Below the pieces are notes generated by a model. The model worked only from the letters and a program-made list of their open reading frames with translations, searched no databases and had not been told where the DNA came from. From an uncultured Mediterraneibacter sp. (GTDB lineage: Bacteria; Bacillota; Clostridia; Lachnospirales; Lachnospiraceae), in NCBI RefSeq assembly GCF_944377805.1, contig NZ_CALWFZ010000001.1:62001-126000 (forward strand): DNA of 64,000 nucleotides, in the 5' to 3' direction. The position numbers and the translations under genes are program-made. Positions 1 to 64,000 of the stretch are shown piece after piece. Numbering within the stretch: the first letter of the stretch is position 1; the number at the start of each line of letters is the position of its first letter.

Positions 1-396
1 TGCCAGCAGCGCTCCTGCTCCTCCGATAGCGCCAAAATACACGCCGCTGTATTTCTTCATGGCTTCCACAACTTCAGGAAGACGCGCGCCTTTTCCGATC
101 ATCCCGCGTGCTCCCACAGACATCATGGTCGGCGCGTATGCGTCCATACGTCCGCTCGTTGTCGGGCCTGCGCTTCCAATAACCTGACCCGGTTTCGCAG
201 GTGTCGGACCCACATAATAGATTGTCGCGTCTTTCGGATCAAAGGGGATCTCTTCTCCCTTTGCCAGAGCCTCGCACATTCTCTTATGTCCTGCATCTCT
301 GGAAGTATAGATCGTTCCGGTCAAAAGCACCTGATCTCCCGCGTGAAGTGTCTTAGCAAGCTCCTCTGTGAGTGGTAATGTAATCTTTCTTGCCAT
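1..396 (-). CDS. Fumarate hydratase class I, beta subunit (partial, C-terminus beyond window)
   Basis: This is the N-terminal 132 residues of the beta (C-terminal-type) subunit of the iron-sulfur class I fumarase, which interconverts malate and fumarate together with the alpha subunit encoded just upstream. The sequence shows the family run VGPTPAKPGQVIGSAGPTTS followed by SGRMDAY and a GARGMIGKG stretch. The start ATG (394-396) directly abuts the TAA of the alpha gene, which implies translational coupling. The gene runs off the left edge of the window, so its 3' end is unseen. L-tartrate dehydratase beta subunits are close relatives, but the malate dehydrogenase and fumarate reductase genes in the same run favour fumarase. 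Confidence 0.93.
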   Translation of the reverse strand, partial: MARKITLPLTEELAKTLHAGDQVLLTGTIYTSRDAGHKRMCEALAKGEEIPFDPKDATIYYVGPTPAKPGQVIGSAGPTTSGRMDAYAPTMMSVGARGMIGKGARLPEVVEAMKKYSGVYFGAIGGAGALLA

Positions 397-1239
397 TTAT
401 ATCACCTCCGATTTGTGGCGTGTCACATGACAGTTGATATTAACCGCGCAGGGCATTCCCGCGATATGAGTTGGCAGTGTCTCGATATTAAGGCCGATAG
501 CTGTCGTCTTTCCGCCAAAACCCTGAGGTCCGATACCCAGCTCATTGATCTTTTCCAGCATTTCCTTCTCAAGATCTGCGTAGAACGGATCCGGATTGGA
601 GGAATCGAGCGGTCTCATGAGCGCTTTTTTGGCAAGAAGCGCACACTTGTCAAATGTTCCTCCGATACCCACGCCTACTACCATAGGCGGACATGGATTG
701 GGGCCTGCCGTCTCCACTACTTCAATAATAAAGTCCTTGATACCCTGAAGTCCTGCAGACGGTTTGAACATGCGGATCTGACTCATATTCTCGCTTCCAA
801 ACCCTTTTGGTCCCACTGTGACTTTAATCTTATCACCCGGCACGATCTCCGTATAGAGCATGGCCGGTGTGTTATCCCCAGTGTTACCGCGGCGCACCGG
901 ATCTTTTACAACTGACTTGCGCAGATAACCTTTATCATACCCTCTGCGAACCCCCTCGTCCACAGCCTCACTCAGGTCTCCTCCCACAAGACGCACATCC
1001 TGTCCGATCTCAAGGAACACGCAGGCCATTCCTGTGTCCTGACAGATCGGCACATTCTCGCTGTCAGCAATCTCAAAGTTTTCGATAATATTATCCAGAA
1101 CGCCCTGGGCAATCTCTCCGTCCTCACAGGCACGGCAGTCACGGATTGCGCATTTTACGTCTCCCGGAAGATGATTGTTGGCATCGATGCAGAGTCTCTC
1201 GATCACATCGGTGAGTGTACTTACATTTATTTCACGCAT
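397..1239 (-). CDS. Fumarate hydratase class I, alpha subunit
   Basis: This 280-residue protein is the alpha (N-terminal-type) subunit of the oxygen-sensitive [4Fe-4S] fumarase. Family hallmarks visible are [29 protein letters not shown] and [18 protein letters not shown], which carry the cluster cysteines. The start at 1239 (MREINVSTL) is chosen because AGGAAAGGAG lies at a good distance; an in-frame start at 1269 lacks such a site. It follows the AspT-like carrier by 114 nt and precedes the beta subunit with no gap. In context it would dehydrate malate to fumarate for the flavoprotein encoded at 2526-4127. The cytoplasm is the expected location. Confidence 0.95.
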
Positions 1240-1353
1240 GGAAATCAACTCCTTTCCTGATTGTACCATTGTTTTTGTTCAGCCATACACAGAGCCGTTC
1301 TACAAAGCATACGAGGTTGCTTTCTACTCCGCCCCATGTACGGCCGGACTTTT

Positions 1354-2511
1354 TTATAAAAATATTCCGATAAACTGGCAGCCCAGCACCACAAATACGA
1401 GGGCTACCGGATAAGTTGCCGCATAAGCGGAGGCCACATCGTCTGTACCTGTCACGCGAATCAGTGTTCCGAGAGCCGGAGTACTTGTCATTCCGCCACA
1501 GATAGAGCCAAGTGTGTTGAACAGGCTCAGCTTCATCAGCTTCACGGCTACAAAATATCCGATGAGCATCGGAATCAGTGTGATCAGCGCTCCGTACACA
1601 AACAGGACGAGCCCCTGCTCTTTAAGGATCTCAATAAACCCTGCGCCTGCTTCTACTCCCGCGCCGATGAGGAACAGCGCCAGCCCAAACTCACGCAGGC
1701 ATTCCAAAACAGATTTCTCTACATGGAAACTAATCTTTCCTGCATGGCCGAAATGTCCCAGGATAAGCCCAGCAATCAGCGGGCCTCCCGATGTTCCCAG
1801 TGAGAACTCCGCTCCGCCCGGAAGCGGAATAACGATTTTTGCCAGAATGATTCCCAGCGCGATCGCAAGCGCAAATGCGAAGAATCCCATCTCATCCACA
1901 ATGAAAAGTTTCTCTTTCTTCTTCAGCGCATCGTCGCCTACATTCTGAGCCGCCTCAAATTTCGCTCTCTCTGCCGCCATATCTGTCTTTAAAAATTTCG
2001 GAACAAGCTGTACAAAAAGCACAACCCCCACAACGCCAAAAGGATAAGCGATACCATATCCTACAGACGCATTGGCCGATCCCGTCGCGTCAATGGCCGC
2101 CGCAAGGCCCGGCGTACTTGTAAGCGCTCCGGACATCATACCAACGCTGATGTCAGACGGAACACCTGCGATCTCAATGATCCCAACTGTAGTCAGCGCG
2201 CCCGCCGCGATAATGATCAGTCCCAAAAGGATATATGATTTTGCGTTAATCTTAAAGTTGCGGAAAAACTTCGGCCCCGCGATAAAACCAACAGACGTCA
2301 CGAAACAGATCAGTCCCAGTTCACGCACAAGATCGGGCACCTCAAAACCGAAATGTCCGAACACAAGGGCGACAAGCAGTACGCCTGCCGTCCCCAGTTC
2401 CACTCCCCGGATCTTAATGCTTCCTACCAGATAGCCGACGAAAGCGACCAGGAATACGACCATCAGCGTATTGCCAAGCACACTCTCCTGAAACCAATTT
2501 ACTAAAAACAT
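1354..2511 (-). CDS. AspT/YidE-family anion exchanger, probably a C4-dicarboxylate carrier
   Basis: This 385-residue polytopic membrane protein has about ten hydrophobic segments in two halves. Each half carries the duplicated AspT-family signature: GALTSTPGLAAA near residue 129 and GGMTSTPALGTL near residue 340. The classical family members (aspartate:alanine exchanger AspT, YidE, YbjL) are about 540-560 residues and carry two RCK/TrkA-C domains between the halves. Here only a short charged linker of roughly 40 residues replaces them. It sits between the fumarate-reductase-type gene and fumarase, so succinate, fumarate or malate exchange is a reasonable inference. The substrate cannot be read from the sequence. 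Confidence 0.82.
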   Translation of the reverse strand: MFLVNWFQESVLGNTLMVVFLVAFVGYLVGSIKIRGVELGTAGVLLVALVFGHFGFEVPDLVRELGLICFVTSVGFIAGPKFFRNFKINAKSYILLGLIIIAAGALTTVGIIEIAGVPSDISVGMMSGALTSTPGLAAAIDATGSANASVGYGIAYPFGVVGVVLFVQLVPKFLKTDMAAERAKFEAAQNVGDDALKKKEKLFIVDEMGFFAFALAIALGIILAKIVIPLPGGAEFSLGTSGGPLIAGLILGHFGHAGKISFHVEKSVLECLREFGLALFLIGAGVEAGAGFIEILKEQGLVLFVYGALITLIPMLIGYFVAVKLMKLSLFNTLGSICGGMTSTPALGTLIRVTGTDDVASAYAATYPVALVFVVLGCQFIGIFL

Positions 2512-2525
2512 GTTCTCTCCCTTTC

Positions 2526-4127
2526 CTATCTCTCATGTCTTGCGTACTTCGGAAGAAGGAGCGGGGATACGTCGCCTGTGTCGATTCCTGCCACTTTTAA
2601 TTCCTCAGCATACGCCTGTATGTGATCCAGATTCATCGTTCCAAGCTCAACGTTCTTAGCTTTCGCCGCCGCGGCTTTTCCGGCATTGCGCCCGAATACG
2701 ATGATATCCAGAAGCGAGTTGCCCATCAGACGGTTTCTTCCGTGGATTCCACCGACAGCCTCACCTGCCACAAGCAGGTTGTTGATAACTTTTGTAAATC
2801 CGTCTCCTCCGATTTCAAGACCGCCGTTCTGATAATGAAGGGTCGGATAAATCAGAATCGGAAGTTTTCTCATATCAATATCATAGTTCATATACATGCG
2901 GAGCATAGCGGGAATACGTTTTTCAATCGTTCCCGGTCCTCCAAGTTCCTCAATCATCGGAGTATCAAGCCATACGCCGCTTCCAAGAGGAGTCGTTACG
3001 CCTTTTCCGCGGGCCGTACACTCACGAATGATCGATGCCGCCGCCACGTCGCGCGTCTCCAGAGGATGCATAAACGCCTCGCCGTCCACATTGACAAGCT
3101 GAGCGCCTACTGAACGCACTTTCTCCGTCACAAGAGCGCCAAAAATCTGAGACGGGAACGCGACTCCTGTCGGATGATACTGGATCGTATCCTGATACAG
3201 AAGCGGTGCCCCCAGGCGGTAACCGAGGATCAGTCCGTCCGCCGTAGCGCCGTAGTGGTTTGAAGTCGGAAATCCCTGATAGTGCATACGGCCCGCTCCG
3301 CCTGTTGCAATGATCACGGTCTTTGCCTTTGCCACAAGATAGTCTTCTGTCTCGAGATTCTGAAGCACAGCTCCCGCTACCTGTCCTCTGTCATCCTTAA
3401 TCAGCTCTACCGCCACCGTAAACTCGGCAACCGGGATCTGCCGATTTAATACTTCATCGCGAAGCGTACGCATAATCTCTGCTCCGGAGTAATCCTTGCA
3501 GGCATGCATTCTTTTTCTTGAAGTACCGCCGCCGTGTGTGGTAATCATTCTTCCATCTTTGTCCTTATCGAACATGACCCCAAGTTCATTGAGCCATTTG
3601 ATCGCATCCGGAGCTTCCATAACAAGACGTTTTAAAAGTTCCGGTCTCGCGGCAAAATGTCCGCCGCCGAACGCGTCCAGATAGTGCTGTACCGGAGAGT
3701 CATTCTCTTTATCTGCAGCCTGGATGCCGCCCTCTGCCATCATCGTATTAGCGTCACCGATACGAAGTTTTGTAGCGATCATTACATTTGCGCCCGCTTC
3801 GTGAGCCTCAATGGCTGCTGACGCGCCTGCGCCGCCGCCGCCGATCACAAGCACATCCACATCATAATCTACCTTGTTAATATCAACCCTGTCTGCAAGC
3901 AGACGGCTGTTGGAGTGGAGAAGATTCACCAGCTCCTTCGGCGCTTTCTGTCCTTTATTCGGTCCTATTTTAATCTCTTCAAATGCCTCTTCCCTGTAAT
4001 CAGGATGGAACTCTTTAAGAAGGGCATCTTTTTCCTCCGCAGTCATACGTCTTGGTTCCGTGCCAAGACGCTCTGCTCTGGTGGCCTCCACTTTTTTCAC
4101 GGATTCCATCATTTCCGGTGTAAACAT
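2526..4127 (-). CDS. Soluble fumarate reductase-type flavoprotein subunit (FrdA/TfrA-like)
   Basis: This is a 533-residue FAD protein of the succinate dehydrogenase/fumarate reductase family. After an unusual N-terminal extension of about 85 residues comes the dinucleotide fold VIGGGGAGASAA (residues 94-105). The substrate and proton-transfer residues of fumarate reductases can be aligned: QYHPTG (H318), TEKVR (E335, R338), ETRD (R359), LHYQNGG (H431) and NRLMGNS (R466). The histidine that binds FAD covalently in membrane Frd is Asn127 here (NTMMAEGG), so FAD should be non-covalent, as in soluble relatives. No membrane anchor gene is nearby. The 2Fe-2S/4Fe-4S partner lies 12 nt upstream. The start has AAGGAGG at good spacing. 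L-aspartate oxidase is unlikely because of the iron-sulfur partner. Confidence 0.88.
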   Translation of the reverse strand: MFTPEMMESVKKVEATRAERLGTEPRRMTAEEKDALLKEFHPDYREEAFEEIKIGPNKGQKAPKELVNLLHSNSRLLADRVDINKVDYDVDVLVIGGGGAGASAAIEAHEAGANVMIATKLRIGDANTMMAEGGIQAADKENDSPVQHYLDAFGGGHFAARPELLKRLVMEAPDAIKWLNELGVMFDKDKDGRMITTHGGGTSRKRMHACKDYSGAEIMRTLRDEVLNRQIPVAEFTVAVELIKDDRGQVAGAVLQNLETEDYLVAKAKTVIIATGGAGRMHYQGFPTSNHYGATADGLILGYRLGAPLLYQDTIQYHPTGVAFPSQIFGALVTEKVRSVGAQLVNVDGEAFMHPLETRDVAAASIIRECTARGKGVTTPLGSGVWLDTPMIEELGGPGTIEKRIPAMLRMYMNYDIDMRKLPILIYPTLHYQNGGLEIGGDGFTKVINNLLVAGEAVGGIHGRNRLMGNSLLDIIVFGRNAGKAAAAKAKNVELGTMNLDHIQAYAEELKVAGIDTGDVSPLLLPKYARHER

Positions 4128-4139
4128 GATCTTCCCTCC

Positions 4140-4814
4140 TTATTTCTCAATCTCTCTGTTGTTGTAAAGCTCCTGCATCTGAGTGATCGGCTTCTCCATG
4201 ATCTGCTCGATCAGTTCGTCATACTGACCGCTGTGGATTTCTTCCACGCGGTTTGTCAGATGTTCTGATTCAGGCGCAATATATTTTCCTGTCAGGCGTC
4301 TTGCAAGAACTCCTACCATCGGGTGGGATATTTCAGCCGGACATCTCACAGAACAGCAGCCGCATCCGATACAGTCAAAGGACTCTTCCGCACATTTCTC
4401 GAACTCTCCGCGCTGTGCGTAGGCGATATACTGCATAACATTTAAATCCTGGGTACATGCCTTTGTGCAGGCGTTACATCCGATACAGCTGTAGATCTCC
4501 GGATACAGCTCCATCATGATCTTCTGTTCCGGACGGATCTCGTCCATGTCATATGTTCTCTTATCTGTCGGGAAGAACGGGATGCTTGCCACATACATGC
4601 CATCCTCTACCTGTGTCTGACAGGCAAGGCATGTCTTTAATTCATTCTTGCCTTTGATCCTGTAGATCGTTGCGCAGGCGCCGCAGAAGCCATGACGGCA
4701 TCCGCATCCTCTTTTCAGTGTATAACCCGCATATTCCATAGCTGTCATGATTGTCAGCTCTGAGGGAACACTGTATTTCTTACCGAAAAAATATACATTT
4801 ACCATCTTTTCCAT
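4140..4814 (-). CDS. Iron-sulfur subunit of fumarate reductase (FrdB/TfrB N-terminal-like)
   Basis: This 224-residue electron-transfer protein has a ferredoxin-type 2Fe-2S domain (C39, C44, C47, then C62/C65) followed by two cysteine clusters for [4Fe-4S] centres (C110-C113-C116-C120 and C148-C151-C154-C158). The layout matches the iron-sulfur subunits of succinate dehydrogenase and fumarate reductase. The methanogen thiol:fumarate reductase subunit TfrB carries an additional HdrB-like CCG region that is absent here; a separate HdrB lies in the same operon. It should hand electrons to the flavoprotein encoded 12 nt downstream. The start has AAAGGAAG ten bases upstream. Confidence 0.88.
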   Translation of the reverse strand: MEKMVNVYFFGKKYSVPSELTIMTAMEYAGYTLKRGCGCRHGFCGACATIYRIKGKNELKTCLACQTQVEDGMYVASIPFFPTDKRTYDMDEIRPEQKIMMELYPEIYSCIGCNACTKACTQDLNVMQYIAYAQRGEFEKCAEESFDCIGCGCCSVRCPAEISHPMVGVLARRLTGKYIAPESEHLTNRVEEIHSGQYDELIEQIMEKPITQMQELYNNREIEK

Positions 4815-4831
4815 GATATTTCTTCCTTTCC

Positions 4832-5686
4832 CTAGTATTCATTCGGCATCTCATCGACTTCATCGCACCGAAATACCGGACCGTCTTTACATACATATTT
4901 GGAACCAATGTTACATCTGCCGCATTTGCCGATCCCGCATTTCATGCGGAGCTCTAATGTCGTATATACCTGGTCTCTGGAAAATCCCAGCTCCTCAAGT
5001 CCGGCCAGGGTAAACTTAATCATGATCGGCGGACCGCAGACAAGCGCGGTCTTATTTACATCAAAGCCCAGCTCTTTTACATAATTGGGTACGAATCCCA
5101 CATGGCCGTCCCATCCTTCCTGCTCACGGTCAATGGTCAGATGAACATGTACGTCCGGCGCGTTCATCCACACTTCCTGGATCTCTTTTAACTGAACCAG
5201 GTCGTCCGCAGAGCGGGATCCGTATACAATATCTACTGTACCGTAGTCTTCACGCTTATCGAGGACATAGTTGATAACAGAACGAAGGGGCGCAAGACCG
5301 ATACCTCCGGCGATAAACAGGAGATCTTTTCCTTTTAACACATCTTCCACCGGAAAATGATTGCCGTAAGGTCCCCGGACTGTAATCTCATCTCCCACTT
5401 CCAGGCCGTGCAGAAAGTCTGTGAGCATTCCGCACTTCTTAATACTGAACTCCTGATATTCCTTATTCGTCGGAGAGGAAGTGATAGAGAACATTCCCTC
5501 GCTGATTCCCGGCGCGCAGAGCATCGCGCACTGCCCAGGCATATGCTCGAACAGCTTGCCGCCTTCCGGAGCATTGACGCGGAATGTCTTCACGTCAGGC
5601 GTCTCCTCACGAATATCAGTGATCACGCCCACCTTCGGAATCAGCGTATCCAGCGTATAGTTCTTGTGACATGTGCATTCACTCAT
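4832..5686 (-). CDS. flxA: FAD/NAD(P)H-binding electron-input subunit (FlxA-like)
   Basis: This is a 284-residue ferredoxin-reductase-type protein. An FAD-binding beta-barrel with the flavin motif FSITSSPT is followed by the nucleotide-binding domain starting at FIAGGIGLAPLRS, and a C-terminal 2Fe-2S site CGIGKCGRC...YVC, as in dihydroorotate dehydrogenase PyrK and anaerobic sulfite reductase AsrB. In the Flx-Hdr complexes known from sulfate reducers this subunit oxidises NAD(P)H. Its start codon overlaps the stop of the upstream flxB-like gene by one base (TAATG), with GGGAGG upstream. Taken alone it could be called an AsrB homologue; the hdr genes in the same run favour FlxA. Confidence 0.85.
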   Translation of the reverse strand: MSECTCHKNYTLDTLIPKVGVITDIREETPDVKTFRVNAPEGGKLFEHMPGQCAMLCAPGISEGMFSITSSPTNKEYQEFSIKKCGMLTDFLHGLEVGDEITVRGPYGNHFPVEDVLKGKDLLFIAGGIGLAPLRSVINYVLDKREDYGTVDIVYGSRSADDLVQLKEIQEVWMNAPDVHVHLTIDREQEGWDGHVGFVPNYVKELGFDVNKTALVCGPPIMIKFTLAGLEELGFSRDQVYTTLELRMKCGIGKCGRCNIGSKYVCKDGPVFRCDEVDEMPNEY

Positions 5687-6726
5687 TACTGCTCACCTCC
5701 CTGTTTCTGAAACGCTTTCACTACTTTTACGATATTTAAAGCGGACGGACATTTCTCCACACATCTGCCGCATCCAACGCAGGAATACATGCCGTCATTA
5801 TTTGCCGGGAAGTACACCAGCTTATGCATGAATCTCTGCCGGAATCTCTCTTTTTGAGTAGTCCGGTTATTGCCGTGCGCCATCATCGTAAAATCAGAGT
5901 ACATACAGGAATCCCAGCAGCGGTATCTCTTCACGCCGTTCTTTCCGGCGTCATAGTCCTTAATGTCATAGCACTGACAGGTCGGACATACAAAAGTACA
6001 TGTGCCGCATGCCAGACAGGGCTTGTACAGTTCGTCCCAGAGCGGATCCTCAAACTTCTCCATCAGAACATCACCGTTCCATCCTTCAAGGGAGAGGTTA
6101 GAATACGGAAGCTGCTCTATGATACTGTGAATCGCCTCTTTTTCCTGCTCTACAGCAGCGTCGGCGCCGGAGTCTTCTGTCAGGAGACCGGAAAGTGATT
6201 CTGTGAGCGCCTCGCCTTTCTCTGTGAGCGGCTTCCAGCAAAGATCATCCCCGATCAGCCATGCTTCCACATCGGCCCCTGGATTGGCAGCGTCCACTCC
6301 GAAAGCCTTGCAAAAACACGTCTCCTCAGGTTCATGGCATGCAAGGGCCACAATCGTTCCGTGATCCCTGCGGGCAGCATAGAACGTGTCAATAGGATCC
6401 ACGAGGAATACTTTGTCCAGCACTTCCACGCCTCTTACATCACACGCTCTCATTCCGAACACAACAAAATCCTGTTCCTGTAATGCCTCCGGTTCAACAC
6501 TTAACTTCTTTCCGTCTCTGACGCAGGTATAGAGGTTTTCGCTCTGCGGGAAGAAGGCGTCTTTCGGAGATTTTACTGTTTTTAACGTATCAATATCGAC
6601 TTCTGCGTCTTTCGTCCACACGCCGAAATTAACCTGTCCTTCATTTCTTACCGGAAGATATAATTCCTGCTCTGCGGCAATCTTCTGAAATAATGCCGAC
6701 AGATTTTCTTTTGCGATCTTATACAT
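5686..6726 (-). CDS. flxB: 4Fe-4S dicluster protein (FlxB/AsrA-like)
   Basis: This 346-residue cytoplasmic protein has a long N-terminal region with the conserved RACDVRGVEVLDKVF segment and a C-terminal pair of ferredoxin motifs, CLACGTCTFVCPTC and CVGCGRCVEKCP. This architecture is shared by anaerobic sulfite reductase subunit A and FlxB. In the Flx-Hdr complex it is thought to wire FlxA to the remaining clusters. It lies four bases after the stop of the flxC-like gene and overlaps the flxA-like start. No sulfite reductase (AsrC) gene is present, which argues against an Asr operon. Confidence 0.82.
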   Translation of the reverse strand: MYKIAKENLSALFQKIAAEQELYLPVRNEGQVNFGVWTKDAEVDIDTLKTVKSPKDAFFPQSENLYTCVRDGKKLSVEPEALQEQDFVVFGMRACDVRGVEVLDKVFLVDPIDTFYAARRDHGTIVALACHEPEETCFCKAFGVDAANPGADVEAWLIGDDLCWKPLTEKGEALTESLSGLLTEDSGADAAVEQEKEAIHSIIEQLPYSNLSLEGWNGDVLMEKFEDPLWDELYKPCLACGTCTFVCPTCQCYDIKDYDAGKNGVKRYRCWDSCMYSDFTMMAHGNNRTTQKERFRQRFMHKLVYFPANNDGMYSCVGCGRCVEKCPSALNIVKVVKAFQKQGGEQ

Positions 6727-6729
6727 ACA

Positions 6730-7704
6730 TTATCCCCTTTCTGCCACAATTCCCGGCTCAGCGTCATCAAGGTCATAGTTGGTAAGCGGAGTTCTGGGCT
6801 CCAGATCAGCCCCTGCCTGATATTCTCCGTAAAGTTCATCAATATCCTTGATAAACTTGCGGTTAAACAGATGCAGGCGGATTCCCTGAGGACAGACTCT
6901 GCTGCACTCTCCACAGTCCGTACATCTTCCAGCGACATGGAAAGCACGGATAATATGGAACATCTTCTCCTCAAAAGAATCCGCATTTGCCTTCTGCGCG
7001 CTGTCAAACTTGTTGCTGTCAAACACGCACTTGCGGCAGCTGCATGCCGGACACACATTACGGCAGGCATTACAGCGGATACATTTGCTCAGTTCCTTCT
7101 GGAAGAACGCGAATTTTTCCTCCGGGCTCATTGCCTCGATCTTTTCCACTTCAGCAAAGCGATCCCCGTCTTTCGTCTCTTTCGAGTCTCCGATTGTCTC
7201 GTCAAAGATCACATGATCTTTTCCTTTGCACACATGGCATCTCTCCAGCATGGCATCGGCATAGGAGCATGTCTTTTCCCCGTAGATAGTCTGAATGGTC
7301 AGCGTATCCGCCTCATCCCCCATTTCAGCCCCGGAGATACTTTTGATACCTTTAATACCCATTGCCCTGATCTTCTCGATGTCCAGCTTTCCTTTGCAGC
7401 CGACGCCGATGATATATGCCTTCTCGCGGTCAATGCGGTGCTCTTTTAAAAGTTCCTGAAAGCTGTATGTATCACATGGCTTTAAACATACGAGCGTCTT
7501 TCCTTCCAGTTTGGAAGCCTCGATCATATATTTGCTTAAGTTCGCCCCGCAGAATCCGTTATAGACAAAATCCGCAAAGTCCTCTTCTTTTTCAAAGTAA
7601 GCCGGCTCCGGATTGTAAGGCAGGTCCCCGGCTTTCCATCCGAGCACTCTTGCCACGGTTCCGTCAGCCAGAAGCTCTTTTGCGCGGTTAATTAATTCCT
7701 GCAT
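6730..7704 (-). CDS. flxC: 4Fe-4S protein with F420-hydrogenase-beta-like N-terminus (FlxC-like)
   Basis: This 324-residue protein has an N-terminal half resembling coenzyme F420-reducing hydrogenase beta-type proteins (LVCLKPCDTYSFQELL, YIIGVGCKGKLD). Two ferredoxin motifs follow, CIRCNACRNVCPACSC and CTDCGECSRVCPQG. That combination and its position between FlxD- and FlxB-like genes fit FlxC of the Flx-Hdr complex. The start overlaps the end of the flxD-like gene by 13 bases, and the ribosome site GGAGG lies inside that gene. The precise electron path through this subunit is unknown. Confidence 0.78.
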   Translation of the reverse strand: MQELINRAKELLADGTVARVLGWKAGDLPYNPEPAYFEKEEDFADFVYNGFCGANLSKYMIEASKLEGKTLVCLKPCDTYSFQELLKEHRIDREKAYIIGVGCKGKLDIEKIRAMGIKGIKSISGAEMGDEADTLTIQTIYGEKTCSYADAMLERCHVCKGKDHVIFDETIGDSKETKDGDRFAEVEKIEAMSPEEKFAFFQKELSKCIRCNACRNVCPACSCRKCVFDSNKFDSAQKANADSFEEKMFHIIRAFHVAGRCTDCGECSRVCPQGIRLHLFNRKFIKDIDELYGEYQAGADLEPRTPLTNYDLDDAEPGIVAERG

Positions 7705-8135
7705 CTTAAATCCTCCAATCTTACGTTTTTGCCAAGCGAAGTAACCTTGTCCACAAACTCATGCATTGTCTCTGAGAATTTCGCTCCCTCAGCAGCCGAT
7801 ACCCACTCTACCCGGGTACGTCCGTTTTCTACTCCGATGTAGTCAAGCATGGAGAAGAGAAGTGTCATACGCCGCCTCGCATAATAGTTTCCTGAAGTAT
7901 AATGGCAGTCGCCCGGATGGCATCCGCACATGATAACCCCATCCGCGCCCTTTTCAAATGCTCTTAAAATGAACATCGGATTGACGCGGCAGGAACAGGG
8001 AACACGGATGATCTTGACATCAGCCGAATAGGACATACGGCTGCTCCCCGCCAGATCCGCTCCGGCGTAGCTGCACCAGTTACAGCAGAACGCCACGATT
8101 TTTGGTCTGAATTCTTCGTTCTTTTCTATCGACAT
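7692..8135 (-). CDS. flxD: Hydrogenase iron-sulfur subunit family protein (MvhD/FlxD)
   Basis: This 147-residue MvhD-family protein has the conserved cysteine pattern CCNWCSYAGAD near the N-terminus, then PCSCRV and CGCHPGDCHY, which hold a 2Fe-2S cluster. In methanogens MvhD bridges a hydrogenase and HdrA, and in sulfate reducers FlxD bridges Flx and HdrA. Here it directly follows hdrA, overlapping it by ten bases. The start at 8135 (MSIEKNEEF) has GGAGGT nine bases upstream. A longer in-frame start at 8234 would lie deep inside hdrA and has no equivalent in the family. No hydrogenase genes are present. Confidence 0.9.
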   Translation of the reverse strand: MSIEKNEEFRPKIVAFCCNWCSYAGADLAGSSRMSYSADVKIIRVPCSCRVNPMFILRAFEKGADGVIMCGCHPGDCHYTSGNYYARRRMTLLFSMLDYIGVENGRTRVEWVSAAEGAKFSETMHEFVDKVTSLGKNVRLEDLRCRN

Positions 8136-10114
8136 ATCGCATCTACCTCCGCTAGAATCTGTCTGTTCGAGAAGCCCTGCAGGTCCATTGCTCCGGACGG
8201 ACACGTTACGGTACATGCTCCGCATCCCTGGCAAAGCGCGTCATTGACAACCGCAAGGCGCCTTGTCTCACGGATTCCGTGATCATTTACCTCTTTGTCC
8301 TCATAGGTGATCGCTCCGTACGGACATACGTTCGCACACTGGGAACATCCGTTACAGAGAAGTTCGTCTGACTGTGCCGTACACGGATTGGTCAGCAGTT
8401 TGTCTTTTGCAAGAAGCCCGATGGCTTTTACAGCTGCGGCTCCCGCCTGAGAAACCGTCTCTGGAATATCTTTCGGTCCCTGGCATACGCCTGAGAGGAA
8501 GATACCTGCTGTAGGTGATTCTACCGGACGAAGTTTTGCGTGGGCCTCTGTCAGGAAGTTGTTCGTGTCAATACTTGCCGTCAGCATAGTGGCGATCTTT
8601 CTCACACCCGGATTCGGCTCAATAGCTGCCGCGAGGACGACCATATCCGCCTCTTTTAAGATCTGTTTATTATCGAGCAGATCTGCTCCCTGTACGAGAA
8701 GTTTTCCATTTGGCTGCGGAATGACTTTTCCGACCTGTCCTTTAATATAGTTTACACCGTAATCTTCCACTGCCCGGCGGTAGAACTCATCGAAGTTCTT
8801 GCCCGGCGTTCTTACATCAATATAAAATACGGTGACATTCACATCCGGATACTTGTCGCGGATAAGCATTGCGTGTTTTGCCGTGTACATACAGCAAACT
8901 TTAGAGCAGTAACTTTTGCCTCTGTCGTCCGCACAGCGGCTTCCCACGCACTGAATGAATACCATCTCTTTTGGCGCTTTCCCGTCGGAGAGGCGCTCCA
9001 GATGGCCGCCTGTCGGGCCTGCCGCATTCATGACACGCTCCAGTTCAAGAGATGTGATAACGTCCTTGCTCTGGCCGTAAGCATACTCGTCATATTTGTC
9101 CAGCTTGATCATGTCAAAGCCTGTGGCCACAACAATCGCGCCGTATTTTTCTGTGATAATCTCATCGGTCTGATCATAGTCAACAGCTCCTGCCTGACAC
9201 ACCTTTGAACAGATACCGCACTTTCCTGTCTTGAACTTAATACAGGCATCCCGGTCAATAACCGGAACATTGGGAACCGCCTGTGCAAACGGCGTATAAA
9301 TAGCGCTTCTGTTGTCCAGCCCGCGGTTGAACTCGCTGGGAGTCTTTTTGCTCGGGCACTTCTCCTGACACACGCCGCAGCCTGTACACTTATTCATATC
9401 CACGCTTCTTGCCTTCTTGCGGATCTCAACTGTGAAATCTCCCACGAAACCGGATACATTCTCCACTTCGCTGTATGTATAGATATTAATATTCGGATGC
9501 GCGTTTACTTCTCCCATCTTCGGGGTCAGAATACACGATGAACAGTCCAGTGTCGGGAACGTCTTGTCAAGCTGAGACATCCTTCCTCCGATACTCGGTG
9601 TCTTCTCGACGATGTCCACCGGATACCCTGCCTCCGCAATATCAAGGGCCGTCTGGATACCTGCGATGCCTCCTCCGATCACAAGCGCTCTCTTTGTAAC
9701 ACGGCTCTCTCCCGGCTGGAGCGGCGCGTCAAGGTTTACTTTAGCGATGGCCGCGCGCATCAGAATCACAGCTTTTTCCGTGGCCTCATCTATATCTTTA
9801 TGTATCCAGGAGCAGTGCTCGCGGATGTTGGCGATCTCCACCATATACGGGTTTAATCCGGCCTTCTCCGCCGCGTTTCTGAATGTCGTCTCGTGCATAC
9901 GCGGAGAACATGAACAAACGACAAGCCCGGTCAGCTGTTTTTCCTTAATCGCCTTATGTATCAGTTCCTGTCCGGCCTCAGAACACATATACTGATAGTC
10001 TTCCGCATGAACGACTCCCGGCTCGTGAAGCGCCATCTGGGCAACTTTGCTTACGTCTACCGTTGCCGCGATATTACTGCCGCAATGACAGACAAATACT
10101 CCTATCCTCTGCAC
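8126..10114 (-). CDS. hdrA: Heterodisulfide reductase subunit A-like flavoprotein (electron-bifurcating HdrA)
   Basis: This 662-residue protein is the flavin-carrying core of Hdr-type complexes. It shows the N-terminal VFVCHCGSNI segment, the FAD-binding motif VIGGGIAGIQTA (residues 145-156), a middle cysteine-rich insertion (CTGCGVCQEKCP and CGICSKVC), and two C-terminal ferredoxin motifs (CNGCSQCANVCP and CQGCGACTVTCP). The established role of HdrA is flavin-based electron bifurcation, splitting pairs from one donor to a high- and a low-potential acceptor. Translation begins at GTG (10112-10114) behind AGGAGGTGATAACAG. It follows hdrC by six bases and overlaps flxD. Confidence 0.94.
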   Translation of the reverse strand: MQRIGVFVCHCGSNIAATVDVSKVAQMALHEPGVVHAEDYQYMCSEAGQELIHKAIKEKQLTGLVVCSCSPRMHETTFRNAAEKAGLNPYMVEIANIREHCSWIHKDIDEATEKAVILMRAAIAKVNLDAPLQPGESRVTKRALVIGGGIAGIQTALDIAEAGYPVDIVEKTPSIGGRMSQLDKTFPTLDCSSCILTPKMGEVNAHPNINIYTYSEVENVSGFVGDFTVEIRKKARSVDMNKCTGCGVCQEKCPSKKTPSEFNRGLDNRSAIYTPFAQAVPNVPVIDRDACIKFKTGKCGICSKVCQAGAVDYDQTDEIITEKYGAIVVATGFDMIKLDKYDEYAYGQSKDVITSLELERVMNAAGPTGGHLERLSDGKAPKEMVFIQCVGSRCADDRGKSYCSKVCCMYTAKHAMLIRDKYPDVNVTVFYIDVRTPGKNFDEFYRRAVEDYGVNYIKGQVGKVIPQPNGKLLVQGADLLDNKQILKEADMVVLAAAIEPNPGVRKIATMLTASIDTNNFLTEAHAKLRPVESPTAGIFLSGVCQGPKDIPETVSQAGAAAVKAIGLLAKDKLLTNPCTAQSDELLCNGCSQCANVCPYGAITYEDKEVNDHGIRETRRLAVVNDALCQGCGACTVTCPSGAMDLQGFSNRQILAEVDAICR

Positions 10115-10120
10115 CTGTTA

Positions 10121-10510
10121 TCACCTCCTGTATCTTCTGAGTGCACTGACGAGCAGCTGCTGTGGTGTATCGGGATCAATAAGTTCCGGTATCTCATCCG
10201 CCAGCAGATAGTTCTGCCCTCTCTCCCGTACAACGATCTGTCTTGCGGCATCAATCAGCCTGCCCGGCTTCACATCACGCGGGCATCTCTCCACACACGC
10301 AAAACAGGAAAGGCATTTCCAGAGAGATTTTGAATTGACCAGTGACTCAATATCTTCATTAATCACATAGGAGACAAACTGATGCGGTCTGATATCCATT
10401 TCATTGTAGGACGGGCAGGAAGCGGAACATTTGCCGCACTTCATGCATTTCAGCGGATTTACGCCGCTGATCTCTTTGATCATCTCCGCGCGTTTCTGTT
10501 CTGTTCTCAC
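10121..10510 (-). CDS. hdrC: Heterodisulfide reductase subunit C-like ferredoxin
   Basis: This 129-residue protein has two [4Fe-4S] motifs, CMKCGKCSASCP and CLSCFACVERCP, with the spacing of HdrC. HdrC carries electrons from HdrA to HdrB. The GTG start overlaps the TGA of hdrB by four bases (GTGA), with GGAGGTGG upstream. Many ferredoxin domains look alike, but the position between hdrB and hdrA makes the assignment firm. Confidence 0.92.
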   Translation of the reverse strand: MRTEQKRAEMIKEISGVNPLKCMKCGKCSASCPSYNEMDIRPHQFVSYVINEDIESLVNSKSLWKCLSCFACVERCPRDVKPGRLIDAARQIVVRERGQNYLLADEIPELIDPDTPQQLLVSALRRYRR

Positions 10511-11301
10511 TGCTCATCCACCTCCTTCAGCCCCAGTGCCTCTGCCAGCAGTTCCGTAAAATAATATACCGGCAGATTTTCACCGTTATTCTTGTTCAGA
10601 TTATACATACACAGCGGACAGGCGGTAATCAGCATATCTGCGCCGAAACCTGCCGCGCTCTCCTCGATCTTCCGGCACATCTCTTTTGACATGTTCTCTT
10701 CTTTCAGAGATATGTAACCGCCGCAGCATTCGTTGCGGTACGGATAGATCACAGGCTCTGCTCCTATAGCTCGGATGAAATCCTCCATGATCGAGGGATT
10801 CTCAGGATCGTCAAACGCCATCAGCCTGCCCGGACGGAGAAGAAGGCATCCGTAGTACGCGCCTATCTTCTTTCCTTTAAGAGGGTTGGTAACTTTTTTC
10901 TTTAATTCGTCAAATCCCACGCGGTCGCGGAGTATCTCAAGATAGTGAAGAACTGTCGTCTCTCCCTCATAAGGCTCGTCAAGCTTCATATAGTTGTTCG
11001 CTCTTGTGCGGATGTCATCGACATTTTTCATGTCGTCATTTACCCGTTTAATCACATGATGGCAGGCAGAACAGACTGTTACCAGATCCTGCCCTTTCTC
11101 CTTGGCGTCGTTAAGCGCACGGACAGAGGCCAGCTTTGTGGCGATCTCATCGCTTCCCAGCGGATAGACACCGCCGCAGCACTGCCATTCACTGATCTCC
11201 TCAAGCGTAAAGCCCAAAGCTTCGGCACATGTTCTGGCATAATGATCCAGGTCCACAGCTTTGTTCTTAAGAGTACAGCCGGGGAAATAGCTGTATTTCA
11301 T
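10507..11301 (-). CDS. hdrB: Heterodisulfide reductase subunit B-like protein with two CCG domains
   Basis: This 264-residue protein has two cysteine-rich CCG domains. The first is PGC (C9), CCGG (C41-C42) and CSAC (C77, C80); the second is YYGC, ECCGG and CPLC in the C-terminal half. In methanogens these bind the two non-cubane clusters that reduce the CoM-CoB heterodisulfide. In sulfate reducers the acceptor is thought to be DsrC. Neither cofactor nor dsrC is expected or seen here, so the physiological acceptor is open. All motif cysteines look intact. The gene lies 86 nt after the malate dehydrogenase gene with AAGGAGG before its ATG. Confidence 0.92.
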   Translation of the reverse strand: MKYSYFPGCTLKNKAVDLDHYARTCAEALGFTLEEISEWQCCGGVYPLGSDEIATKLASVRALNDAKEKGQDLVTVCSACHHVIKRVNDDMKNVDDIRTRANNYMKLDEPYEGETTVLHYLEILRDRVGFDELKKKVTNPLKGKKIGAYYGCLLLRPGRLMAFDDPENPSIMEDFIRAIGAEPVIYPYRNECCGGYISLKEENMSKEMCRKIEESAAGFGADMLITACPLCMYNLNKNNGENLPVYYFTELLAEALGLKEVDEQ

Positions 11302-11323
11302 AGTATTACCTCCTTGTCAGTCA

Positions 11324-11383
11324 GGCGGAAGTCCGCCCTGTTACTTGATATACCCCTGCATTGTCAAATGAGGGGTATTTTTT
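11324..11383. repeat. Two inverted repeats in the mdh-hdrB gap
   Basis: The 86-base gap holds two potential hairpins: GGCGGA-AG-TCCGCC (11324-11337) and ATACCCCT / AGGGGTAT (11350-11357 and 11371-11378) followed by a T-run on the plus strand. Read in the direction of the flanking genes (minus), the T-run precedes the second hairpin, so neither is a canonical terminator for mdh. They could set relative expression of mdh and hdrB by RNA processing or attenuation; that is inference. Confidence 0.45.
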
Positions 11384-11387
11384 AAGC

Positions 11388-12335
11388 TTAGATATTCAGT
11401 TCGGCAATAACTTCTTTCAGCTTATTCGCGCTGTTCTGAAGTCTTGCAACCTCTTCATCCGTAAGTTTCAGCGGCACCTTGCCCTGAACACCATTTGGTC
11501 CGACTAAAGTGAGGACGCTTAAGCAGACGTCATCAATTCCGTATTCTCCGTGCATCATAGAGGACACAGTAGCCACTGAATCAGATGCTGCCAGAACAAG
11601 ACTGCAAAGTTCGCAAACCGCAATAGATACAGCGTAGAATGTAGCGCCCTTCTTTGAGATAACTTCTCCTCCTGATGTGTGCACATACTCTTCCATAGCC
11701 GGCTTGTCCAGCTCTTCAAGATCTACGCCAAGCTCCTTCATTGACTTATAGTAGTCGTCAATATTTACAGTGGCGATATTAGCTCCTGACCACGGAACAA
11801 AAGAGGAATCACCATGCTCGCCGTATACATACGCGTGAATATTCTTCTGTGCCACTTTAAAGTGTTCGGACAGTCCCGAGCGCAGACGCGCTGTGTCAAG
11901 AAGTGTTCCGGAACCAATGATCTGATTCTCCGGCAGACCGGAAACTTTTGTAAATACATAAGTCAGAATGTCAACCGGGTTGCTTACGATGATGTAAATT
12001 GCGTTCGGAGCCACTTTTACAATCTCCGGAGCAATAGACTTAATAATGTTGACATTTGTCTGCGCAAGCTCGATTCTTGTCTGACCCGGTTTGCGGGCGA
12101 TACCTGATGTGATAATAACAATATCAGAATCTTTGGCATCTTCATAATCTCCTGCAATGACAGAGATGGGAGTTCTAAAGCAGGTCCCCTGCTTAATATC
12201 CATGACTTCTCCCTCTACCTTGTCCTTGTTGATATCGATCATGACAAGCTCTGATGCGATATCCTCGTAAGAAAGTTTGTACGCAATTGTTGCTCCGACA
12301 CTTCCTGCGCCGATGATAGTGATTTTACTGCTCAT
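11388..12335 (-). CDS. mdh: Malate dehydrogenase (LDH/MDH family, Arg specificity residue)
   Basis: This 315-residue NAD-dependent 2-hydroxyacid dehydrogenase has the nucleotide motif IIGAGSVGATIA, the catalytic GEHGDSS histidine and the DTARLR arginine. The residue that discriminates substrates in the LDH/MDH superfamily (position 102 in classical numbering, in the loop xxKPGxTR) is Arg81 (GIARKPGQTR). Arg selects oxaloacetate/malate, whereas lactate dehydrogenases carry Gln, as does the paralogue at 32472-33416. The position at the head of a fumarase and fumarate reductase run supports malate dehydrogenase. A purely automatic call could read lactate dehydrogenase. The start is behind GGAAGAGGA. 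Confidence 0.82.
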   Translation of the reverse strand: MSSKITIIGAGSVGATIAYKLSYEDIASELVMIDINKDKVEGEVMDIKQGTCFRTPISVIAGDYEDAKDSDIVIITSGIARKPGQTRIELAQTNVNIIKSIAPEIVKVAPNAIYIIVSNPVDILTYVFTKVSGLPENQIIGSGTLLDTARLRSGLSEHFKVAQKNIHAYVYGEHGDSSFVPWSGANIATVNIDDYYKSMKELGVDLEELDKPAMEEYVHTSGGEVISKKGATFYAVSIAVCELCSLVLAASDSVATVSSMMHGEYGIDDVCLSVLTLVGPNGVQGKVPLKLTDEEVARLQNSANKLKEVIAELNI

Positions 12336-12495
12336 AGTAATCCTCTTCCCTTTCTTTTCTTTTTCTGTAAACTAAAAAAGAAATCATGATTCTACTGCTG
12401 ACGTCATATAATAGCTGTTTTTTACTTTGTCTTATCTGGGCATTTACATTGGCTATATGACTCCTTACATGTATGAATCAGATTTCGCTTGTTTT

Positions 12496-12524
12496 ATCAT
12501 AGCACATTGTTAATAATTTGACAA
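12496..12524 (-). promoter_or_regulatory. Predicted sigma-A promoter of the mdh-hdr-flx-frd-fum run
   Basis: On the minus strand, TTGTCA (12519-12524) and TATGAT (12496-12501) are separated by 17 bases, close to the vegetative consensus. The leader to the mdh start is about 150 nt. The remainder of the 347-base gap to csoR contains only the csoR promoter; I saw no riboswitch. Confidence 0.65.
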
Positions 12525-12605
12525 GATCTGAATTACTATTTTTCATCTGTTATTGTGTACAGGAAAAAAACAACTGGCTGCCGGCCCCTTTCTGCCCTCT
12601 CCAAG

Positions 12606-12634
12606 TTGACAAAAAGGCGCGTTTGATCGATAAT
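12606..12634 (+). promoter_or_regulatory. Predicted sigma-A promoter of csoR
   Basis: TTGACA (12606-12611) and GATAAT (12629-12634) are spaced by 17 bases, about 50 bases before the csoR start codon. Confidence 0.6.
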
Positions 12635-12682
12635 AATACTGCGTCTGGCATGACATCTATTTAAGTAAGGAGGCTTTTTCCT

Positions 12683-12958
12683 ATGAAACAGTGTATGGAT
12701 TCTGACAATCTTCACCGTCGCTTAAAAAAAATCATCGGACAGGTACAGGCAATAGACCGGATGATCGATGAAGATATTCCCTGCGAGGATGTCCTATCGC
12801 AGATTAACGCGGCCAAGTCCGCCCTGCACAAAGTCGGACAGATTGTACTCGAGGGACACATTAATCACTGTGTCCGCGACGGAATCGAGCATGGCGATGT
12901 GGATCAGACTATAGCCAGCTTTACTAAAGCAGTTGAACGGTTTGCAAATATGAAATAG
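12683..12958 (+). CDS. csoR: CsoR-family metal-sensing repressor
   Basis: This 91-residue all-helical repressor of the CsoR/RcnR/FrmR family (DUF156) retains the Cys-His-Cys triad C34, H59 and C63 that binds Cu(I) in CsoR. Metal or thiol modification releases it from DNA. It is followed by its own terminator and then by a metal-transporting ATPase whose promoter contains CsoR-like operator sequence. AAGGAGG precedes the start. Copper is the best guess for the effector, but the same fold senses other metals and persulfides. Confidence 0.88.
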   Translation: MKQCMDSDNLHRRLKKIIGQVQAIDRMIDEDIPCEDVLSQINAAKSALHKVGQIVLEGHINHCVRDGIEHGDVDQTIASFTKAVERFANMK

Positions 12959-12964
12959 CAGAAT

Positions 12965-13010
12965 ACACAGAAGGCTGAAAACTTACTTTCTCTTCTGTGT
13001 GTTTTTCTTT
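12965..13010 (+). terminator. Intrinsic terminator of csoR
   Basis: ACACAGAAG and CTTCTGTGT pair across an 18-base loop, followed by GTTTTTCTTT. Confidence 0.75.
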
Positions 13011-13017
13011 ATGCGTC

Positions 13018-13072
13018 TTGACAACCTATACCCCTATAGGTATATAATATACCTATACTTATATGGGTATGA
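13018..13072 (+). promoter_or_regulatory. Metal ATPase promoter with overlapping CsoR-like operators
   Basis: TTGACA (13018-13023) is followed after 17-19 bases by TATATAAT (13041-13048). The spacer contains ATACCCCTATAGGTAT, with the perfect core CCTATAGG (13033-13040). A second half-site pair (ATACCTATACTTATATGGGTA region) lies downstream. Such GC-cored, AT-flanked inverted repeats are typical CsoR targets, so the upstream repressor probably controls this promoter. Confidence 0.65.
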
Positions 13073-13098
13073 TATTATGTTGAAGGAGACGTATTATT

Positions 13099-14973
13099 AT
13101 GAAGAAATTGGAAGAGATTCTGGAATGGGGCGGAGTAAAAAGGGATGTTATTTTCCTGGTCTTATCGGGAGTTTCCCTGCTGCTGAGCATACTCGGATAC
13201 TCCCCGTTTCCATTTGACATGGCATGGATCGCCATTATCTTATGCGGTCTGCCTATTGTCCTTGAGGCATTCATCGGACTTGTTACTGCTTTTGATATTA
13301 AGGCTGATGTGCTTGTATCCATCGCACTCATCGCATCTGTTATTATAGGCGAGGATTTTGCGGCCGGTGAGGTCGCATTCATCATGCAGCTTGGCGCCCT
13401 TTTGGAAGACCTGACCGTGGCAAAAGCCCGTGCCGGCATTGAGAAGCTGGTCCATCTTACACCGCGCACCGCGCGAAGAATATCTGCTGCGGGGGAAGAG
13501 ATCATTCCCGCGGAAGACGTACAGATCGGTGATCTGCTGCATGTGCTTCCCGGAGAGACGATTCCCGTTGACGGAACAGTCACAGTCGGGGAGACGTCAG
13601 TTGATCAGGCTGTCATGACAGGAGAATCCCTCCCCGTAGACAAGGGTCCGGGAGATGAGGTTGCAAGCGGCACGGTGAACCAGTTCGGAGCATTTGAAAT
13701 GAAGGCGTCCAGAGTCGGCGAAGACAGCTCTATACAGCGCATGATACGCCTGGTTAAATCGGCAGACGCAGGGAAGGCAAAGATTGTAGGTACTGCGGAT
13801 CGGTGGGCTACATGGATCGTGGTAATTGCCCTGAGCGCCGCGGCTCTTACCTGGATAATCTCCGGGGAAATTATACGGGCTGTAACAATTCTTGTCGTGT
13901 TCTGCCCATGCGCCCTTGTGCTGGCCACTCCTACCGCTATTATGGCTGCTATCGGAAACGCTACAAAACACGGCTTCCTCGTCCGGGAGGGAGACGCTCT
14001 GGAACGGATGGCTGCCGTAAAGAAAATCACGTTCGACAAGACCGGAACTCTCACATACGGAACACCGCAGGTTACTGCTGTCGTAAGTTTTCTCTCCGGT
14101 TTGTCCTGGAGTGAACTGTATGCCTGTGCGGCGGGAGCCGAACTCAACTCCGAGCATCCCCTTGGCAAATCCATTGTCCGCTCTTATAAGGAAGAAATGA
14201 AAACGGTTCCCCCATATCCTGAGGAATTCCGGATGCTGCCCGGAAAAGGGGTGGAAGCGGTTATTGATGATAAGGAGATACTTGCCGGCAATCCGGAACT
14301 CCTCTCAGACCGTCATATTCCTCTTACGGAAGAGATGAAAAAACGCACGGATCTGTTCCTGGAGAAAGGCTGCACCGTTATCTATATTGCGGTCAACGGC
14401 AGATGCGCCGGATTCATCGCGCTCTCCGACACTCTCCGTCAGGATGCCGCCGATACTATAGACGCGGTAAAAGCAGCTGGAGTAACTCCCGTCCTGCTCA
14501 CAGGCGATCACGAAAATGCCGCCCGGCATATTGCCCGCCTTCTTCACATCAGCGAAGTGCATGCCTGCTGCCTTCCTGAAGACAAATTAAACCAGATCGA
14601 CTCATACGAAAAGAAGAATCAGCCTGTTTGTATGATCGGCGACGGGATCAATGATGCTCCCGCTCTCAAAAAAGCCCGCGTGGGAATCGCAATGGGGAAA
14701 ATCGGAAGTGATATTGCCATTGACGCGGCGGATATTGCACTCGTAAATGATGATATAAAAGAACTTCCGCATCTGTTAAGGCTTTCCCGGAAAATGATGA
14801 CAACAATCCGTCTGAACCTGACATTCTCTATGGCGCTGAATTTCGCCGCGATCATACTTGCCATTACAGGCATTCTGAATCCGGTCGTCGGCGCGCTCGT
14901 GCACAATGCCGGCTCTGTGGTCGTAATCATCAACTCAGCCCTGCTTCTTGGATGGAAAAACAGGAAAAAATAA
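13099..14973 (+). CDS. P1B-type heavy-metal-transporting ATPase (CPC motif)
   Basis: This 624-residue membrane ATPase has the intramembrane metal motif CPC (VFCPCALVLATP), the actuator TGES, the phosphorylation site DKTGT, the nucleotide-domain HP pair (SEHPLG) and the hinge GDGINDAPAL. It has no N-terminal HMA domain and begins with a short amphipathic stretch and two membrane segments. The last membrane helices read NPVVGALVHNAGSVVVIINSALLL, more like Zn/Cd-type exporters than CopA, while the upstream CsoR suggests copper. Metal specificity is therefore unresolved. The start is behind AAGGAGACG. Confidence 0.9.
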   Translation: MKKLEEILEWGGVKRDVIFLVLSGVSLLLSILGYSPFPFDMAWIAIILCGLPIVLEAFIGLVTAFDIKADVLVSIALIASVIIGEDFAAGEVAFIMQLGALLEDLTVAKARAGIEKLVHLTPRTARRISAAGEEIIPAEDVQIGDLLHVLPGETIPVDGTVTVGETSVDQAVMTGESLPVDKGPGDEVASGTVNQFGAFEMKASRVGEDSSIQRMIRLVKSADAGKAKIVGTADRWATWIVVIALSAAALTWIISGEIIRAVTILVVFCPCALVLATPTAIMAAIGNATKHGFLVREGDALERMAAVKKITFDKTGTLTYGTPQVTAVVSFLSGLSWSELYACAAGAELNSEHPLGKSIVRSYKEEMKTVPPYPEEFRMLPGKGVEAVIDDKEILAGNPELLSDRHIPLTEEMKKRTDLFLEKGCTVIYIAVNGRCAGFIALSDTLRQDAADTIDAVKAAGVTPVLLTGDHENAARHIARLLHISEVHACCLPEDKLNQIDSYEKKNQPVCMIGDGINDAPALKKARVGIAMGKIGSDIAIDAADIALVNDDIKELPHLLRLSRKMMTTIRLNLTFSMALNFAAIILAITGILNPVVGALVHNAGSVVVIINSALLLGWKNRKK

Positions 14974-15015
14974 TTATGAATCCCTGCCGCGCCGCTGTGA
15001 TGCGGTCCGAACACA

Positions 15016-15058
15016 GATGAGCCTGCTGGAAATAATATTTCCAGCAGGCTCATCTTTT
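15016..15058 (+). terminator. Terminator of the metal ATPase gene
   Basis: A perfect 18-base-arm inverted repeat starting GATGAGCCTGCTGG and ending CCAGCAGGCTCATC is followed by TTTTCTT on the plus strand. It immediately precedes intergenic repeat copy A. Confidence 0.85.
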
Positions 15059-15059
15059 C

Positions 15060-15150
15060 TTGCGACAGCAACGAGCTAAAGTCCTGGCTTGTCCGAGATC
15101 TTGTCGGCCGCTTACAATTCCGGAATGTACCTTTTGGCACTTCCGGTAAT
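15060..15150 (+). repeat. Dispersed hairpin repeat, copy A
   Basis: This 91-base stretch directly after the terminator aligns without gaps to copy C (reverse complement of 59824-59914), with about 69 of 91 positions identical by hand count. It ends in the family hairpin CCGGAATGTACC-TTTT-GGCACTTCCGG. No coding potential was seen. Confidence 0.7.
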
Positions 15151-15164
15151 TTGTGGACAAAAAT

Positions 15165-15446
15165 TTACGCGCACGCATTTCCAAGTATTTCTTCCAGCGC
15201 ATTTTTACTGCTTGTATGGCACCGGATCACGCTGGCATTACACCGCCCTGCTTCCTCAACCGCGCACTTTACCATTTTGTGTGATACAGTATTAGTAAAA
15301 AGCACGATCAAATCAGGGCTTCCGATCTGCTTGCCCAGGCTTGCCGACATCTGGGTAAATACTTTCGCCTTACAGTTGAACTGCTTGCAGATTTTCTTGT
15401 ACTGGCAGACCATCCTGTCATGGCCTCCTATGATAACAACACTCAT
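15165..15446 (-). CDS. DUF2325 domain protein, probably metal-regulated
   Basis: This 93-residue soluble protein is of the DUF2325 family (SVVIIGGHDRM at the start, then DLIVLFTNTVSHKMV and NASVIRCHTSSKNAL). The biochemical function is unknown. It contains several cysteines (CKQFNCKAKVF) and one conserved HxxS segment. The start at 15446 is fixed by AGGAGGTTTTAT. Its promoter carries an almost perfect DtxR/IdeR-type operator, so expression is probably iron- or manganese-dependent. Confidence 0.75.
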   Translation of the reverse strand: MSVVIIGGHDRMVCQYKKICKQFNCKAKVFTQMSASLGKQIGSPDLIVLFTNTVSHKMVKCAVEEAGRCNASVIRCHTSSKNALEEILGNACA

Positions 15447-15492
15447 ATAAAACCTCCTGTAGAAAAGCAATGACTCTTTCCATTACACCTTG

Positions 15493-15550
15493 TAGGTTAG
15501 TTTAACCTAACTCATGTTGTTATCATACATGATAAAGAGAAAAATAGCAA
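15493..15550 (-). promoter_or_regulatory. Promoter with DtxR/IdeR-type box upstream of the DUF2325 gene
   Basis: On the minus strand, TTGCTA (15545-15550) and TATGAT (15522-15527) are 17 bases apart. Just downstream lies TAGGTTA-GTT-TAACCTA (15493-15509), an inverted repeat matching the known IdeR/DtxR consensus TTAGGTTAGGCTAACCTAA at about 16 of 19 positions. A repressor bound there would cover the transcription start. Confidence 0.75.
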
Positions 15551-15576
15551 GATATTTTTTGATATTTGTTCTCAAT

Positions 15577-16737
15577 TTATTTCTCGTAAGCTTCAATTCC
15601 TGCTTTCAGCCTTTTTAATCCGTCTTCCAGACGCTCTCTCGGACACGCGAGATTCATTCGCAGAAATCCCCTGCCATTGTGGTATTCGCTGCCGTCTGAT
15701 ATATACAGCCCGGTATGCTTTCTGAGAAAACCCGACAGTTCTCCGGAGTCCTCCGTCACCCTGCGGCAGTCAATCCAAAGCAGATAAGTGGCTGTTCCGC
15801 GTATTGCCGTAATACTACCGATCTCTGCGTCAATATATGTTTCTGCTCTCTTCCGGTTTTCCCACAAATACTGGTTTAAGGCGTCAAGCCATTCGCCACC
15901 CTCTCTGAATGCGGCGACAGGGGCAATCGCGGCAAATACATTCGGTTCTGCCACTTCATCTGTATTCAGGCCGCGGTTTACCCTATGCCGGAGCGTTTTA
16001 TCCGGCACTACCACGGCGGAGGTCTGTATCCCGGCTATGTTAAACGTCTTCGTCGGCGCAATACAAGTGATGCTGTTCTTTTTACAGTTTTCAGATACGG
16101 AAGCAAAGGGAACATACTTTTCTCCTGGTTTTACCAGGTCGCAGTGAATCTCATCTGAGAGTACAAGCACATGATGTCTGACACACAGATCACCGATCCG
16201 TTCCAAAGTTTTTTTGTCCCAGATCTTTCCCACCGGATTCTGAGGGTTGCACAGGAGCAAAAGAGCTGCCTGTGGATCCGACAGTTTTCTCTCCAGATCG
16301 TCAAAATCAATCTCATAGGTACCGTCTTTTAAGGCCAGCCTGCTCTCCAGAACGTTCCTCCCATTATTAAGGATCGAGTTGAAGAAAATATTATAGACGG
16401 GTGTCATAACCACCACTTTCTCAGCCACAGTAGTCATCTTTCTGACGATACTGGAAATGGCCGGAACGACTCCCGTGCAGAAGATAAGCCATTCTCTTTC
16501 TATCTCAAAATGGTGCCGGTTGCTCCACCATGACTGATACGCCTCATACCACTCATCTGTCAGAAGCGTGTAGCCGTATATTCCCTGAGCCGCGCGCAGA
16601 GCTATAGCCTCTGTCACTGCCGGAGCAGTCCGGAAATCCATGTCCGCCACCCACATGGGAAGTTCGCCGTCCGGAACATCCCACTTTACAGAACCGGTAT
16701 TTTTCCGGTCAATCAGTTCATCAAAATTGTAATTCAT
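15577..16737 (-). CDS. MalY/PatB-family PLP aminotransferase (putative C-S lyase)
   Basis: This 386-residue fold-type I PLP enzyme shows the family start with NTGSVKWD and LPMWVADMDF, the aspartate motif LSDEIHCDL and the PLP-binding lysine in APTKTFNIAG. MalY/PatB proteins are usually cystathionine beta-lyases or related C-S lyases that release homocysteine or sulfide. The start at 16737 (MNYNFDEL) follows GGGAG and lies 20 bases after the end of the DUF3737 gene, with which it is probably co-transcribed. The exact substrate is unknown. Confidence 0.9.
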   Translation of the reverse strand: MNYNFDELIDRKNTGSVKWDVPDGELPMWVADMDFRTAPAVTEAIALRAAQGIYGYTLLTDEWYEAYQSWWSNRHHFEIEREWLIFCTGVVPAISSIVRKMTTVAEKVVVMTPVYNIFFNSILNNGRNVLESRLALKDGTYEIDFDDLERKLSDPQAALLLLCNPQNPVGKIWDKKTLERIGDLCVRHHVLVLSDEIHCDLVKPGEKYVPFASVSENCKKNSITCIAPTKTFNIAGIQTSAVVVPDKTLRHRVNRGLNTDEVAEPNVFAAIAPVAAFREGGEWLDALNQYLWENRKRAETYIDAEIGSITAIRGTATYLLWIDCRRVTEDSGELSGFLRKHTGLYISDGSEYHNGRGFLRMNLACPRERLEDGLKRLKAGIEAYEK

Positions 16738-16757
16738 ACTGCCGTACTCCCTTTCCT

Positions 16758-17636
16758 TCAGGCGCATGCGCCGTGCTTTTTACAGTCTGCATCGTTGCAG
16801 AAAATCTTTGTTTTGGCAGGATCGATCTTATCTTTCTCAACAATCAGTTCTCCGATCCGATCTGCCCGGATCGTACCCCCTGAGGGGTTTAATACGCTGT
16901 CTATTTTTCCCCGGATCTCTGCGTTAACGGTAGAATATTCAAAGGCCAGTGTCGTGTTGATCAGCTTACAGTTCTTCATCACAAGATTCTCAATATAACA
17001 CATCCCCTGCAGACTCTCGATCGTACAATTGACAAGAGTCAGGTTCTTTGCATTCCATCCGAGATACTCTCCAGAGATAAAGGAATCATAGACTGTCACG
17101 TTTTCGCTGTTCCAGAACGCGTCTTTAGAGAGCATCTTTGCGTCTCTGATCTCCACATTTACCGCGCCGTCAAAGGAGTAATTCCCCACCAGCTTAAAGC
17201 TGCTGATCTTCATGTCTTTACAGTTCATGGCGAAATAGTCTCCCTTTGCGCTAACATGATTCATATTCACCTTCTCACAGTTCCAAAGCGTCTCCTGAGC
17301 GTTTGGAAAATCCACATTCTCCAGCACGACGTTCCGGCACCGCCTGAAATTCTTGGGGGCTTCGATCAGCGCGCCTCTGACCGTAATATGATCCGTATAC
17401 CAGACGCCGGCCCGGGCCATCTCAAACCAGGTACAGTCCTCAGCGGTAATATCCCTGCTGTACCAGAGCGGGTATTTCCATTTGAACATACTGTTATACA
17501 GTTCAATATTATGGCTCTCCTTGAGCGGAGATTCACCGTCATCGAATATTGTATCATAAATCTTCAGATCTTCTGCCATAAACAGTGAACGTTCCCCGGT
17601 AAAATACTGCTGTCTGATCTCCTTTTTCTTATTCAT
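16758..17636 (-). CDS. DUF3737 family protein, predicted beta-helix
   Basis: This 292-residue protein is built from repeats of roughly 20 residues with recurring N/C-L-x-F/V/I patterns (for example ITAEDCTWFEMARAG and VTVYDSFISGEYLGW), suggesting a right-handed parallel beta-helix. It matches the DUF3737 family and has no known enzymatic role. The C-terminus is cysteine- and histidine-rich (CNDADCKKHGAC). It lacks a signal peptide. GGGAGTG precedes the ATG, and the MalY-like gene follows closely. Confidence 0.85.
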   Translation of the reverse strand: MNKKKEIRQQYFTGERSLFMAEDLKIYDTIFDDGESPLKESHNIELYNSMFKWKYPLWYSRDITAEDCTWFEMARAGVWYTDHITVRGALIEAPKNFRRCRNVVLENVDFPNAQETLWNCEKVNMNHVSAKGDYFAMNCKDMKISSFKLVGNYSFDGAVNVEIRDAKMLSKDAFWNSENVTVYDSFISGEYLGWNAKNLTLVNCTIESLQGMCYIENLVMKNCKLINTTLAFEYSTVNAEIRGKIDSVLNPSGGTIRADRIGELIVEKDKIDPAKTKIFCNDADCKKHGACA

Positions 17637-17671
17637 TTAATCACTCCCTGATATTTCATAATATTTAATAT

Positions 17672-17724
17672 AATCACCAGAAGTGCCAAAAGGCACATTC
17701 CCGCACTTTGACTCACCGCCGGCA
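17672..17724 (-). repeat. Dispersed hairpin repeat, copy B (short form)
   Basis: On the minus strand this follows the pgsA terminator and reads TTGTGCCGGCGG...GGGAATGTGCC-TTTT-GGCACTTCTGGTGAT. Compared with copies A and C, a central block of about 33 bases is absent while both ends align. Confidence 0.65.
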
Positions 17725-17780
17725 CAAAAAAATAATAAGAGCATATGAACCGTCACGGTATCACAGATGCTCTTATTATT
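17725..17780 (-). terminator. Terminator of pgsA
   Basis: AATAATAAGAGCAT (17731-17744) pairs with ATGCTCTTATTATT (17767-17780), enclosing a small inner ACCG-TCA-CGGT hairpin. On the minus strand a run of eight T follows. Confidence 0.75.
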
Positions 17781-17840
17781 TTAGTAGGTAATGCCCTCAC
17801 ACTCAAATACTTAAATTGAATACTGCATTATTCAAAAAAG

Positions 17841-18422
17841 CTATGGATTGGGGCTGTCTTCTTTTAAAGTCATGATATGATGCCGGCCATAGAGTACCAG
17901 AGAGATCAGCATCATAACTATACAGACCGCAATCAGTGCTCCCGATACTGAATCCGGTATATTATACCAGAACACATGGACTATCATCATCGCATAGAGA
18001 AGCCATGTATTGACTTTACCATGCCAGTCCGCCCCAAACACTTTTCCCGTCTTCTGTATCACCAGGAGCCCGGTCACTCCCATGAAGAACTCCTTAAAAA
18101 CCATAAGGGCAAGCGGCGCGATCATAAACGGAAAACGGGTGAGCAGACAAAACAGCATAGCCACCTGAGTCAGCTTATCAGCCATCGGGTCAAGCACTTT
18201 TCCCAGATCACTGGTCATATGAAAGCGTCTTGCTATAAGTCCGTCCACCGTATCCGTCGCTCCGGACAAAATCAATACAATTCCCGTCCATACATAATTT
18301 TTCTCCACACAGTACAGCCACATAAAAACCGGAATAAGGCAGAGCCGGAAAAACGAAAGCAAATTCGGAACTGTCAGTACTTTTTTCTTGTAACTGTCTG
18401 TATTATCAAATTCAGATTTCAT
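17841..18422 (-). CDS. pgsA: CDP-diacylglycerol-glycerol-3-phosphate 3-phosphatidyltransferase
   Basis: This 193-residue integral membrane protein makes phosphatidylglycerophosphate from CDP-diacylglycerol and glycerol-3-phosphate. The CDP-alcohol phosphotransferase signature D-x2-D-G-x2-A-R-x8-G-x3-D-x3-D is complete (from GATDTVDGLIARRF to VLDPMADK, near residues 56-84). Four to six hydrophobic helices surround it. GGGGGAAA precedes the start. It is a single-gene unit ending in its own terminator. A cardiolipin-synthase-type relative is possible because the fold is shared. Confidence 0.88.
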   Translation of the reverse strand: MKSEFDNTDSYKKKVLTVPNLLSFFRLCLIPVFMWLYCVEKNYVWTGIVLILSGATDTVDGLIARRFHMTSDLGKVLDPMADKLTQVAMLFCLLTRFPFMIAPLALMVFKEFFMGVTGLLVIQKTGKVFGADWHGKVNTWLLYAMMIVHVFWYNIPDSVSGALIAVCIVMMLISLVLYGRHHIMTLKEDSPNP

Positions 18423-18524
18423 TAGGTTTCCCCCTGAGGATTTCTCTTCTGTTGTACAGGTAAGATGATAGTCCGTTTTAGAATAATTGTCAATTTGTTT
18501 ATTCTGCTTTCAGGGAAAAACCGT

Positions 18525-20822
18525 TTAGTGACATTTGCTCCATCCGCAGCATTTACAGATATTACATCCCTCTTCAAATACGAGAGGCTCTCCGCATTCC
18601 GGACAGTACATTTTATCTGTATCTGTCTCTGCGCTCACTGCCTTTGGCTTTGGGGCCCTTTCTGTTTTAACCGGAGAGCTCACTTTTCCTCTGCCCTGTC
18701 TCTGAGAGAGTTCTGTCTGCATCTCATTATACATATCCAGAAGCGCGTTTCCTACCGCCATCGGACAGCAGGCACCCTTGCTTGTGTCCTTTCTTGATAC
18801 ACGCCTCGCGGTATAGGACGGACATGAGCCGCTGGAATTAAGCTGATCCACAATCGTCTCTATATCGATACCACCTCTGGCGCTGATGGAAATCATACGG
18901 GAGAGACCTACCATAAAGTTGTTGCATCCGCCGGTGGATCCCTTGCTCAGATACGTCTCCAGAAGCGCTCCCGTGTGGGGATCAAACAGCGCAATACAGT
19001 GCAGGCTTCCGCAGCCGGTTGTGAGTTTTCTCTTCTTGCCGACCACATCGTCTGTCACAAGAAGAATTTCCCCTCTCTTCAGGCCTTCTCCTGCGGATAC
19101 TTTCTTGTTTTCTTTCTCTTTCTTCTCACTTGCATTCAAAATTCCGATTCGTTTGCATCCGTCGCGGAAGATCGTAATGCCTTTCAGCCCCTTCTCATAG
19201 GCGTACAGATACAAGCCTTCCGTCTCCTCTACGGTAAAACGATTCGGGACATTGACCGTGGAACTGATCGAAGCGTCAATATGAGTCTGCCATACAGACT
19301 GCATATCAATCCTTTGCCGGTAATCGAGAGTCATTGCGGTCACAAAATAATCCGGAAGTTCAGAATCATTTTTCAGCCCATGCTGTTTCATATAAGATTC
19401 TACAATCTTCGTGTAAACTTTATAATATACATCTGTTCCGTGCAGAGACTCTGTCTTACGCTCATAATAGTTGGCGTATACCGGTTCGATTCCTCCCGAT
19501 ATGCCAAGCATTGTAGAGAGAGTGCCTGTCGGCGCAATAGTGAGAAGCTGGGAGTTGCGCAGACCGTATTTGCGTACCAGTTCTCTCGTTTTTTCCGACG
19601 TATTTGCCTCAAAATACGGAGTGGACATGATCTCTTCAATATTACATGCCTCAAAAGCCCCTTTCTCCTTTGCCAGCAGCGCGGATGCCGCGATTGCGGA
19701 GTCAGCCATCGCAAATCCGATATTGTCGCACATCGCAATGGCGTCTTCCTCTCCATAAGTCAGGCCCAGTTTAATCAGGCAGTCCGCAAGCCCCATAATT
19801 CCCAGACCGATCTGGCGCCATTTTCCTACGCTCTCCCGCTGCTCTTTCAGCGGGTGAAGAGGCAGTCCTTCCTCCAGCACTTCGTTAAGAGCGCCAACCG
19901 AAACTTCCACGCAGCGTTTCAGCCCTTCAAAATCAAACTGTGCATGATCTGTAAAGGCATCCTGTACAAACTCGGCAAGATTGATGCTGCCAAGCAGACA
20001 GCTTCCGCCTGCCGGAAGCGGTTCCTCCGCGCACGGATTCACTCCCGCATAAGAGAATTCCTCCGTATTACTCAGCAGGTTCCAACCGTCAATCCGATCC
20101 CAGAAGAGAGCTCCCGGCTCAGCGTAATCCCAGTTAGTCTCTGCAATCCTGCGGAACAGCTCCCTTGCATTGACCGACCGCTCAATCTCTTCTCCTGTAG
20201 CCTCTCTTGTGTAATGGAGCAGATATTCCTCGTTATTTTTCACCGCTTCCATAAAATCCTCGTGAATGCGGACAGAAATGTTGGCTTTCGTCACTTTTTC
20301 CAGATCTGTCTTCAGATCGATAAATTCCTCCACATCCGGGTGGGAGCAGTCGATGGAAATCATCAGTGCGCCTCTGCGCCCGTTCTGACCGATGAGAGCT
20401 GTCACCAGAGAATAAAGCTCCATAAACGAAACAGAACCGCTCGTCTCCTTGGCCGCATTATTGATCTTCGCGCCCCGGGGGCTGAGTCTTGATATATCGA
20501 CGCCGCATCCGCCGCCGTAGCTATAAGTGCGGGCAAGCTTTTTCGCACAGTCAAAAATACTCTCGATATTGTCCTCCGGCGGTTCAATCACATAACAATT
20601 CGAGTAAGTTACCTTTCTTCCTTTCTGATCCAGTCCTCTGTTTGAGAGAATTCTCCCCCCGAACAGAAACTTCTTTTGACGGATATACTCTGCAATTTCC
20701 CCGTTTCCGCCGCTGATACGGTTCATCCACTGTTCAAAGTCCTCTCCGTCACTGCAATACTTTTTGGTCCATATGTCTGTCCCAAGCTGGTTCTCTTCAC
20801 CAAGCCATTCTTCTACTGTCAT
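18525..20822 (-). CDS. nrdJ: Adenosylcobalamin-dependent (class II) ribonucleotide reductase
   Basis: This 765-residue protein reduces ribonucleotides using coenzyme B12. Catalytic landmarks are SNCYV, the NPCAEEPLPAGGSC active-site segment and the later TIAPTGTLSTMLG. The C-terminal region adds the B12-RNR tail domain (LTTGCGSLHCIALFD through SGSCPSYTARR) and a zinc-ribbon-like end CPECGEP...CNICKCCGWSKC. B12 dependence fits an obligate anaerobe. The 200-base upstream gap shows no B12 riboswitch but does hold a perfect palindrome. AGAGGT precedes the start. Confidence 0.95.
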   Translation of the reverse strand: MTVEEWLGEENQLGTDIWTKKYCSDGEDFEQWMNRISGGNGEIAEYIRQKKFLFGGRILSNRGLDQKGRKVTYSNCYVIEPPEDNIESIFDCAKKLARTYSYGGGCGVDISRLSPRGAKINNAAKETSGSVSFMELYSLVTALIGQNGRRGALMISIDCSHPDVEEFIDLKTDLEKVTKANISVRIHEDFMEAVKNNEEYLLHYTREATGEEIERSVNARELFRRIAETNWDYAEPGALFWDRIDGWNLLSNTEEFSYAGVNPCAEEPLPAGGSCLLGSINLAEFVQDAFTDHAQFDFEGLKRCVEVSVGALNEVLEEGLPLHPLKEQRESVGKWRQIGLGIMGLADCLIKLGLTYGEEDAIAMCDNIGFAMADSAIAASALLAKEKGAFEACNIEEIMSTPYFEANTSEKTRELVRKYGLRNSQLLTIAPTGTLSTMLGISGGIEPVYANYYERKTESLHGTDVYYKVYTKIVESYMKQHGLKNDSELPDYFVTAMTLDYRQRIDMQSVWQTHIDASISSTVNVPNRFTVEETEGLYLYAYEKGLKGITIFRDGCKRIGILNASEKKEKENKKVSAGEGLKRGEILLVTDDVVGKKRKLTTGCGSLHCIALFDPHTGALLETYLSKGSTGGCNNFMVGLSRMISISARGGIDIETIVDQLNSSGSCPSYTARRVSRKDTSKGACCPMAVGNALLDMYNEMQTELSQRQGRGKVSSPVKTERAPKPKAVSAETDTDKMYCPECGEPLVFEEGCNICKCCGWSKCH

Positions 20823-20953
20823 ATCCTGTACCTCTTTCCACTTCTAACTATTATCTGCGCATGAACTGTCATACATGTACATCGCAAATAAAATGTTATC
20901 ATTGCTACAGGAAAATATCAAGGCTTGACAAACAGAAATTTGCCGTTCCAACC

Positions 20954-20972
20954 ACAAAATATAGTATTTTGT
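20954..20972. promoter_or_regulatory. Perfect palindrome upstream of nrdJ, possible regulator site
   Basis: ACAAAATA-TAG-TATTTTGT lies about 130 bases upstream of nrdJ in an AT-rich gap. NrdR boxes are AT-rich palindromes of similar size, but the match to the usual ACACnATATnTnGTGT form is only partial, so the regulator is uncertain. Confidence 0.4.
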
Positions 20973-21022
20973 TAAAATTGACTATACATTAACTAGTTTT
21001 TTTGTACGGAATCCCCGGATAA

Positions 21023-21742
21023 CTACGCGTCAAGAATCCTCCCGTCCGTGGAAATCGTCACAACGCTCCAGGGAATAAATTTACCGCTTTTCTGAAGCGC
21101 TGTCTTTGCCGCATGTTCCAGTCCTCCGCAGCAGGGCACTTCCATTCTAACAATAGTGACACTCTTAATATTATTGTTGCTAATAATCTCAGTAAGTTTC
21201 TCCGAATAATCCACATCATCCAGCTTTGGACAGCCTACAAGCGTAATATGCCCTTTTATAAATCTCTCGTGAAAGTTTCCGTACGCATAAGCGCTGCAGT
21301 CAGCAGCAATCAGAAGCTTTGCCCCGTCAAAATACGGCGCATTCACCGGAACAAGTTTAATCTGCACCGGCCACTGGGACAGACGGCTTACCTGATCTTT
21401 TTCAGGCGGTTGATCCTTACCTTCCTCTTCCTCTCTGCGCGTGATGGATTTTGACTGAGATCCCGGGCATCCGCACGGAAGCGCCATTCCCTCTTTTTTC
21501 ATCTTCTCCTGCATGTTTTTCATAACAGCCTCATGATCATAGGCAGCCGCTTCGCGCTCTACAAATGAGATAGCATTTACAGGACATGTGGGAAGGCAGT
21601 CCCCCAGCCCGTCGCAGTAATCATCCCGCAGAAGTTTTGCCTTGCCGTTTATCATACCGATGGCGCCTTCATGGCAGGCTCTGGCGCATGCGCCGCAGCC
21701 ATTGCATTTTTCTTCGTCAATATGAATAATCTTCCGTATCAT
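21023..21742 (-). CDS. 4Fe-4S ferredoxin-domain protein
   Basis: This 239-residue protein has two N-terminal ferredoxin motifs (CNGCGACARACHEG and CDGLGDCLPTCP, the second with an altered first spacing). A charged linker with a CGCPGS cysteine cluster leads to a C-terminal domain of about 120 residues containing LIAADCSAYAYGNFHERF, VGCPKLDD and VPCCGGLEH. Clostridial proteins of this build are annotated only as 4Fe-4S binding or ATP-binding proteins; a redox or metal-sensing role is plausible. The start at 21742 has AAGGAGAG. An upstream in-frame ATG lacks a ribosome site. Confidence 0.82.
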   Translation of the reverse strand: MIRKIIHIDEEKCNGCGACARACHEGAIGMINGKAKLLRDDYCDGLGDCLPTCPVNAISFVEREAAAYDHEAVMKNMQEKMKKEGMALPCGCPGSQSKSITRREEEEGKDQPPEKDQVSRLSQWPVQIKLVPVNAPYFDGAKLLIAADCSAYAYGNFHERFIKGHITLVGCPKLDDVDYSEKLTEIISNNNIKSVTIVRMEVPCCGGLEHAAKTALQKSGKFIPWSVVTISTDGRILDA

Positions 21743-21832
21743 AATGTATTCTCTCCTTAAATAAGCTGTGATATTTTGTTTCTCCTTCACCTGTCTGACA
21801 AGTGTATTATGTCATAATTATATTTTCTTTTC

Positions 21833-21848
21833 TGTTGTAATTACAACA
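21833..21848. promoter_or_regulatory. 16-base perfect palindrome between divergent genes
   Basis: TGTTGTAATTACAACA lies between the 4Fe-4S protein gene (minus) and the DUF4854 lipoprotein gene (plus). Its placement fits an operator for one or both. I could not assign it to a known regulator. Confidence 0.45.
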
Positions 21849-21949
21849 AAACAGTAGATTTATGAGTTGTTTCATATGAATATACTTGATCTTATATATA
21901 CAATGTGTAATAATGACAATGATTTACATATAACCAGGAGGAAAAGAAT

Positions 21950-22498
21950 ATGAAAAATCGTATACGTAAAATGTTACTGATCGCTTGCGCGGCGGTTTCT
22001 GCGCTTCTGATCACAGCCTGCGGCGGCTCCGGAAATGATGCTGCCAAGACCACTCCTCAGACAGAGGATACTTCTGATGATGCTACAGCGGAAGACGATA
22101 CTGCTGAGGATACTTCTGATGCAGACGCAACCGGAAAATACGCAACTATCCAGGAATTCATCGATTCCGACATGATGCAGCAGTCGCTTCAGCAGCAGAT
22201 GGAAAGTCTGGAAGGAACCGGAATGTCAATGACAATTACAGGCGAGGAGAATAAGCTTGTATATACATTCACCATCGATGACCCGGATCTGTCCGCAGCG
22301 ATTAATCCTGCTGATCTGGAGTCTTCACTGGACTCCCAGGCTTCTACTTTTGAGTCTGTTGCAGCAATACTTCCGGCTGCCATCGACGTCGACAATCCGG
22401 TCGTAGTTGTTCGCTATATCGGAAGCGATGGAACAGAACTTGCGTCAAGAGAGTTCGTCCCCACTGATGACAGCACAACTGATACGGCAACAGAGTAG
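21950..22498 (+). CDS. DUF4854 family lipoprotein
   Basis: This 182-residue exported lipoprotein has a positively charged start, a hydrophobic core and a lipobox ending LITAC with the lipidated cysteine at position 24. An acidic Thr/Asp/Glu-rich linker (residues 33-60) precedes a globular domain with the DUF4854 hallmarks ATIQEFIDS, NKLVYTFTIDD and DVDNPVVVVRYIGSDG. The function is unknown; such proteins are common in Lachnospiraceae. AGGAGG precedes the ATG and a terminator follows. Confidence 0.82.
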   Translation: MKNRIRKMLLIACAAVSALLITACGGSGNDAAKTTPQTEDTSDDATAEDDTAEDTSDADATGKYATIQEFIDSDMMQQSLQQQMESLEGTGMSMTITGEENKLVYTFTIDDPDLSAAINPADLESSLDSQASTFESVAAILPAAIDVDNPVVVVRYIGSDGTELASREFVPTDDSTTDTATE

Positions 22499-22523
22499 TC
22501 TGTAAAATATATTTATGTAAGAG

Positions 22524-22562
22524 ATACGGCGCAGTCCCGCAATGGACTGCACCGTATGTTTT
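22524..22562 (+). terminator. Terminator of the lipoprotein gene
   Basis: ATACGG-C-GCAGTCC pairs with GGACTGC-A-CCGTAT, followed by GTTTTG. The convergent SDR gene ends two bases further. Confidence 0.75.
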
Positions 22563-22563
22563 G

Positions 22564-23397
22564 TTATTCAGATCCTGTTACATCTCCGTAATAATAGCTT
22601 GCTGTTGCACCTCCGTCAATCAGGATAGTGGAACCTGTAATATAAGCGCCGGCAGGTCCCATCAGAAGCTCGGCAACATTCGCCACTTCGTCCGCTGTGC
22701 CAGGGCGTCCGGCAGGACATTTTGCAAACATGTTTTTATAAAATTCACCACGGGGACCATTAAATTCATCAATGGCAAGAGGTGTCACAATAATGCCAGG
22801 CGCAATATCATTGAGCCGGGCACCACGCTCGCCCCACCTGACTGCTTCTGCCATTACACGCTTTTCGTTGCAGCGTTTCGCCATCTGATAAGCATGGAGC
22901 GTATCACGAATGTTTTCGGGGCGAAGCATTTCAAGCTCTAAGAGTTCTTCGGCAGGAGTCGTAGCAAGTAATTCGTCCTGTTCGGGGGTAAGAGCGGGCA
23001 TACGGAATCCGCTCTGGCTGGAGATCGTAACCCCAGCGCCGCCTTCTCTGATAACCTTTCCGACTTCTTCAAGCAATACAGCGGTCCCATAGAGATCTAC
23101 CTTCAGAATCGCTTCAATGGGAGCCTGACTGGGCGAAACGCCTGCAGCATTGATCAGCATAGCAATATCACCATACTTTTGCGCCTCTGTAATCAGATTC
23201 AAAATGGATTCACGAGAGGAAAGATCCATTTCAAACGGTACCGTATCAAAGCCTGCGTCATTCATAATTTTAGAAATGGTCTGCGCATTGAGCAGACTTT
23301 TATCACCGATCACAATTTTCTTTCCAAATCCGACTCTGCGGGCAATCGCCATACCAATCTGCCCGGCTCCTGTTAAAATAACAACATCTCTTTTCAT
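22564..23397 (-). CDS. Short-chain dehydrogenase/reductase (SDR family)
   Basis: This 277-residue classical SDR has the cofactor motif TGAGQIGMAIAR, LINAAGVS (the NNAG equivalent), a catalytic Ser in ISSQSGF and the YQMAK Tyr-Lys pair. The C-terminal GSTILIDGGATASYYYG is typical. An insertion between Ser and Tyr (LTPEQDELLATTPAEELL) is longer than usual. The substrate is unknown; many gut SDRs act on steroids or sugars, but nothing here decides this. The start at 23397 is chosen because AGGAGG lies eight bases upstream; an ATG two codons earlier is too close to it. A LysR gene lies upstream on the same strand. Confidence 0.88.
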   Translation of the reverse strand: MKRDVVILTGAGQIGMAIARRVGFGKKIVIGDKSLLNAQTISKIMNDAGFDTVPFEMDLSSRESILNLITEAQKYGDIAMLINAAGVSPSQAPIEAILKVDLYGTAVLLEEVGKVIREGGAGVTISSQSGFRMPALTPEQDELLATTPAEELLELEMLRPENIRDTLHAYQMAKRCNEKRVMAEAVRWGERGARLNDIAPGIIVTPLAIDEFNGPRGEFYKNMFAKCPAGRPGTADEVANVAELLMGPAGAYITGSTILIDGGATASYYYGDVTGSE

Positions 23398-23543
23398 GCT
23401 CATTTCCTCCTTAGATTGCCTTTTTGCCCAGGGCGCTCTTTCCGGAAAATGTACTTTTCCTCATCTGCACATTATATTATACGAATGGATCTTTAGTGGA
23501 ACAATTCGAGTTTCATGTCTTTTGTATAAGAAAAACTGATACA

Positions 23544-23578
23544 GTCATCAAAAGTACCATAAGACACATTATCATAAA
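23544..23578 (-). repeat. Dispersed hairpin repeat, copy D (degenerate, short)
   Basis: After the LysR-gene terminator the minus strand reads TTATGATAATGTGTC-TTAT-GGTACTTTTGATGA, matching the 3' end of copies A-C. The hairpin stem keeps pairing through G-U wobbles where bases differ from the other copies. Confidence 0.45.
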
Positions 23579-23605
23579 AAAGAGTCTGCAGACAGCAGAC
23601 TCTTT
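23579..23605 (-). terminator. Terminator of the LysR-type regulator gene
   Basis: AAAGAGTCTGC and GCAGACTCTTT form an 11-base stem with a 5-base loop, followed by TTTTTT on the minus strand. Confidence 0.8.
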
Positions 23606-23615
23606 CCGCATAGCG

Positions 23616-24506
23616 TTATTTATTTTTATCAAACTGTGCCTTCAGTATTTCGGCAAATTCTTCGACATAAAAGCCTGCATTATCAGCTTTCCAAAACGCG
23701 CAGTAATTACGATGGATCGGTATTTTGTTCCGACAAAGGGGCAGGCGGATAATCGTTTCCGCATACTGTGGGGGCAAGGCGCCGCCCTCTATAGGAAGAT
23801 AGCCTTTCCCACTGACTACCATCAGCCGCGCTTCATCCAGATTCTCGGCGAATATCACCGGGCTTATAATACCATAAATCTCACGATAATAGTTTTGCTC
23901 ATGTTCTTGCTGTTCCTTAGAGGCTATCAGGATGCAAGGGATGTACCGCAGATCTCCTGCATTTACATGTCCCATACCCGCAATCGGGTTTCTTGTGGAA
24001 ATCTCAATATGACAGTCAATAGTTGTAAGAATAATATTGATATATTCATTGGAAAAAGCCCGGCGTTGATCATTTAGAATCAAATCCAGTTTATCTGTCC
24101 GAAGCAGTCTGTATAAATCTTCATGATTTCCGGTTTTTATATCGACTGAGACGTCCGGATATTTCGCGGCAAACTCAGCTACCGCTTTCTGGAATTCAGG
24201 CCCGCCATAACCTTTCAAATATCCGATATGTAAGGTAAAGGCGTCGCCTTGGGCGATCTGGGCGGTTTCTTTGCATAATCGATCAAAGTCTGCCGTCAGA
24301 ATCAGACTTTGCCGATAGAAATACTCCCCCGCCGGTGTCAGCGTGAAACGACGGTTTTCCCGTTTCAGCAATGTGACGCCAAGCTCCCGCTCCAGTGCCT
24401 GCACCTGCTGCGAAATGGCTGACTGTGATATATAGCATTCATCGGCAGCTTCACTGAAGCTGTTACATTGAACTACAGTTTGAAAATATTTAATCTTCTT
24501 TAGCAT
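23616..24506 (-). CDS. LysR-family transcriptional regulator
   Basis: This 296-residue LysR-type regulator has an N-terminal winged helix-turn-helix (FSEAADECYISQSAISQQVQ, then LGVTLLKRENRRFTLTPAGE) and a periplasmic-binding-fold effector domain. The start at 24506 (MLKKIKYF) follows GGGAGAAAG; the open frame extends further upstream without a ribosome site. The SDR gene lies downstream on the same strand but behind a terminator, so co-regulation is possible and co-transcription is not certain. The effector is unknown. Confidence 0.9.
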   Translation of the reverse strand: MLKKIKYFQTVVQCNSFSEAADECYISQSAISQQVQALERELGVTLLKRENRRFTLTPAGEYFYRQSLILTADFDRLCKETAQIAQGDAFTLHIGYLKGYGGPEFQKAVAEFAAKYPDVSVDIKTGNHEDLYRLLRTDKLDLILNDQRRAFSNEYINIILTTIDCHIEISTRNPIAGMGHVNAGDLRYIPCILIASKEQQEHEQNYYREIYGIISPVIFAENLDEARLMVVSGKGYLPIEGGALPPQYAETIIRLPLCRNKIPIHRNYCAFWKADNAGFYVEEFAEILKAQFDKNK

Positions 24507-24681
24507 GGTTACTTTCTCCCTGTGTTTGCTTTCTATACCGCAAATCTCATGGTAACTTCCGCACCGCCGCTCTGATACGCTCCAAAAACGTGATGCTGTA
24601 ATTATCGGCTTAACTATAGCATATATCTGTGCCGGGATCAAACGCCAGGAGATCCGGCCAGTATAACTCTTGATTTTATGA

Positions 24682-24810
24682 GACGATCTCCCCGCATTTC
24701 ACATGCTCCGCGCAACAGACATTAAGGAAATCGCGGTGCTTGCTGCAGAACTGCTGCTCTCCGTCATTCTCTTCCTCATCCTGTACCGAAAAAACGGATT
24801 TGAGAGGTAA
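24682..24810 (+). pseudogene. Possible remnant of an ABC-2 permease C-terminus
   Basis: This open stretch of about 42 codons, starting right after an in-frame TGA, encodes MLRATDIKEIAVLAAELLL followed by one hydrophobic helix and the tail LYRKNGFER before TAA. It ends five bases before the GntR gene. It resembles the last membrane helix and tail of an ABC-2 type permease, with the rest missing. The upstream sequence shows no further homologous frame that I could follow. It could instead be a chance open frame. Confidence 0.4.
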
Positions 24811-24814
24811 TACT

Positions 24815-25189
24815 ATGGAAATTATTCTAAGCAATGCAAGCGACCGGCCAATCTACGAACAGATCACCTCGCAGATTAAAGAAATGATAATGAAAGGGAC
24901 ATTAAAGCCCGGAGAGCCTATGCCCTCCATGCGGAAACTGGCGAAGAATCTCCATGTCAGCGTCATCACCACCCAGCGGGCCTACGACGACCTGCAAAGA
25001 GACGGTTTTATCGTAACCGTACCGGCAAAGGGCACATTCGTATCCACTCAGAATCAGGATTTTATAAGAGAAGAAAACTTAAGGCGTATAGAAAAGCTGC
25101 TCTCCGACGCGGCCGCCCTCGGACATGAAAACGGGATCACCCTGGAAGAATTAAAATCCACACTGGAAGTCATCTATATGGAGGAATAG
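24815..25189 (+). CDS. GntR-family (YtrA-type) transcriptional regulator
   Basis: This 124-residue short GntR protein has the winged helix PIYEQITSQIKEMIMKGTL and LHVSVITTQRAYDDLQRDGF. A small C-terminal helical region replaces the large effector domain, as in the YtrA subfamily that controls adjacent ABC transporters. GAGAGG lies before ATG 24815. The ABC ATPase that should follow is 5'-truncated and begins in the same frame right after this gene's stop codon. Confidence 0.88.
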   Translation: MEIILSNASDRPIYEQITSQIKEMIMKGTLKPGEPMPSMRKLAKNLHVSVITTQRAYDDLQRDGFIVTVPAKGTFVSTQNQDFIREENLRRIEKLLSDAAALGHENGITLEELKSTLEVIYMEE

Positions 25190-25882
25190 CATTATGGAAT
25201 CGGAGAAAACGGAGCGGGAAAATCCACTCTGATCAACTCGATCCTTGGTATCGCGGACAGCGACTCCACACTCACAGCCATGCTTGGTCTTGATATGAAA
25301 ACGCACGGTAAGAAAATAAAAGAAGATATTGCCGTTATATTTAATGACTCCCACTATGACGCGAACCTGACCCCGAAAATCATAGGAAAAATTCTCTCAA
25401 AAGTATATAAAAACTGGGACGCCGATCTCTTTTCAGAATATCTGGACCGGTTCTCCCTCCCAAAAAATAAGAAGATCAGAAAATTCTCCACCGGAATGCG
25501 GGTGAAGCTGGAATTTGCCTCGGCGTTAAGCCATCACCCGAAACTTCTGATTCTCGATGAGGCAACCAGCAGCCTGGACCCCGTGTTCCGTGATGAAATT
25601 CTGGATATTTTAAGAGAATTTACCGAGGACGAAAACCATGCGGTTCTTATGTCCTCTCACATCACAAGTGATCTGGATAAGATAGCCGATTACATCGCCT
25701 ACCTGCACGAAGGAAAGATGCTGTTTGTCAAAACGTGCGATGAGCTCCAGAACGATTACGGTATTATCACCTGCGGACGGGAATTTTTCGACAGCTTAAG
25801 CCGGGATGATATCATCGCTTACAAAAAAGAACCTTACAGCTACCGGGTGTCCATCTGGATTTACAAAAAGAAATATTCATAA
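25190..25882 (+). pseudogene. 5'-truncated ABC transporter ATPase (YtrB-like)
   Basis: Immediately after the GntR TAG, in the same frame, the sequence encodes YGIGENGAGKSTLINSILG (Walker A), FSTGMRVKLEFASAL (signature), LLILDEATSSLDP (Walker B) and MSSHIT (H-loop), ending normally at 25882. The first 35-40 residues of the fold (the A-loop strand and the start codon) are missing, which suggests a deletion that removed the gene junction. Internal ATGs (for example 25280) lie downstream of Walker A, so a product from them would be inactive. No permease follows. Confidence 0.72.
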
Positions 25883-25887
25883 AAATA

Positions 25888-25943
25888 CCCCTGCGGAGCC
25901 GGATGCCAAAACAGCTTCCATGTCCGCAGGGGATTTCTTTTTC
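25888..25943 (+). terminator. Terminator after the truncated ABC ATPase
   Basis: CCCCTGCGGA (25888-25897) pairs with TCCGCAGGGG (25923-25932), followed by ATTTCTTTTT. Confidence 0.75.
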
Positions 25944-25952
25944 TTCCATTTC

Positions 25953-28052
25953 TCAATTACCGTTTCGTAACTCCTCATCCGGCAGCAGATTCTGCATACT
26001 TTTCAGACTGATTGCCAGAGTGGATGTATTGTGTAAAAGGGCTGATGTCGTGGGCTGTATCACACCGCCCACGCCGAGAGCAATCAGAGCGGAATTGATG
26101 CCTACAATTCCTCTGTAATTGCTGTTAATTCGCTTTGTCATCGCGTCTGCGAGGCGTTTCAAAGTGACAACCGCCCGCAAATCATCTGAGGCAATCGTAA
26201 TGTCCGCGATTTCACGCGCGATCTCCGCGCCGTCACTGATGGCAATGCCTGCGTCCGCCGCCGAGAGTGCCGGCGAGTCATTGATTCCATCGCCGATCAT
26301 GATCACTTGCCTTCCGTATGCCTTTTCCTTTTCTATGAACCGGGCTTTGTCTTCCGGCAGCACTTCCGAGTAGTATTCATCCACACCGACGCGTCGGGCA
26401 ATGGATGCCGCTGTTCTCTCGCTGTCTCCCGTCATCATGACAATCTTTCCAAGCCCCTCCTCTTTCAGCATCCTGACCATTTCCGCCGCCTCCGCTCTGA
26501 GAGGATCCTCAATACAGATCACAGCCGTGAGTTCATGTTCAATAGCAAGATACAGATGAGAATATTCTGTGGGCAGATTGTCAAAGCGCTCCTGCATATC
26601 AGGCCGTATAGTACAGCCCTCGTCCTCAAAGACGAAATGACTGCTTCCGATGACCACTTTCTTCTCTTCGATGTATGAAGAGATCCCGTGAGCTACAATA
26701 TACTCTACTTTCGAGTGCATTTCCTCATGGTACAGCTTTCTTTTCTTCGCCGCGTCAACTACTGCTTTTGCCATAGAGTGTGGAAAGTGTTCTTCCAGGC
26801 ACGCCGCGATACGCAGCGCTTCATTCTCCGGATAATCTCCGAATACGATCACATCTCTTACTGTAGGCTTTGCCTTTGTAAGTGTTCCGGTCTTATCGAA
26901 TACAATTGTATCCGCCTCTGCCACGGCCTCAAGATATTTCCCTCCCTTTACTGTGATACCGTAAGTTCCTGCCTCACGGATAGCCGAGAGCACGGCAATG
27001 GGCATGGCAAGTTTTAACGCGCAGGAGAAATCCACCATCAGAACCGAGAGCGCTTTCGTCACATTGCGTGTTAAAAATCCGACGATCCCCGTGCCAAGAA
27101 GGGTGTACGGGACCAGCCGGTCAGCCAGGTGTTCCGCCTTACTCTCCAGCGCAGATTTCAGTTTTTCTGAGTCTTCAATCATTGTCACGATCTTCTCAAA
27201 TCTTGTAGAACCGGACACTGCCCTGACGAGTATCTCAAGCTCGCCTTCCTCCAGAACCGTGCCGGCGTATACAGTATTTCCCTGCGCTCTTCTTATCGGA
27301 AGCGGTTCTCCTGTCAGAGAAGCCTGGTTTACCATACCCTCGCCGCCTGACACTTCGCCGTCGAAAGGAATTACATTGCCCATGTGAACGACAACCGTAT
27401 CGCCGGGCCGTATCGCGGACGCATTGACAAGCACTTCCTGATCGTCTCTTTTCAGCCAGACTTTCCTGACATTCAGAGACATGCTCCGGGCGAGATCGCC
27501 CACAGACTTTTTATGCGTCCACTCCTCCAGCAGTTCTCCGACACCAAGCAGAAACATGACGGAACCTGCCGTGTCAAAATCTCCCCGCACTACAGATACT
27601 CCGATGGCAGTCGCGTCCAGAACCGGTACTTCAATCCTGCGTCTTGCAAGGCAGCGAATCCCCTGCCATATATACCGAAGCGCTTTGAAAGTCATCCAGA
27701 CCTTTCGTATGGGGTAAGGTATGATAAACTTTCCTCCATAGTGAAGGATTACTTTCATAATCAGCTTTTCCCGGAAAGCTGAATTCAGCTCTCTTCCGGA
27801 ACTTGCGAGCACATTCTCCGGCACTTCCGTTTTCTCATAACAGAATCCGCGCAGTACTTCGATCAGCTCCTGCCGGTCTCCGGTGTAACAGATCACGGCG
27901 TCTGCGGTGCGCTCATACACCTTGGCATCTGTTACAGATTCCTGCTTCTCAAGAAACCAGCAAAGAGTATCCGCCTGCGCACATGTCATTCTTCCCTGAA
28001 CAACATGGATACGCAGACGGCCTTTTATCTCGTGCTTTATAATAAATTTCAT
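25953..28052 (-). CDS. Divergent P1B-type ATPase with SCA motif (FezB-like candidate)
   Basis: This 699-residue metal-type P-ATPase has an N-terminal ferredoxin-like HMA fold (KHEIKGRLRIHV) without the CxxC metal site. The membrane motif is SCALKLAMP in place of CPC, followed by the actuator TGEP, DKTGT, HFPHSM and GDGINDSPAL, and a last helix containing HNTSTLAISLKS. The non-CPC motif places it outside the Cu and Zn/Cd groups. Its operon partners are a small DUF6110 membrane protein and a 26-residue membrane peptide, next to fur and feo genes. Ferrosome loci described in Clostridioides difficile and Desulfovibrio pair a P1B-6 ATPase (FezB) with a small membrane protein (FezA); the match here is inference. 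Confidence 0.85.
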   Translation of the reverse strand: MKFIIKHEIKGRLRIHVVQGRMTCAQADTLCWFLEKQESVTDAKVYERTADAVICYTGDRQELIEVLRGFCYEKTEVPENVLASSGRELNSAFREKLIMKVILHYGGKFIIPYPIRKVWMTFKALRYIWQGIRCLARRRIEVPVLDATAIGVSVVRGDFDTAGSVMFLLGVGELLEEWTHKKSVGDLARSMSLNVRKVWLKRDDQEVLVNASAIRPGDTVVVHMGNVIPFDGEVSGGEGMVNQASLTGEPLPIRRAQGNTVYAGTVLEEGELEILVRAVSGSTRFEKIVTMIEDSEKLKSALESKAEHLADRLVPYTLLGTGIVGFLTRNVTKALSVLMVDFSCALKLAMPIAVLSAIREAGTYGITVKGGKYLEAVAEADTIVFDKTGTLTKAKPTVRDVIVFGDYPENEALRIAACLEEHFPHSMAKAVVDAAKKRKLYHEEMHSKVEYIVAHGISSYIEEKKVVIGSSHFVFEDEGCTIRPDMQERFDNLPTEYSHLYLAIEHELTAVICIEDPLRAEAAEMVRMLKEEGLGKIVMMTGDSERTAASIARRVGVDEYYSEVLPEDKARFIEKEKAYGRQVIMIGDGINDSPALSAADAGIAISDGAEIAREIADITIASDDLRAVVTLKRLADAMTKRINSNYRGIVGINSALIALGVGGVIQPTTSALLHNTSTLAISLKSMQNLLPDEELRNGN

Positions 28053-28058
28053 TGTATG

Positions 28059-28358
28059 CTACGCGTTCTCTTCTGTGAGATCTTTCGCACCTTTGTTTTC
28101 GTCTTCCTGCACAGCGGCAGCTTCCTCGGCTGCTCTCTTATCATTAATCTGCTGAGCCTCGGCCAGAATATCCTCCGCATTCTCCTGAACTGTCGTAGCG
28201 GTCTTCATCACACAGTCTTTGGCGCGCAGAGCCGCCGCTGTACAATTTGTATATACTTTCTTGGCGTCTTTGCTGGCGAGTACCTTCACTCCGGCTGTTC
28301 CGAAAAGCACGCCGCCTGCGAATAATCCGATTTTCTTTAATGTTGAAATACTTATCAT
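28059..28358 (-). CDS. DUF6110 family small membrane protein
   Basis: This 99-residue protein has a single glycine-rich N-terminal helix (GLFAGGVLFGTAGVKVLAS, with GxxxG spacing) followed by a charged, alanine/glutamate-rich region predicted helical or coiled (residues 30-99). It matches DUF6110, whose members sit beside metal P-type ATPases. It ends six bases before the ATPase gene. Similarity in layout to FezA of ferrosome loci is suggestive but not proven. AGGAGG precedes the start. Confidence 0.78.
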   Translation of the reverse strand: MISISTLKKIGLFAGGVLFGTAGVKVLASKDAKKVYTNCTAAALRAKDCVMKTATTVQENAEDILAEAQQINDKRAAEEAAAVQEDENKGAKDLTEENA

Positions 28359-28408
28359 GTTAGAATACCTCCTGTTATATGTGTTATTCTCTTCTCTGCC
28401 GCATCTTT

Positions 28409-28489
28409 CTATTTGTGCTTATAGCCTGTATAAAATACCATCACAAAGCACAGAACCGCAGCCCATGCCCAGAATTTATGTTGTTTCAC
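28409..28489 (-). CDS. 26-residue single-pass membrane peptide
   Basis: Behind AAAGGAAG, a GTG start (28487-28489) opens a 26-codon frame reading MKQHKFWAWAAV, then a hydrophobic stretch ending YTGYKHK and TAG. This is a short positively charged start, one membrane helix and a basic tail. It lies between a good promoter and the DUF6110 gene and would be the first gene of the P-type ATPase operon. I recall no characterised homologue; similar tiny membrane proteins are common and often unannotated. Confidence 0.6.
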   Translation of the reverse strand: MKQHKFWAWAAVLCFVMVFYTGYKHK

Positions 28490-28541
28490 AGCTATATCAC
28501 TTCCTTTGTTAATAATATGTAAACTCTTCGGGTTCTGTCAC

Positions 28542-28571
28542 ATCATATCAATCTGATTTCCGGCTAGTCAA
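28542..28571 (-). promoter_or_regulatory. Predicted promoter of the divergent P-ATPase operon
   Basis: On the minus strand, TTGACT (28566-28571) and TATGAT (28542-28547) are 18 bases apart, upstream of the 26-residue peptide gene. No clear Fur or DtxR box was seen around it. Confidence 0.6.
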
Positions 28572-28614
28572 TTCTAACACCCTCTATCGATAAATCTTAT
28601 CACCTTTTTTCAGT

Positions 28615-28683
28615 AAACTGACAGGTGCTTTTCACACATACCCGGAATACTCCGCGGGTGTGAAAAAAGCACCTGTCAGTTTT
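28615..28683. repeat. Long inverted repeat overlapping the end of the Fur-type gene
   Basis: Arms of 23 bases (beginning AAACTGACAGGTGC at 28615, mirrored to 28683) are identical except for a two-base A bulge, with a loop of about 20 bases. The TGA stop of the Fur-type gene (28676-28678) lies inside the arm. There is no clean T-run on the minus strand, so it may terminate, process or stabilise the fur transcript. Confidence 0.7.
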
Positions 28684-29074
28684 GAATCTTAATTTTTGCA
28701 ATTTTCTGATCTTTCAGATAGCCGCATCGCTTCATCCCTTCCTGCACGACTCGGTTCCATTTTCCGGGAGAAAGATGGTAGGTCGTATTGTCGTCCAGCG
28801 TGATCTCACAGCCTTCTTCCTCGTCCATGTCCTCAGAATACTCAACCTTATACATATTCTTTCGGTTGATCGCCCCGATCTCCTCGAGAGCGTTTACCAT
28901 GCGATAGACTGTCGCGACGCCGATCCCGGCGTCTTCCCTGGACGCTTTATAAAAGATTTCCTTGCAGCTGGAGCAGTCATTTTCCAGAATAATGTCTATG
29001 AGCATCAGCCGCTGTTTTGTAATACGGCATCCATTTTCTTTTAGTTTCTCTATAATCTGATCTTTTCTGCTCAC
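28676..29074 (-). CDS. Short Fur-family transcriptional regulator
   Basis: This 132-residue protein has the Fur winged helix (RITKQRLMLIDIIL, then GIGVATVYRMVNALEEIG). Unlike typical Fur it lacks the HHHDH and CxxC metal-site signatures. After the wing it ends with an acidic patch (SEDMDEEEGCE) and a short C-terminal region (DDNTTYHLSPGKWNRVVQEGMKRCG). It may therefore not sense iron in the canonical way. It is the last gene of the feo run and is followed by the P-type ATPase operon. A role in controlling that neighbour is inferred. Confidence 0.85.
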   Translation of the reverse strand: MSRKDQIIEKLKENGCRITKQRLMLIDIILENDCSSCKEIFYKASREDAGIGVATVYRMVNALEEIGAINRKNMYKVEYSEDMDEEEGCEITLDDNTTYHLSPGKWNRVVQEGMKRCGYLKDQKIAKIKIQN

Positions 29075-29105
29075 GGCACCCTCCTGTTACTTAATAATCT
29101 TCCTG

Positions 29106-29480
29106 TCATGAAATATCCGTAACTCTAAATCCGGCCTTCTCAACAGCCTCCTTAAGCTGTGCGTCCTCCACCATCCGGTCATAAGATACTGTAGCGCTGT
29201 TGCCACTCAGACTCACGTTTGCCGTAACTCCGTCAATTTCATTGAGAGCTTTCATCACACTGTTGACACAGTTCTGACAGCTCATCCCGGATATTCGGAT
29301 CGTTCGCTTTCCAACCACCGATCCTCTCAGTTTCTTTTTCGGCAGCTTTCTGCTGCTTGGACAGCTTCCTCCGGCCGGACAGCCGATGCACTTCACGCCG
29401 CTTCTTTTCGATTTTACAATATACGCAACTGCGCCTCCGACTAAAATCACCAGAATGATGACTACTATAATATCTGCCAT
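29106..29480 (-). CDS. FeoB-associated Cys-rich membrane protein fused to an HMA domain
   Basis: This 124-residue protein has an N-terminal membrane helix (MADIIVVIILVILVGGAVAY) and the FeoB-associated cysteine segment CIGCPAGGSCPS. A basic linker leads to a complete HMA domain with the metal site GMSCQNCVNSVMKAL and the C-terminal GFRVTDIS. FeoB-associated proteins are normally only about 50-60 residues, so this is a fusion. It could hand metal to or from FeoB. The start at 29480 has GGAAAGGATG; the longer in-frame start has none. Confidence 0.82.
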   Translation of the reverse strand: MADIIVVIILVILVGGAVAYIVKSKRSGVKCIGCPAGGSCPSSRKLPKKKLRGSVVGKRTIRISGMSCQNCVNSVMKALNEIDGVTANVSLSGNSATVSYDRMVEDAQLKEAVEKAGFRVTDIS

Positions 29481-29562
29481 AATAAAGCATCCTTTCCGCT
29501 TTAACGTCAAGGGGTGGACAAAGTATACTACCCTGTCCACCGCTGACCGTCAAAATAATACC

Positions 29563-31560
29563 CTACGCGTGCAGGCTGTATTCTGCAGCGAACTCTTTGT
29601 CTGACTTGCGGATTCTCCATATGATAATGGCTGCGAATGCAAGAATCGCAATCAGGCCCGGAACAAAAGCAGTTCCAAGAGAGCCGGTCGTAATAAGAGT
29701 TCCGATCTGGTATACGAGGAATGCTACCGTATATCCGGTCGCAAGCTGCAGGCAGATACCGCCAAACAGCCATTTTCCACTCTTCATCTCAGAGTTCATC
29801 GCGCCAAGAGCCGCGAAGCACGGTGGTGTGTACAGGTTAAACATCAGATATGCGAGAGCTGCTACCTGTGTAAGCCCCATGACCAGAGCCACTTCATTTC
29901 CGCTGCCAACCAGAGCCAGCTCGTCTGTATCGATCAGATTGGTAACGCTGTATACAACGGCAAGAGTGCCGACTACATTCTCTTTCGCGATAAAACCTGT
30001 GATCGCTGCCGCCGCAAGCTGCCATACGCCGAATCCGAGCGGAATAAACAGGATTGCAAACGGGTGAGCAATGCTTGCGAGAATAGAAGTGCCTTCCGCT
30101 CCTTCTTCCACAAGCTGGAACTGCCAGTTAAAGCTCTGCATGATCTGTACTACTGTGTTGCACACCAGAATGATTGTTCCGGCTTTTACGATATATGCTT
30201 TACCGCGCTCAAGCATGGACACACACGCCCTTTTCAGGCTTGGAATTTTATATTCCGGAAGCTCGATGATAAAGAAAGATTTACGGTATTTCTGTCCTGT
30301 GATTCTCTTTACAAGCAGCGCCCCCAGCAGAACGAGAAGGATACCTACCAGATACATTGTAGCGGATACCCACCACGCATCTGCGAAGAATGCTCCGGCA
30401 AACAGAGCGATAACCGGGATCTTAGCTCCACAGGGCATGAACGGTGTGAGCATCGCGGTCGTTCTGCGTTCTCTTTCGTTGCGGATCGTACGGGAAGCCA
30501 TAACGCCCGGGATCGCGCATCCGGTACCAATCACCATCGGTATAACGGATTTTCCGGAAAGTCCTACTCTCTTGAAGATCGGATCAAGTACGACAGTCGC
30601 GCGCGCCATGTAACCGCAGTCTTCCAGAAGGGCAATCAGGAAATACATTACCATTACGAGAGGCAGGAAACCGATAACCGCACCGACACCGCCGATGATA
30701 CCATCAACAAGAAGCGCGTACAGAAGCGGATTCGCATTCTCCATCAGTCCGCCGACCCAGCCCTGGAAAGTCTCGATCCAGGCTACCAGCCAGTCGGCAA
30801 TCCATGTTCCCAGAGTGGTCTGTGATATGTAAAATACAAGGAAGATTACAACCGCAAAAATCGGAATACCGATAATCTTGTGGGTGATAACAGCGTCGAT
30901 CGCATCCTGCGTGTTTCTGTCTTTTGTAAATACTTTTCTCTTTTCTACCTGTTTTACAATACCATTGACAAACTCAAACCGCTTTCTGTCTGCTGCTTCT
31001 ACAGCCGCCTTATCATGAAGGTCAATATCCGCCTGCACATATGGAGCTGTCTGATCTTTTCCCTTTAAGGACGCCGCGGTATTAACGGCTTCTTTCAGAC
31101 CCTCATGCCCTGAGGAAGTAGAGATCGTTTTGACAACCGGGCATCCCAGCTTCTCTGAGAGAAGTTTCTCGTCGATCTCGGTCTGTTTCTTCTCTGTGAT
31201 GTCGCTCTTATTGAGCGCAACAACAACCGGAACGCCCAACTCGAGAAGCTGTGTAGTAAAAAACAGGCTTCGGCTTAAGTTGGTTGCGTCAACAATATTG
31301 ATGATCACATCCGGTTTTTCATTTTTTACATAGCTGCTGGTGATACTCTCTTCTGAGGTGAATGGAGACATGGAATATGCTCCCGGCAAATCTACCGCGA
31401 CCAGTTCCTCCGCCCCGTCATAGTAAGCCTTTTTAATAAGGCTCTCCTTTCGCTCCACCGTAACACCGGCCCAGTTTCCAACGCGCTCATTTCTTCCTGT
31501 CAACGCATTGTACATTGTTGTCTTACCGCTGTTAGGATTTCCTGCAAAAGCAATTCTCAT
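29563..31560 (-). CDS. feoB: Ferrous iron transporter FeoB
   Basis: This 665-residue inner-membrane Fe(II) transporter has an N-terminal GTPase (G1 GNPNSGKTT, G3 DLPGAYS, G4 NKSD, G5 region STSSGHEG) followed by two Gate-type membrane halves (GTGCAIPGVMASRTI and the later SFNWQFQLVEEG...IAHPFAILFIPLG region). The start at 31560 (MRIAFAGNP) has GGAGGAG nine bases upstream; earlier in-frame ATGs do not. It follows feoA and precedes the FeoB-associated fusion, forming feoA-feoB-fusion-fur. Confidence 0.96.
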   Translation of the reverse strand: MRIAFAGNPNSGKTTMYNALTGRNERVGNWAGVTVERKESLIKKAYYDGAEELVAVDLPGAYSMSPFTSEESITSSYVKNEKPDVIINIVDATNLSRSLFFTTQLLELGVPVVVALNKSDITEKKQTEIDEKLLSEKLGCPVVKTISTSSGHEGLKEAVNTAASLKGKDQTAPYVQADIDLHDKAAVEAADRKRFEFVNGIVKQVEKRKVFTKDRNTQDAIDAVITHKIIGIPIFAVVIFLVFYISQTTLGTWIADWLVAWIETFQGWVGGLMENANPLLYALLVDGIIGGVGAVIGFLPLVMVMYFLIALLEDCGYMARATVVLDPIFKRVGLSGKSVIPMVIGTGCAIPGVMASRTIRNERERRTTAMLTPFMPCGAKIPVIALFAGAFFADAWWVSATMYLVGILLVLLGALLVKRITGQKYRKSFFIIELPEYKIPSLKRACVSMLERGKAYIVKAGTIILVCNTVVQIMQSFNWQFQLVEEGAEGTSILASIAHPFAILFIPLGFGVWQLAAAAITGFIAKENVVGTLAVVYSVTNLIDTDELALVGSGNEVALVMGLTQVAALAYLMFNLYTPPCFAALGAMNSEMKSGKWLFGGICLQLATGYTVAFLVYQIGTLITTGSLGTAFVPGLIAILAFAAIIIWRIRKSDKEFAAEYSLHA

Positions 31561-31642
31561 TTTACAATTCTCCTCCTTCATTCCGATTAGCAATAACTAA
31601 CCTTTGTGTAAAAAAAATAGTAAAACAGATTACTATTTTTTC

Positions 31643-31855
31643 TTATATTGAAATAGCTTGCGCTAAATCAGTATCGATATTATATCTCCCATCCTTTATG
31701 GAAACCACGCAGCCGCCTCTCACCCGGGAAACAACCGTAATTGGTTCACCGCTGTAGCAGCCCAGAGAAAACAGAAACGCCTCCATCTCATCATCCTCTG
31801 TCACAATGTTCTTTATAATATACTCTCTGCCTTCTTCAGCGTCTAACAAATTCAT
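31643..31855 (-). CDS. feoA: FeoA-type SH3 protein
   Basis: This 70-residue SH3-like protein assists FeoB. The family layout is clear: LLDAEEGREYIIKNI, a central turn FLFSLGCYSGEPITVVSRV and the end GRYNIDTDLAQAISI. An ATG seven codons further upstream (31876) is possible, but the chosen start matches the usual family N-terminus and has AGAGGA upstream. The promoter contains a palindrome overlapping the -10 element. Confidence 0.85.
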   Translation of the reverse strand: MNLLDAEEGREYIIKNIVTEDDEMEAFLFSLGCYSGEPITVVSRVRGGCVVSIKDGRYNIDTDLAQAISI

Positions 31856-31897
31856 AATTCTCTGATCCTCTCGCATATTACTTCATCTAACAGAAGA

Positions 31898-31927
31898 TAG
31901 TTTAAACTAACATCCAGGTTTTGTCAA
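31898..31927 (-). promoter_or_regulatory. feoA promoter with DtxR-type palindrome over the -10
   Basis: On the minus strand, TTGACA (31922-31927) and TAAACT (31899-31904) are 17 bases apart. The perfect palindrome TAGTTTAAACTA (31898-31909) covers the -10 and shares the TTAGnTTAAACTAnCT pattern with the box at 15493-15509. A DtxR-family gene is transcribed divergently, with TTGCCG (31973-31978) and TATACT (31996-32001) as its own likely promoter. Confidence 0.68.
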
Positions 31928-32040
31928 TCCCTTTTTGATAATTTTCATCATTTTGCGGATTCCAATTTGGATTTGCCGACACAGCCTGGATATGATATAC
32001 TTAGGAGAAAGTATTTGAAAAATTATTACGAGGTGAAACT

Positions 32041-32400
32041 ATGCATGGAAATGAATCTGCTGAAAATTATCTGGAAACAATCCTGATCCTGAGCCAGCGC
32101 CTCCCGGTAGTACGTTCTGTAGATGTTGCCACAGAACTGGATTTTAAAAAATCCAGCGTCAGTGTAGCGATGAAGAAACTAAGAGAAAGCGGCCATATCG
32201 TCGTCTCACCTGAGGGATATATTACGCTGACTGAGACCGGACGAAAGATTGCGGACTGCATCTATGAGCGCCATACACTTCTCTCATCCTGGCTCATTCG
32301 GCTGGGTGTGGATCCGAAAACCGCCGCTGAAGACGCGTGCCGGATCGAGCATGTAATCAGCGCAGAAAGTTTTGAGGCAATTAAAGATCATATTAAATAA
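32041..32400 (+). CDS. DtxR/MntR-family metal-dependent regulator
   Basis: This 119-residue protein has a winged helix (VVRSVDVATELDFKKSSVSVAMKKLRESGHIV) and the start of the dimerisation domain with metal ligands typical of MntR/IdeR (ERHTLLSSWL, EDACRIEHVIS). It lacks the C-terminal SH3-like domain. Proteins of this type repress iron or manganese genes when metal-loaded. It is divergent from feoA, and the shared gap holds the predicted operator. The ribosome site is GAGGTG. Confidence 0.92.
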   Translation: MHGNESAENYLETILILSQRLPVVRSVDVATELDFKKSSVSVAMKKLRESGHIVVSPEGYITLTETGRKIADCIYERHTLLSSWLIRLGVDPKTAAEDACRIEHVISAESFEAIKDHIK

Positions 32401-32432
32401 GCGGCATCATATTAATATTGATGCCGCTTATT
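32396..32432 (+). terminator. Terminator of the DtxR-family gene
   Basis: AATAAGCGGCATCA pairs with TGATGCCGCTTATT across a 9-base loop; the stem begins in the stop codon region. The T-run is short. Confidence 0.7.
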
Positions 32433-32471
32433 CTCTGCACTCTCTGATTTCATATCTGTATCTCGAACCAG

Positions 32472-33416
32472 TTATTCTTCAATCTGCGCGAGCACTTCCT
32501 TGAGTTCATCGGCAGATTTTCTGAGAAGTTTCATTTCTTCCTCACTCAGATTGATCTCCAGTATCTGTTCTGCTCCCTTGTTGCCCAACACAGTAGGAAT
32601 ACTCAGGCACAATCCTTCCAGTCCGTACTCTCCGTTTAGCGAGACAGAAATCGGCACAACCGTGTGACTGTCTCTTACGATTGCCTCCGCTATTTTCGCT
32701 GCCGCCATACCAATACCATAATAGGTAGCTCCCTTTCTTTCAATAATCTCATAAGCGCTGTCCCGGACTCCGTGGTAGATCTCATCCATCTCCGCAGAGA
32801 AGTCTTCATAACCTCTCATTCTGGCAAAATCCCTTAGTCCGATCCCGTATACATTGGCGCAGCTCCACACCGCCAGTTCGCTGTCTCCGTGCTCCCCGGT
32901 GATAAATGCATGTACATTCCTGCTGTCCACATCGAGCTTCTGACTGATCAGATACTTTAAGCGGGCAGTGTCAAGCACTGTTCCCGATCCAATCACCTTC
33001 TCCTTCGGGAACCCGGATTCTTTTAAGGCAACCTGAGTGAGTATATCAACCGGATTCGATACTATTAGCAGAATCCCCTCGCAGTTCACTCGTCTGATCT
33101 CACTGATAATAGACTTCATAATCCTGGAATTCTTCTGTACCAGATCCAGTCTCGTCTCTCCCGGCTTCTGGTTTGCTCCCGCTGTAATAATTATGACTGC
33201 CGCGTCAGAAATGTCTTCATAACTGCCCGCCGTAATGTCCATTGAGTGAGCAAAGGGCAGCCCGTGGCTAATGTCCATCGCCTCACCTTCTCCTTTCGCC
33301 TGAACAGCGTCAATGAGCACCAGTTCTGAAAATGTTCCTTTCTGCATTAATGTATACGCAATTGTTGAGCCGACAAACCCACAACCTATCACTGCCGCCT
33401 TCTGTATATTTACCAT
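32472..33416 (-). CDS. ldh: L-lactate dehydrogenase
   Basis: This 314-residue NAD-dependent dehydrogenase reduces pyruvate to L-lactate. It has the nucleotide motif VIGCGFVGSTIA, the specificity glutamine Q83 (GANQKPGETRLDL), the DTARLK arginine and the catalytic GEHGDSE histidine. The Gln marks lactate rather than malate use, in contrast to the paralogue at 11388-12335. AAAGGAGGA precedes the start. It is a single gene with its own promoter. Confidence 0.92.
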   Translation of the reverse strand: MVNIQKAAVIGCGFVGSTIAYTLMQKGTFSELVLIDAVQAKGEGEAMDISHGLPFAHSMDITAGSYEDISDAAVIIITAGANQKPGETRLDLVQKNSRIMKSIISEIRRVNCEGILLIVSNPVDILTQVALKESGFPKEKVIGSGTVLDTARLKYLISQKLDVDSRNVHAFITGEHGDSELAVWSCANVYGIGLRDFARMRGYEDFSAEMDEIYHGVRDSAYEIIERKGATYYGIGMAAAKIAEAIVRDSHTVVPISVSLNGEYGLEGLCLSIPTVLGNKGAEQILEINLSEEEMKLLRKSADELKEVLAQIEE

Positions 33417-33471
33417 AGTGTTGTCCTCCTTTTTAATTCCTAGTATTTCGCTCGGATTTACTTGCAGCTTT

Positions 33472-33499
33472 ATTATATATTAATTTCCAAAAAAATCAA
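33472..33499 (-). promoter_or_regulatory. Predicted ldh promoter
   Basis: On the minus strand, TTGATT (33494-33499) and TATAAT (33472-33477) are 16 bases apart, about 55 bases before the ldh start. Confidence 0.55.
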
Positions 33500-33566
33500 T
33501 AGGTTGTGTGGTATTTTTTCCCATACACGCAGAACAGCACGGACATAATGCCCATGCTGTTCCTGT

Positions 33567-34043
33567 TTATTTCATCTTATCAACTCTGTCCTGTATCGTC
33601 TTATTGAAGTTTTCGATCTGTCTGCTGTACGTTTCCTCCATGTATTTGGAATGCAGCATGAAATCGGCCGTGGCAAGATTATTCGCTATCGGAATATCGT
33701 AGACAACAGCGATACGAAGCAGTGCTTTTACATCGGGATCATGAGGCTGCGCCTCCAGTGGATCCCACAGAAAGATTATAAAGTCAATCTGTCCCTCCAC
33801 GATCTTGGCCCCGATCTGCTGGTCACCTCCAAGAGGACCGCTGCAATACCCTTTTACCGGAAGTCCTGTCCGCTCCGCAATCAGCCGGGCTGTCGTTCCT
33901 GTACCGCAGAGAAAGTGGCCTTTGAGTATCTCCTTATTCTTATCGCACCAGTTTACAAGTTCCTTTTTCTTTCCGTCATGCGCCACCAGCGCGATATGTT
34001 TTGTCTTAGCGATCTCCATTGTCACATAGTTATCATTCAGCAT
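33567..34043 (-). CDS. mgsA: Methylglyoxal synthase
   Basis: This 158-residue enzyme converts dihydroxyacetone phosphate to methylglyoxal and phosphate. It shows IALVAHDGKK, CGTGTTARLI (phosphate loop), the GPLGGDQQIGAKI segment with the catalytic aspartate, and FLWDPLEAQPHDPDV. The start at 34043 has GGAGGTAGG; a Met eight residues later is the position where many homologues begin. A hairpin (GAACAGCA / TGCTGTTC, 33532-33562) follows the gene, without a strong T-run. Confidence 0.94.
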   Translation of the reverse strand: MLNDNYVTMEIAKTKHIALVAHDGKKKELVNWCDKNKEILKGHFLCGTGTTARLIAERTGLPVKGYCSGPLGGDQQIGAKIVEGQIDFIIFLWDPLEAQPHDPDVKALLRIAVVYDIPIANNLATADFMLHSKYMEETYSRQIENFNKTIQDRVDKMK

Positions 34044-34117
34044 ATTATCCTACCTCCAGTCTGCCTGAAACGTTCACAGCAATGTAACGGACAGCGGCCG
34101 CCGCGCCATGCTCCGCA

Positions 34118-35695
34118 TCAGACAAGCTGTTCCATCGTCTCAAAGCGGAACGAAGCCAGAACGCCCATTGCCACTGTAACCATGATACTATAAATCAGTA
34201 CGATTGGAAAGATAAAATCCATATTTACAAAAATACCGATCAGCACCGCCACTACTGCTCCAAGCCCTAGAAGCGCCATCTGTATGGACATTCTGAGCAG
34301 ATTCTGTCCGGTCTTTCCGAACACATTCCCAAGGAGGCACTGGCAGATCACCATTGTGTAGATTCTGTCGGCCTGAAGCACCGTATAGATCAGAATACAG
34401 TATATAATATTTACCGGTGACACATGCCAGAATATCCCGATTGGAATGCATATAATACATGCGTCTATGAGTGATTTTATATGTTCTGTCAAAGTGGCAT
34501 ACCACAGCTTCTTAAAAGAGCTGTCCGGTATCAGATACAGATACGGACTTTTCAGTTCGCTCTCCCACTTTCCAAGATACCCGCTCATCACAAAGGTCAT
34601 ATACGCTACCACTCCCAGCAAAAACAACTGCGGAACTCCGGATTCACTTGCGGAATCGCTGAGGGAATAGGAGAATACAGCGGCGATCACAATAGCGAAC
34701 AAAGTGATCTTATCAAAGAAAAAGAACCTCTCCTTCCTGTATTCAAGAATCTGGCGGTAAAAGACCGCCTTAGCGCCCTTTCCTGTAATCTTTTCCCTGA
34801 CGCTGCGAAATTTTTTCTTTTTCCCGCTGACTCCCATTACCATCTCGCCGTTCTTCTGACGCTTTTTCAGTTCCGCATAGTCATCGGCAAACTTCGCCGC
34901 TTCTTCGTAATAGCCGCCGTCGCACTTCATCCGGAGAGCCACCAGCAGCGAAAGGGCAACTGTGATCAGATACAGCAGCGTGCAGACAACGTTGATAACC
35001 GTAGGGCCAAGAAGAATGAGTCGGAACACTGAAATCTGCCATCCGATCACCGGAATCATCTGAAGCAGAGGCCAGTCGACAAATGCCATCGCGCTCTCTA
35101 CTGTCAGTCCGTTTCTCCTGAAATACAGCACAACCAGCAGAGTGAATGCCACAAGGAAAATCTTAATCGCCAGTCTGAGTCCCTTCATGAGCTTTTCCGG
35201 AAGACGGTCATTTGTATACAGAAATACCATAATCGATACTTCCATCGTCAGTTCCAGTACACATCCGCTCAAAAAGAGAAGCAATACCCGAAGCGGAGAA
35301 ACCTGAAATACCGTAAGGCCTGCGATGGCCAGAATAACCCAGACAGCCACGGACACAAGGTAGTTCATCCAGGCGCTGTTGAGGAGCACCAGTTTAGGGC
35401 TAAGAGGCGCCGTAAACACAAAGTGGGCATGCGCCGGACGGAAAATAATTCCTTTCCTGGAGGAATAACTCATAAAATTGCCCAACGTCATATAGATGCT
35501 CCAGAGTGTCAGTATGATTACAAGTCCTCTGGAAGAATTAATCCTTATGCCGGCTGCCGCTGCGGCCAGACTGAAAATAATGAAGATGCCGTAGGCAATC
35601 CCGAAGATCAGGGCAATCAGCGTCGTCGGTTTCTTTGCCGCGCGCTTCAGATTATTGATAAAACTGTGCTTTATAAGATATATCAGCGCTCTCAT
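34118..35695 (-). CDS. ABC exporter permease (putative ABC_export family)
   Basis: This 525-residue protein has about twelve hydrophobic segments, arranged as six helices, a basic cytoplasmic loop (RSVREKITGKGAKAVFYRQ) and six more helices. The pattern matches the putative ABC exporter family. Its start overlaps the stop of the ATPase gene by four bases (ATGA), so the two form a transporter. The substrate is unknown. Confidence 0.82.
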   Translation of the reverse strand: MRALIYLIKHSFINNLKRAAKKPTTLIALIFGIAYGIFIIFSLAAAAAGIRINSSRGLVIILTLWSIYMTLGNFMSYSSRKGIIFRPAHAHFVFTAPLSPKLVLLNSAWMNYLVSVAVWVILAIAGLTVFQVSPLRVLLLFLSGCVLELTMEVSIMVFLYTNDRLPEKLMKGLRLAIKIFLVAFTLLVVLYFRRNGLTVESAMAFVDWPLLQMIPVIGWQISVFRLILLGPTVINVVCTLLYLITVALSLLVALRMKCDGGYYEEAAKFADDYAELKKRQKNGEMVMGVSGKKKKFRSVREKITGKGAKAVFYRQILEYRKERFFFFDKITLFAIVIAAVFSYSLSDSASESGVPQLFLLGVVAYMTFVMSGYLGKWESELKSPYLYLIPDSSFKKLWYATLTEHIKSLIDACIICIPIGIFWHVSPVNIIYCILIYTVLQADRIYTMVICQCLLGNVFGKTGQNLLRMSIQMALLGLGAVVAVLIGIFVNMDFIFPIVLIYSIMVTVAMGVLASFRFETMEQLV

Positions 35696-36390
35696 TTTCT
35701 CTCACCGCCTGTCATGGCAAAGAACAGATCGTCCAGATCACGGCCTTGCGCGTCTTCTTTTGTATAAGAACCGATAATGTTTCCTTTTTCCATCACGAAC
35801 ATGATATCCCATAGTTCCTCTACCATTTCCAGCATATGAGTACTGATCAGTATTGTAACTCCTCTCTCTCTGAGCCGCAGAACAACTTCTTTGAGCATCT
35901 TGATCGCCGCCGGATCCAGTCCTACCATTGGTTCGTCTAAAAGAATCACTTTCGGTTTTACCGCCAGCGCGCAGCAAATACTCACCTTCTGCATCATACC
36001 TTTGGAGAGCTCATTGCCAAGCTTATCCTGCTTGTCATCCATCTCAAACTCTCTTAAAATCTCCTCAACTTCCTCATCCGTGATGTCACTGCTGTACGCC
36101 ATACGGATATATTCGATATGTTCCCGCACTGTCAGGGCATCAAACATATGCGGAATCTCCGGAACATAGGCGAATATTTTCTTTGCTTCGAGTGTGCGCG
36201 CCGGTATTCCTCCGATACGGATCATTCCTTTGTACCGCAGCAGTCCCGCAATGCTTTTGATGATTGTAGACTTGCCGGCCCCGTTTGGCCCGAGCAGTAC
36301 TCCTACCTGTCCGGCGGGAACAGTAAATGTCACATTGTCCACCGCAAGACTGTTCCCATAAGATTTACTCAATTCCTGTACTTCTAACAT
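35692..36390 (-). CDS. ABC transporter ATP-binding protein
   Basis: This 232-residue ATPase has Walker A GPNGAGKST, signature LSKGMMQKVSI, Walker B VILLDEPMVGLDP and H-loop STHMLEMVE. The signature begins LSKGM rather than LSGGQ, as in ABC-2/Bcr-type exporters. The start at 36390 (MLEVQELSK) has AGGAGGCAG; a longer frame upstream lacks a site. It couples to the permease gene that overlaps its end. Confidence 0.93.
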   Translation of the reverse strand: MLEVQELSKSYGNSLAVDNVTFTVPAGQVGVLLGPNGAGKSTIIKSIAGLLRYKGMIRIGGIPARTLEAKKIFAYVPEIPHMFDALTVREHIEYIRMAYSSDITDEEVEEILREFEMDDKQDKLGNELSKGMMQKVSICCALAVKPKVILLDEPMVGLDPAAIKMLKEVVLRLRERGVTILISTHMLEMVEELWDIMFVMEKGNIIGSYTKEDAQGRDLDDLFFAMTGGERK

Positions 36391-36462
36391 ACTGCCTCCT
36401 GTCTGCGAGAATCGGACCCGGAACGACACTTCTCCCTTCCAGGTCGGTTAATAAAACAGAGA

Positions 36463-36508
36463 AATCCCGCATTTCTGTATTATTAATTTAATACAATAAT
36501 ACGGGATT
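36463..36508 (-). terminator. Terminator after the hexapeptide-repeat gene
   Basis: AATCCCG pairs with CGGGATT, enclosing an inner TATTATT/AATAATA stem; the minus strand continues TCTCTGTTTTATT. This lies 46 bases beyond the stop at 36554. Confidence 0.6.
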
Positions 36509-36553
36509 CCATTCTCTTTGTCAACTGAATTTACCGAAATATTTCCACGGATT

Positions 36554-37219
36554 TTACCGCTTCTCCACTACTTCTCCCTGCTTTTTGTAAATACTGTTCG
36601 CCGGCACAAATCCGCGTACAGATGACAACGGATAAATATTGCTGCGGCTGCCAACAACTGTCCCGGGATTCAGCACGCTTCCGCATCCGACTTCCACTTC
36701 GTCTCCGAGCATTGCACCAAACTTTTTCATTCCTGTCTCGATGTTTCCTTCCGGAGTCTTTACTACAACCAGTTTCTTATCCGACTTCACATTGGAAGTA
36801 ATGGAACCGGCTCCCATGTGCGACTTGTATCCCAGAATTGAGTCACCTACATAATTATAATGAGGAACCTGTACTTTATTGAAGAGAATCACATTTTTAA
36901 GCTCTGTGGAATTGCCCACTACAGCGCCTTCTCCGACGATCGCATTGCCGCGGATAAACGCACAGTGGCGCACTTCCGCGTCCTTTCCGATAATCGCCGG
37001 TCCGTTGATATAAGCGGTAGGAGCTACTTTAGCCGATCTGGCAATCCACACGTTTTCGCCGCGCTTTTCATACTCATCCTCACTCAGAGTATTCCCCAGC
37101 TCAATGATAAAAGAACTGATCTTCGGCAGTACCTCCCAGGGATAGGTAACTCCTTCAAATATCCCCTTTGCGATTGTCTCCTCCAGCGTATAGAGTTCTT
37201 TTACTGTCAATGCTTCCAT
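36554..37219 (-). CDS. Left-handed beta-helix (hexapeptide repeat) acyl/nucleotidyltransferase-like protein
   Basis: This 221-residue protein has a helical N-terminus (EALTVKELYTLEETIAKGIF) followed by hexapeptide turns of the LbH fold (VWIARSAKVAPTAYINGPAIIG and IVGEGAVVGNSTELKNV). The segment SHMGAGSITSNVKSDK is the GlmU-type active-site loop. It resembles the acetyltransferase half of GlmU but has no uridylyltransferase domain, so nucleotide-sugar acetylation is possible but unproven. It lies just downstream of topB with a GGAAAGGAAG site. Confidence 0.8.
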   Translation of the reverse strand: MEALTVKELYTLEETIAKGIFEGVTYPWEVLPKISSFIIELGNTLSEDEYEKRGENVWIARSAKVAPTAYINGPAIIGKDAEVRHCAFIRGNAIVGEGAVVGNSTELKNVILFNKVQVPHYNYVGDSILGYKSHMGAGSITSNVKSDKKLVVVKTPEGNIETGMKKFGAMLGDEVEVGCGSVLNPGTVVGSRSNIYPLSSVRGFVPANSIYKKQGEVVEKR

Positions 37220-37225
37220 CTTATC

Positions 37226-39259
37226 TTACTTCCTTTCCGCCGCTTTTCCGGCCTTTTTATAAAAACCTGCCGCCCTGTCATAACAGGCTCTCAACTGATA
37301 CTGATTGTTAAGTCCTTTGACGCCCACTGTCCTGCTGGTGATAAAGTGGTCCAGTTTCTTCATATACTCTTCGGAAGTGATGCTTCCCTCAGCCACATAG
37401 GTGAGCCCTTTCTCCCAGCTCGCGGTAAGTTCAGGGTTAAGAAGAGACTTAATGGAATTATCCACTACGTCATATATCATCTCTCCCTGAAGCGTCGGTG
37501 TGATGATCTGTGTCTTTTTATTCAGCTTTAAGTATTTAATATGAATCAGCTTTTTCAGTATCTCTGCCCTGGTAGCGCTTGTTCCGATCCCACTTCCCTT
37601 GATCTGGGCGCGCAGCTCCTCATCTTCGATGAGCTGTCCCGCATTTTCCATCGCAAGAATAATAGAACCCGAATTATAGCGCTTCGGCGGAGAAGTCTCT
37701 CCCTCCTTGATCTCCAGGGAGGTCACGGAAAGTACCGTGCCTTTCTTCAGTGTCTTTATCACTTCAAAAAGTCCGGTATCCAGCGACTGATCCTGTTCCT
37801 GTTCATTCTCTGACGCGTCACTTTTTGCCTGACGTTTCGCCTGAGGCTGGCCCGCCACTTTGAGATACCCCTCTTCTGAGAGCACTTTAAAGTTCGAGTA
37901 AAAACTCTCCTCCCGGATTTTCGACACAATCGATACCTTCTGATAAACTGCCGGCGGATAAAAGATGCTCAGGAACCGCCGCACGATTACGTCATATACC
38001 CTATGGGCGGTCTCCGAAACAGACCGGAGGGCTGAAAGGCCGTCTCCCGTGGGGATAATCGCATAGTGGTCAGTGATCTGTTTATCATTTACATATCTTG
38101 TTTTTACGAGATTTTTGTGGCTTCCAAATATCAGAATATCCTGAAGATACGGCACTGCCATCTCATATTTGGACAGTCCGTTCAGGTTACGGCTGATCTC
38201 CTTTGCCACCGCCGTAGAGAGAACTCTGGCGTCTGTTCTCGGATAAGTGACAAGTTTCTTTTCATACAGTTCCTGAACAATACGAAGCGTCTCGTCCGGG
38301 CTGATCTTAAAGCGCCTGGAACAGTCGTTCTGAAGCTCCGCCAGATTATATAGCAGAGGCGGATTCTTTTTTTCCTTCTTCTTCTCAATAGATTCAACGA
38401 CACACGAAAGAGGCTTTTCTTCCGATAAATATGAGATCAGTTCCTCCGCCTTTTTTCTGTCTTTGAATCCGTTTTCCTTATACAGATCAAAAGACTCAAA
38501 ATATCTGGAACCTTTTACCGCTCTCCATTCACCATCAAACGTCTTTCCCGATGCGTCCATCGTTCCAAGCACCCGATAGAAGGGCGTTTTTATAAATTCC
38601 CGGATCTCACGCTCCCTGCGTACGATCATGCCAAGTACACAGGTCATGACGCGCCCTACGGAGATCACAGAGTATTTCGTGTGAAGATAGTCGGAGATAC
38701 TGTTTCCGTATTTCAGCGTCAGAAGTCTGGAAAAATTAATTCCCATCAGATAGTCTTCCTTAGCTCTGAGGTAAGCGGAAGCTCCCAGATTATCATATTC
38801 CGACAGGTCTTTCGCCTCCTTGATTCCCCTTAAGATCTCCTCCTCTGTCTGAGAATCGATCCAGACTCTTAAGCGCCGCTTTCCCGTCACTTTCGCCTCC
38901 TGCTCCACGAGACGGTAGATGTATTCCCCTTCTCTTCCTGAGTCTGTACAGACATAGATGGTATCCACATCATCTCTGTTTAATATACCGCTCACAATGC
39001 CAAACTGCTTTGATACGGCCGGAATCACTTCATATTTGAATTCCTCCGGAATAAACGGCAGCGTCTGAAGACTCCACTTCTTCAGCGCCGGGTCATATTC
39101 TTCAGGGTAACTCATTGTCACAAGATGCCCTACGCACCATGTGACGATGGCCTCCTCGGATTCCAGATACCCGTCGCACCGTCTTGTCTTTAGTTTTAAT
39201 GCCTTTGCAAACTCCAAAGCCACACTGGGCTTTTCCGCAATATATACCGATTTTCCCAT
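37226..39259 (-). CDS. topB: DNA topoisomerase III (type IA)
   Basis: This 677-residue type IA topoisomerase relaxes and decatenates DNA. The TOPRIM domain shows IAEKPSVA (E9) and TDSGREGEY (residues 105-113, a Gly at the second acidic position, as in many Firmicutes TopB). The active-site tyrosine is Y339 in LVTYPRTDARVL. There is no C-terminal zinc finger. The ribosome site is weak. The next gene downstream is seven bases away. It is not linked to conjugation genes, so it looks chromosomal. Confidence 0.94.
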   Translation of the reverse strand: MGKSVYIAEKPSVALEFAKALKLKTRRCDGYLESEEAIVTWCVGHLVTMSYPEEYDPALKKWSLQTLPFIPEEFKYEVIPAVSKQFGIVSGILNRDDVDTIYVCTDSGREGEYIYRLVEQEAKVTGKRRLRVWIDSQTEEEILRGIKEAKDLSEYDNLGASAYLRAKEDYLMGINFSRLLTLKYGNSISDYLHTKYSVISVGRVMTCVLGMIVRREREIREFIKTPFYRVLGTMDASGKTFDGEWRAVKGSRYFESFDLYKENGFKDRKKAEELISYLSEEKPLSCVVESIEKKKEKKNPPLLYNLAELQNDCSRRFKISPDETLRIVQELYEKKLVTYPRTDARVLSTAVAKEISRNLNGLSKYEMAVPYLQDILIFGSHKNLVKTRYVNDKQITDHYAIIPTGDGLSALRSVSETAHRVYDVIVRRFLSIFYPPAVYQKVSIVSKIREESFYSNFKVLSEEGYLKVAGQPQAKRQAKSDASENEQEQDQSLDTGLFEVIKTLKKGTVLSVTSLEIKEGETSPPKRYNSGSIILAMENAGQLIEDEELRAQIKGSGIGTSATRAEILKKLIHIKYLKLNKKTQIITPTLQGEMIYDVVDNSIKSLLNPELTASWEKGLTYVAEGSITSEEYMKKLDHFITSRTVGVKGLNNQYQLRACYDRAAGFYKKAGKAAERK

Positions 39260-39290
39260 AGATTACTGTTGTATTGCTTCTCCCTTGATC

Positions 39291-40340
39291 TTATTCGCCA
39301 ACGCGGAAGCAGTATGCCGTCCTTGTGTCATATTTCTCCCCTTTTCTGCAGATCGGGCCCGGGAAGTTGTTATGATGAATTGAGTCGGGATAGTATTGGG
39401 TCTCAAGGCACACCGCGCTCCGTCTCTCATAGGAGGCGCCGTTCTTTCCCGGCTCGCCGTCCAGGAAATTCGCCGTATACATCTGTACTCCCGGCAGATC
39501 CGTATACACATCCATCACAATTCCGCTTTTGTCTGACGTTACTTCTGCTACTTTATCAAAACTGCCCTTGTTTTTCAACACCCAGTTATGATCATAGCCA
39601 TCTCCAAACCGTATCGGTTCATAATCCGCGTCAATCTCCTCCCCCAGCGTCTTACCTGCTCTGAAATCCATAGGCGTTCCTTCCACGCTTCGGATCTCCC
39701 CTGTAGGAATGGACTGCGAATCGGCGGGAGTGAAGCAGTCGGCATACAGTGTCACTTTATGATTGAGCACACTGCCGCTGTCGTGTCCGTTTAAGTTGAA
39801 ATAACTGTGATTTGTCATATTAATGACCGTATCCTGGTCTGGAACGGCCTCATAGCGGATATTCAGCGCGTTCTTCTCATCCAGAACATAAGTAACGCGC
39901 ATGTCAAGAGCTCCCGGATACCCCTGGTCTTTATCCGGACTGTGGAGTTCAAAAGTGATGCTGTTTTCCGTATATCGGTCCACATTCCAGATTCTCTTGT
40001 GATAATAGTCATAACCGCTGTGAAGGTTATTTCCGTTATCATTTTTGTCTAATTCATATACAATGCCATTGATCTCTGCCGAGGCGCCTCCGATCCGATT
40101 GGCGTTTCTTCCGACAGTGGCTCCAAGAGAAGCGCCTCCCTTCTCATAGCCGGCCGCGTTATCGTAGCCCTGCACGACATCAGTCATACGTCCCTGACTG
40201 TCCGGCACAAACAGACGGACAAGAGCCGCGCCATAATCTGTCAAACACGCTTTTACGCCGTTTGTGTTCTCAAGTGTATACAGATGTGCCTCCCGGCCAT
40301 CCTGTAATTTACCAAAAGATTCTCCGTTATATTGTATCAT
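39291..40340 (-). CDS. galM: Aldose 1-epimerase (galactose mutarotase)
   Basis: This 349-residue beta-sandwich enzyme interconverts alpha and beta anomers of galactose and glucose. Visible are VGRNANRIGGA (substrate arginine), the HSGYDYYHKR histidine, TNHSYFNLNGH (catalytic His) and VCLETQYYPDS (catalytic Glu). AGGAGG precedes the start. No Leloir genes are adjacent. It lies between ppk1 and topB on the same strand. Confidence 0.95.
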   Translation of the reverse strand: MIQYNGESFGKLQDGREAHLYTLENTNGVKACLTDYGAALVRLFVPDSQGRMTDVVQGYDNAAGYEKGGASLGATVGRNANRIGGASAEINGIVYELDKNDNGNNLHSGYDYYHKRIWNVDRYTENSITFELHSPDKDQGYPGALDMRVTYVLDEKNALNIRYEAVPDQDTVINMTNHSYFNLNGHDSGSVLNHKVTLYADCFTPADSQSIPTGEIRSVEGTPMDFRAGKTLGEEIDADYEPIRFGDGYDHNWVLKNKGSFDKVAEVTSDKSGIVMDVYTDLPGVQMYTANFLDGEPGKNGASYERRSAVCLETQYYPDSIHHNNFPGPICRKGEKYDTRTAYCFRVGE

Positions 40341-40357
40341 TTTTATTATACCTCCTA

Positions 40358-42481
40358 CTATTTTCTGTGGAAGAGCCCTGCGATTTTTTTCCAGAACGGT
40401 CGTTTTACTTTCTCCTTATGCACCGGTGAAGACGGACGTCTCGCATTGAGCGCTTCCTTTATAAAAGTTTCCTGTGCATTCACAGGATGATCGCCCCCTG
40501 TCTTTTTCCGGTAAGTTCCGTCACTTAACATCTTTCTGGCCTTTACGTTATCAGCCAGCATTACGTTCAGATCATGAATCAGACGTCTTCTGATCTTATC
40601 GTCAAAGATCGGGCAGGCCACTTCCACGCGCTTTTCCGTATTTCTCGTCATCATATCCGCAGAGCCTATATAGACCTTCGCGTCCGCCCCTGATCCAAAG
40701 ACAAAAACTCTGGGGTGCTCCAGGTATCTTCCCACTATGCTTGTCACCTTCAAATTGTCTGTCCGGCCCGGGATCCCCGGGAGAATACAGCAGATACCTC
40801 TGACGATCAGATCGATCTTCACCCCGGCCTGTGAGGCTTCCGATACTTTGCGGATGAAATCCATGTCCGTCAGGGAATTCATCTTCATAATAATACGGCC
40901 GCGCTCACCTTTGACGATCTCTTCATCCATAAGAGCAAGCACCCTCTGCTTCAGACTTGCGGGAGATACAATCAGATGGTTATACACTCCGTCCAGATTG
41001 CCGATGGACATGTTCTTGAAAAATACGGCAGCATCCTCCCCGATCTCCCTGTCGGATGTAATCAGAGAATAGTCTGTATACATTTTCGCTGTCTTTTCAT
41101 TATAATTTCCGGTTCCGACCTGGGTGATATAGCGTATCTCGTTCTTATTCCTGTAAGTGATCAGACACAGCTTTGAGTGAACTTTATAGCCTTCAAATCC
41201 ATACAAAACGCGGCATCCCGCTTCCTCCATCCTCTCTGACCACTCGATATTATTCTGCTCATCAAACCGGGCGCGCAGTTCGATCAGAACAGTAACTTCT
41301 TTCCCGTTCTCGGCAGCCGCGCACAGATATTCCACAAGCCTTGCTTTCTTTGCCAGTCTGTAGATCGTGATCTTGATGGTCATTACATCCGGATCTGAGG
41401 ACGCTTCCCGGATTAACTGCAGAAAAGGATCCATACTCTCATAAGGATAAGCCAAAAGCACATCCTTGTTCCCGACCTGTTCCATCACGCTGCCTTCCGC
41501 TAATGAGGCGGAAGGCTGCGGGGTAAAAGGCTTATCGGTCAGGGCACGCTTCATGGATTCCGGAATTTTATCGGCTATCGCAAAGATAAAGCCCAGTTTC
41601 ATTGGGATCTTTGTCCTGAAAATGCACTCCGGAGTGATCCTGAACCTGTCACAGAAGTATTTCTCCATCTCTTTACTCAGATGGGCCGCCGTCTCGAGAC
41701 GCACCACCGCCATCCTCCGGCGCTTATTCAGCGTCTCCTTCATAATAAACCGGAAATCCTCATTGTCCGCGTAGGCCTCGTCATTCGGAGAGATGTCGGC
41801 GTTTCTCGTCACACAGATATAGTTCTTATCCGAGACCTCATACTTGTCAAAGACAATTTCGAGGTACTCCATAATCACCTTCTCCATTCGGATATAACGG
41901 ATGTCATGGCCGGGCAGATAGAGAATATCCGATATGTAATGCGGCACCGGCACGATCCCCAGCATAATATCATCTTTCCGCTTCAAAGTTGCGACGACAT
42001 AGATTTCTTTATTCAAAAGATGCGGAAAAGGGTGATTTGTATCTACGATCTGAGGTGACAGCACCGGCAGTATCTGATCCTTAAAATACTTTTTGACATA
42101 TTTTCTCTCCTGCTGCTCCAGTTCTTTAAAGTCCAGACCGCACACGCCATAGGGCTGAAGCTGTTTTTTGATTTCCGCATAAGTCTTATCTCTTTCTTTA
42201 TACAGAGGCGCCGCTGCCTTATAGATCGCTTCCAGCTGCTGGCGCGGCGTCATGCCGGATTTTGTATCTACTTTGCTGTTGTCCGCGGCTGCCATATCAT
42301 AGAGACTCCCTACACGGATCATGAAGAACTCATCCAGATTGCTCGTAAAGATCGCTACGAACTTCATGCGCTCCATCAGAGGAACCGTCTCATCCCTTGC
42401 CTCTTCGAGCACTCTCTGATTGAATCTCAGCCAGGACAGTTCCCGGTTCTGTGTATAATCCAGAATCTCAGGTTTCCCCAT
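40358..42481 (-). CDS. ppk1: Polyphosphate kinase 1
   Basis: This 707-residue enzyme polymerises the terminal phosphate of ATP into polyphosphate. Four-domain landmarks are NRELSWLRFNQRVLEEA at the N-terminus, TSNLDEFFMIRVG, the catalytic-histidine region YKVHSKLCLI (PLD-like), and ITQVGTGNYNEKTA. The C-terminus is basic. AAGGAGAG precedes the ATG. It follows the patatin gene by 31 bases and may form an operon with galM and topB. Confidence 0.96.
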   Translation of the reverse strand: MGKPEILDYTQNRELSWLRFNQRVLEEARDETVPLMERMKFVAIFTSNLDEFFMIRVGSLYDMAAADNSKVDTKSGMTPRQQLEAIYKAAAPLYKERDKTYAEIKKQLQPYGVCGLDFKELEQQERKYVKKYFKDQILPVLSPQIVDTNHPFPHLLNKEIYVVATLKRKDDIMLGIVPVPHYISDILYLPGHDIRYIRMEKVIMEYLEIVFDKYEVSDKNYICVTRNADISPNDEAYADNEDFRFIMKETLNKRRRMAVVRLETAAHLSKEMEKYFCDRFRITPECIFRTKIPMKLGFIFAIADKIPESMKRALTDKPFTPQPSASLAEGSVMEQVGNKDVLLAYPYESMDPFLQLIREASSDPDVMTIKITIYRLAKKARLVEYLCAAAENGKEVTVLIELRARFDEQNNIEWSERMEEAGCRVLYGFEGYKVHSKLCLITYRNKNEIRYITQVGTGNYNEKTAKMYTDYSLITSDREIGEDAAVFFKNMSIGNLDGVYNHLIVSPASLKQRVLALMDEEIVKGERGRIIMKMNSLTDMDFIRKVSEASQAGVKIDLIVRGICCILPGIPGRTDNLKVTSIVGRYLEHPRVFVFGSGADAKVYIGSADMMTRNTEKRVEVACPIFDDKIRRRLIHDLNVMLADNVKARKMLSDGTYRKKTGGDHPVNAQETFIKEALNARRPSSPVHKEKVKRPFWKKIAGLFHRK

Positions 42482-42512
42482 CTCTTCCTCTCTCCTTCCA
42501 TATAACTGCTCG

Positions 42513-43376
42513 TTACTTCTCCAGGTATTTCATCAGCTCATCCATCCTGCGCTCCATATAGTGGTAGCCATGTTCATAAAAAGCCTGCAGAGACTCCTTA
42601 TTCCTCTCCAGTCTGGAGACCGGTTTTACCTGGGGCCTGAGAACAAAGATCTCCCCGCGCTTCTCAAGCTGGTCAATGTGGTTCATCGTCTTATTATACT
42701 CGAAGCTGCGGCGGAAAATCGTACGGATCAGATTCGGATAAGATCTGTAAGCTCTTCGGTAAACCCTCTGAAGAGCCGGCGAGACCACCTTTTTGCGGTA
42801 TCCCTGATTCTTCGTAAGGATCACTACAATTTTCTCATTTCCAATCTCCCGCGCACGCCGAATCGGAACCGAGTCTGCCAGTCCCCCGTCCAGGTATGGC
42901 GTGTCGTCTATATTTACAATGGGAGTCAGAAGCGGCATACTACAGGATGCCCGGCAGATCTTCATCAGCCTCTCTCTGTCGTGATCCTCCGTCATATACT
43001 CGGCTTTCCCGGTGATACAGTTAGTCGTAACCAGTTCACACCGCATATCCGACTGAAAATAGGTATCAAAGTCAAAAGGAAGCAGCTGATTCGGAAATCT
43101 GTCAAAAATCAGATCCATGTTCATGACGCTTTTCTCTTTGATAAAATCCCGGATCCCATAGTAGTAGTCCGTGCTCCTGTCCAGAGGAATCATACACTCT
43201 CTTGTTCTTCCTGGCTGTTTCGAGACATAATCCACCGCATTGCACGCCCCTGCCGACACACCGATCACATGAGACAGATACAGATTTTCTTCCATCAGAT
43301 AATCCAGCGCTCCGGAAGTGAATACGCCCCTTGTAGCCCCGCCTTCAAGAACAAGCGTCGCCTTTTTTATATCCAT
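42513..43376 (-). CDS. Patatin-like phospholipase
   Basis: This 287-residue serine hydrolase of the patatin/RssA group has an oxyanion loop GGATRGVFTSGAL, nucleophile elbow GVSAG (Ser near residue 42) and catalytic aspartate in DGGLADSVP. It resembles bacterial YjjU-type patatins of unknown substrate. It lacks a signal peptide. It lies upstream of ppk1 on the same strand. Confidence 0.9.
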   Translation of the reverse strand: MDIKKATLVLEGGATRGVFTSGALDYLMEENLYLSHVIGVSAGACNAVDYVSKQPGRTRECMIPLDRSTDYYYGIRDFIKEKSVMNMDLIFDRFPNQLLPFDFDTYFQSDMRCELVTTNCITGKAEYMTEDHDRERLMKICRASCSMPLLTPIVNIDDTPYLDGGLADSVPIRRAREIGNEKIVVILTKNQGYRKKVVSPALQRVYRRAYRSYPNLIRTIFRRSFEYNKTMNHIDQLEKRGEIFVLRPQVKPVSRLERNKESLQAFYEHGYHYMERRMDELMKYLEK

Positions 43377-43525
43377 ACAGCATTACCCTCTTTTCCTGTT
43401 ATTTATTTACCAATATATTATATACCGTTTTCCCCGGTTCGGAAACCCCTTGCCTTTTCCTGTATTTCCGTGGTAATATAAGCGTTGACGCATTATTATT
43501 TTCATGTTATTAAGGAGATATTGTA

Positions 43526-45163
43526 ATGATCAGTGCAAACAATGTGACACTGCGCGTAGGTAAGAAAGCGCTCTTTGAAGATGTTAATATCAAGTTTACC
43601 GAGGGAAACTGCTACGGCCTGATCGGGGCCAACGGGGCAGGCAAGTCTACTTTTCTTAAAATTCTCTCCGGACAGCTTGAGCCCACAAAAGGGGAAATAG
43701 CCATCACTCCCGGGGAACGCCTGTCTTTTCTTCAGCAGGACCATTTTAAATATGACGAGTATCCGGTGCTTGACACCGTAATCATGGGGAATGCCCGTCT
43801 CTATGAAATCATGAAGGAAAAAGAAGTCATCTATGCCAAGGAAGATTTTACGGATGAAGATGGAATCAGGGCCAGCGAGCTGGAGGCTGAGTTCGCCACA
43901 ATGAACGGCTGGGAGGCTGAGTCTGACGCCGCTTCTCTTTTAAACGGACTGGGGATAGATACAGAACTCCATTATAAAAATATGAAAGACCTCACCGGGC
44001 CGGAGAAGGTAAAGGTTCTTCTCGCGCAGGCACTGTTCGGCAACCCGGACATTCTGCTTCTGGACGAGCCTACCAACCACCTTGACCTGGATGCCATCGC
44101 ATGGCTTGAGGAGTTTCTGATTAACTTTGACAACACGGTCATCGTAGTTTCCCACGACCGTTATTTCCTGAATAAGGTGTGCACTCAGATCGCGGACATC
44201 GATTACGGCAAGATCCAGCTTTATGCCGGAAACTACGATTTCTGGTATGAGTCCAGCCAGCTTCTTATCCGCCAGATGAAAGAGGCCAACAAGAAGAAGG
44301 AAGAAAAGATCAAAGAACTGCAGGAATTCATATCACGCTTCAGCGCCAACGCTTCCAAATCCAAACAGGCTACCTCAAGAAAGCGCGCTCTTGAAAAGAT
44401 CCAGCTCGATGAGATCAAACCTTCCAGCAGAAAGTATCCTTACATCGACTTTCGCCCCAGTCGAGAGATCGGAAATGAAGTTCTCACCGTAGAGGGACTC
44501 TCCAAAACCATCGACGGAGAAAAAGTGCTTGATAATATCAGCTTTACACTGGGACGCGAGGACAAAGTGGCGTTTGTCGGAGGCAACGAGCTTGCAAAGA
44601 CTGTTCTGTTTAAAATACTCATTGGTGAGATGGAACCTGATGAGGGCACATATAAGTGGGGTGTGACTACATCTCAGGCATATTTCCCGAAAGATTTCGG
44701 CGGGGAATTCGACAGCGATTACACCACTATTACCGAGTGGCTTACTCAGTATTCCGAAGAAAAAGACGTCACCTATGTGCGTGGGTTCCTCGGACGCATG
44801 CTCTTCTCAGGGGAAGACGGAGTTAAGAAGATCAAAGTACTCTCCGGCGGTGAGAAAGTACGCTGTCTTCTCTCGAAAATGATGATCTCAGGGGCTAATG
44901 TTCTGCTTCTGGACGAGCCTACCAACCATCTGGATATGGAGGCAATCACAGCGCTCAACAACGGGCTGATCAAATTCCCCGGCGTACTGCTCTTTACATC
45001 GAGGGACCATCAGATCGTCCAGACAACTGCCAACCGCATTATGGAGATCGTACCGGGCGGCCATCTGATCGATAAGATCACCACATACGACGAATACCTC
45101 GAGAACGATGAGATGGCAAGAAAGAGACAGACTTATTCCGTACAGACAGAGGAAAACGACTGA
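43526..45163 (+). CDS. ABC-F family ATPase (YbiT-like)
   Basis: This 545-residue soluble protein has two ABC domains and acts on ribosomes in known family members. Domain one has a canonical Walker A (GANGAGKST) and Walker B (ILLLDEPTNHLDL). Domain two has an altered Walker A (VGGNELAKTVLF) but an intact signature LSGGEKVR and Walker B. The inter-domain linker carries the KKKEEKIKELQEF helix. YbiT relatives share the changed second loop. There are no membrane helices. A promoter TTGCCT-18-TAATAT precedes it and the ribosome site is AAGGAGAT. Confidence 0.93.
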   Translation: MISANNVTLRVGKKALFEDVNIKFTEGNCYGLIGANGAGKSTFLKILSGQLEPTKGEIAITPGERLSFLQQDHFKYDEYPVLDTVIMGNARLYEIMKEKEVIYAKEDFTDEDGIRASELEAEFATMNGWEAESDAASLLNGLGIDTELHYKNMKDLTGPEKVKVLLAQALFGNPDILLLDEPTNHLDLDAIAWLEEFLINFDNTVIVVSHDRYFLNKVCTQIADIDYGKIQLYAGNYDFWYESSQLLIRQMKEANKKKEEKIKELQEFISRFSANASKSKQATSRKRALEKIQLDEIKPSSRKYPYIDFRPSREIGNEVLTVEGLSKTIDGEKVLDNISFTLGREDKVAFVGGNELAKTVLFKILIGEMEPDEGTYKWGVTTSQAYFPKDFGGEFDSDYTTITEWLTQYSEEKDVTYVRGFLGRMLFSGEDGVKKIKVLSGGEKVRCLLSKMMISGANVLLLDEPTNHLDMEAITALNNGLIKFPGVLLFTSRDHQIVQTTANRIMEIVPGGHLIDKITTYDEYLENDEMARKRQTYSVQTEEND

Positions 45164-45270
45164 TATTTTCAGATCTGAAAATTAAGGGTTTCCTTTTACA
45201 GGCAATTCTGATATAATGATAAAGCTGTGGGTATCTGACGGGTATCCACAGCCTGTATAACCTATATTAA

Positions 45271-45356
45271 GGAGACGTATCGAAGTGGTCATAACGGGGC
45301 GCACTCGAAATGCGTTTGCCCTCCGGGGCACGTGGGTTCGAATCCCACCGTCTCCG
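45271..45356 (+). tRNA. tRNA-Ser (anticodon CGA)
   Basis: The acceptor stem GGAGACG/CGTCTCC, the anticodon arm CGCA-CTCGAAA-TGCG with anticodon CGA, a long variable arm (TTTGCCCTCCGGGGCAC region) and the T-arm GTGGGTTCGAATCCCAC all fold. The discriminator base is G. The 3' CCA is not encoded. It decodes UCG codons. Confidence 0.95.
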
Positions 45357-45367
45357 TCAGAGAATCC

Positions 45368-45402
45368 GGTCCTCAGGCGGTTTTCCGCTTGAGGGCCTTT
45401 TC
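45368..45402 (+). terminator. Terminator of tRNA-Ser
   Basis: GGTCCTCAGGCGG-TTTT-CCGCTTGAGGGCC forms a strong stem followed by TTTTCT. Confidence 0.85.
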
Positions 45403-45526
45403 TATATCTGCACTCCATAAGCATCGGACTTTCTCCTGAAATCAACTTCCGAAACTGCGGTGCGGTCTTTAGTAACGTCCCCGGTTTTATAAGTATTCCC
45501 ATATAATACTGATCTTTATCACAGTA

Positions 45527-45598
45527 TTCGACCATAAAAGTCGAAAATGATCGAATAATTACTCTTGTTTGTCAAAATTTTACATTTTACGATATTAT
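45527..45598 (+). promoter_or_regulatory. Promoter with three 0A-like boxes upstream of the Spo0A-C gene
   Basis: TTGTCA (45569-45574) and TATTAT (45593-45598) are 18 bases apart. Immediately upstream lie TTCGACC (45527-45533, inverted), AGTCGAA (45539-45545) and GATCGAA (45549-45555), each one mismatch from the 0A box TGTCGAA/TTCGACA. This suggests control by Spo0A or autoregulation. Confidence 0.65.
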
Positions 45599-45643
45599 AG
45601 GTGTACCTACGAACAGGTTGATCAGATTGGGGAGGACATACAG

Positions 45644-46090
45644 ATGAATTATGAAAAAGTTATCATCAACACTCTGGATTCCTTTGGAGTCAGCCGTTCC
45701 TACACCGGATACAATTATGTGGTGCGGGGCCTTCTACTCATTCTTGAAGATCCTGAAAGGATCGAATGTATCACGAAAACTTTGTATATCGACATTGCAC
45801 GGAGTTTTCATACTACATGGAGCTGTGTGGAGAAAAATATGCGCACAATCGTAAACTGCGTCTGGAATTCTCATAATGTCGAAATGCTTGAGATAATCTT
45901 TAATAAATCCAACAGAGAGAAAAAGCCTACAAATAAAGAATTCCTGAAATACATGTATGACTATATCAGCAGAATAAACAGCGATGTAAAGATAGCGGAC
46001 CGATTTGTTCCTGTGATCTGTCCTATATCAAACGATTACTGTTCTTCGCTCAGCGCGTTTTACATAAAGCTTTCCAAAATGATAGAATAA
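45644..46090 (+). CDS. Stand-alone Spo0A C-terminal DNA-binding domain protein
   Basis: This 148-residue protein matches the sigma-A-activating DNA-binding domain of Spo0A: LDSFGVSRSYTGYNYVVRGL, ITKTLYIDIARSFHTTWSCVEKNMR (recognition helix region) and KPTNKEFLKYMYDYI. The receiver domain present in Spo0A is missing. The start at 45644 is fixed by GGGGAGG. It could compete with or modulate Spo0A at 0A boxes, which occur in its own promoter. Its role is unknown. Confidence 0.85.
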   Translation: MNYEKVIINTLDSFGVSRSYTGYNYVVRGLLLILEDPERIECITKTLYIDIARSFHTTWSCVEKNMRTIVNCVWNSHNVEMLEIIFNKSNREKKPTNKEFLKYMYDYISRINSDVKIADRFVPVICPISNDYCSSLSAFYIKLSKMIE

Positions 46091-46130
46091 TAAGGTAATT
46101 ATACTCAGCGGTCCATACATAAGCGCATGA

Positions 46131-46178
46131 AAAAGAGGAGTGACACTGGCCGTGGATCATCAGCTGTTCACTCCTCTT
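46131..46178. terminator. Bidirectional terminator between convergent genes
   Basis: AAAGAGGAGTGA and TCACTCCTCTTT form a 12-base stem. T-runs occur on both sides (CTTTTCTC on plus, CTTTTTCA on minus), serving the Spo0A-C gene and the convergent gene ending at 46196. Confidence 0.8.
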
Positions 46179-46195
46179 TTCTCAATCTGTCTATC

Positions 46196-46675
46196 TTAAT
46201 ACTGACACAGTACAACAACTTTCTGGGGCGTAGTCTGCGCCGGTATACTGAATGTTGCATTCGTATAATATACGAGCAGTTCTGTGTTCTCCGGACTGCA
46301 TGTGTACTGCTGTCCGTTTTTTGTCACTACATTTGTCGTCGGCCCTATGTTTAACTGAAGCGAACCGTCGGCAGATGTGAGAGTGTCGTCAAAATAGTCC
46401 AGCATCACCTGCTGACCTCTTCTTAAAGAAGTCACCAGTTCAGCCTGATACCGGGGTGGATAGACCGCCGGCGTCGGAAGGTTTGTGTCGTAAAATGCCG
46501 CGATTCTCATTCCAGGACGCAGACGTACATTGTCAATAATATCGGTTTCACCAGATACAACTACGTTTACGATATTAGAATCACTGATAAGAGAAACGAC
46601 CATAGAACAGCAGGAATCACTCCTGTTAATACTCTGAATAATTCCTTCTACTTTCTCAAATGTTTCATATGCCAT
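46196..46675 (-). CDS. Protein of unknown function
   Basis: This 159-residue soluble protein is rich in beta-forming residues, with two consecutive segments of OB-like look: VEGIIQSINRSDSCCSMVVSL...GMRIAAFYD and ELVTSLRRGQQVMLDYFDD...NGQQYTCSPENTELLVYY. There is no signal peptide or membrane helix. The ribosome site AAGGAG and a terminator support a real gene. I do not recognise the family. Confidence 0.7.
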   Translation of the reverse strand: MAYETFEKVEGIIQSINRSDSCCSMVVSLISDSNIVNVVVSGETDIIDNVRLRPGMRIAAFYDTNLPTPAVYPPRYQAELVTSLRRGQQVMLDYFDDTLTSADGSLQLNIGPTTNVVTKNGQQYTCSPENTELLVYYTNATFSIPAQTTPQKVVVLCQY

Positions 46676-46725
46676 AACAGAAAGAACTCCTTTTTCTTTC
46701 TATTATACTATGCGCCTTCCCCGAT

Positions 46726-47499
46726 TCAGTGTATATGCTCTGTGTCGCTGTATACTTCACAAAACCTTGCGGCAAAAGAGACCGGCTCGGCTCCCATCGC
46801 GAGATGTGAGACATCTCCAACCCGCAGCCCCCTGAAATATGCGGTTCCCTGCTGACGCTCTTCTGTAACTGTCTCTGTGACTGATGTCGGCGCCAGGGCG
46901 AAACTATGCCAGAGCATAAAAGGCGAGAGGTTCCAGAGATGGGAAAGGAACACACATGTAATTCCGAAATGACAGAAAAACGTCAGTGTCTCCGTGCTCT
47001 CCTTCTCTACCCGGTAGCACGCGCCTTCCCGTATGTACCCGTGTTCTGCCAGAAGTTTATCAAACTCTTCTGTTACATGATCATACACCTGTATCACATC
47101 CGAGTGACGGCACACTTCAGAGTTTCTCCAGATCCGGGCATCCATGCACTCCCCGTGTTCTGCCCAGTAGGACGGCACCATATCCCAGGGAATGCGTGGC
47201 AGGTATATCCCGTCTTTTCTTCTTGCCGCGGGAAAGGCGGCTCTGAGGTCTTCACATCCATTCAGATCGACCTGGGCCGGAAACTCCTGAAGCCATTCGA
47301 GAGTCCGGGCCGTAACTCCCAGCTTCTCCAGGCTGTAAGCAGCTGTAGCCTGCGCTCTTCCCAGTGGAGACACATAACATGTTCCCATATTCATCCGGGG
47401 CGCCTGCTTTGCCAGAAGAGCCGCCTCCCGGTGTCCTTTTTCTGTCAGCGTATCGTTCACATAATCCGGATCTCCATGCCGGATAAACAGTAGTCTCAT
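46726..47499 (-). CDS. Histidine phosphatase (phosphoglycerate mutase-like) family protein
   Basis: This 257-residue protein has the phosphohistidine motif LLFIRHGDPDY at the start, followed by LTEKGHREAALLA and YVSPLGRAQATA. The second catalytic histidine is in TFFCHFGI. The long middle insertion (residues 85-150) is unlike simple mutases. The substrate is unknown. It lies 18 bases after the esterase gene, so they are likely co-transcribed. AGGAGGAAAC precedes the ATG. Confidence 0.9.
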   Translation of the reverse strand: MRLLFIRHGDPDYVNDTLTEKGHREAALLAKQAPRMNMGTCYVSPLGRAQATAAYSLEKLGVTARTLEWLQEFPAQVDLNGCEDLRAAFPAARRKDGIYLPRIPWDMVPSYWAEHGECMDARIWRNSEVCRHSDVIQVYDHVTEEFDKLLAEHGYIREGACYRVEKESTETLTFFCHFGITCVFLSHLWNLSPFMLWHSFALAPTSVTETVTEERQQGTAYFRGLRVGDVSHLAMGAEPVSFAARFCEVYSDTEHIH

Positions 47500-47517
47500 C
47501 TGTTTCCTCCTAATATA

Positions 47518-48507
47518 TCAGCTCCATAGTTTCTCAAGCCAGTTATCGGCCAGTTCCGGCCATACTCCCACTTCTGTGAATGTCCCTCGGATCTGCTCTT
47601 TCATCGCAGGCGTCCACTTATCCTTCTTCTCTCCGTCCAGACCGAAATCTTTAAGGATCTGACCGCCCTGTTCCGGAGGATAATCTGTCTTTCCCGCTGT
47701 AATCGCAGCCGCAAGAAGCCGAATCTGCTCCAGCGTATAAGACTCTCCGAAATCTCTGTCAAGCCACCGCTCCGTTGCCACGGACATGCCATGCACGCCT
47801 TCTGAGAACACATGATGGGCAAACCGGACTCCGGCTCTTCTAAGAGCACCGGCAAACAGATAGCTGTTCTCCACAGGCACTGTAGTGTCCGTCACCGTCT
47901 GCCACAGAAAACAGGGAGGGGTATCTGGCGTCACATGTTCCTCCAGCGACATATAGGCCAGTTCCTCCTTCGATGCGTCCGCTCCCAACAGAGCATTCAT
48001 AGAGTCCCGATGCGCATATTTCCCCGAAGTAATAACTGGATATGCCAGGATGGCGGCATCTGGTCGGTTGGATATATGACGATACACGGGATTGCCGTCT
48101 GAAATGTCCCCAAAATGTACACACAGACTGGCACTTAAGTGTCCTCCCGCCGAAAATCCGCATACCGCGACCCTGGACGGGTCTGTCCGGTACTTTTCAC
48201 TGTTTTTCCGTATTATTCGGACAGCCCTTGAAATATCACTGAGAGGCTGAAATTTCAGTGGCTCGTCCAGCAGATTAACGGTATATGCCAGCACAAATAC
48301 GTTGTATCCTGCGCGGTAGAACTCCTCCGCCGGAAGAACTCCCTCTGAGGGAGATACATTACGATAAGCTCCGCCCGGCACGACAAGCATGCACGGGTGG
48401 AGCAATTGGTCTTTGTGGATATATCCGGTCATAAAGGGCAGGAACCCGTATGCCGCAGGGTAGGTATACTCCTCTTCCTTCCATAGAATGATCTTCTCTC
48501 CGGTCAA
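47518..48507 (-). CDS. Alpha/beta hydrolase, putative carbohydrate esterase
   Basis: This 329-residue hydrolase has an oxyanion motif VVPGGAYRNVS, the nucleophile elbow GFSAGG (VAVCGFSAGGHLSASL) and a catalytic histidine in HVFSEGVHGMS. It resembles the acetyl-esterase group around xylan esterases. Translation starts at TTG (48505-48507) behind AGGAGGATATTAC. A helical C-terminal tail of about 50 residues (KWTPAMKEQIRGTF) is extra. There is no signal peptide, so it acts on intracellular substrates. Confidence 0.88.
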   Translation of the reverse strand: MTGEKIILWKEEEYTYPAAYGFLPFMTGYIHKDQLLHPCMLVVPGGAYRNVSPSEGVLPAEEFYRAGYNVFVLAYTVNLLDEPLKFQPLSDISRAVRIIRKNSEKYRTDPSRVAVCGFSAGGHLSASLCVHFGDISDGNPVYRHISNRPDAAILAYPVITSGKYAHRDSMNALLGADASKEELAYMSLEEHVTPDTPPCFLWQTVTDTTVPVENSYLFAGALRRAGVRFAHHVFSEGVHGMSVATERWLDRDFGESYTLEQIRLLAAAITAGKTDYPPEQGGQILKDFGLDGEKKDKWTPAMKEQIRGTFTEVGVWPELADNWLEKLWS

Positions 48508-48549
48508 AGTAATATCCTCCTGTCAATCACCTGTCTCCTATGGCTGTTC

Positions 48550-49383
48550 TTACAGATCCACATCCTTCAGATACGGATTCGTAACCTCATAGAAGCGCTC
48601 CTCTTCGACCGCTCCTGCAAGTTCCATATCAATGGGCATCCTTCCAAGTACGGGCACTCCCATCCTGGCAGCGACCTCATCAATATGACTCTCGCCAAAC
48701 ACCTTAATCTCTTTTCCACAGTCCGGGCATTTCACATAGCTGTAATTTTCTACGATACCCAGCACAGGAATATTCATCTGCTCAGCCATGTTCGCCGCTT
48801 TCTGAACGATCATCTGCACCAGATCCTGCGGGGAGGTTACAATCACCACTCCGTCAACCGGCAGAGACTGGAACACCGTAAGCGGAACATCACCTGTTCC
48901 CGGAGGCATATCCACGAAGAGATAGTCGAGATCTCCCCACATAACATCCGTCCAGAACTGCTTTACAACGCCTGCGATGATCGGCCCTCTCCAGATAACC
49001 GGAGCCGCCTCATCGTCCAGAAGCAGATTAACGGACATGATCTTTGTTCCGTCTTTCGCCGTACAGGGGATGATATTTTCTTCCGTTGCCCCTGCTTTTG
49101 TGTGGACTCCGTACATCTTCGGAATGGATGGACCTGTAATGTCGGCGTCAAGTATGCCTGCCGTGTACCCTTTCTCCCGCATCATTCTCGCAAGTGATGC
49201 CGTCACAAGCGACTTGCCTACCCCGCCTTTTCCGCTTACGACGCCGATCACTCTCTTGATCGATGAATACATATTTTCCGGCTCCCGGAAGTCTGTCTTT
49301 TTACTGCTGCAGGAATCAGAATGCGCGCATCCGGCGCAGGATTCCTCTGTGCATCCATTTGCATTTTGCATTTCTTCTGCCAT
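48550..49383 (-). CDS. Mrp/NBP35-type iron-sulfur carrier ATPase
   Basis: This 277-residue P-loop protein of the Mrp/ApbC family binds and delivers Fe-S clusters. It has the deviant Walker A GKGGVGKSL, DADITGPSIPKMYG, the switch segment VDMPPGTGDVPLTV and a C-terminal CPDC pair that binds a bridging cluster. The N-terminus carries an extra cysteine cluster CTEESCAGCAHSDSC, like eukaryotic Nbp35. This fits a cell making many Fe-S proteins. The ribosome site is AAGGGAAA. Confidence 0.93.
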   Translation of the reverse strand: MAEEMQNANGCTEESCAGCAHSDSCSSKKTDFREPENMYSSIKRVIGVVSGKGGVGKSLVTASLARMMREKGYTAGILDADITGPSIPKMYGVHTKAGATEENIIPCTAKDGTKIMSVNLLLDDEAAPVIWRGPIIAGVVKQFWTDVMWGDLDYLFVDMPPGTGDVPLTVFQSLPVDGVVIVTSPQDLVQMIVQKAANMAEQMNIPVLGIVENYSYVKCPDCGKEIKVFGESHIDEVAARMGVPVLGRMPIDMELAGAVEEERFYEVTNPYLKDVDL

Positions 49384-49532
49384 AACTGTTTCCCTTCTTT
49401 CTTACTTATCTGATCTTTTCGTCATTATTATTCTCAGGCGGCGTATATTCGGTACGCCACCCGGATAGTATACCACATTTGTACCGGTATTGTACATAGC
49501 CCGCACCGGTTCCGGCACGGGTATTCAAAAGT

Positions 49533-49577
49533 AAAGCGTCTGCACATCCGTTTTTCTCGGATGACGGCAAACGCTTT
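49533..49577 (-). terminator. Terminator of the MATE gene
   Basis: AAAGCGT and ACGCTTT flank a nested ATCCG/CGGAT stem; the minus strand continues ACTTTTGA. It lies 35 bases after the MATE stop. Confidence 0.65.
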
Positions 49578-49611
49578 CAATCAGATAGTCTGTATTCAGT
49601 TATGTGGAGAT

Positions 49612-51009
49612 TCAAGTACCCACCTGCTGTATTCCTGATCTTGTCACATCCTTGAGCCATTTGTAACTCCGGTATCTCCAGAGAGTGATCGGAATTTTAA
49701 TGATTTCATCACTCATCAGTATGACATACACGACAGGTACACTCAGCTTAAACACAAAGGCCGCGATAAATCCAAGCAGAATCGAACATCCCCACATAGT
49801 ACTCACATCAAGAATCAGTCCGAAACGGGTATCCCCGCCGGAGCGGAATATGCCGACCACCATCGTTGTATTAAACGCCTGCCCCACAACAAAGTAGGAC
49901 ATGACATAAAACATGATCCTTAAATATCCCCTGGCTGTGTCCGTAAGCGAAAGCGCCGCCGCGGCAGGGCCGGATGCCGCAAGAATAATCAGTCCGCCGA
50001 TCACGCCCATGACAAGACTCAGCAGAATAAAGCGTCGGGCATAAGCGCGGGCATGTTCCAGCTTCCGCTCTCCGATCGTCTTGCCCAGATAGATCGCCGC
50101 GGCACTGGACAGGCCGAAAGAGACAACTGTCGCCAGCTGTCTTGCCACCTGCGCCACAGAGTTGGCTGCCACAGCCGGGCTTCCCAGATGTCCGAGAATG
50201 GCGGTATTCGCCGCTGTTCCCATGCCCCACATGATCTCATTGACGACCACGGGAAGGGCATATTTCATAAAGTCCCGAAACAGTTCCCCATCCGTATGGA
50301 TGATATATCTCAATCGGAGTTTGATCTCCTTGTTAAAAATTCTTGCGTACCCGGCTGTCAGTATTACTTCAAGAACGCGTGCACAGAGTGTTCCAAGAGC
50401 CGCTCCGCTTACCCCCATCGCCGGCAGTCCGAACAGCCCGAAGATAAAGATCGAGTTCATCACGATATTGCACAGCAGCGAGCAGAAATACACAACTGTC
50501 GCCACGACTACACGCTCGACGCTGCGCATCACATAGAGATACCCCTGGGTTACTCCGATCATAATATATGTAAATGCGACAATACGAAGGTATTTCACTC
50601 CCTCGGCAATCACCGCCGGATCACTGGTAAATATCATCATCAGAAGATCCGGAACCGCCAGCGCTGCAGCGGTAAAGGCGGCGGTCACAAGAACCGCCGC
50701 TTTCACAGTCATGCCGAGAATCTTTTCAATCGTCTTTTTATCTCCCTTTCCCCAATACTGGGCTGTCAGAACCGTAGCCCCCGATGTGAGCCCGAAAAGA
50801 AAAAGCGTCATAATATACTGTACCTGCCCGGCAAGGGAAGCCCCTGAGAGCTCTGTCTCGCCGACCGCTCCCAGCATAATGACATCCGCCGCCGTCACAC
50901 CTACATTAATCAGATTCTGAAGCGCCATCGGAACGACAAGTCCGATAACTGTTCTGTAAAATCTTCCCCATTCAATCCCGAGATTGTTTTCTCTTTTCAC
51001 CGCAAACAT
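49612..51009 (-). CDS. MATE family efflux transporter
   Basis: This 465-residue protein has twelve predicted membrane helices in two halves typical of MatE (LVVPMALQNLINVGVTAADVIMLG at the start and the second-half repeat from YALPVVVNEIMWGMGTAANTAILGHLG). Such proteins export cationic drugs or metabolites using Na+ or H+ gradients. It follows the PurF-like gene by ten bases, with GAGAGG before the ATG. The substrate is unknown. Confidence 0.93.
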   Translation of the reverse strand: MFAVKRENNLGIEWGRFYRTVIGLVVPMALQNLINVGVTAADVIMLGAVGETELSGASLAGQVQYIMTLFLFGLTSGATVLTAQYWGKGDKKTIEKILGMTVKAAVLVTAAFTAAALAVPDLLMMIFTSDPAVIAEGVKYLRIVAFTYIMIGVTQGYLYVMRSVERVVVATVVYFCSLLCNIVMNSIFIFGLFGLPAMGVSGAALGTLCARVLEVILTAGYARIFNKEIKLRLRYIIHTDGELFRDFMKYALPVVVNEIMWGMGTAANTAILGHLGSPAVAANSVAQVARQLATVVSFGLSSAAAIYLGKTIGERKLEHARAYARRFILLSLVMGVIGGLIILAASGPAAAALSLTDTARGYLRIMFYVMSYFVVGQAFNTTMVVGIFRSGGDTRFGLILDVSTMWGCSILLGFIAAFVFKLSVPVVYVILMSDEIIKIPITLWRYRSYKWLKDVTRSGIQQVGT

Positions 51010-51019
51010 TTCATGCCTC

Positions 51020-52432
51020 TCATTCTTTCCCGCTGAAACAGTAGGTACATACCTTACAGGAGTTAAGACCGATAGATTCGATCAGATCGTCCAGCCTGTG
51101 AAATCTCAGCGTTGTAAAATTCTGAATTCTTCTGATTTTCTCAACCATATCCGCATACCGGCAGGAATCCGGATTCGTATACTCTTCGAGCACTTCCTCC
51201 GGGCAGCTGCCTTTCTCCTGTTCCCTGATGACTCTTCTGGTGATCAGTTCCATATCTGACTTCGAGCGTGAGAAGTTCAGATACCGGCATCCGAATATCA
51301 GAGGCGGGCACGCCGGGCGCACATGCACCTCTTCTGCCCCGCTTCGATACAGGAACTCTGTTGTCTCCCGAAGCTGCGTACCGCGCACAATGGAATCGTC
51401 GATCAGCAACAGTTTCTTATTCTCAATGAGCGCCTGCACAGGTATCAGTTTCATTCTGGCGATCAGATCTCTCTGGCTCTGATTCGTCGGCATGAAGGAC
51501 CTGGGCCATGTCGGCGTGTATTTGATAAAAGGCCTTGCATAGGGGATCCCAGACTCATTGGAATAACCGATGGCATGAGCCACACCGGAATCCGGCACTC
51601 CCGCCACAATACCCGGATGCACAGAATCTCCGTCTCTCTTTGCGAGCATACTTCCACAGCGGTAACGCATCTCCTCCACATTGACCCCCTCATAAGAGGA
51701 AGTGGGATAACCGTAATATACCCACAAAAAGGAACAGATCTTCATCTTATCTCCGGGCTTTACAAGCGTCTCCACACTCTCCGGCGTGATATACGCGATC
51801 TCCCCCGGGCCCAGCTCACGGTCATGGCTGTAACCAAGATTGAGATAGGCAAAATTCTCAAAAGAGACGCAGTAAGCACTCTCTTTCCTTCCGATGACAA
51901 CCGGGGTTCTTCCGAACAGATCCCTTGCCGCGTAGATACCGTCCTTTGTCATAATCAGAAGACTTAACGATCCGTCCACCATCTCCTGGGCATACCGGAT
52001 CCCTTCTTCTATTGTAGACTTCCGGCAGATCAGGGAGCCGATCAGCTCCGTAGCGTTAATCTGCCCGCCGCTCATCTCAAGAAAATGAGATCTGCCGTCT
52101 TTATACGCTTTCTCAAGGATCTCTTCCTGGTTATTGATTTTTCCTATCGTCGTAATCGCAAAACTGCCGAGATGAGACTGTAAAAGCAGCGGCTGAGGCT
52201 CATAATCGGAAATACAGCCGATACCCAGGTTTCCTTTTAACTCTTCCACATCCCGCTCGAACTTAGTCCGAAAGGGAGAATTCTCTATGTTATGAATGGC
52301 ACGGTGAAAGCCCTCCTTCCCATAAACTGCCATTCCGCCTCTTCTCGTTCCCAGATGGGAATGATAGTCTACACCGTAAAACAGTTCCAGTACACAATCC
52401 TTTTTTGATGCCACACCAAAAAAACCGCCCAT
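51020..52432 (-). CDS. Amidophosphoribosyltransferase-like protein lacking the glutaminase cysteine
   Basis: This 470-residue protein aligns over its length with PurF: an Ntn-glutaminase-like half, then a phosphoribosyltransferase half with the PRPP loop LLLIDDSIVRGTQ. PurF exposes an N-terminal Cys (MCGIFG type); here the sequence starts MGGFFGVAS, so the nucleophile is Gly and no cysteine occurs before residue 12. Cysteines near the end (ACPPLIFGC and SCKVCTYC) could still bind the 4Fe-4S cluster of the Bacillus-type enzyme. The neighbours are not purine genes. It may use ammonia or have another role. Confidence 0.85.
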   Translation of the reverse strand: MGGFFGVASKKDCVLELFYGVDYHSHLGTRRGGMAVYGKEGFHRAIHNIENSPFRTKFERDVEELKGNLGIGCISDYEPQPLLLQSHLGSFAITTIGKINNQEEILEKAYKDGRSHFLEMSGGQINATELIGSLICRKSTIEEGIRYAQEMVDGSLSLLIMTKDGIYAARDLFGRTPVVIGRKESAYCVSFENFAYLNLGYSHDRELGPGEIAYITPESVETLVKPGDKMKICSFLWVYYGYPTSSYEGVNVEEMRYRCGSMLAKRDGDSVHPGIVAGVPDSGVAHAIGYSNESGIPYARPFIKYTPTWPRSFMPTNQSQRDLIARMKLIPVQALIENKKLLLIDDSIVRGTQLRETTEFLYRSGAEEVHVRPACPPLIFGCRYLNFSRSKSDMELITRRVIREQEKGSCPEEVLEEYTNPDSCRYADMVEKIRRIQNFTTLRFHRLDDLIESIGLNSCKVCTYCFSGKE

Positions 52433-52488
52433 TTAGATGCCCTCCTTACACTATGCGCCTGACGCGCACCCACGCTCTTACCTAATAC

Positions 52489-52518
52489 AGGATAAAGGAA
52501 GAAAGTGGAGTAAGTCAA
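52489..52518 (-). promoter_or_regulatory. Predicted promoter of the PurF-like/MATE pair
   Basis: On the minus strand, TTGACT (52513-52518) and TATCCT (52489-52494) are 18 bases apart, with a leader of about 50 bases before AAGGAGG and the ATG. Confidence 0.55.
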
Positions 52519-52546
52519 GAGCCGGGAAGCTTTTTCGGGGCAAATT

Positions 52547-53686
52547 TTACGCTTTCCGCTTTGCCACAACAAGCGTAATGCTCACAAATGCAGCCGCGAA
52601 TACAATTTGTATCCCTATGCCGCTCAACACCTGCAGCCTGATACCGCCCGTTATCGAACCGTGTTCTGTCAGCAGATTATTCACTGTCTCGTACCAGTAT
52701 ACCGGCAGGAACTGTGCGACTTTCTTCACTCCGCTGCTTAAAAGATCCATCTCAACAAACACGCCGCACACAAAACTCATTCCCAGAGAGATAATATTCA
52801 CGATTCCATTCAGGGCATTTACTGATTTTATCAGCATACCTATGAGATAGGCGAGAGACAGCGACGAAAGCATCATAATCAGAGAATTTGCCATATACCA
52901 GAACATCTTACCGCTCCGGGACAGTTCCTGCCCGTACATGACCCCAACGGAAATAGTCAAAAACCCCCACAGAGCCAGTGCCAGGACAAAAGATGCGGCC
53001 AGTCCTTCTATACTCTGCCTTCTTGCCGAAACAGCCGATGCCAGCATACGCTGTGGAAGACTTCCTCTGCGGAATCCTATCAGAATATATCCAATCACAT
53101 AGCAGAGAAGGCTCAGGCACAGATACGGCAGATACCGGTAATAAAATGAGTATGCCGGCGTCGTCCCCGCGTTTCCTCCAAAATCAACCAGATTTACCTC
53201 CGCCTCTTCCCTGTCTGACATGGCTGATGCAATCTCAGCTTCTGTAAATCCCGCGGCAGCATAACTGCGCGCGTATGAAATATAGCTGTTGATCTGCTGT
53301 TCCACATAGTATCCAGCATAAGTGCCCGGAACAGACGTTACCTTTACACTTTCCTCTCCGAAAATGCAGCGGTCGGCAAAATGATCCGGTATGCGTACGA
53401 TATACCCCACATTGCGGTAGAACAGATCTTCCTGAAGCGCTTCTGTGTCATCCTCCATAAGGATCGTCTCGTTCGTTCTTCCGATGTAGGAGATCAATCC
53501 TTTCGCCGCCTCGCCCCCGTCCTCATCTACGATTCCGACAGGAATGCTCTGTGCTTTATAAGTATCAGCGTCATTCCCCGCAAATCCCTGAAACATCACG
53601 GTTATTGTAAAAAAGATCACCAGATAAAGCAGGATTTTGTTTGTATTTCTCTTCGCGATCTTCATATATGCTTTAAAGACTGCCAT
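52547..53686 (-). CDS. ABC-2 type transporter permease (second of pair)
   Basis: This 379-residue protein has the ABC-2 export layout: one N-terminal helix (ILLYLVIFFTITVMF), an extracytoplasmic domain of about 150 residues, then five to six helices ending at KRKA. It overlaps the first permease gene by 14 bases, has the same length and probably forms a heterodimer with it. The class exports drugs, peptides or lipids; the substrate is unknown. Confidence 0.87.
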   Translation of the reverse strand: MAVFKAYMKIAKRNTNKILLYLVIFFTITVMFQGFAGNDADTYKAQSIPVGIVDEDGGEAAKGLISYIGRTNETILMEDDTEALQEDLFYRNVGYIVRIPDHFADRCIFGEESVKVTSVPGTYAGYYVEQQINSYISYARSYAAAGFTEAEIASAMSDREEAEVNLVDFGGNAGTTPAYSFYYRYLPYLCLSLLCYVIGYILIGFRRGSLPQRMLASAVSARRQSIEGLAASFVLALALWGFLTISVGVMYGQELSRSGKMFWYMANSLIMMLSSLSLAYLIGMLIKSVNALNGIVNIISLGMSFVCGVFVEMDLLSSGVKKVAQFLPVYWYETVNNLLTEHGSITGGIRLQVLSGIGIQIVFAAAFVSITLVVAKRKA

Positions 53687-54812
53687 AGCGTTCCCTCCTG
53701 ATAATGATATATGTGCCCGTTACAAACAGTACACACATGACCGCAAGAATCAGCATATCCCTGGCATACCGCTCCGGCGCGTCATAGACGTTAATGCAAT
53801 ACATCGCGTCTGAAATCAGGGCTGCCGGATTGATTCTGTTAAGAAGCGGAACATGCCGGTCAACGATATTCTTAATATCGGCATTCATCAGTCCGGCAAA
53901 AAAACTCATAATCATGGACACTCCTACCATAATGCCGCTTTTAATTCCTTCTCCCAGCGTGCCTATGCTTGTAATGAACATCCCCATCACAACCCCTATC
54001 ATACTGCCCAAAAGAATTACCGGCAGCATCTGGGCAAGCGTACCGGCAAACTCCAGCTTCAGAATATATTTCATATATACAAGAAGAAGGAGCATGTTCG
54101 TGACATGAATGACGAAGGACACAGACATCTCAGAGAGAATCATTTTCAGTCTGTGAACCGGGCCCGCGCATCTTCTCGCCGCCAGCGGAGTCAGATTGGC
54201 CTGCAGTTCCATCGCGGAAATAAAACCTATGAAACATCCGTACAGACAGGCCATACCCAGCAGCGCATAGAAATACTGGGCGGATTCGTTTGTCGTCCTG
54301 CCTCCTAACGACACCTGTTCCACAGCGTTTGTGTGATTTCCCATTGCGGCAAGCACCTCTTCCGTTTTCTCAGGATGGACAGCCGTGGTATCCTCAAGAG
54401 TCTGTCTTCCTCCGATATAACTGTTCAGCACTGTCTGAAGGATGCTCTCCGGAAAACCGTTTCCTGAAACGGCAAGAGAAGGTATCTCCCCATTATAAAA
54501 GATCCCGTCTATCTCTCCCTCTTCCAGTTTGGTAAGCGCAGCTTCTTCCGTCATCTCTTTCACATCGATGAGATCTGAAATTCCTTCTGCCTCCTCCATC
54601 CAGGCAAGTATATCAGCCCCCGCATAAACCTCAATATCACCGGCATTTTCATTCACCACGGCCGCCCGCACCGTCTCAAAGTCAGACTCTTCCATCTGGC
54701 CGATTGAAAAATACATTGCCGTAGCCAGGATAAACGGAAAGATCAGCGGCCAGAATATGACATTCCGATTCCTGACTTTTGTCAGAAAACTGTATTTGAT
54801 CAAATTCCACAT
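53673..54812 (-). CDS. ABC-2 type transporter permease (first of pair)
   Basis: This 379-residue permease has the same build as its neighbour: N-terminal helix (VIFWPLIFPFILATAMYF), a large outside domain with an acidic middle, then about six helices, including LARRCAGPVHRLKMILSEMSVSF at the intracellular coupling region. It starts eleven bases after the ATPase gene, giving an ATPase-permease-permease operon opposite a two-component system. Confidence 0.88.
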   Translation of the reverse strand: MWNLIKYSFLTKVRNRNVIFWPLIFPFILATAMYFSIGQMEESDFETVRAAVVNENAGDIEVYAGADILAWMEEAEGISDLIDVKEMTEEAALTKLEEGEIDGIFYNGEIPSLAVSGNGFPESILQTVLNSYIGGRQTLEDTTAVHPEKTEEVLAAMGNHTNAVEQVSLGGRTTNESAQYFYALLGMACLYGCFIGFISAMELQANLTPLAARRCAGPVHRLKMILSEMSVSFVIHVTNMLLLLVYMKYILKLEFAGTLAQMLPVILLGSMIGVVMGMFITSIGTLGEGIKSGIMVGVSMIMSFFAGLMNADIKNIVDRHVPLLNRINPAALISDAMYCINVYDAPERYARDMLILAVMCVLFVTGTYIIIRRERYGSL

Positions 54813-54823
54813 ACCTTCCCCTC

Positions 54824-55789
54824 CTAATCTCTGAGCTGCTTTCCCGTGATTTCCAGAAACACATCATTTAGCGTGGGGAGTTCTGAGAACACTCTTCCAA
54901 AAGGAACGTCCTTCTCCTGGAGCAGCCCCAGAATGTGTATCAGATTGTGTCTGCCTTTCGTACACCGTACGATAAGTTTCTGATCTTCGTACTTCACATC
55001 GAATACATGGGGCAGGTTCCTTATGTCCGTAATATCATCCCCGTCAAGAATCAGTGACTCAATCGTAACCGTCTCTCCGGTCTTTATCATACTTTTCAAT
55101 TCTTCTTTCGTGCCTGAAGCAATGCTTCTGCCGTGATCCATAATGGCAATCCGGGTACAGATCTGCTCTACCTCTTCCATATAGTGAGAAGTATAGATAA
55201 TCGTAGAGCCCTTTCTGTTAAGTTCACAGATCCCCTCTAAAATCTTGTTTCTGCTCTGGGGATCTACCGCCACCGTCGGCTCATCCATTATAATGAGTCT
55301 GGGGCTGTGAGCGATCCCGCAGGCAATATTAAGCCTGCGGAGCAGACCGCCTGATAATTTCTTCGGATATACCTTTCTGTAATCTTCAAGTCCGACAAAT
55401 TTTATCGCATCCTCAACCATCTGGATGCGCGCTTTCTTGTCTTTTACATACAGACTGCAAAAATACTCGATATTGTCATAGACATTTAACTCCTCAAATA
55501 CCGCCACATCCTGCATGACGACGCCGATCTGTTCTTTGACCCGGTAATTATCCGGAGCCATCTCGTCCCCCATAATGCGGATACTTCCCCGGTCATATTT
55601 TAACAGCGCAAGCAGACAGTTGATGGCCGTTGTCTTCCCCGAGCCATTGGGTCCGAGAAGTCCGAAGATCTCTCCTTCCTTAATATCGAGATTCAGATGA
55701 TCCAGCGCAATGACATCGCCATACCGCTTGACCAGGTTCTCAATTTTTACTATGTTTTCAGCTCTCGCTGTGTTTTGTGCTGTAAGCAT
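54824..55789 (-). CDS. ABC transporter ATP-binding protein (drug-export type)
   Basis: This 321-residue DrrA/CcmA-type ATPase has Walker A GPNGSGKTT, signature LSGGLLRRLNIA, Walker B LIIMDEPTVAVDP and H-loop YTSHYMEEVE, with a C-terminal extension of about 90 residues common in drug exporters. AGGAGGTTGATGAT precedes the ATG. It is the first gene of the ABC operon, divergent from the histidine kinase. Confidence 0.93.
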   Translation of the reverse strand: MLTAQNTARAENIVKIENLVKRYGDVIALDHLNLDIKEGEIFGLLGPNGSGKTTAINCLLALLKYDRGSIRIMGDEMAPDNYRVKEQIGVVMQDVAVFEELNVYDNIEYFCSLYVKDKKARIQMVEDAIKFVGLEDYRKVYPKKLSGGLLRRLNIACGIAHSPRLIIMDEPTVAVDPQSRNKILEGICELNRKGSTIIYTSHYMEEVEQICTRIAIMDHGRSIASGTKEELKSMIKTGETVTIESLILDGDDITDIRNLPHVFDVKYEDQKLIVRCTKGRHNLIHILGLLQEKDVPFGRVFSELPTLNDVFLEITGKQLRD

Positions 55790-55871
55790 ATCATCAACCT
55801 CCTGTTGTTTATCAGCATCAGCATAGCACAGTCTGCTTTTCGTCTGTAGTGAATCCTGTCACACAGGCATA

Positions 55872-55883
55872 TGACATATGTCA
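55872..55883. promoter_or_regulatory. Palindrome in the divergent ABC/two-component promoter region
   Basis: TGACATATGTCA is a perfect 12-base palindrome roughly 90 bases from both start codons. It is a good candidate binding site for the NarL-type response regulator encoded next door. A TATAAT (55923 region) upstream of the kinase gene is the likely -10 of its promoter. Confidence 0.5.
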
Positions 55884-55971
55884 CAACCTGATTCTTTCCC
55901 TTTGCTTTCTCATTCTTTTCATTTATAATGATTATAGTACTAATGAAAGGAGCGGCCGCAGCCGGACACTT

Positions 55972-57084
55972 ATGGGAAATATAATTAATACGGGAACCCT
56001 TCTGCTTTTCTGCATGTTCTCTTTGTTTTTTGTACCCCCCGGAATCACCTATATCCTGGCGTTCCTGTGTGCTCTGATCCTGTGCTGCACAGAATGTTTC
56101 ACCGAAAACGACAGGGCATATACTATCCTGGCTGTCTGCTTTTTTGCCGCCGCGCTTCTGACGCCTGATTTTCTCTGCTTCTATCCCGCCGCCGCATACG
56201 GCTTCTTCCGGCGCAGGCAATATATCCCGGCATCCGCAGGCGCCCTGCTCTGCCTTATGTTGAACCTCTGGGGCTATCACACCGATCCGATGCTGGTCTG
56301 TCTGGAACTGTTCGGTTTTTTAATCGGAGGGCTTGTCTCATATGAGACAGGCGAGCGGATGAATCTTCAGCATACGCTTCGACATGCGATGGATGACAGT
56401 GTAGAAAGAGATCTTCTCCTTACCGAAAAGAACCGGACTCTCCTTGAAAAGCAGGACTACGAAATCTATACCGCCACCTTAAAGGAGCGGAATCGAATCG
56501 CAAGGGAAATCCACGACAACGTGGGGCATCTTCTCTCCCGCTCGATCCTTTTGGTGGGAGCGGCAAAGGCGGTAAATCGCGACGAGAACCTTTCCCAGAC
56601 ACTGGACTCACTGGACAGTTCGCTCAACGCTGCGATGGACAACATACGCTCAAGCGTCCATGACCTCAGAGACGACGCCGTCAATCTGGAGGACGCCATC
56701 CGGTCTCTTATTCAGGATTTCACTTTCTGTCCCGTATCCTACTGCTATGACGCCGGAAGGCAGATCCCAAGGGAAGTGAAATACAGCTTTATCAGCATTA
56801 CAAAAGAGGCCCTCTCCAACATCATGCGCCACAGCAATGCCGGTAAAGCAGCTGTCACAGTCCGGGAACATCCGGCTCTTTACCAGCTCTGTATCGAAGA
56901 CGATGGGACAACAGCCGATGAAAAGGCAGCCGGATCCGGGCCTTCCGAGGGAATGGGCCTTTCCAATATGAGAGAGCGAACTGCAAAGTTAAATGGAATG
57001 ATTCACATATCTGCGGAAGATGGATTCCGCATTCTGGTCACAATACCGAAAAGGGGACAAAACTATGAAACTGATACTGATTGA
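55972..57084 (+). CDS. Sensor histidine kinase (HisKA_3 / NarL-partner type)
   Basis: This kinase of about 370 residues has five or six N-terminal membrane helices (NTGTLLLFCMFSLFFVPPGI onward), a coiled segment, the phosphorylation box RNRIAREIHDNVGHLLSR and a compact ATPase domain (KEALSNIMRHSNAG and GMGLSNMRERTAKLNG). The ATG at 55972 is the best start within the membrane-domain frame, although AAAGGAG is about 20 bases away. The overlapping response regulator and divergent ABC exporter suggest control of that exporter. The signal is unknown. Confidence 0.88.
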   Translation: MGNIINTGTLLLFCMFSLFFVPPGITYILAFLCALILCCTECFTENDRAYTILAVCFFAAALLTPDFLCFYPAAAYGFFRRRQYIPASAGALLCLMLNLWGYHTDPMLVCLELFGFLIGGLVSYETGERMNLQHTLRHAMDDSVERDLLLTEKNRTLLEKQDYEIYTATLKERNRIAREIHDNVGHLLSRSILLVGAAKAVNRDENLSQTLDSLDSSLNAAMDNIRSSVHDLRDDAVNLEDAIRSLIQDFTFCPVSYCYDAGRQIPREVKYSFISITKEALSNIMRHSNAGKAAVTVREHPALYQLCIEDDGTTADEKAAGSGPSEGMGLSNMRERTAKLNGMIHISAEDGFRILVTIPKRGQNYETDTD

Positions 57085-57688
57085 CGATGACTGCCTCGTT
57101 GTAAGCGCATTAAAGATGATTCTCGAGAATCAGCCGGAGTTTCAAGTCGCCGCCACTGCTGATGACGGAAGCGAGGCTCTTGCACTGTACGAAACGCACC
57201 GGCCCGACATTCTTCTTATGGACATACGGATGAAAAAGAAAAGCGGACTGGAGGCCGCAGAGGAAATCCTGGCAAAATACCCGGATGCCAGGATTCTTCT
57301 CCTTACTACTTTCTCCGACGACGAGTATATTGTAAAGGCTCTGAAACTTGGAGCTGCCGGATACCTTCTTAAGCAGGACTACCAGAATATCATACCGGCG
57401 ATCCGCGCGGCTGCCCTGGGACAGTCTGTATTCGGAACAGAGATTGTCTCCCGTATCCCGAAGCTGATGAACGGCCCGGAAGAAACTTACGATTATGCCG
57501 CCCGGGGAATCAGCGAACGGGAGCTTGAAGTCATCCGGCTCATAGCGGAAGGTCTGAGCAACAAAGAGATTGCGGACCGGCTGTATTTGAGTGAAGGAAC
57601 TGTAAGAAATTATCTTTCTATCATCCTGGATAAACTCAGTCTGCGCGACCGCACGCAGGTAGCTGTTTTTTACCTGGGCAACCGATAG
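57065..57688 (+). CDS. NarL/LuxR-family response regulator
   Basis: This 207-residue protein has a receiver domain (LILIDDDCLVVSALKM, phospho-acceptor Asp in LLMDIRMKKKSG, and K in LLKQD) and a LuxR-type helix-turn-helix (ISERELEVIRLIAEGLSNKEIADRLYLSEGTVRNYLS). The start at 57065 has AGGGGAC and overlaps the kinase gene by 20 bases. It probably acts on the divergent ABC exporter promoter. Confidence 0.94.
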   Translation: MKLILIDDDCLVVSALKMILENQPEFQVAATADDGSEALALYETHRPDILLMDIRMKKKSGLEAAEEILAKYPDARILLLTTFSDDEYIVKALKLGAAGYLLKQDYQNIIPAIRAAALGQSVFGTEIVSRIPKLMNGPEETYDYAARGISERELEVIRLIAEGLSNKEIADRLYLSEGTVRNYLSIILDKLSLRDRTQVAVFYLGNR

Positions 57689-57707
57689 CAGAAAGGAGAC
57701 GATGATC

Positions 57708-59819
57708 ATGTCACTGCACACATCAGATCTGGTGCTCGTTCCCGGAAGGCAGTTAAAGCCTCTGGACACCATATCCGGGTTCCAGGTGCGTCCGGGATTT
57801 TTCCGTTTCTTCGGCGCTACGATTATTCCCGGAGGGGTTAATTTCACTATCCAGTCACACGGTGCATCCTCATGCGAGCTCCTTCTCTTCCACCGCGGGG
57901 CAGAGGAACCGTATGCCGAGCTGAAATTCCCGGATAATTATAAGATCGGCTTTGTATACTCGATGATCGTTTTTGGAATCGACGTAGAAGAATTCGAGTA
58001 TGCCTACCGTCTGGACGGCCCATATGATGAAAAGAAAGGACTTCGGTTCGATAAAAGCAAAATTCTTCTCGATCCTTATGCCCGCGCAGTGACCGGACAG
58101 AGTCAGTGGGGATGCAGGAATAACGCGCAACACGGCTACCGGGCACGCGTCGTCCATAACAACTTTGACTGGGGTCTGGAGCGAAACGAACCGATCCCAA
58201 TGGAAGATCTGGTTATCTATGAGCTTCATGTGCGCGGATTTACCAAATCTCCCACTTCAGAAGTGGACCATCCCGGTACATTCCGGGGGCTCGAAGAAAA
58301 AATCCCCTATCTGAAAAAGCTGGGGATAAATGCTGTAGAGCTTATGCCGGTCTTTGAATTCGACGAGATGCGGGACGCAAGGATGATCGACCAGAACGAG
58401 CTTCTGGACTACTGGGGCTATAACCCGGTCTGTTTCTTCGCCCCGAATACAAGTTATTCATCAGAAGTAGAATATAACCGCGAAGGCATGGAACTCAAAA
58501 GAATGATCAAAGCCTTTCATGATAACGGAATCGACGTCATCCTTGATGTCGTATTTAACCACACGGCTGAGGGGAATGAATACGGCCCATCCTTCTGCTT
58601 TAAAGGTTTCGATAATAACATCTACTATATGCTTACACCGGACGGAAAATATTACAATTTCAGCGGATGCGGCAATACTCTCAACTGCAATCATCCTGTC
58701 GTCCAGGAGCTGATTCTTGACTGTCTCCGCTACTGGGTAACCGACTACCGCGTAGACGGTTTCCGCTTTGACCTTGCTTCCATCCTCGGACGCAGCGAGA
58801 ACGGCACGCCGCTGAATCAGCCGCCCCTGCTTAGAAGCCTTGCTTTTGACCCGATTCTGGGCAATGTAAAACTCATTGCCGAGGCCTGGGATGCCGGAGG
58901 TCTCTATCAGGTGGGGTCTTTCCCCTCCTGGAAGCGCTGGGCTGAGTGGAACGGCCGTTACCGGGATGATATGCGCTGCTTTCTGAAAGGAGACAGTCAG
59001 ATGGCAAGACTTGCCGCCCAGCGCATGATTGGCTCTCCTGATCTGTATGACCCGGTCTACAGAGGCGGAAACGCCTCTGTCAACTTCCTGACATGCCACG
59101 ACGGATTCACCCTATACGACCTCTACAGTTACAACGAAAAACACAATGAGGCGAACGGCTGGAACAACACAGACGGGTATAACGATAACAACAGCTGGAA
59201 CTGCGGAGCGGAGGGCGAGACAGATGATAGCGAGGTGCTTTCCCTGCGGTTTAAAATGATCAAAAACGCCTGCGCCGTACTCATGTGTAGCCGCGGAACT
59301 CCTATGTTTCTCTCCGGTGATGAATTCGCTGATACACGGTACGGAAATAACAATCCATACTGCCAGGACAATCAGATCTCCTGGCTGGACTGGAGTCTGC
59401 TTAAAAAGAATCGTGATCTGTTTGAATTCTTCCGATACATGATCGCGCTGCGGCATCAGCATCCCGCCATCCGTAAAGATCTGGAGCCGAGTTATTTCGG
59501 CTTCCCCTCCATGAGTATCCACGGAGCAGATCCCTGGAATCGGGATATTCCTGAGGATTCTTACATTGCATGCGTCCTTTTCGCAGGCTATGACGAAGAG
59601 AAAGACCGGGAAGACCTCGTTTATGTTTCGGTCAACGCCCACTGGTTCGCTTCTGAGATAACTCTCCCTGATCTGCCCACCGGTTATCACTGGGAGATTG
59701 CGGTTAATACCGGAGATTTAAAGCAGCAGACTTTCCCGAAAGGAAAAATGCCCCGGGCAGGGAAGTCGCTCCTTCTCGGCGAGCGGTCCGTGATCGTATT
59801 TGTCGGCAGAAAAGATTAA
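57708..59819 (+). CDS. glgX: Glycogen debranching enzyme / isoamylase-type GH13 (GlgX-like)
   Basis: This 703-residue enzyme cleaves alpha-1,6 branches of glycogen or related glucans. An N-terminal CBM48 domain (residues about 20-110) precedes the GH13 barrel with DVVFNHTAEG, FRFDLASILG (nucleophile Asp), LIAEAWDAGG (acid Glu) and FLTCHDGFTLYD (transition-state Asp). It lacks a signal peptide. The start at 57708 is favoured because AAAGGAG lies nine to ten bases upstream; an ATG two codons earlier is too close. Pullulanase is the alternative. Confidence 0.92.
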   Translation: MSLHTSDLVLVPGRQLKPLDTISGFQVRPGFFRFFGATIIPGGVNFTIQSHGASSCELLLFHRGAEEPYAELKFPDNYKIGFVYSMIVFGIDVEEFEYAYRLDGPYDEKKGLRFDKSKILLDPYARAVTGQSQWGCRNNAQHGYRARVVHNNFDWGLERNEPIPMEDLVIYELHVRGFTKSPTSEVDHPGTFRGLEEKIPYLKKLGINAVELMPVFEFDEMRDARMIDQNELLDYWGYNPVCFFAPNTSYSSEVEYNREGMELKRMIKAFHDNGIDVILDVVFNHTAEGNEYGPSFCFKGFDNNIYYMLTPDGKYYNFSGCGNTLNCNHPVVQELILDCLRYWVTDYRVDGFRFDLASILGRSENGTPLNQPPLLRSLAFDPILGNVKLIAEAWDAGGLYQVGSFPSWKRWAEWNGRYRDDMRCFLKGDSQMARLAAQRMIGSPDLYDPVYRGGNASVNFLTCHDGFTLYDLYSYNEKHNEANGWNNTDGYNDNNSWNCGAEGETDDSEVLSLRFKMIKNACAVLMCSRGTPMFLSGDEFADTRYGNNNPYCQDNQISWLDWSLLKKNRDLFEFFRYMIALRHQHPAIRKDLEPSYFGFPSMSIHGADPWNRDIPEDSYIACVLFAGYDEEKDREDLVYVSVNAHWFASEITLPDLPTGYHWEIAVNTGDLKQQTFPKGKMPRAGKSLLLGERSVIVFVGRKD

Positions 59820-59823
59820 GTAA

Positions 59824-59912
59824 ATCACCGAAAGTGCCAAAAGGCACTTTCCGGGGTTGTAAGCGATCGCCGGGGCCCCGGACAAACCCGGAGTTTGGCT
59901 CGTCACCGACGC
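59824..59912 (-). repeat. Dispersed hairpin repeat, copy C
   Basis: The reverse complement matches copy A over 91 bases without gaps. It reads from TTGCGTCGGTGACGAG through GTTTGTCCGG and CGCTTACAA to the end hairpin AAAGTGCC-TTTT-GGCACTTT. It follows the dnaJ terminator on the minus strand. Confidence 0.7.
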
Positions 59913-59913
59913 A

Positions 59914-59956
59914 AAAACGAGCCTGCCGGGAACTTTGTGTCCCGCAGACTCGTTTT
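59914..59956 (-). terminator. Terminator of dnaJ (heat-shock operon end)
   Basis: On the minus strand AAACGAGTCTGCGGG pairs imperfectly with CCCGGCAGGCTCGTTT, followed by TTGCG and preceding repeat copy C. Confidence 0.75.
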
Positions 59957-59975
59957 CGCTCAACAAGCAGAATTT

Positions 59976-61166
59976 CTAATCTTCTATTACTTCCTTGAGT
60001 TTATCCATGAACCCTTTTCTCTTTTTTTTATCACCTTTATGTTCTTCTGGGTTCTCATTTTGATGCAGCGTATTTCCCGTAAGCTCATCGAAACGGCGCA
60101 GCGCTTCTTTCGCCTCAGAACTTAAGCGCTCCGGTGTCTGGATTACAAGAGTCACATAATGGTCTCCCCTTACCTGGGAATTACGAAGGGATGGAACTCC
60201 TTTTCCTTTCAGACGGACTTTTGTGTCTGTCTTTGTGCCCGGTTTTACGCTGTAGATCACATCGCCGTCCACTGTTTTGATGCGGATGTCGCCGCCCAGG
60301 GCCGCCACCGCGAATGAGATCGGTACAGTTGAGAAGATGTGAACATCCTGTCTCTGAAAGACCGGATGGTGAGATACATTGACCTCCACTAACAGGTCTC
60401 CTCTCGGACCGCCGTTTATACCCGGCTCGCCCTTCTCCCGGATGCGTACGCTCTGCCCGTTATCAATACCGGCCGGAATGGAGACTTTGATCTTTTTCCT
60501 GCTGGATGTGTATCCTGTACCGGAACATTTTGGGCACTTCTCTTTGATCACTTTTCCTGAGCCGCCGCAGTTTGGACAGGTCTGCACATTCTGCACCGTC
60601 CCGAAGAAAGACTGTGAAGTATACACCACCTGGCCACGTCCACCACACTTCGGACAGGTCTCGGGAGATGTTCCCGGTTTCGCTCCTGTTCCCTGGCAGT
60701 CGTCACACGGATCTTTTAAGATCAGGTCAAGTTCCTTCTCACATCCGAACACAGCTTCCTCAAACGTAATCCGGATGCTTTTCCTGATATTGGCGCCTTT
60801 CATCGGCCCGTTTCCGCCCCGGCCGCCTCTGCGCCCGCCGCCGAACAGATCGCCGAATATATCGCCGAATATGTCGCTGAAATCAGCACCGCTGAAGTCA
60901 AAACCTCCGAATCCGCCGGCGCCTCCCGCACCTCCCTCAAATGCCGCATGCCCGAACTGGTCATACTGGCGGCGTTTTTCGGGATCACTTAAAACAGCGT
61001 ACGCCTCAGAGGCCTCTTTAAACTTTTTCTCTGCCTCTTTGTCACCAGGATTCATATCCGGGTGATATTTTTTCGCAAGTACACGGTAAGCTTTCTTGAT
61101 CGCCGCATCATCAGCATCTCTGCCCAAACCGAGCACCTCATAATAATCTCTCTTTGCCTCTGCCAT
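59976..61166 (-). CDS. dnaJ: Chaperone DnaJ
   Basis: This 396-residue Hsp40 co-chaperone stimulates DnaK. The J domain includes [10 protein letters not shown] (HPD motif), then a Gly/Phe-rich stretch (residues 75-120) and four zinc-finger repeats [24 protein letters not shown] and CPKCSGTG. The C-terminal substrate domain ends with a basic tail. It is last in hrcA-grpE-dnaK-dnaJ, 94 bases after dnaK, with a hairpin in between. Confidence 0.97.
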
Positions 61167-61190
61167 AACTCGAATACTCTACCTTTCACG

Positions 61191-61225
61191 AAAAAATCTA
61201 CGAAACCACCCGGTGGTTCCGTAGA
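61191..61225 (-). terminator. Intrinsic terminator-like hairpin between dnaK and dnaJ
   Basis: On the minus strand TCTACGGAACCACC and GGTGGTTTCGTAGA form a 14-base stem with a one-base loop (effectively three unpaired bases), one mismatch, and then TTTTTT. It would lower dnaJ relative to dnaK. Confidence 0.75.
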
Positions 61226-61260
61226 ATTTTTCCTATTCTTATCATGAAACAATGGGAAGA

Positions 61261-63162
<1,902 letters not shown>

Positions 63163-63199
63163 TTAATTATTCTTTATTTATTCTGAATATGGATAAATG

Positions 63200-63847
63200 T
63201 CAGTTCGCCACTTTTACCATGCTGTGTCTTACAACACTGTCGCGGTATGTGTAGCCCTTCTGGAATTCCTCTGCGATGATATTATCATCCAGTTCTTCAT
63301 CTTCCACATGCATCACCGCATTGTGAAAGTCCGGATTGAATTCCTGTCCGACCGCCTCGATCGGTTTCACTCCGATCTCTTCAAGTGTAGTCATAAGCTG
63401 CTTGTAGATCTTTTCCATTCCTTCCGCGAAAGGAGTAGCTTTCTCTTCCTCTGACATCGAAGATAATCCTCTCTCAAAATTATCGACAACCGGAAGAATC
63501 TTTTCTATGATGTCTTTCGCTCCTATCTCGTACATCTGAGACTTTTCTTTCTCCGTGCGCTTGCGGAAGTTGTCAAACTCTGCCATCTGACGGGTGAGCC
63601 GGTCGGTCAGTTCATCTATCTTCTCGTCTTTTTTATCCTTCTTATTTTTCTTTCCGAAGAATTTCTTTTTCTCTTCCTTTTCCGACTGGTCTTCCGCCGT
63701 TTCTTCAGCATTGGATTCTTCGGTCTGCGGCTGTTCCTCCTCTGCTGATTCCTCAGTGGTTTCTGCCTCCCGGTCTTCGGCAGCTTTTGCCTTTGCCTCT
63801 TCGACAGCTTCTTTTACCATGTCTTCTTTGCTCATATTGTCACTCAC
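63200..63847 (-). CDS. grpE: Nucleotide exchange factor GrpE
   Basis: This 215-residue exchange factor for DnaK has an acidic, Glu-rich N-terminus of about 75 residues, a basic KKFFGKKNKKDKKDEK stretch, a long coiled coil (LTRQMAEFDNFRKRTEKEK) and the C-terminal beta domain (VMHVEDEELDDNIIAEEFQKGY). GTG at 63847 behind AGGAAGG is taken as start; ATG four codons later is an alternative. The stop of hrcA is 15 bases upstream. Confidence 0.95.
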   Translation of the reverse strand: MSDNMSKEDMVKEAVEEAKAKAAEDREAETTEESAEEEQPQTEESNAEETAEDQSEKEEKKKFFGKKNKKDKKDEKIDELTDRLTRQMAEFDNFRKRTEKEKSQMYEIGAKDIIEKILPVVDNFERGLSSMSEEEKATPFAEGMEKIYKQLMTTLEEIGVKPIEAVGQEFNPDFHNAVMHVEDEELDDNIIAEEFQKGYTYRDSVVRHSMVKVAN

Positions 63848-63862
63848 CAGCTTTCTACCTTC

Positions 63863-64000
63863 CTATTCTCTCGGATTTTTATTGTATATCGCATCCAACT
63901 CGCTCTGAAGAGTCTTCAGCGTCTTCATGACATGTTCATAGTCCATTCTTTTCGGACCGATAATGCCGATGGTTCCTTTCATGCCCTCACCCAGCTCATA
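63863..64000 (-). CDS. hrcA: Heat-inducible transcription repressor HrcA (3' end only)
   Basis: Only the last 45 codons lie in the window: ELGEGMKGTIGIIGPKRMDY followed by EHVMKTLKTLQSELDAIYN and PRE. This matches the C-terminus of HrcA, the CIRCE-binding repressor that normally controls this operon. The upstream part and the CIRCE site lie beyond the right edge. Confidence 0.93.
   Translation of the reverse strand, partial: YELGEGMKGTIGIIGPKRMDYEHVMKTLKTLQSELDAIYNKNPRE

Follow-up and report, generated by a model that had tools for sequence, protein, structure and literature searches.

Gene organization of the locus

The window, i.e. the complete stretch of 64,000 nt of DNA analysed here, carries a run of genes on its minus strand; all coordinates are positions in this window, and gaps are given in bases and in the order of transcription. 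The run starts with mdh (11388..12335), which probably codes for an NAD-dependent malate dehydrogenase of the LDH-like family, followed after 86 bases by hdrB (10507..11301), whose product is of the CCG type and contains ten cysteines for two noncubane clusters, according to an alignment with solved methanogen HdrB. The hdrB gene overlaps by 4 bases with hdrC (10121..10510), coding for a 2x[4Fe-4S] ferredoxin-like subunit, and hdrA (8126..10114) lies 6 bases further downstream. Its product is the FAD- and Fe-S-containing subunit, presumed from homology to be the site of bifurcation, and aligns end to end with the solved HdrA subunit 5odc_A (690 bits, residues 3-660). The flxD gene (7692..8135), coding for a protein of the MvhD/FlpD family (PF02662, 180 bits), was listed as an open reading frame from 8234 to 7692; inspection pointed to the ATG at 8135, behind a GGAGG motif, as the likely start, which gives a protein of about 147 aa and an overlap of 10 bases with hdrA. 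It is followed by flxC (6730..7704; FrhB/FdhB-type with a 4Fe-4S dicluster) with an overlap of 13 bases, by flxB (5686..6726; an AsrA/HydB-like Fe-S protein according to profile matches) after 3 bases, and by flxA (4832..5686) with an overlap of 1 base. FlxA is an AsrB/HydG-like FAD/NAD(P)H oxidoreductase (PF00175, PF10418, PF00970) and the presumed entry point of NADH. The run continues after 17 bases with a frdB-like gene (4140..4814) for a protein of 224 aa with one [2Fe-2S] and two [4Fe-4S] motifs, after another 12 bases with frdA (2526..4127) for a fumarate reductase flavoprotein (PF00890, 222 bits), and after 14 bases with a gene for an AspT/YidE-type carrier of 385 aa (1354..2511; PF06826), a presumed exporter of dicarboxylates (succinate). 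Behind a gap of 84 bases follow fumA (397..1269) for the alpha subunit of a class I fumarase (PF05681, 389 bits) and, with a gap of 0, fumB (1..396) for the beta subunit, which is cut by the window end and follows fumA in relatives.

The initial annotation had placed all of these genes on one strand, mostly overlapping or less than 20 bases apart and lacking a FrdC/D anchor. This description holds: 10 of the 12 junctions overlap or span fewer than 20 bases, the other two being those of 86 and 84 bases, and we detected no gene for a FrdC/FrdD-type anchor within the run. A promoter-like site 5' of mdh (TTGTCA-17-TATGAT; 12496..12524, minus strand) is a consensus match only; the stretch as a whole contains 19 matches of this kind, compared to 14.8 expected by chance (sd 3.8). 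An Rfam scan of the window returned one tRNA and nothing else.

The NCBIfam scores of the first gene product speak for a lactate dehydrogenase, since they exceed the cut-offs for L-lactate dehydrogenase (350.9 vs. 339 and 349.6 vs. 303.55 bits) and stay just below one for malate dehydrogenase (280.3 vs. 283). Against these scores stands the residue at the substrate-specificity position, which is Arg in the mdh product (GIARKPG) and in 51 of the 53 operon homologues scoring above 200 bits (the pattern was unmatched in the other two), while the product of a paralogue at 32472-33416 in the window contains Gln (GANQKPG). Because we take Arg or Gln at this position to distinguish malate from lactate dehydrogenases, mdh appears to be the better name.

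Conservation and previously described operons

We fetched the 80 closest relatives and counted the gene order in the 64 with at least 7 kb of sequence upstream of frdBA. The genes hdrBCA-flxDCBA were found directly before frdBA in all 64, indicating that the arrangement is more than chance; the linkage described in the initial annotation is thus conserved across genomes, which excludes a restriction to this one, a finding that the annotation had named as a refutation. The flanking genes are more variable, with mdh upstream of hdrB in 53/64 relatives, fumarase genes after frdBA in 65/68 and the carrier gene between frdA and fumA in only 24/68. The operon is widespread among gut Clostridia, and its carriers include Blautia wexlerae and B. 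luti, e.g. B. luti strain MSK.16.34. The presence of FrdB and HdrA was mismatched in 5 of 61 relatives (G003, G004, G015, G018 and G026), all of which have contigs ending inside the operon, and they were rejected as counter-examples in the genus. In G006, G012, G031 and G035, FrdB and HdrA are encoded on different contigs.

The initial annotation knew of no description of this arrangement, but this did not hold against the literature. As far as the accessible parts of the paper go, a 'succinate operon' containing genes for a fumarase, Flx-Hdr, a fumarate reductase and a putative transporter has been published for Pseudoclostridium thermosuccinogenes, including the bifurcation reading (Koendjbiharie et al. 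2020, PMC7282089). It shares with our locus the combination of a fumarase, seven Flx-Hdr genes, a fumarate reductase and a putative succinate transporter, whereas its fumarase lies at the other end, judging from the order of locus tags, and mdh comes first here; the frd genes were compared by description only. The authors assume, rather than show, that ferredoxin reduction is coupled to fumarate reduction, citing a 2019 preprint, and report an approximately 4-fold upregulation under CO2 limitation, which was not significant for all subunits (PMC7282089). Moreover, the available portions of two further papers describe flxABCD-hdrABC genes interspersed with tfrAB in tubeworm symbionts and Thioflavicoccus mobilis and propose a direct shuttling of electrons within a complex (PMC6315080; PMC11636981). 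These rTCA clusters differ from our operon in belonging to Proteobacteria, serving autotrophy, including korABCD, and containing tfrAB instead of frdBA, a distinction made by description. Neither the kind of operon nor the idea of bifurcation is therefore new, both being already in print for another bacterium.

The fumarate reductase subunits

FrdA is homologous to methanogen TfrA, its best match among the NCBIfam models, but its 322 bits stay under the cut-off of 718; the SdhA/FrdA models reached 264 bits and those for L-aspartate oxidase up to 245.8 bits. The NCBIfam matches of HdrA, HdrB, FrdA and FrdB were all below the curated cut-offs. FrdA has about 88 residues ahead of its FAD domain, gave no match to Succ_DH_flav_C in the profile search, and is the sole protein in the genome that matches the whole FAD_binding_2 model. 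Judging from its sequence, it retains the catalytic residues for fumarate: H318, E335, R338 and R359 are kept in all 115 homologues, T334 in 114 (Ser once), and H431, R466 and S471 in 114 with one gap. A fold search with the AlphaFold model (pLDDT 68.7, pTM 0.71) returned E. coli FrdA (1kf6, TM 0.58) as best match, which only confirms the FrdA/SdhA fold of the model.

The L-aspartate oxidase scores come near to those of SdhA/FrdA and would also fit a FrdA-like protein that is not a fumarate reductase, e.g. an L-aspartate oxidase or a reductase for another unsaturated acid, in a coincidental neighbourhood. The same applies to the three most divergent members of our phylum sample (see below), whose loci include AbrB-, PrpD- or isocitrate-dehydrogenase-type genes next to them or in the vicinity. 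We consider this very improbable, as fumarase genes follow in nearly all close relatives (65/68) and some other loci have genes for malic enzyme or pyruvate carboxylase in the neighbourhood. An identity of FrdA as NadB (L-aspartate oxidase) was rejected because its partner NadA was not found in the genome (12 of 14 controls were positive). In addition, the accessible text on Blautia luti reports 504-989 mU/mg of methyl-viologen:fumarate reductase activity in extracts and the production of succinate; the activity is unassigned to this protein by purification, and the strain may differ from MSK.16.34 (PMC12773636).

When aligned to SdhA, all 115 FrdA homologues carry Asn (Asn127) at the place of the FAD-linking His of complex II. 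E. coli FrdA losing this His still reduces fumarate, while succinate oxidation is abolished. The exchange therefore disfavours a reversed operon that would oxidise succinate with ferredoxin and NAD+ in a confurcating mode, as propionate oxidisers need. Hdr complexes are reversible in principle, yet genes for PEP carboxykinase and Rnf are present. B. luti produces succinate, according to the available part of that study (PMC12773636), and we regard the reverse direction as extremely improbable. Further differences to complex II are the missing [3Fe-4S] motif by the quinone site, with two [4Fe-4S] motifs in its place in 119/119 FrdB proteins, and the quinone pool: no UbiA-type prenyltransferase (PF01040) was detected in the 92.6%-complete genome, while 14/14 control genomes were positive. 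On the genome side, this agrees with the initial proposal of succinate formation without quinones.

The motif cysteines of FrdB are kept in all 119 homologues, including the eight of the two [4Fe-4S] motifs, the cluster type being read from the motif only. Weak Pfam/NCBIfam matches plus motifs suggest the [2Fe-2S] half of FrdB and a kinship to SdhB, and a sequence search of the PDB returned ferredoxin-type domains only, RnfC being the best match (33.5 bits). The AlphaFold model, based on 38 close homologues, was too poor for conclusions on fold or interface (pLDDT 50.9, pTM 0.38). Methanogen TfrB contains a CCG domain within one chain. In contrast, none was found in FrdB with Pfam/NCBIfam models, and the corresponding parts are split here between FrdB and HdrB.

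The Flx-Hdr proteins and their proposed connection to FrdB

The FlxABCD-HdrABC complex of sulfate reducers, reportedly described by Ramos et al. in 2015, consists of the same seven subunits, all of which are encoded contiguously at our locus; here, the genes for fumarate reductase follow, and DsrC was not found. HdrA is the sole full-length HdrA match in the genome and includes two C-terminal ferredoxin motifs. HdrB contains its ten cluster cysteines in 85/85 homologues and scores about equally as HdrB (141.0 bits, cut-off 345) and as the SdhE subunit of E-type fumarate reductases (139.4 bits). In Wolinella SdhABE, a ten-cysteine SdhE related to Hdr occurs together with a second [4Fe-4S] cluster in SdhB, as stated in the accessible parts of the report (PMC2680327). 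E-type SdhABE/8-methylmenaquinol:fumarate reductase thus resembles our system in its flavoprotein, its Fe-S protein with a second [4Fe-4S] cluster and its ten-cysteine HdrB-like partner, and differs in being quinone-linked at the membrane (PMC2680327), whereas HdrB belongs to a Flx-Hdr set here and UbiA was not detected. HdrB also stays well below the cut-off of the SdhE model (500 bits), and its partnership with FrdB is deduced from gene adjacency.

These features may also be read in a different way, with HdrB of the same Flx-Hdr pathway reducing a soluble disulfide, be it of a thioredoxin-like protein or of a small thiol, which would then reduce FrdB, like DsrC or CoM/CoB elsewhere. Both sets of noncubane cluster ligands are kept in HdrB, the noncubane cluster site of methanogen HdrB being the disulfide-reducing one, and TfrA as best match of FrdA belongs to an enzyme that runs on thiols in methanogens. 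However, DsrC (PF04358) was not detectable in the draft genome (92.6% complete; the control in E. coli was positive), bearing out its reported absence, and no small thiol protein was recognised among the operon ORFs of at least 90 aa. The thiol-oxidising CCG domain of TfrB was also not detected in FrdB, and in 5/38 genomes of the phylum sample hdrBC directly adjoins frdBA although hdrA was not seen next to them. Participation of a thiol therefore seems unlikely to us, and a direct hand-over of electrons from HdrB to FrdB is most likely.

Proposed pathway of succinate formation

We regard it as rather probable that the genes constitute a succinate-fermentation operon, in which FrdAB is fed by a bifurcating Flx-Hdr complex with HdrB wired directly to FrdB. 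PEP carboxykinase, whose gene is located elsewhere in the genome, would provide oxaloacetate, which malate dehydrogenase and class I fumarase from the operon would convert to fumarate for reduction to succinate by FrdAB, and the AspT-type carrier may export the product. We infer that NADH enters at FlxA, its specificity being assumed by homology, and that the electrons would pass via FlxB, FlxC and FlxD to the FAD of HdrA. There they would be split into one branch leading to ferredoxin and another leading via HdrC, HdrB, FrdB and FrdA to fumarate. HdrB, a CCG protein with ten cysteines like SdhE, would take the role of this subunit in an E-type fumarate reductase, with neither a small thiol nor DsrC between HdrB and FrdB. 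The reduced ferredoxin would be used by Rnf, of which a contig end carries rnfC (above its cut-off), followed by rnfD and a gene resembling rnfG. With potentials of -320 mV for NADH, +33 mV for fumarate and -420 to -500 mV for ferredoxin, the bifurcating reaction would have an energy change of about -33 to -49 kJ/mol and should thus be feasible.

Alternatively, Flx-Hdr together with FrdAB may constitute a non-bifurcating NADH:fumarate reductase that leaves ferredoxin unreduced. The authors of the B. luti study model a plain NADH-dependent fumarate reductase, and the terms 'Flx', 'Hdr' and 'heterodisulfide' are absent from its main text (PMC12773636). Such an enzyme would also agree with the occurrence of frdBA without adjacent Hdr genes elsewhere, and with the absence of any HdrA in 4 of the 22 genomes that have none adjacent. 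Nevertheless, we consider it quite unlikely, because HdrA is a full-length homologue of solved HdrA down to the two C-terminal ferredoxin motifs and because nine subunits would appear wasteful for a plain NADH enzyme, given Rnf. If the operon works as proposed, with bifurcation, the published ATP balance of B. luti would be too low.

In the literature examined, some of it available in part, we found no enzyme with fumarate as high-potential acceptor of flavin-based bifurcation, and the accessible portions of PMC9044749, PMC6776011 and PMC8671834 contained nothing on such a coupling. Among the matches listed, with subscription journals mostly outside the coverage, there was neither a test of the coupling nor a description of the operon in Blautia or Mediterraneibacter. 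Gut Clostridia appear to make succinate, a major metabolite of this habitat, without a visible quinone pathway. If our proposal is true, each succinate would yield reduced ferredoxin usable by Rnf for generating an ion-motive force, and the operon probably lets the gut bacterium save energy during quinone-free succinate formation. The cultured Blautia strains carrying the operon make the 2019-2020 proposal directly testable beyond P. thermosuccinogenes, for which CRISPRi is reported (PMC9044749).

Partners of FrdBA across the phylum

We extended the comparison to 38 other genomes of the phylum containing frdBA. Hdr genes adjoin frdBA in 21 of them in several gene orders, HdrB being the neighbour in 19, while the other 17 have no Hdr neighbour within the stretch examined. 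The five genomes with hdrB-hdrC beside frdBA and no adjacent hdrA seen (one of them, L172, has just 1.7 kb past hdrC) all contain HdrA genes elsewhere. HdrA may therefore serve these clusters in trans, and they are no proof of a contact between HdrB and FrdB. Among the 22 genomes without adjacent HdrA, four have none at all (E<=1e-40), which together with the frdBA genes lacking Hdr neighbours indicates that FrdBA can use other donors.

With slightly less than even confidence, we propose that HdrBC acts as an adaptor, HdrB being an SdhE-like donor docked on a soluble, interchangeable FrdBA. In gut Clostridia, this would result in one nine-subunit FlxABCD-HdrABC-FrdAB enzyme using fumarate as the high-potential acceptor of bifurcation, while HdrA fusions or other donors would feed FrdBA plus HdrBC elsewhere in the phylum. 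That FrdBA changes its partners suggests how a terminal reductase might generally be plugged into bifurcating complexes. In the FrdBA tree, the Hdr-adjacent state changes at least three times, and three such changes may represent one gain and two losses.

Operon structure and conservation

In agreement with the initial annotation, the genes mdh, hdrB, hdrC, hdrA, flxD, flxC, flxB, flxA, frdB, frdA, that of an AspT-type carrier, fumA and fumB form one run on the minus strand within the first 12.3 kb of the window, with fumB as the last gene, truncated by the window end. Ten of the 12 junctions overlap or are shorter than 20 bases, the exceptions being the gaps between mdh and hdrB (86 bases) and between the carrier gene and fumA (84 bases). 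A putative sigma-70-like site, a consensus match only, lies upstream of mdh. Genes for a metal-sensitive repressor (PF02583) and a P-type ATPase (12683-14973, plus strand) diverge from the operon, and a second P-type ATPase gene is found at 25953-28052 (minus). The gene for a DUF3737 protein (16758-17636, minus) adjoins a class I/II aminotransferase gene (15577-16767) with an overlap of a few bases. While the LDH/MDH-family enzyme of the operon is of the Arg type, a second gene of this family (32472-33416, minus) has Gln in the specificity position (GANQKPGETR), from which its product is probably a true L-lactate dehydrogenase.

Using the FrdB-like protein as a marker, we scanned genomes of named species for relatives. 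Because only the best 80 of at least 466 FrdB relatives were kept, this set of near loci is biased to close kin. Among these 80, hdrB-hdrC-hdrA-flxD-flxC-flxB-flxA preceded frdB in the same order in all 64 loci with at least 7 kb available upstream, so the linkage extends well beyond the source genome; the other 16 were consistent as far as readable, three of them (L037, L074, L087) being uninformative on gene order with less than 200 bases upstream. In the same best 80, frdA directly followed frdB in 79 (L088 is a contig end), fumAB lay downstream in 65 of the 68 loci with at least 4.5 kb available (exceptions L101, L107 and L109), mdh lay upstream in 53 of 64, and only 24 of 68 had the carrier gene between frdA and fumA. 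The nearest named relatives by FrdB, among the matches listed, are Mediterraneibacter-like Lachnospiraceae.

In a whole-genome set of 61 relatives, FrdB reached at least 360 bits in 17, and HdrA was full or nearly full in 18 and partial in two; the five mismatches (G003, G004, G015, G018, G026) are all contigs ending inside the operon. Of the 16 genomes having both, 12 carry the two about 3.3 kb from each other on a single contig, and four (G006, G012, G031, G035) carry them on different contigs. One genome with 4% contamination (G036) contains two frdBA copies (contigs C22 and C38), whose FrdB proteins are 91% and 90% identical to that of the window.

The initial annotation knew of no description of this arrangement, which nevertheless proved not to be new. 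Koendjbiharie et al. 2020 (PMC7282089) report for Pseudoclostridium thermosuccinogenes a 'succinate operon' that encodes fumarate reductase together with the Flx-Hdr complex, fumarate hydratase and a hypothetical protein that could be a succinate transporter; under CO2 limitation its expression rose roughly 4-fold, although the increase was not significant for every subunit, and its authors assume a coupling between fumarate reduction and that of ferredoxin. Two further studies, one on tubeworm symbionts from 2019 (PMC6315080) and one from 2024 (PMC11636981), describe tfrAB alongside flxABCD-hdrABC in rTCA clusters and propose that electrons are shuttled directly; in the 2024 study, tfrAB differed from the rest of the cluster in expression pattern.

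Carriers of the operon include Blautia luti (L096), B. schinkii (L099), B. wexlerae (L080) and B. glucerasea (L050). B. luti strain MSK.16.34 has hdrBCA-flxDCBA-frdBA-fumAB, and mdh was not found upstream in this strain or in B. schinkii. For B. luti, a 2026 paper reports methyl-viologen:fumarate reductase activity in extract, high frdAB transcription and a model of an NADH-dependent fumarate reductase (PMC12773636); 'Flx', 'Hdr' and 'heterodisulfide' do not occur in its main text. Among the literature matches listed, none reports the operon in Blautia or Mediterraneibacter. New here are the wide distribution and constancy of the operon in gut Clostridia, the apparently one-way FAD site of FrdA, the E-type likeness of FrdAB with HdrB, and the swapping of FrdBA partners across the phylum.

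Properties of the FrdA, FrdB and Hdr proteins

FrdA is the sole protein of the source genome matching the whole FAD_binding_2 model; about 88 residues precede the FAD domain, and Pfam gave no match to Succ_DH_flav_C. We aligned 115 homologues (the window, 77 of the 80 near loci and 37 of 38 far loci from other genomes of the phylum). The positions matching catalytic H318, E335, R338 and R359 are invariant, T334 is Ser in one homologue, and H431, R466 and S471 are present save for one gap; we take the roles of these residues to be those in E. coli FrdA. The FAD-linking histidine, located by alignment to SdhA, is replaced by Asn in all 115. Because E. coli FrdA without this histidine still reduces fumarate and no longer oxidises succinate, the enzyme looks one-directional, from fumarate to succinate.

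FrdB combines one [2Fe-2S] motif with two four-cysteine [4Fe-4S] motifs in 119 of 119 sequences, whereas quinone-linked enzymes have a [4Fe-4S]/[3Fe-4S] pair. The ten cysteines of HdrB align with those of solved HdrB and are kept in 85 of 85 sequences, and the protein scores almost equally as HdrB (141.0 bits, below the curated cut-off of 345) and as SdhE (139.4 bits, below the cut-off of 500), SdhE being the HdrB-like subunit of 8-methylmenaquinol:fumarate reductase. Together, HdrB and FrdB match the pair of traits reported for Wolinella SdhABE, where SdhE has ten cysteines and is akin to heterodisulfide reductases and SdhB carries a second [4Fe-4S] cluster. HdrA matches methanogen HdrA over its whole length. 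HdrA matches on four other contigs (G311:C63, G335:C29, G140:C153, G093:C65) read through one in-frame TGA, possibly encoding selenocysteine.

Partners of FrdBA across the phylum

At E≤1e-20, the FrdB family occurred in 39 of 398 genomes of the phylum, including the source genome, and in 26 of 267 genera. We read the stretches around all other 38 loci, naming 20 selected neighbours by Pfam and the others by BLAST against the proteins of the window or by similarity in size and position. frdA directly followed frdB in 37 of them (L172 is a contig end). Flx-type genes with hdrABC adjoined frdBA in five, four with frdBA ahead of hdrBCA and flx and one with hdrCBA-flx before frdBA; flxB, flxC and flxD were seen in all five and flxA in two, the other stretches ending there. 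In eleven loci, hdrB was accompanied by flxD and two hdrA genes, one of them a long fusion; in L171 and L178 the contig ends within the long gene, and L150 has a still longer fusion and two hdrB. The latter's hdr cluster adjoining frdBA encodes a 1489-aa protein (9122-13591, minus) with HdrA-like sequence and, on its N-terminal side, Fer4_20 and Pyr_redox_2 (NfnB/GltD-like). Five loci showed hdrBC with no hdrA seen adjoining, L172 extending only 1.7 kb past hdrC. The remainder had a malic-enzyme-sized protein (six, two confirmed by Pfam), pyruvate carboxylase (three, one confirmed and two by like size and place), FMN_bind and/or NapC-type cytochrome genes (three), or other or no neighbours (five).

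Hdr subunits are thus the most frequent neighbour in this 38-locus sample (21 loci); hdrB itself was detected in 19, L171 and L178 being cut short by their contig ends, and was not seen in the stretches read of the remaining 17. In a quick tree of 50 FrdBA rows, at least three changes of the label 'Hdr-adjacent' are required, each possibly a gain or a loss. Eighteen of the 22 genomes lacking an adjacent HdrA encode one elsewhere, including all five with HdrBC only, and in four (G131, G355, G439, G127) none was found at E≤1e-40. FrdBA is therefore a reductase that occurs with several electron sources and is not tied to Flx-Hdr. FrdBA stands beside FMN_bind/ferredoxin proteins in L147 and L155 and beside NapC or c7-type cytochromes in L155 and L158, which suggests a membrane-fed version. 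In the most divergent clade (L156, L157, L159; FrdB 46-47%), genes of the AbrB, PrpD or isocitrate dehydrogenase type adjoin frdBA or lie close to it, and the substrate may therefore be other than fumarate.

Proposed electron path

The proposal of the initial annotation that NADH drives ferredoxin and fumarate reduction is plausible and partly strengthened. NADH would enter at FlxA and HdrA would bifurcate, the low-potential electrons passing to ferredoxin and the others directly from HdrB via FrdB to FrdA; on the gene and motif evidence, we regard this whole account as reasonably probable. A contact between HdrB and FrdB is favoured by the SdhE likeness and by those clusters that combine HdrBC with frdBA but show no HdrA beside them; the latter argument is weakened because these genomes encode HdrA elsewhere. 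More tentatively, and slightly short of an even call, FrdBA may be an interchangeable end piece with HdrBC as its adaptor.

A thiol shuttle between HdrB and FrdB could replace direct transfer, which we consider unlikely: FrdB has no CCG domain, and DsrC, whose absence had been claimed in the initial annotation, was not detected at the search threshold in the 2.28 Mb draft genome (92.6% complete). Likewise, no UbiA-family prenyltransferase (controls positive in 14 of 14) and no NadA (12 of 14) reached threshold in this draft, which makes the true absence of all three only likely. Direct transfer from HdrB remains our preferred reading. The source genome further contains PEPCK (673 bits), five [FeFe]-hydrogenase-type matches and rnfC (507.9 bits, above cut-off), followed by rnfD and the gene of an rnfG-like FMN_bind protein, where the contig ends and other rnf genes are consequently not seen.
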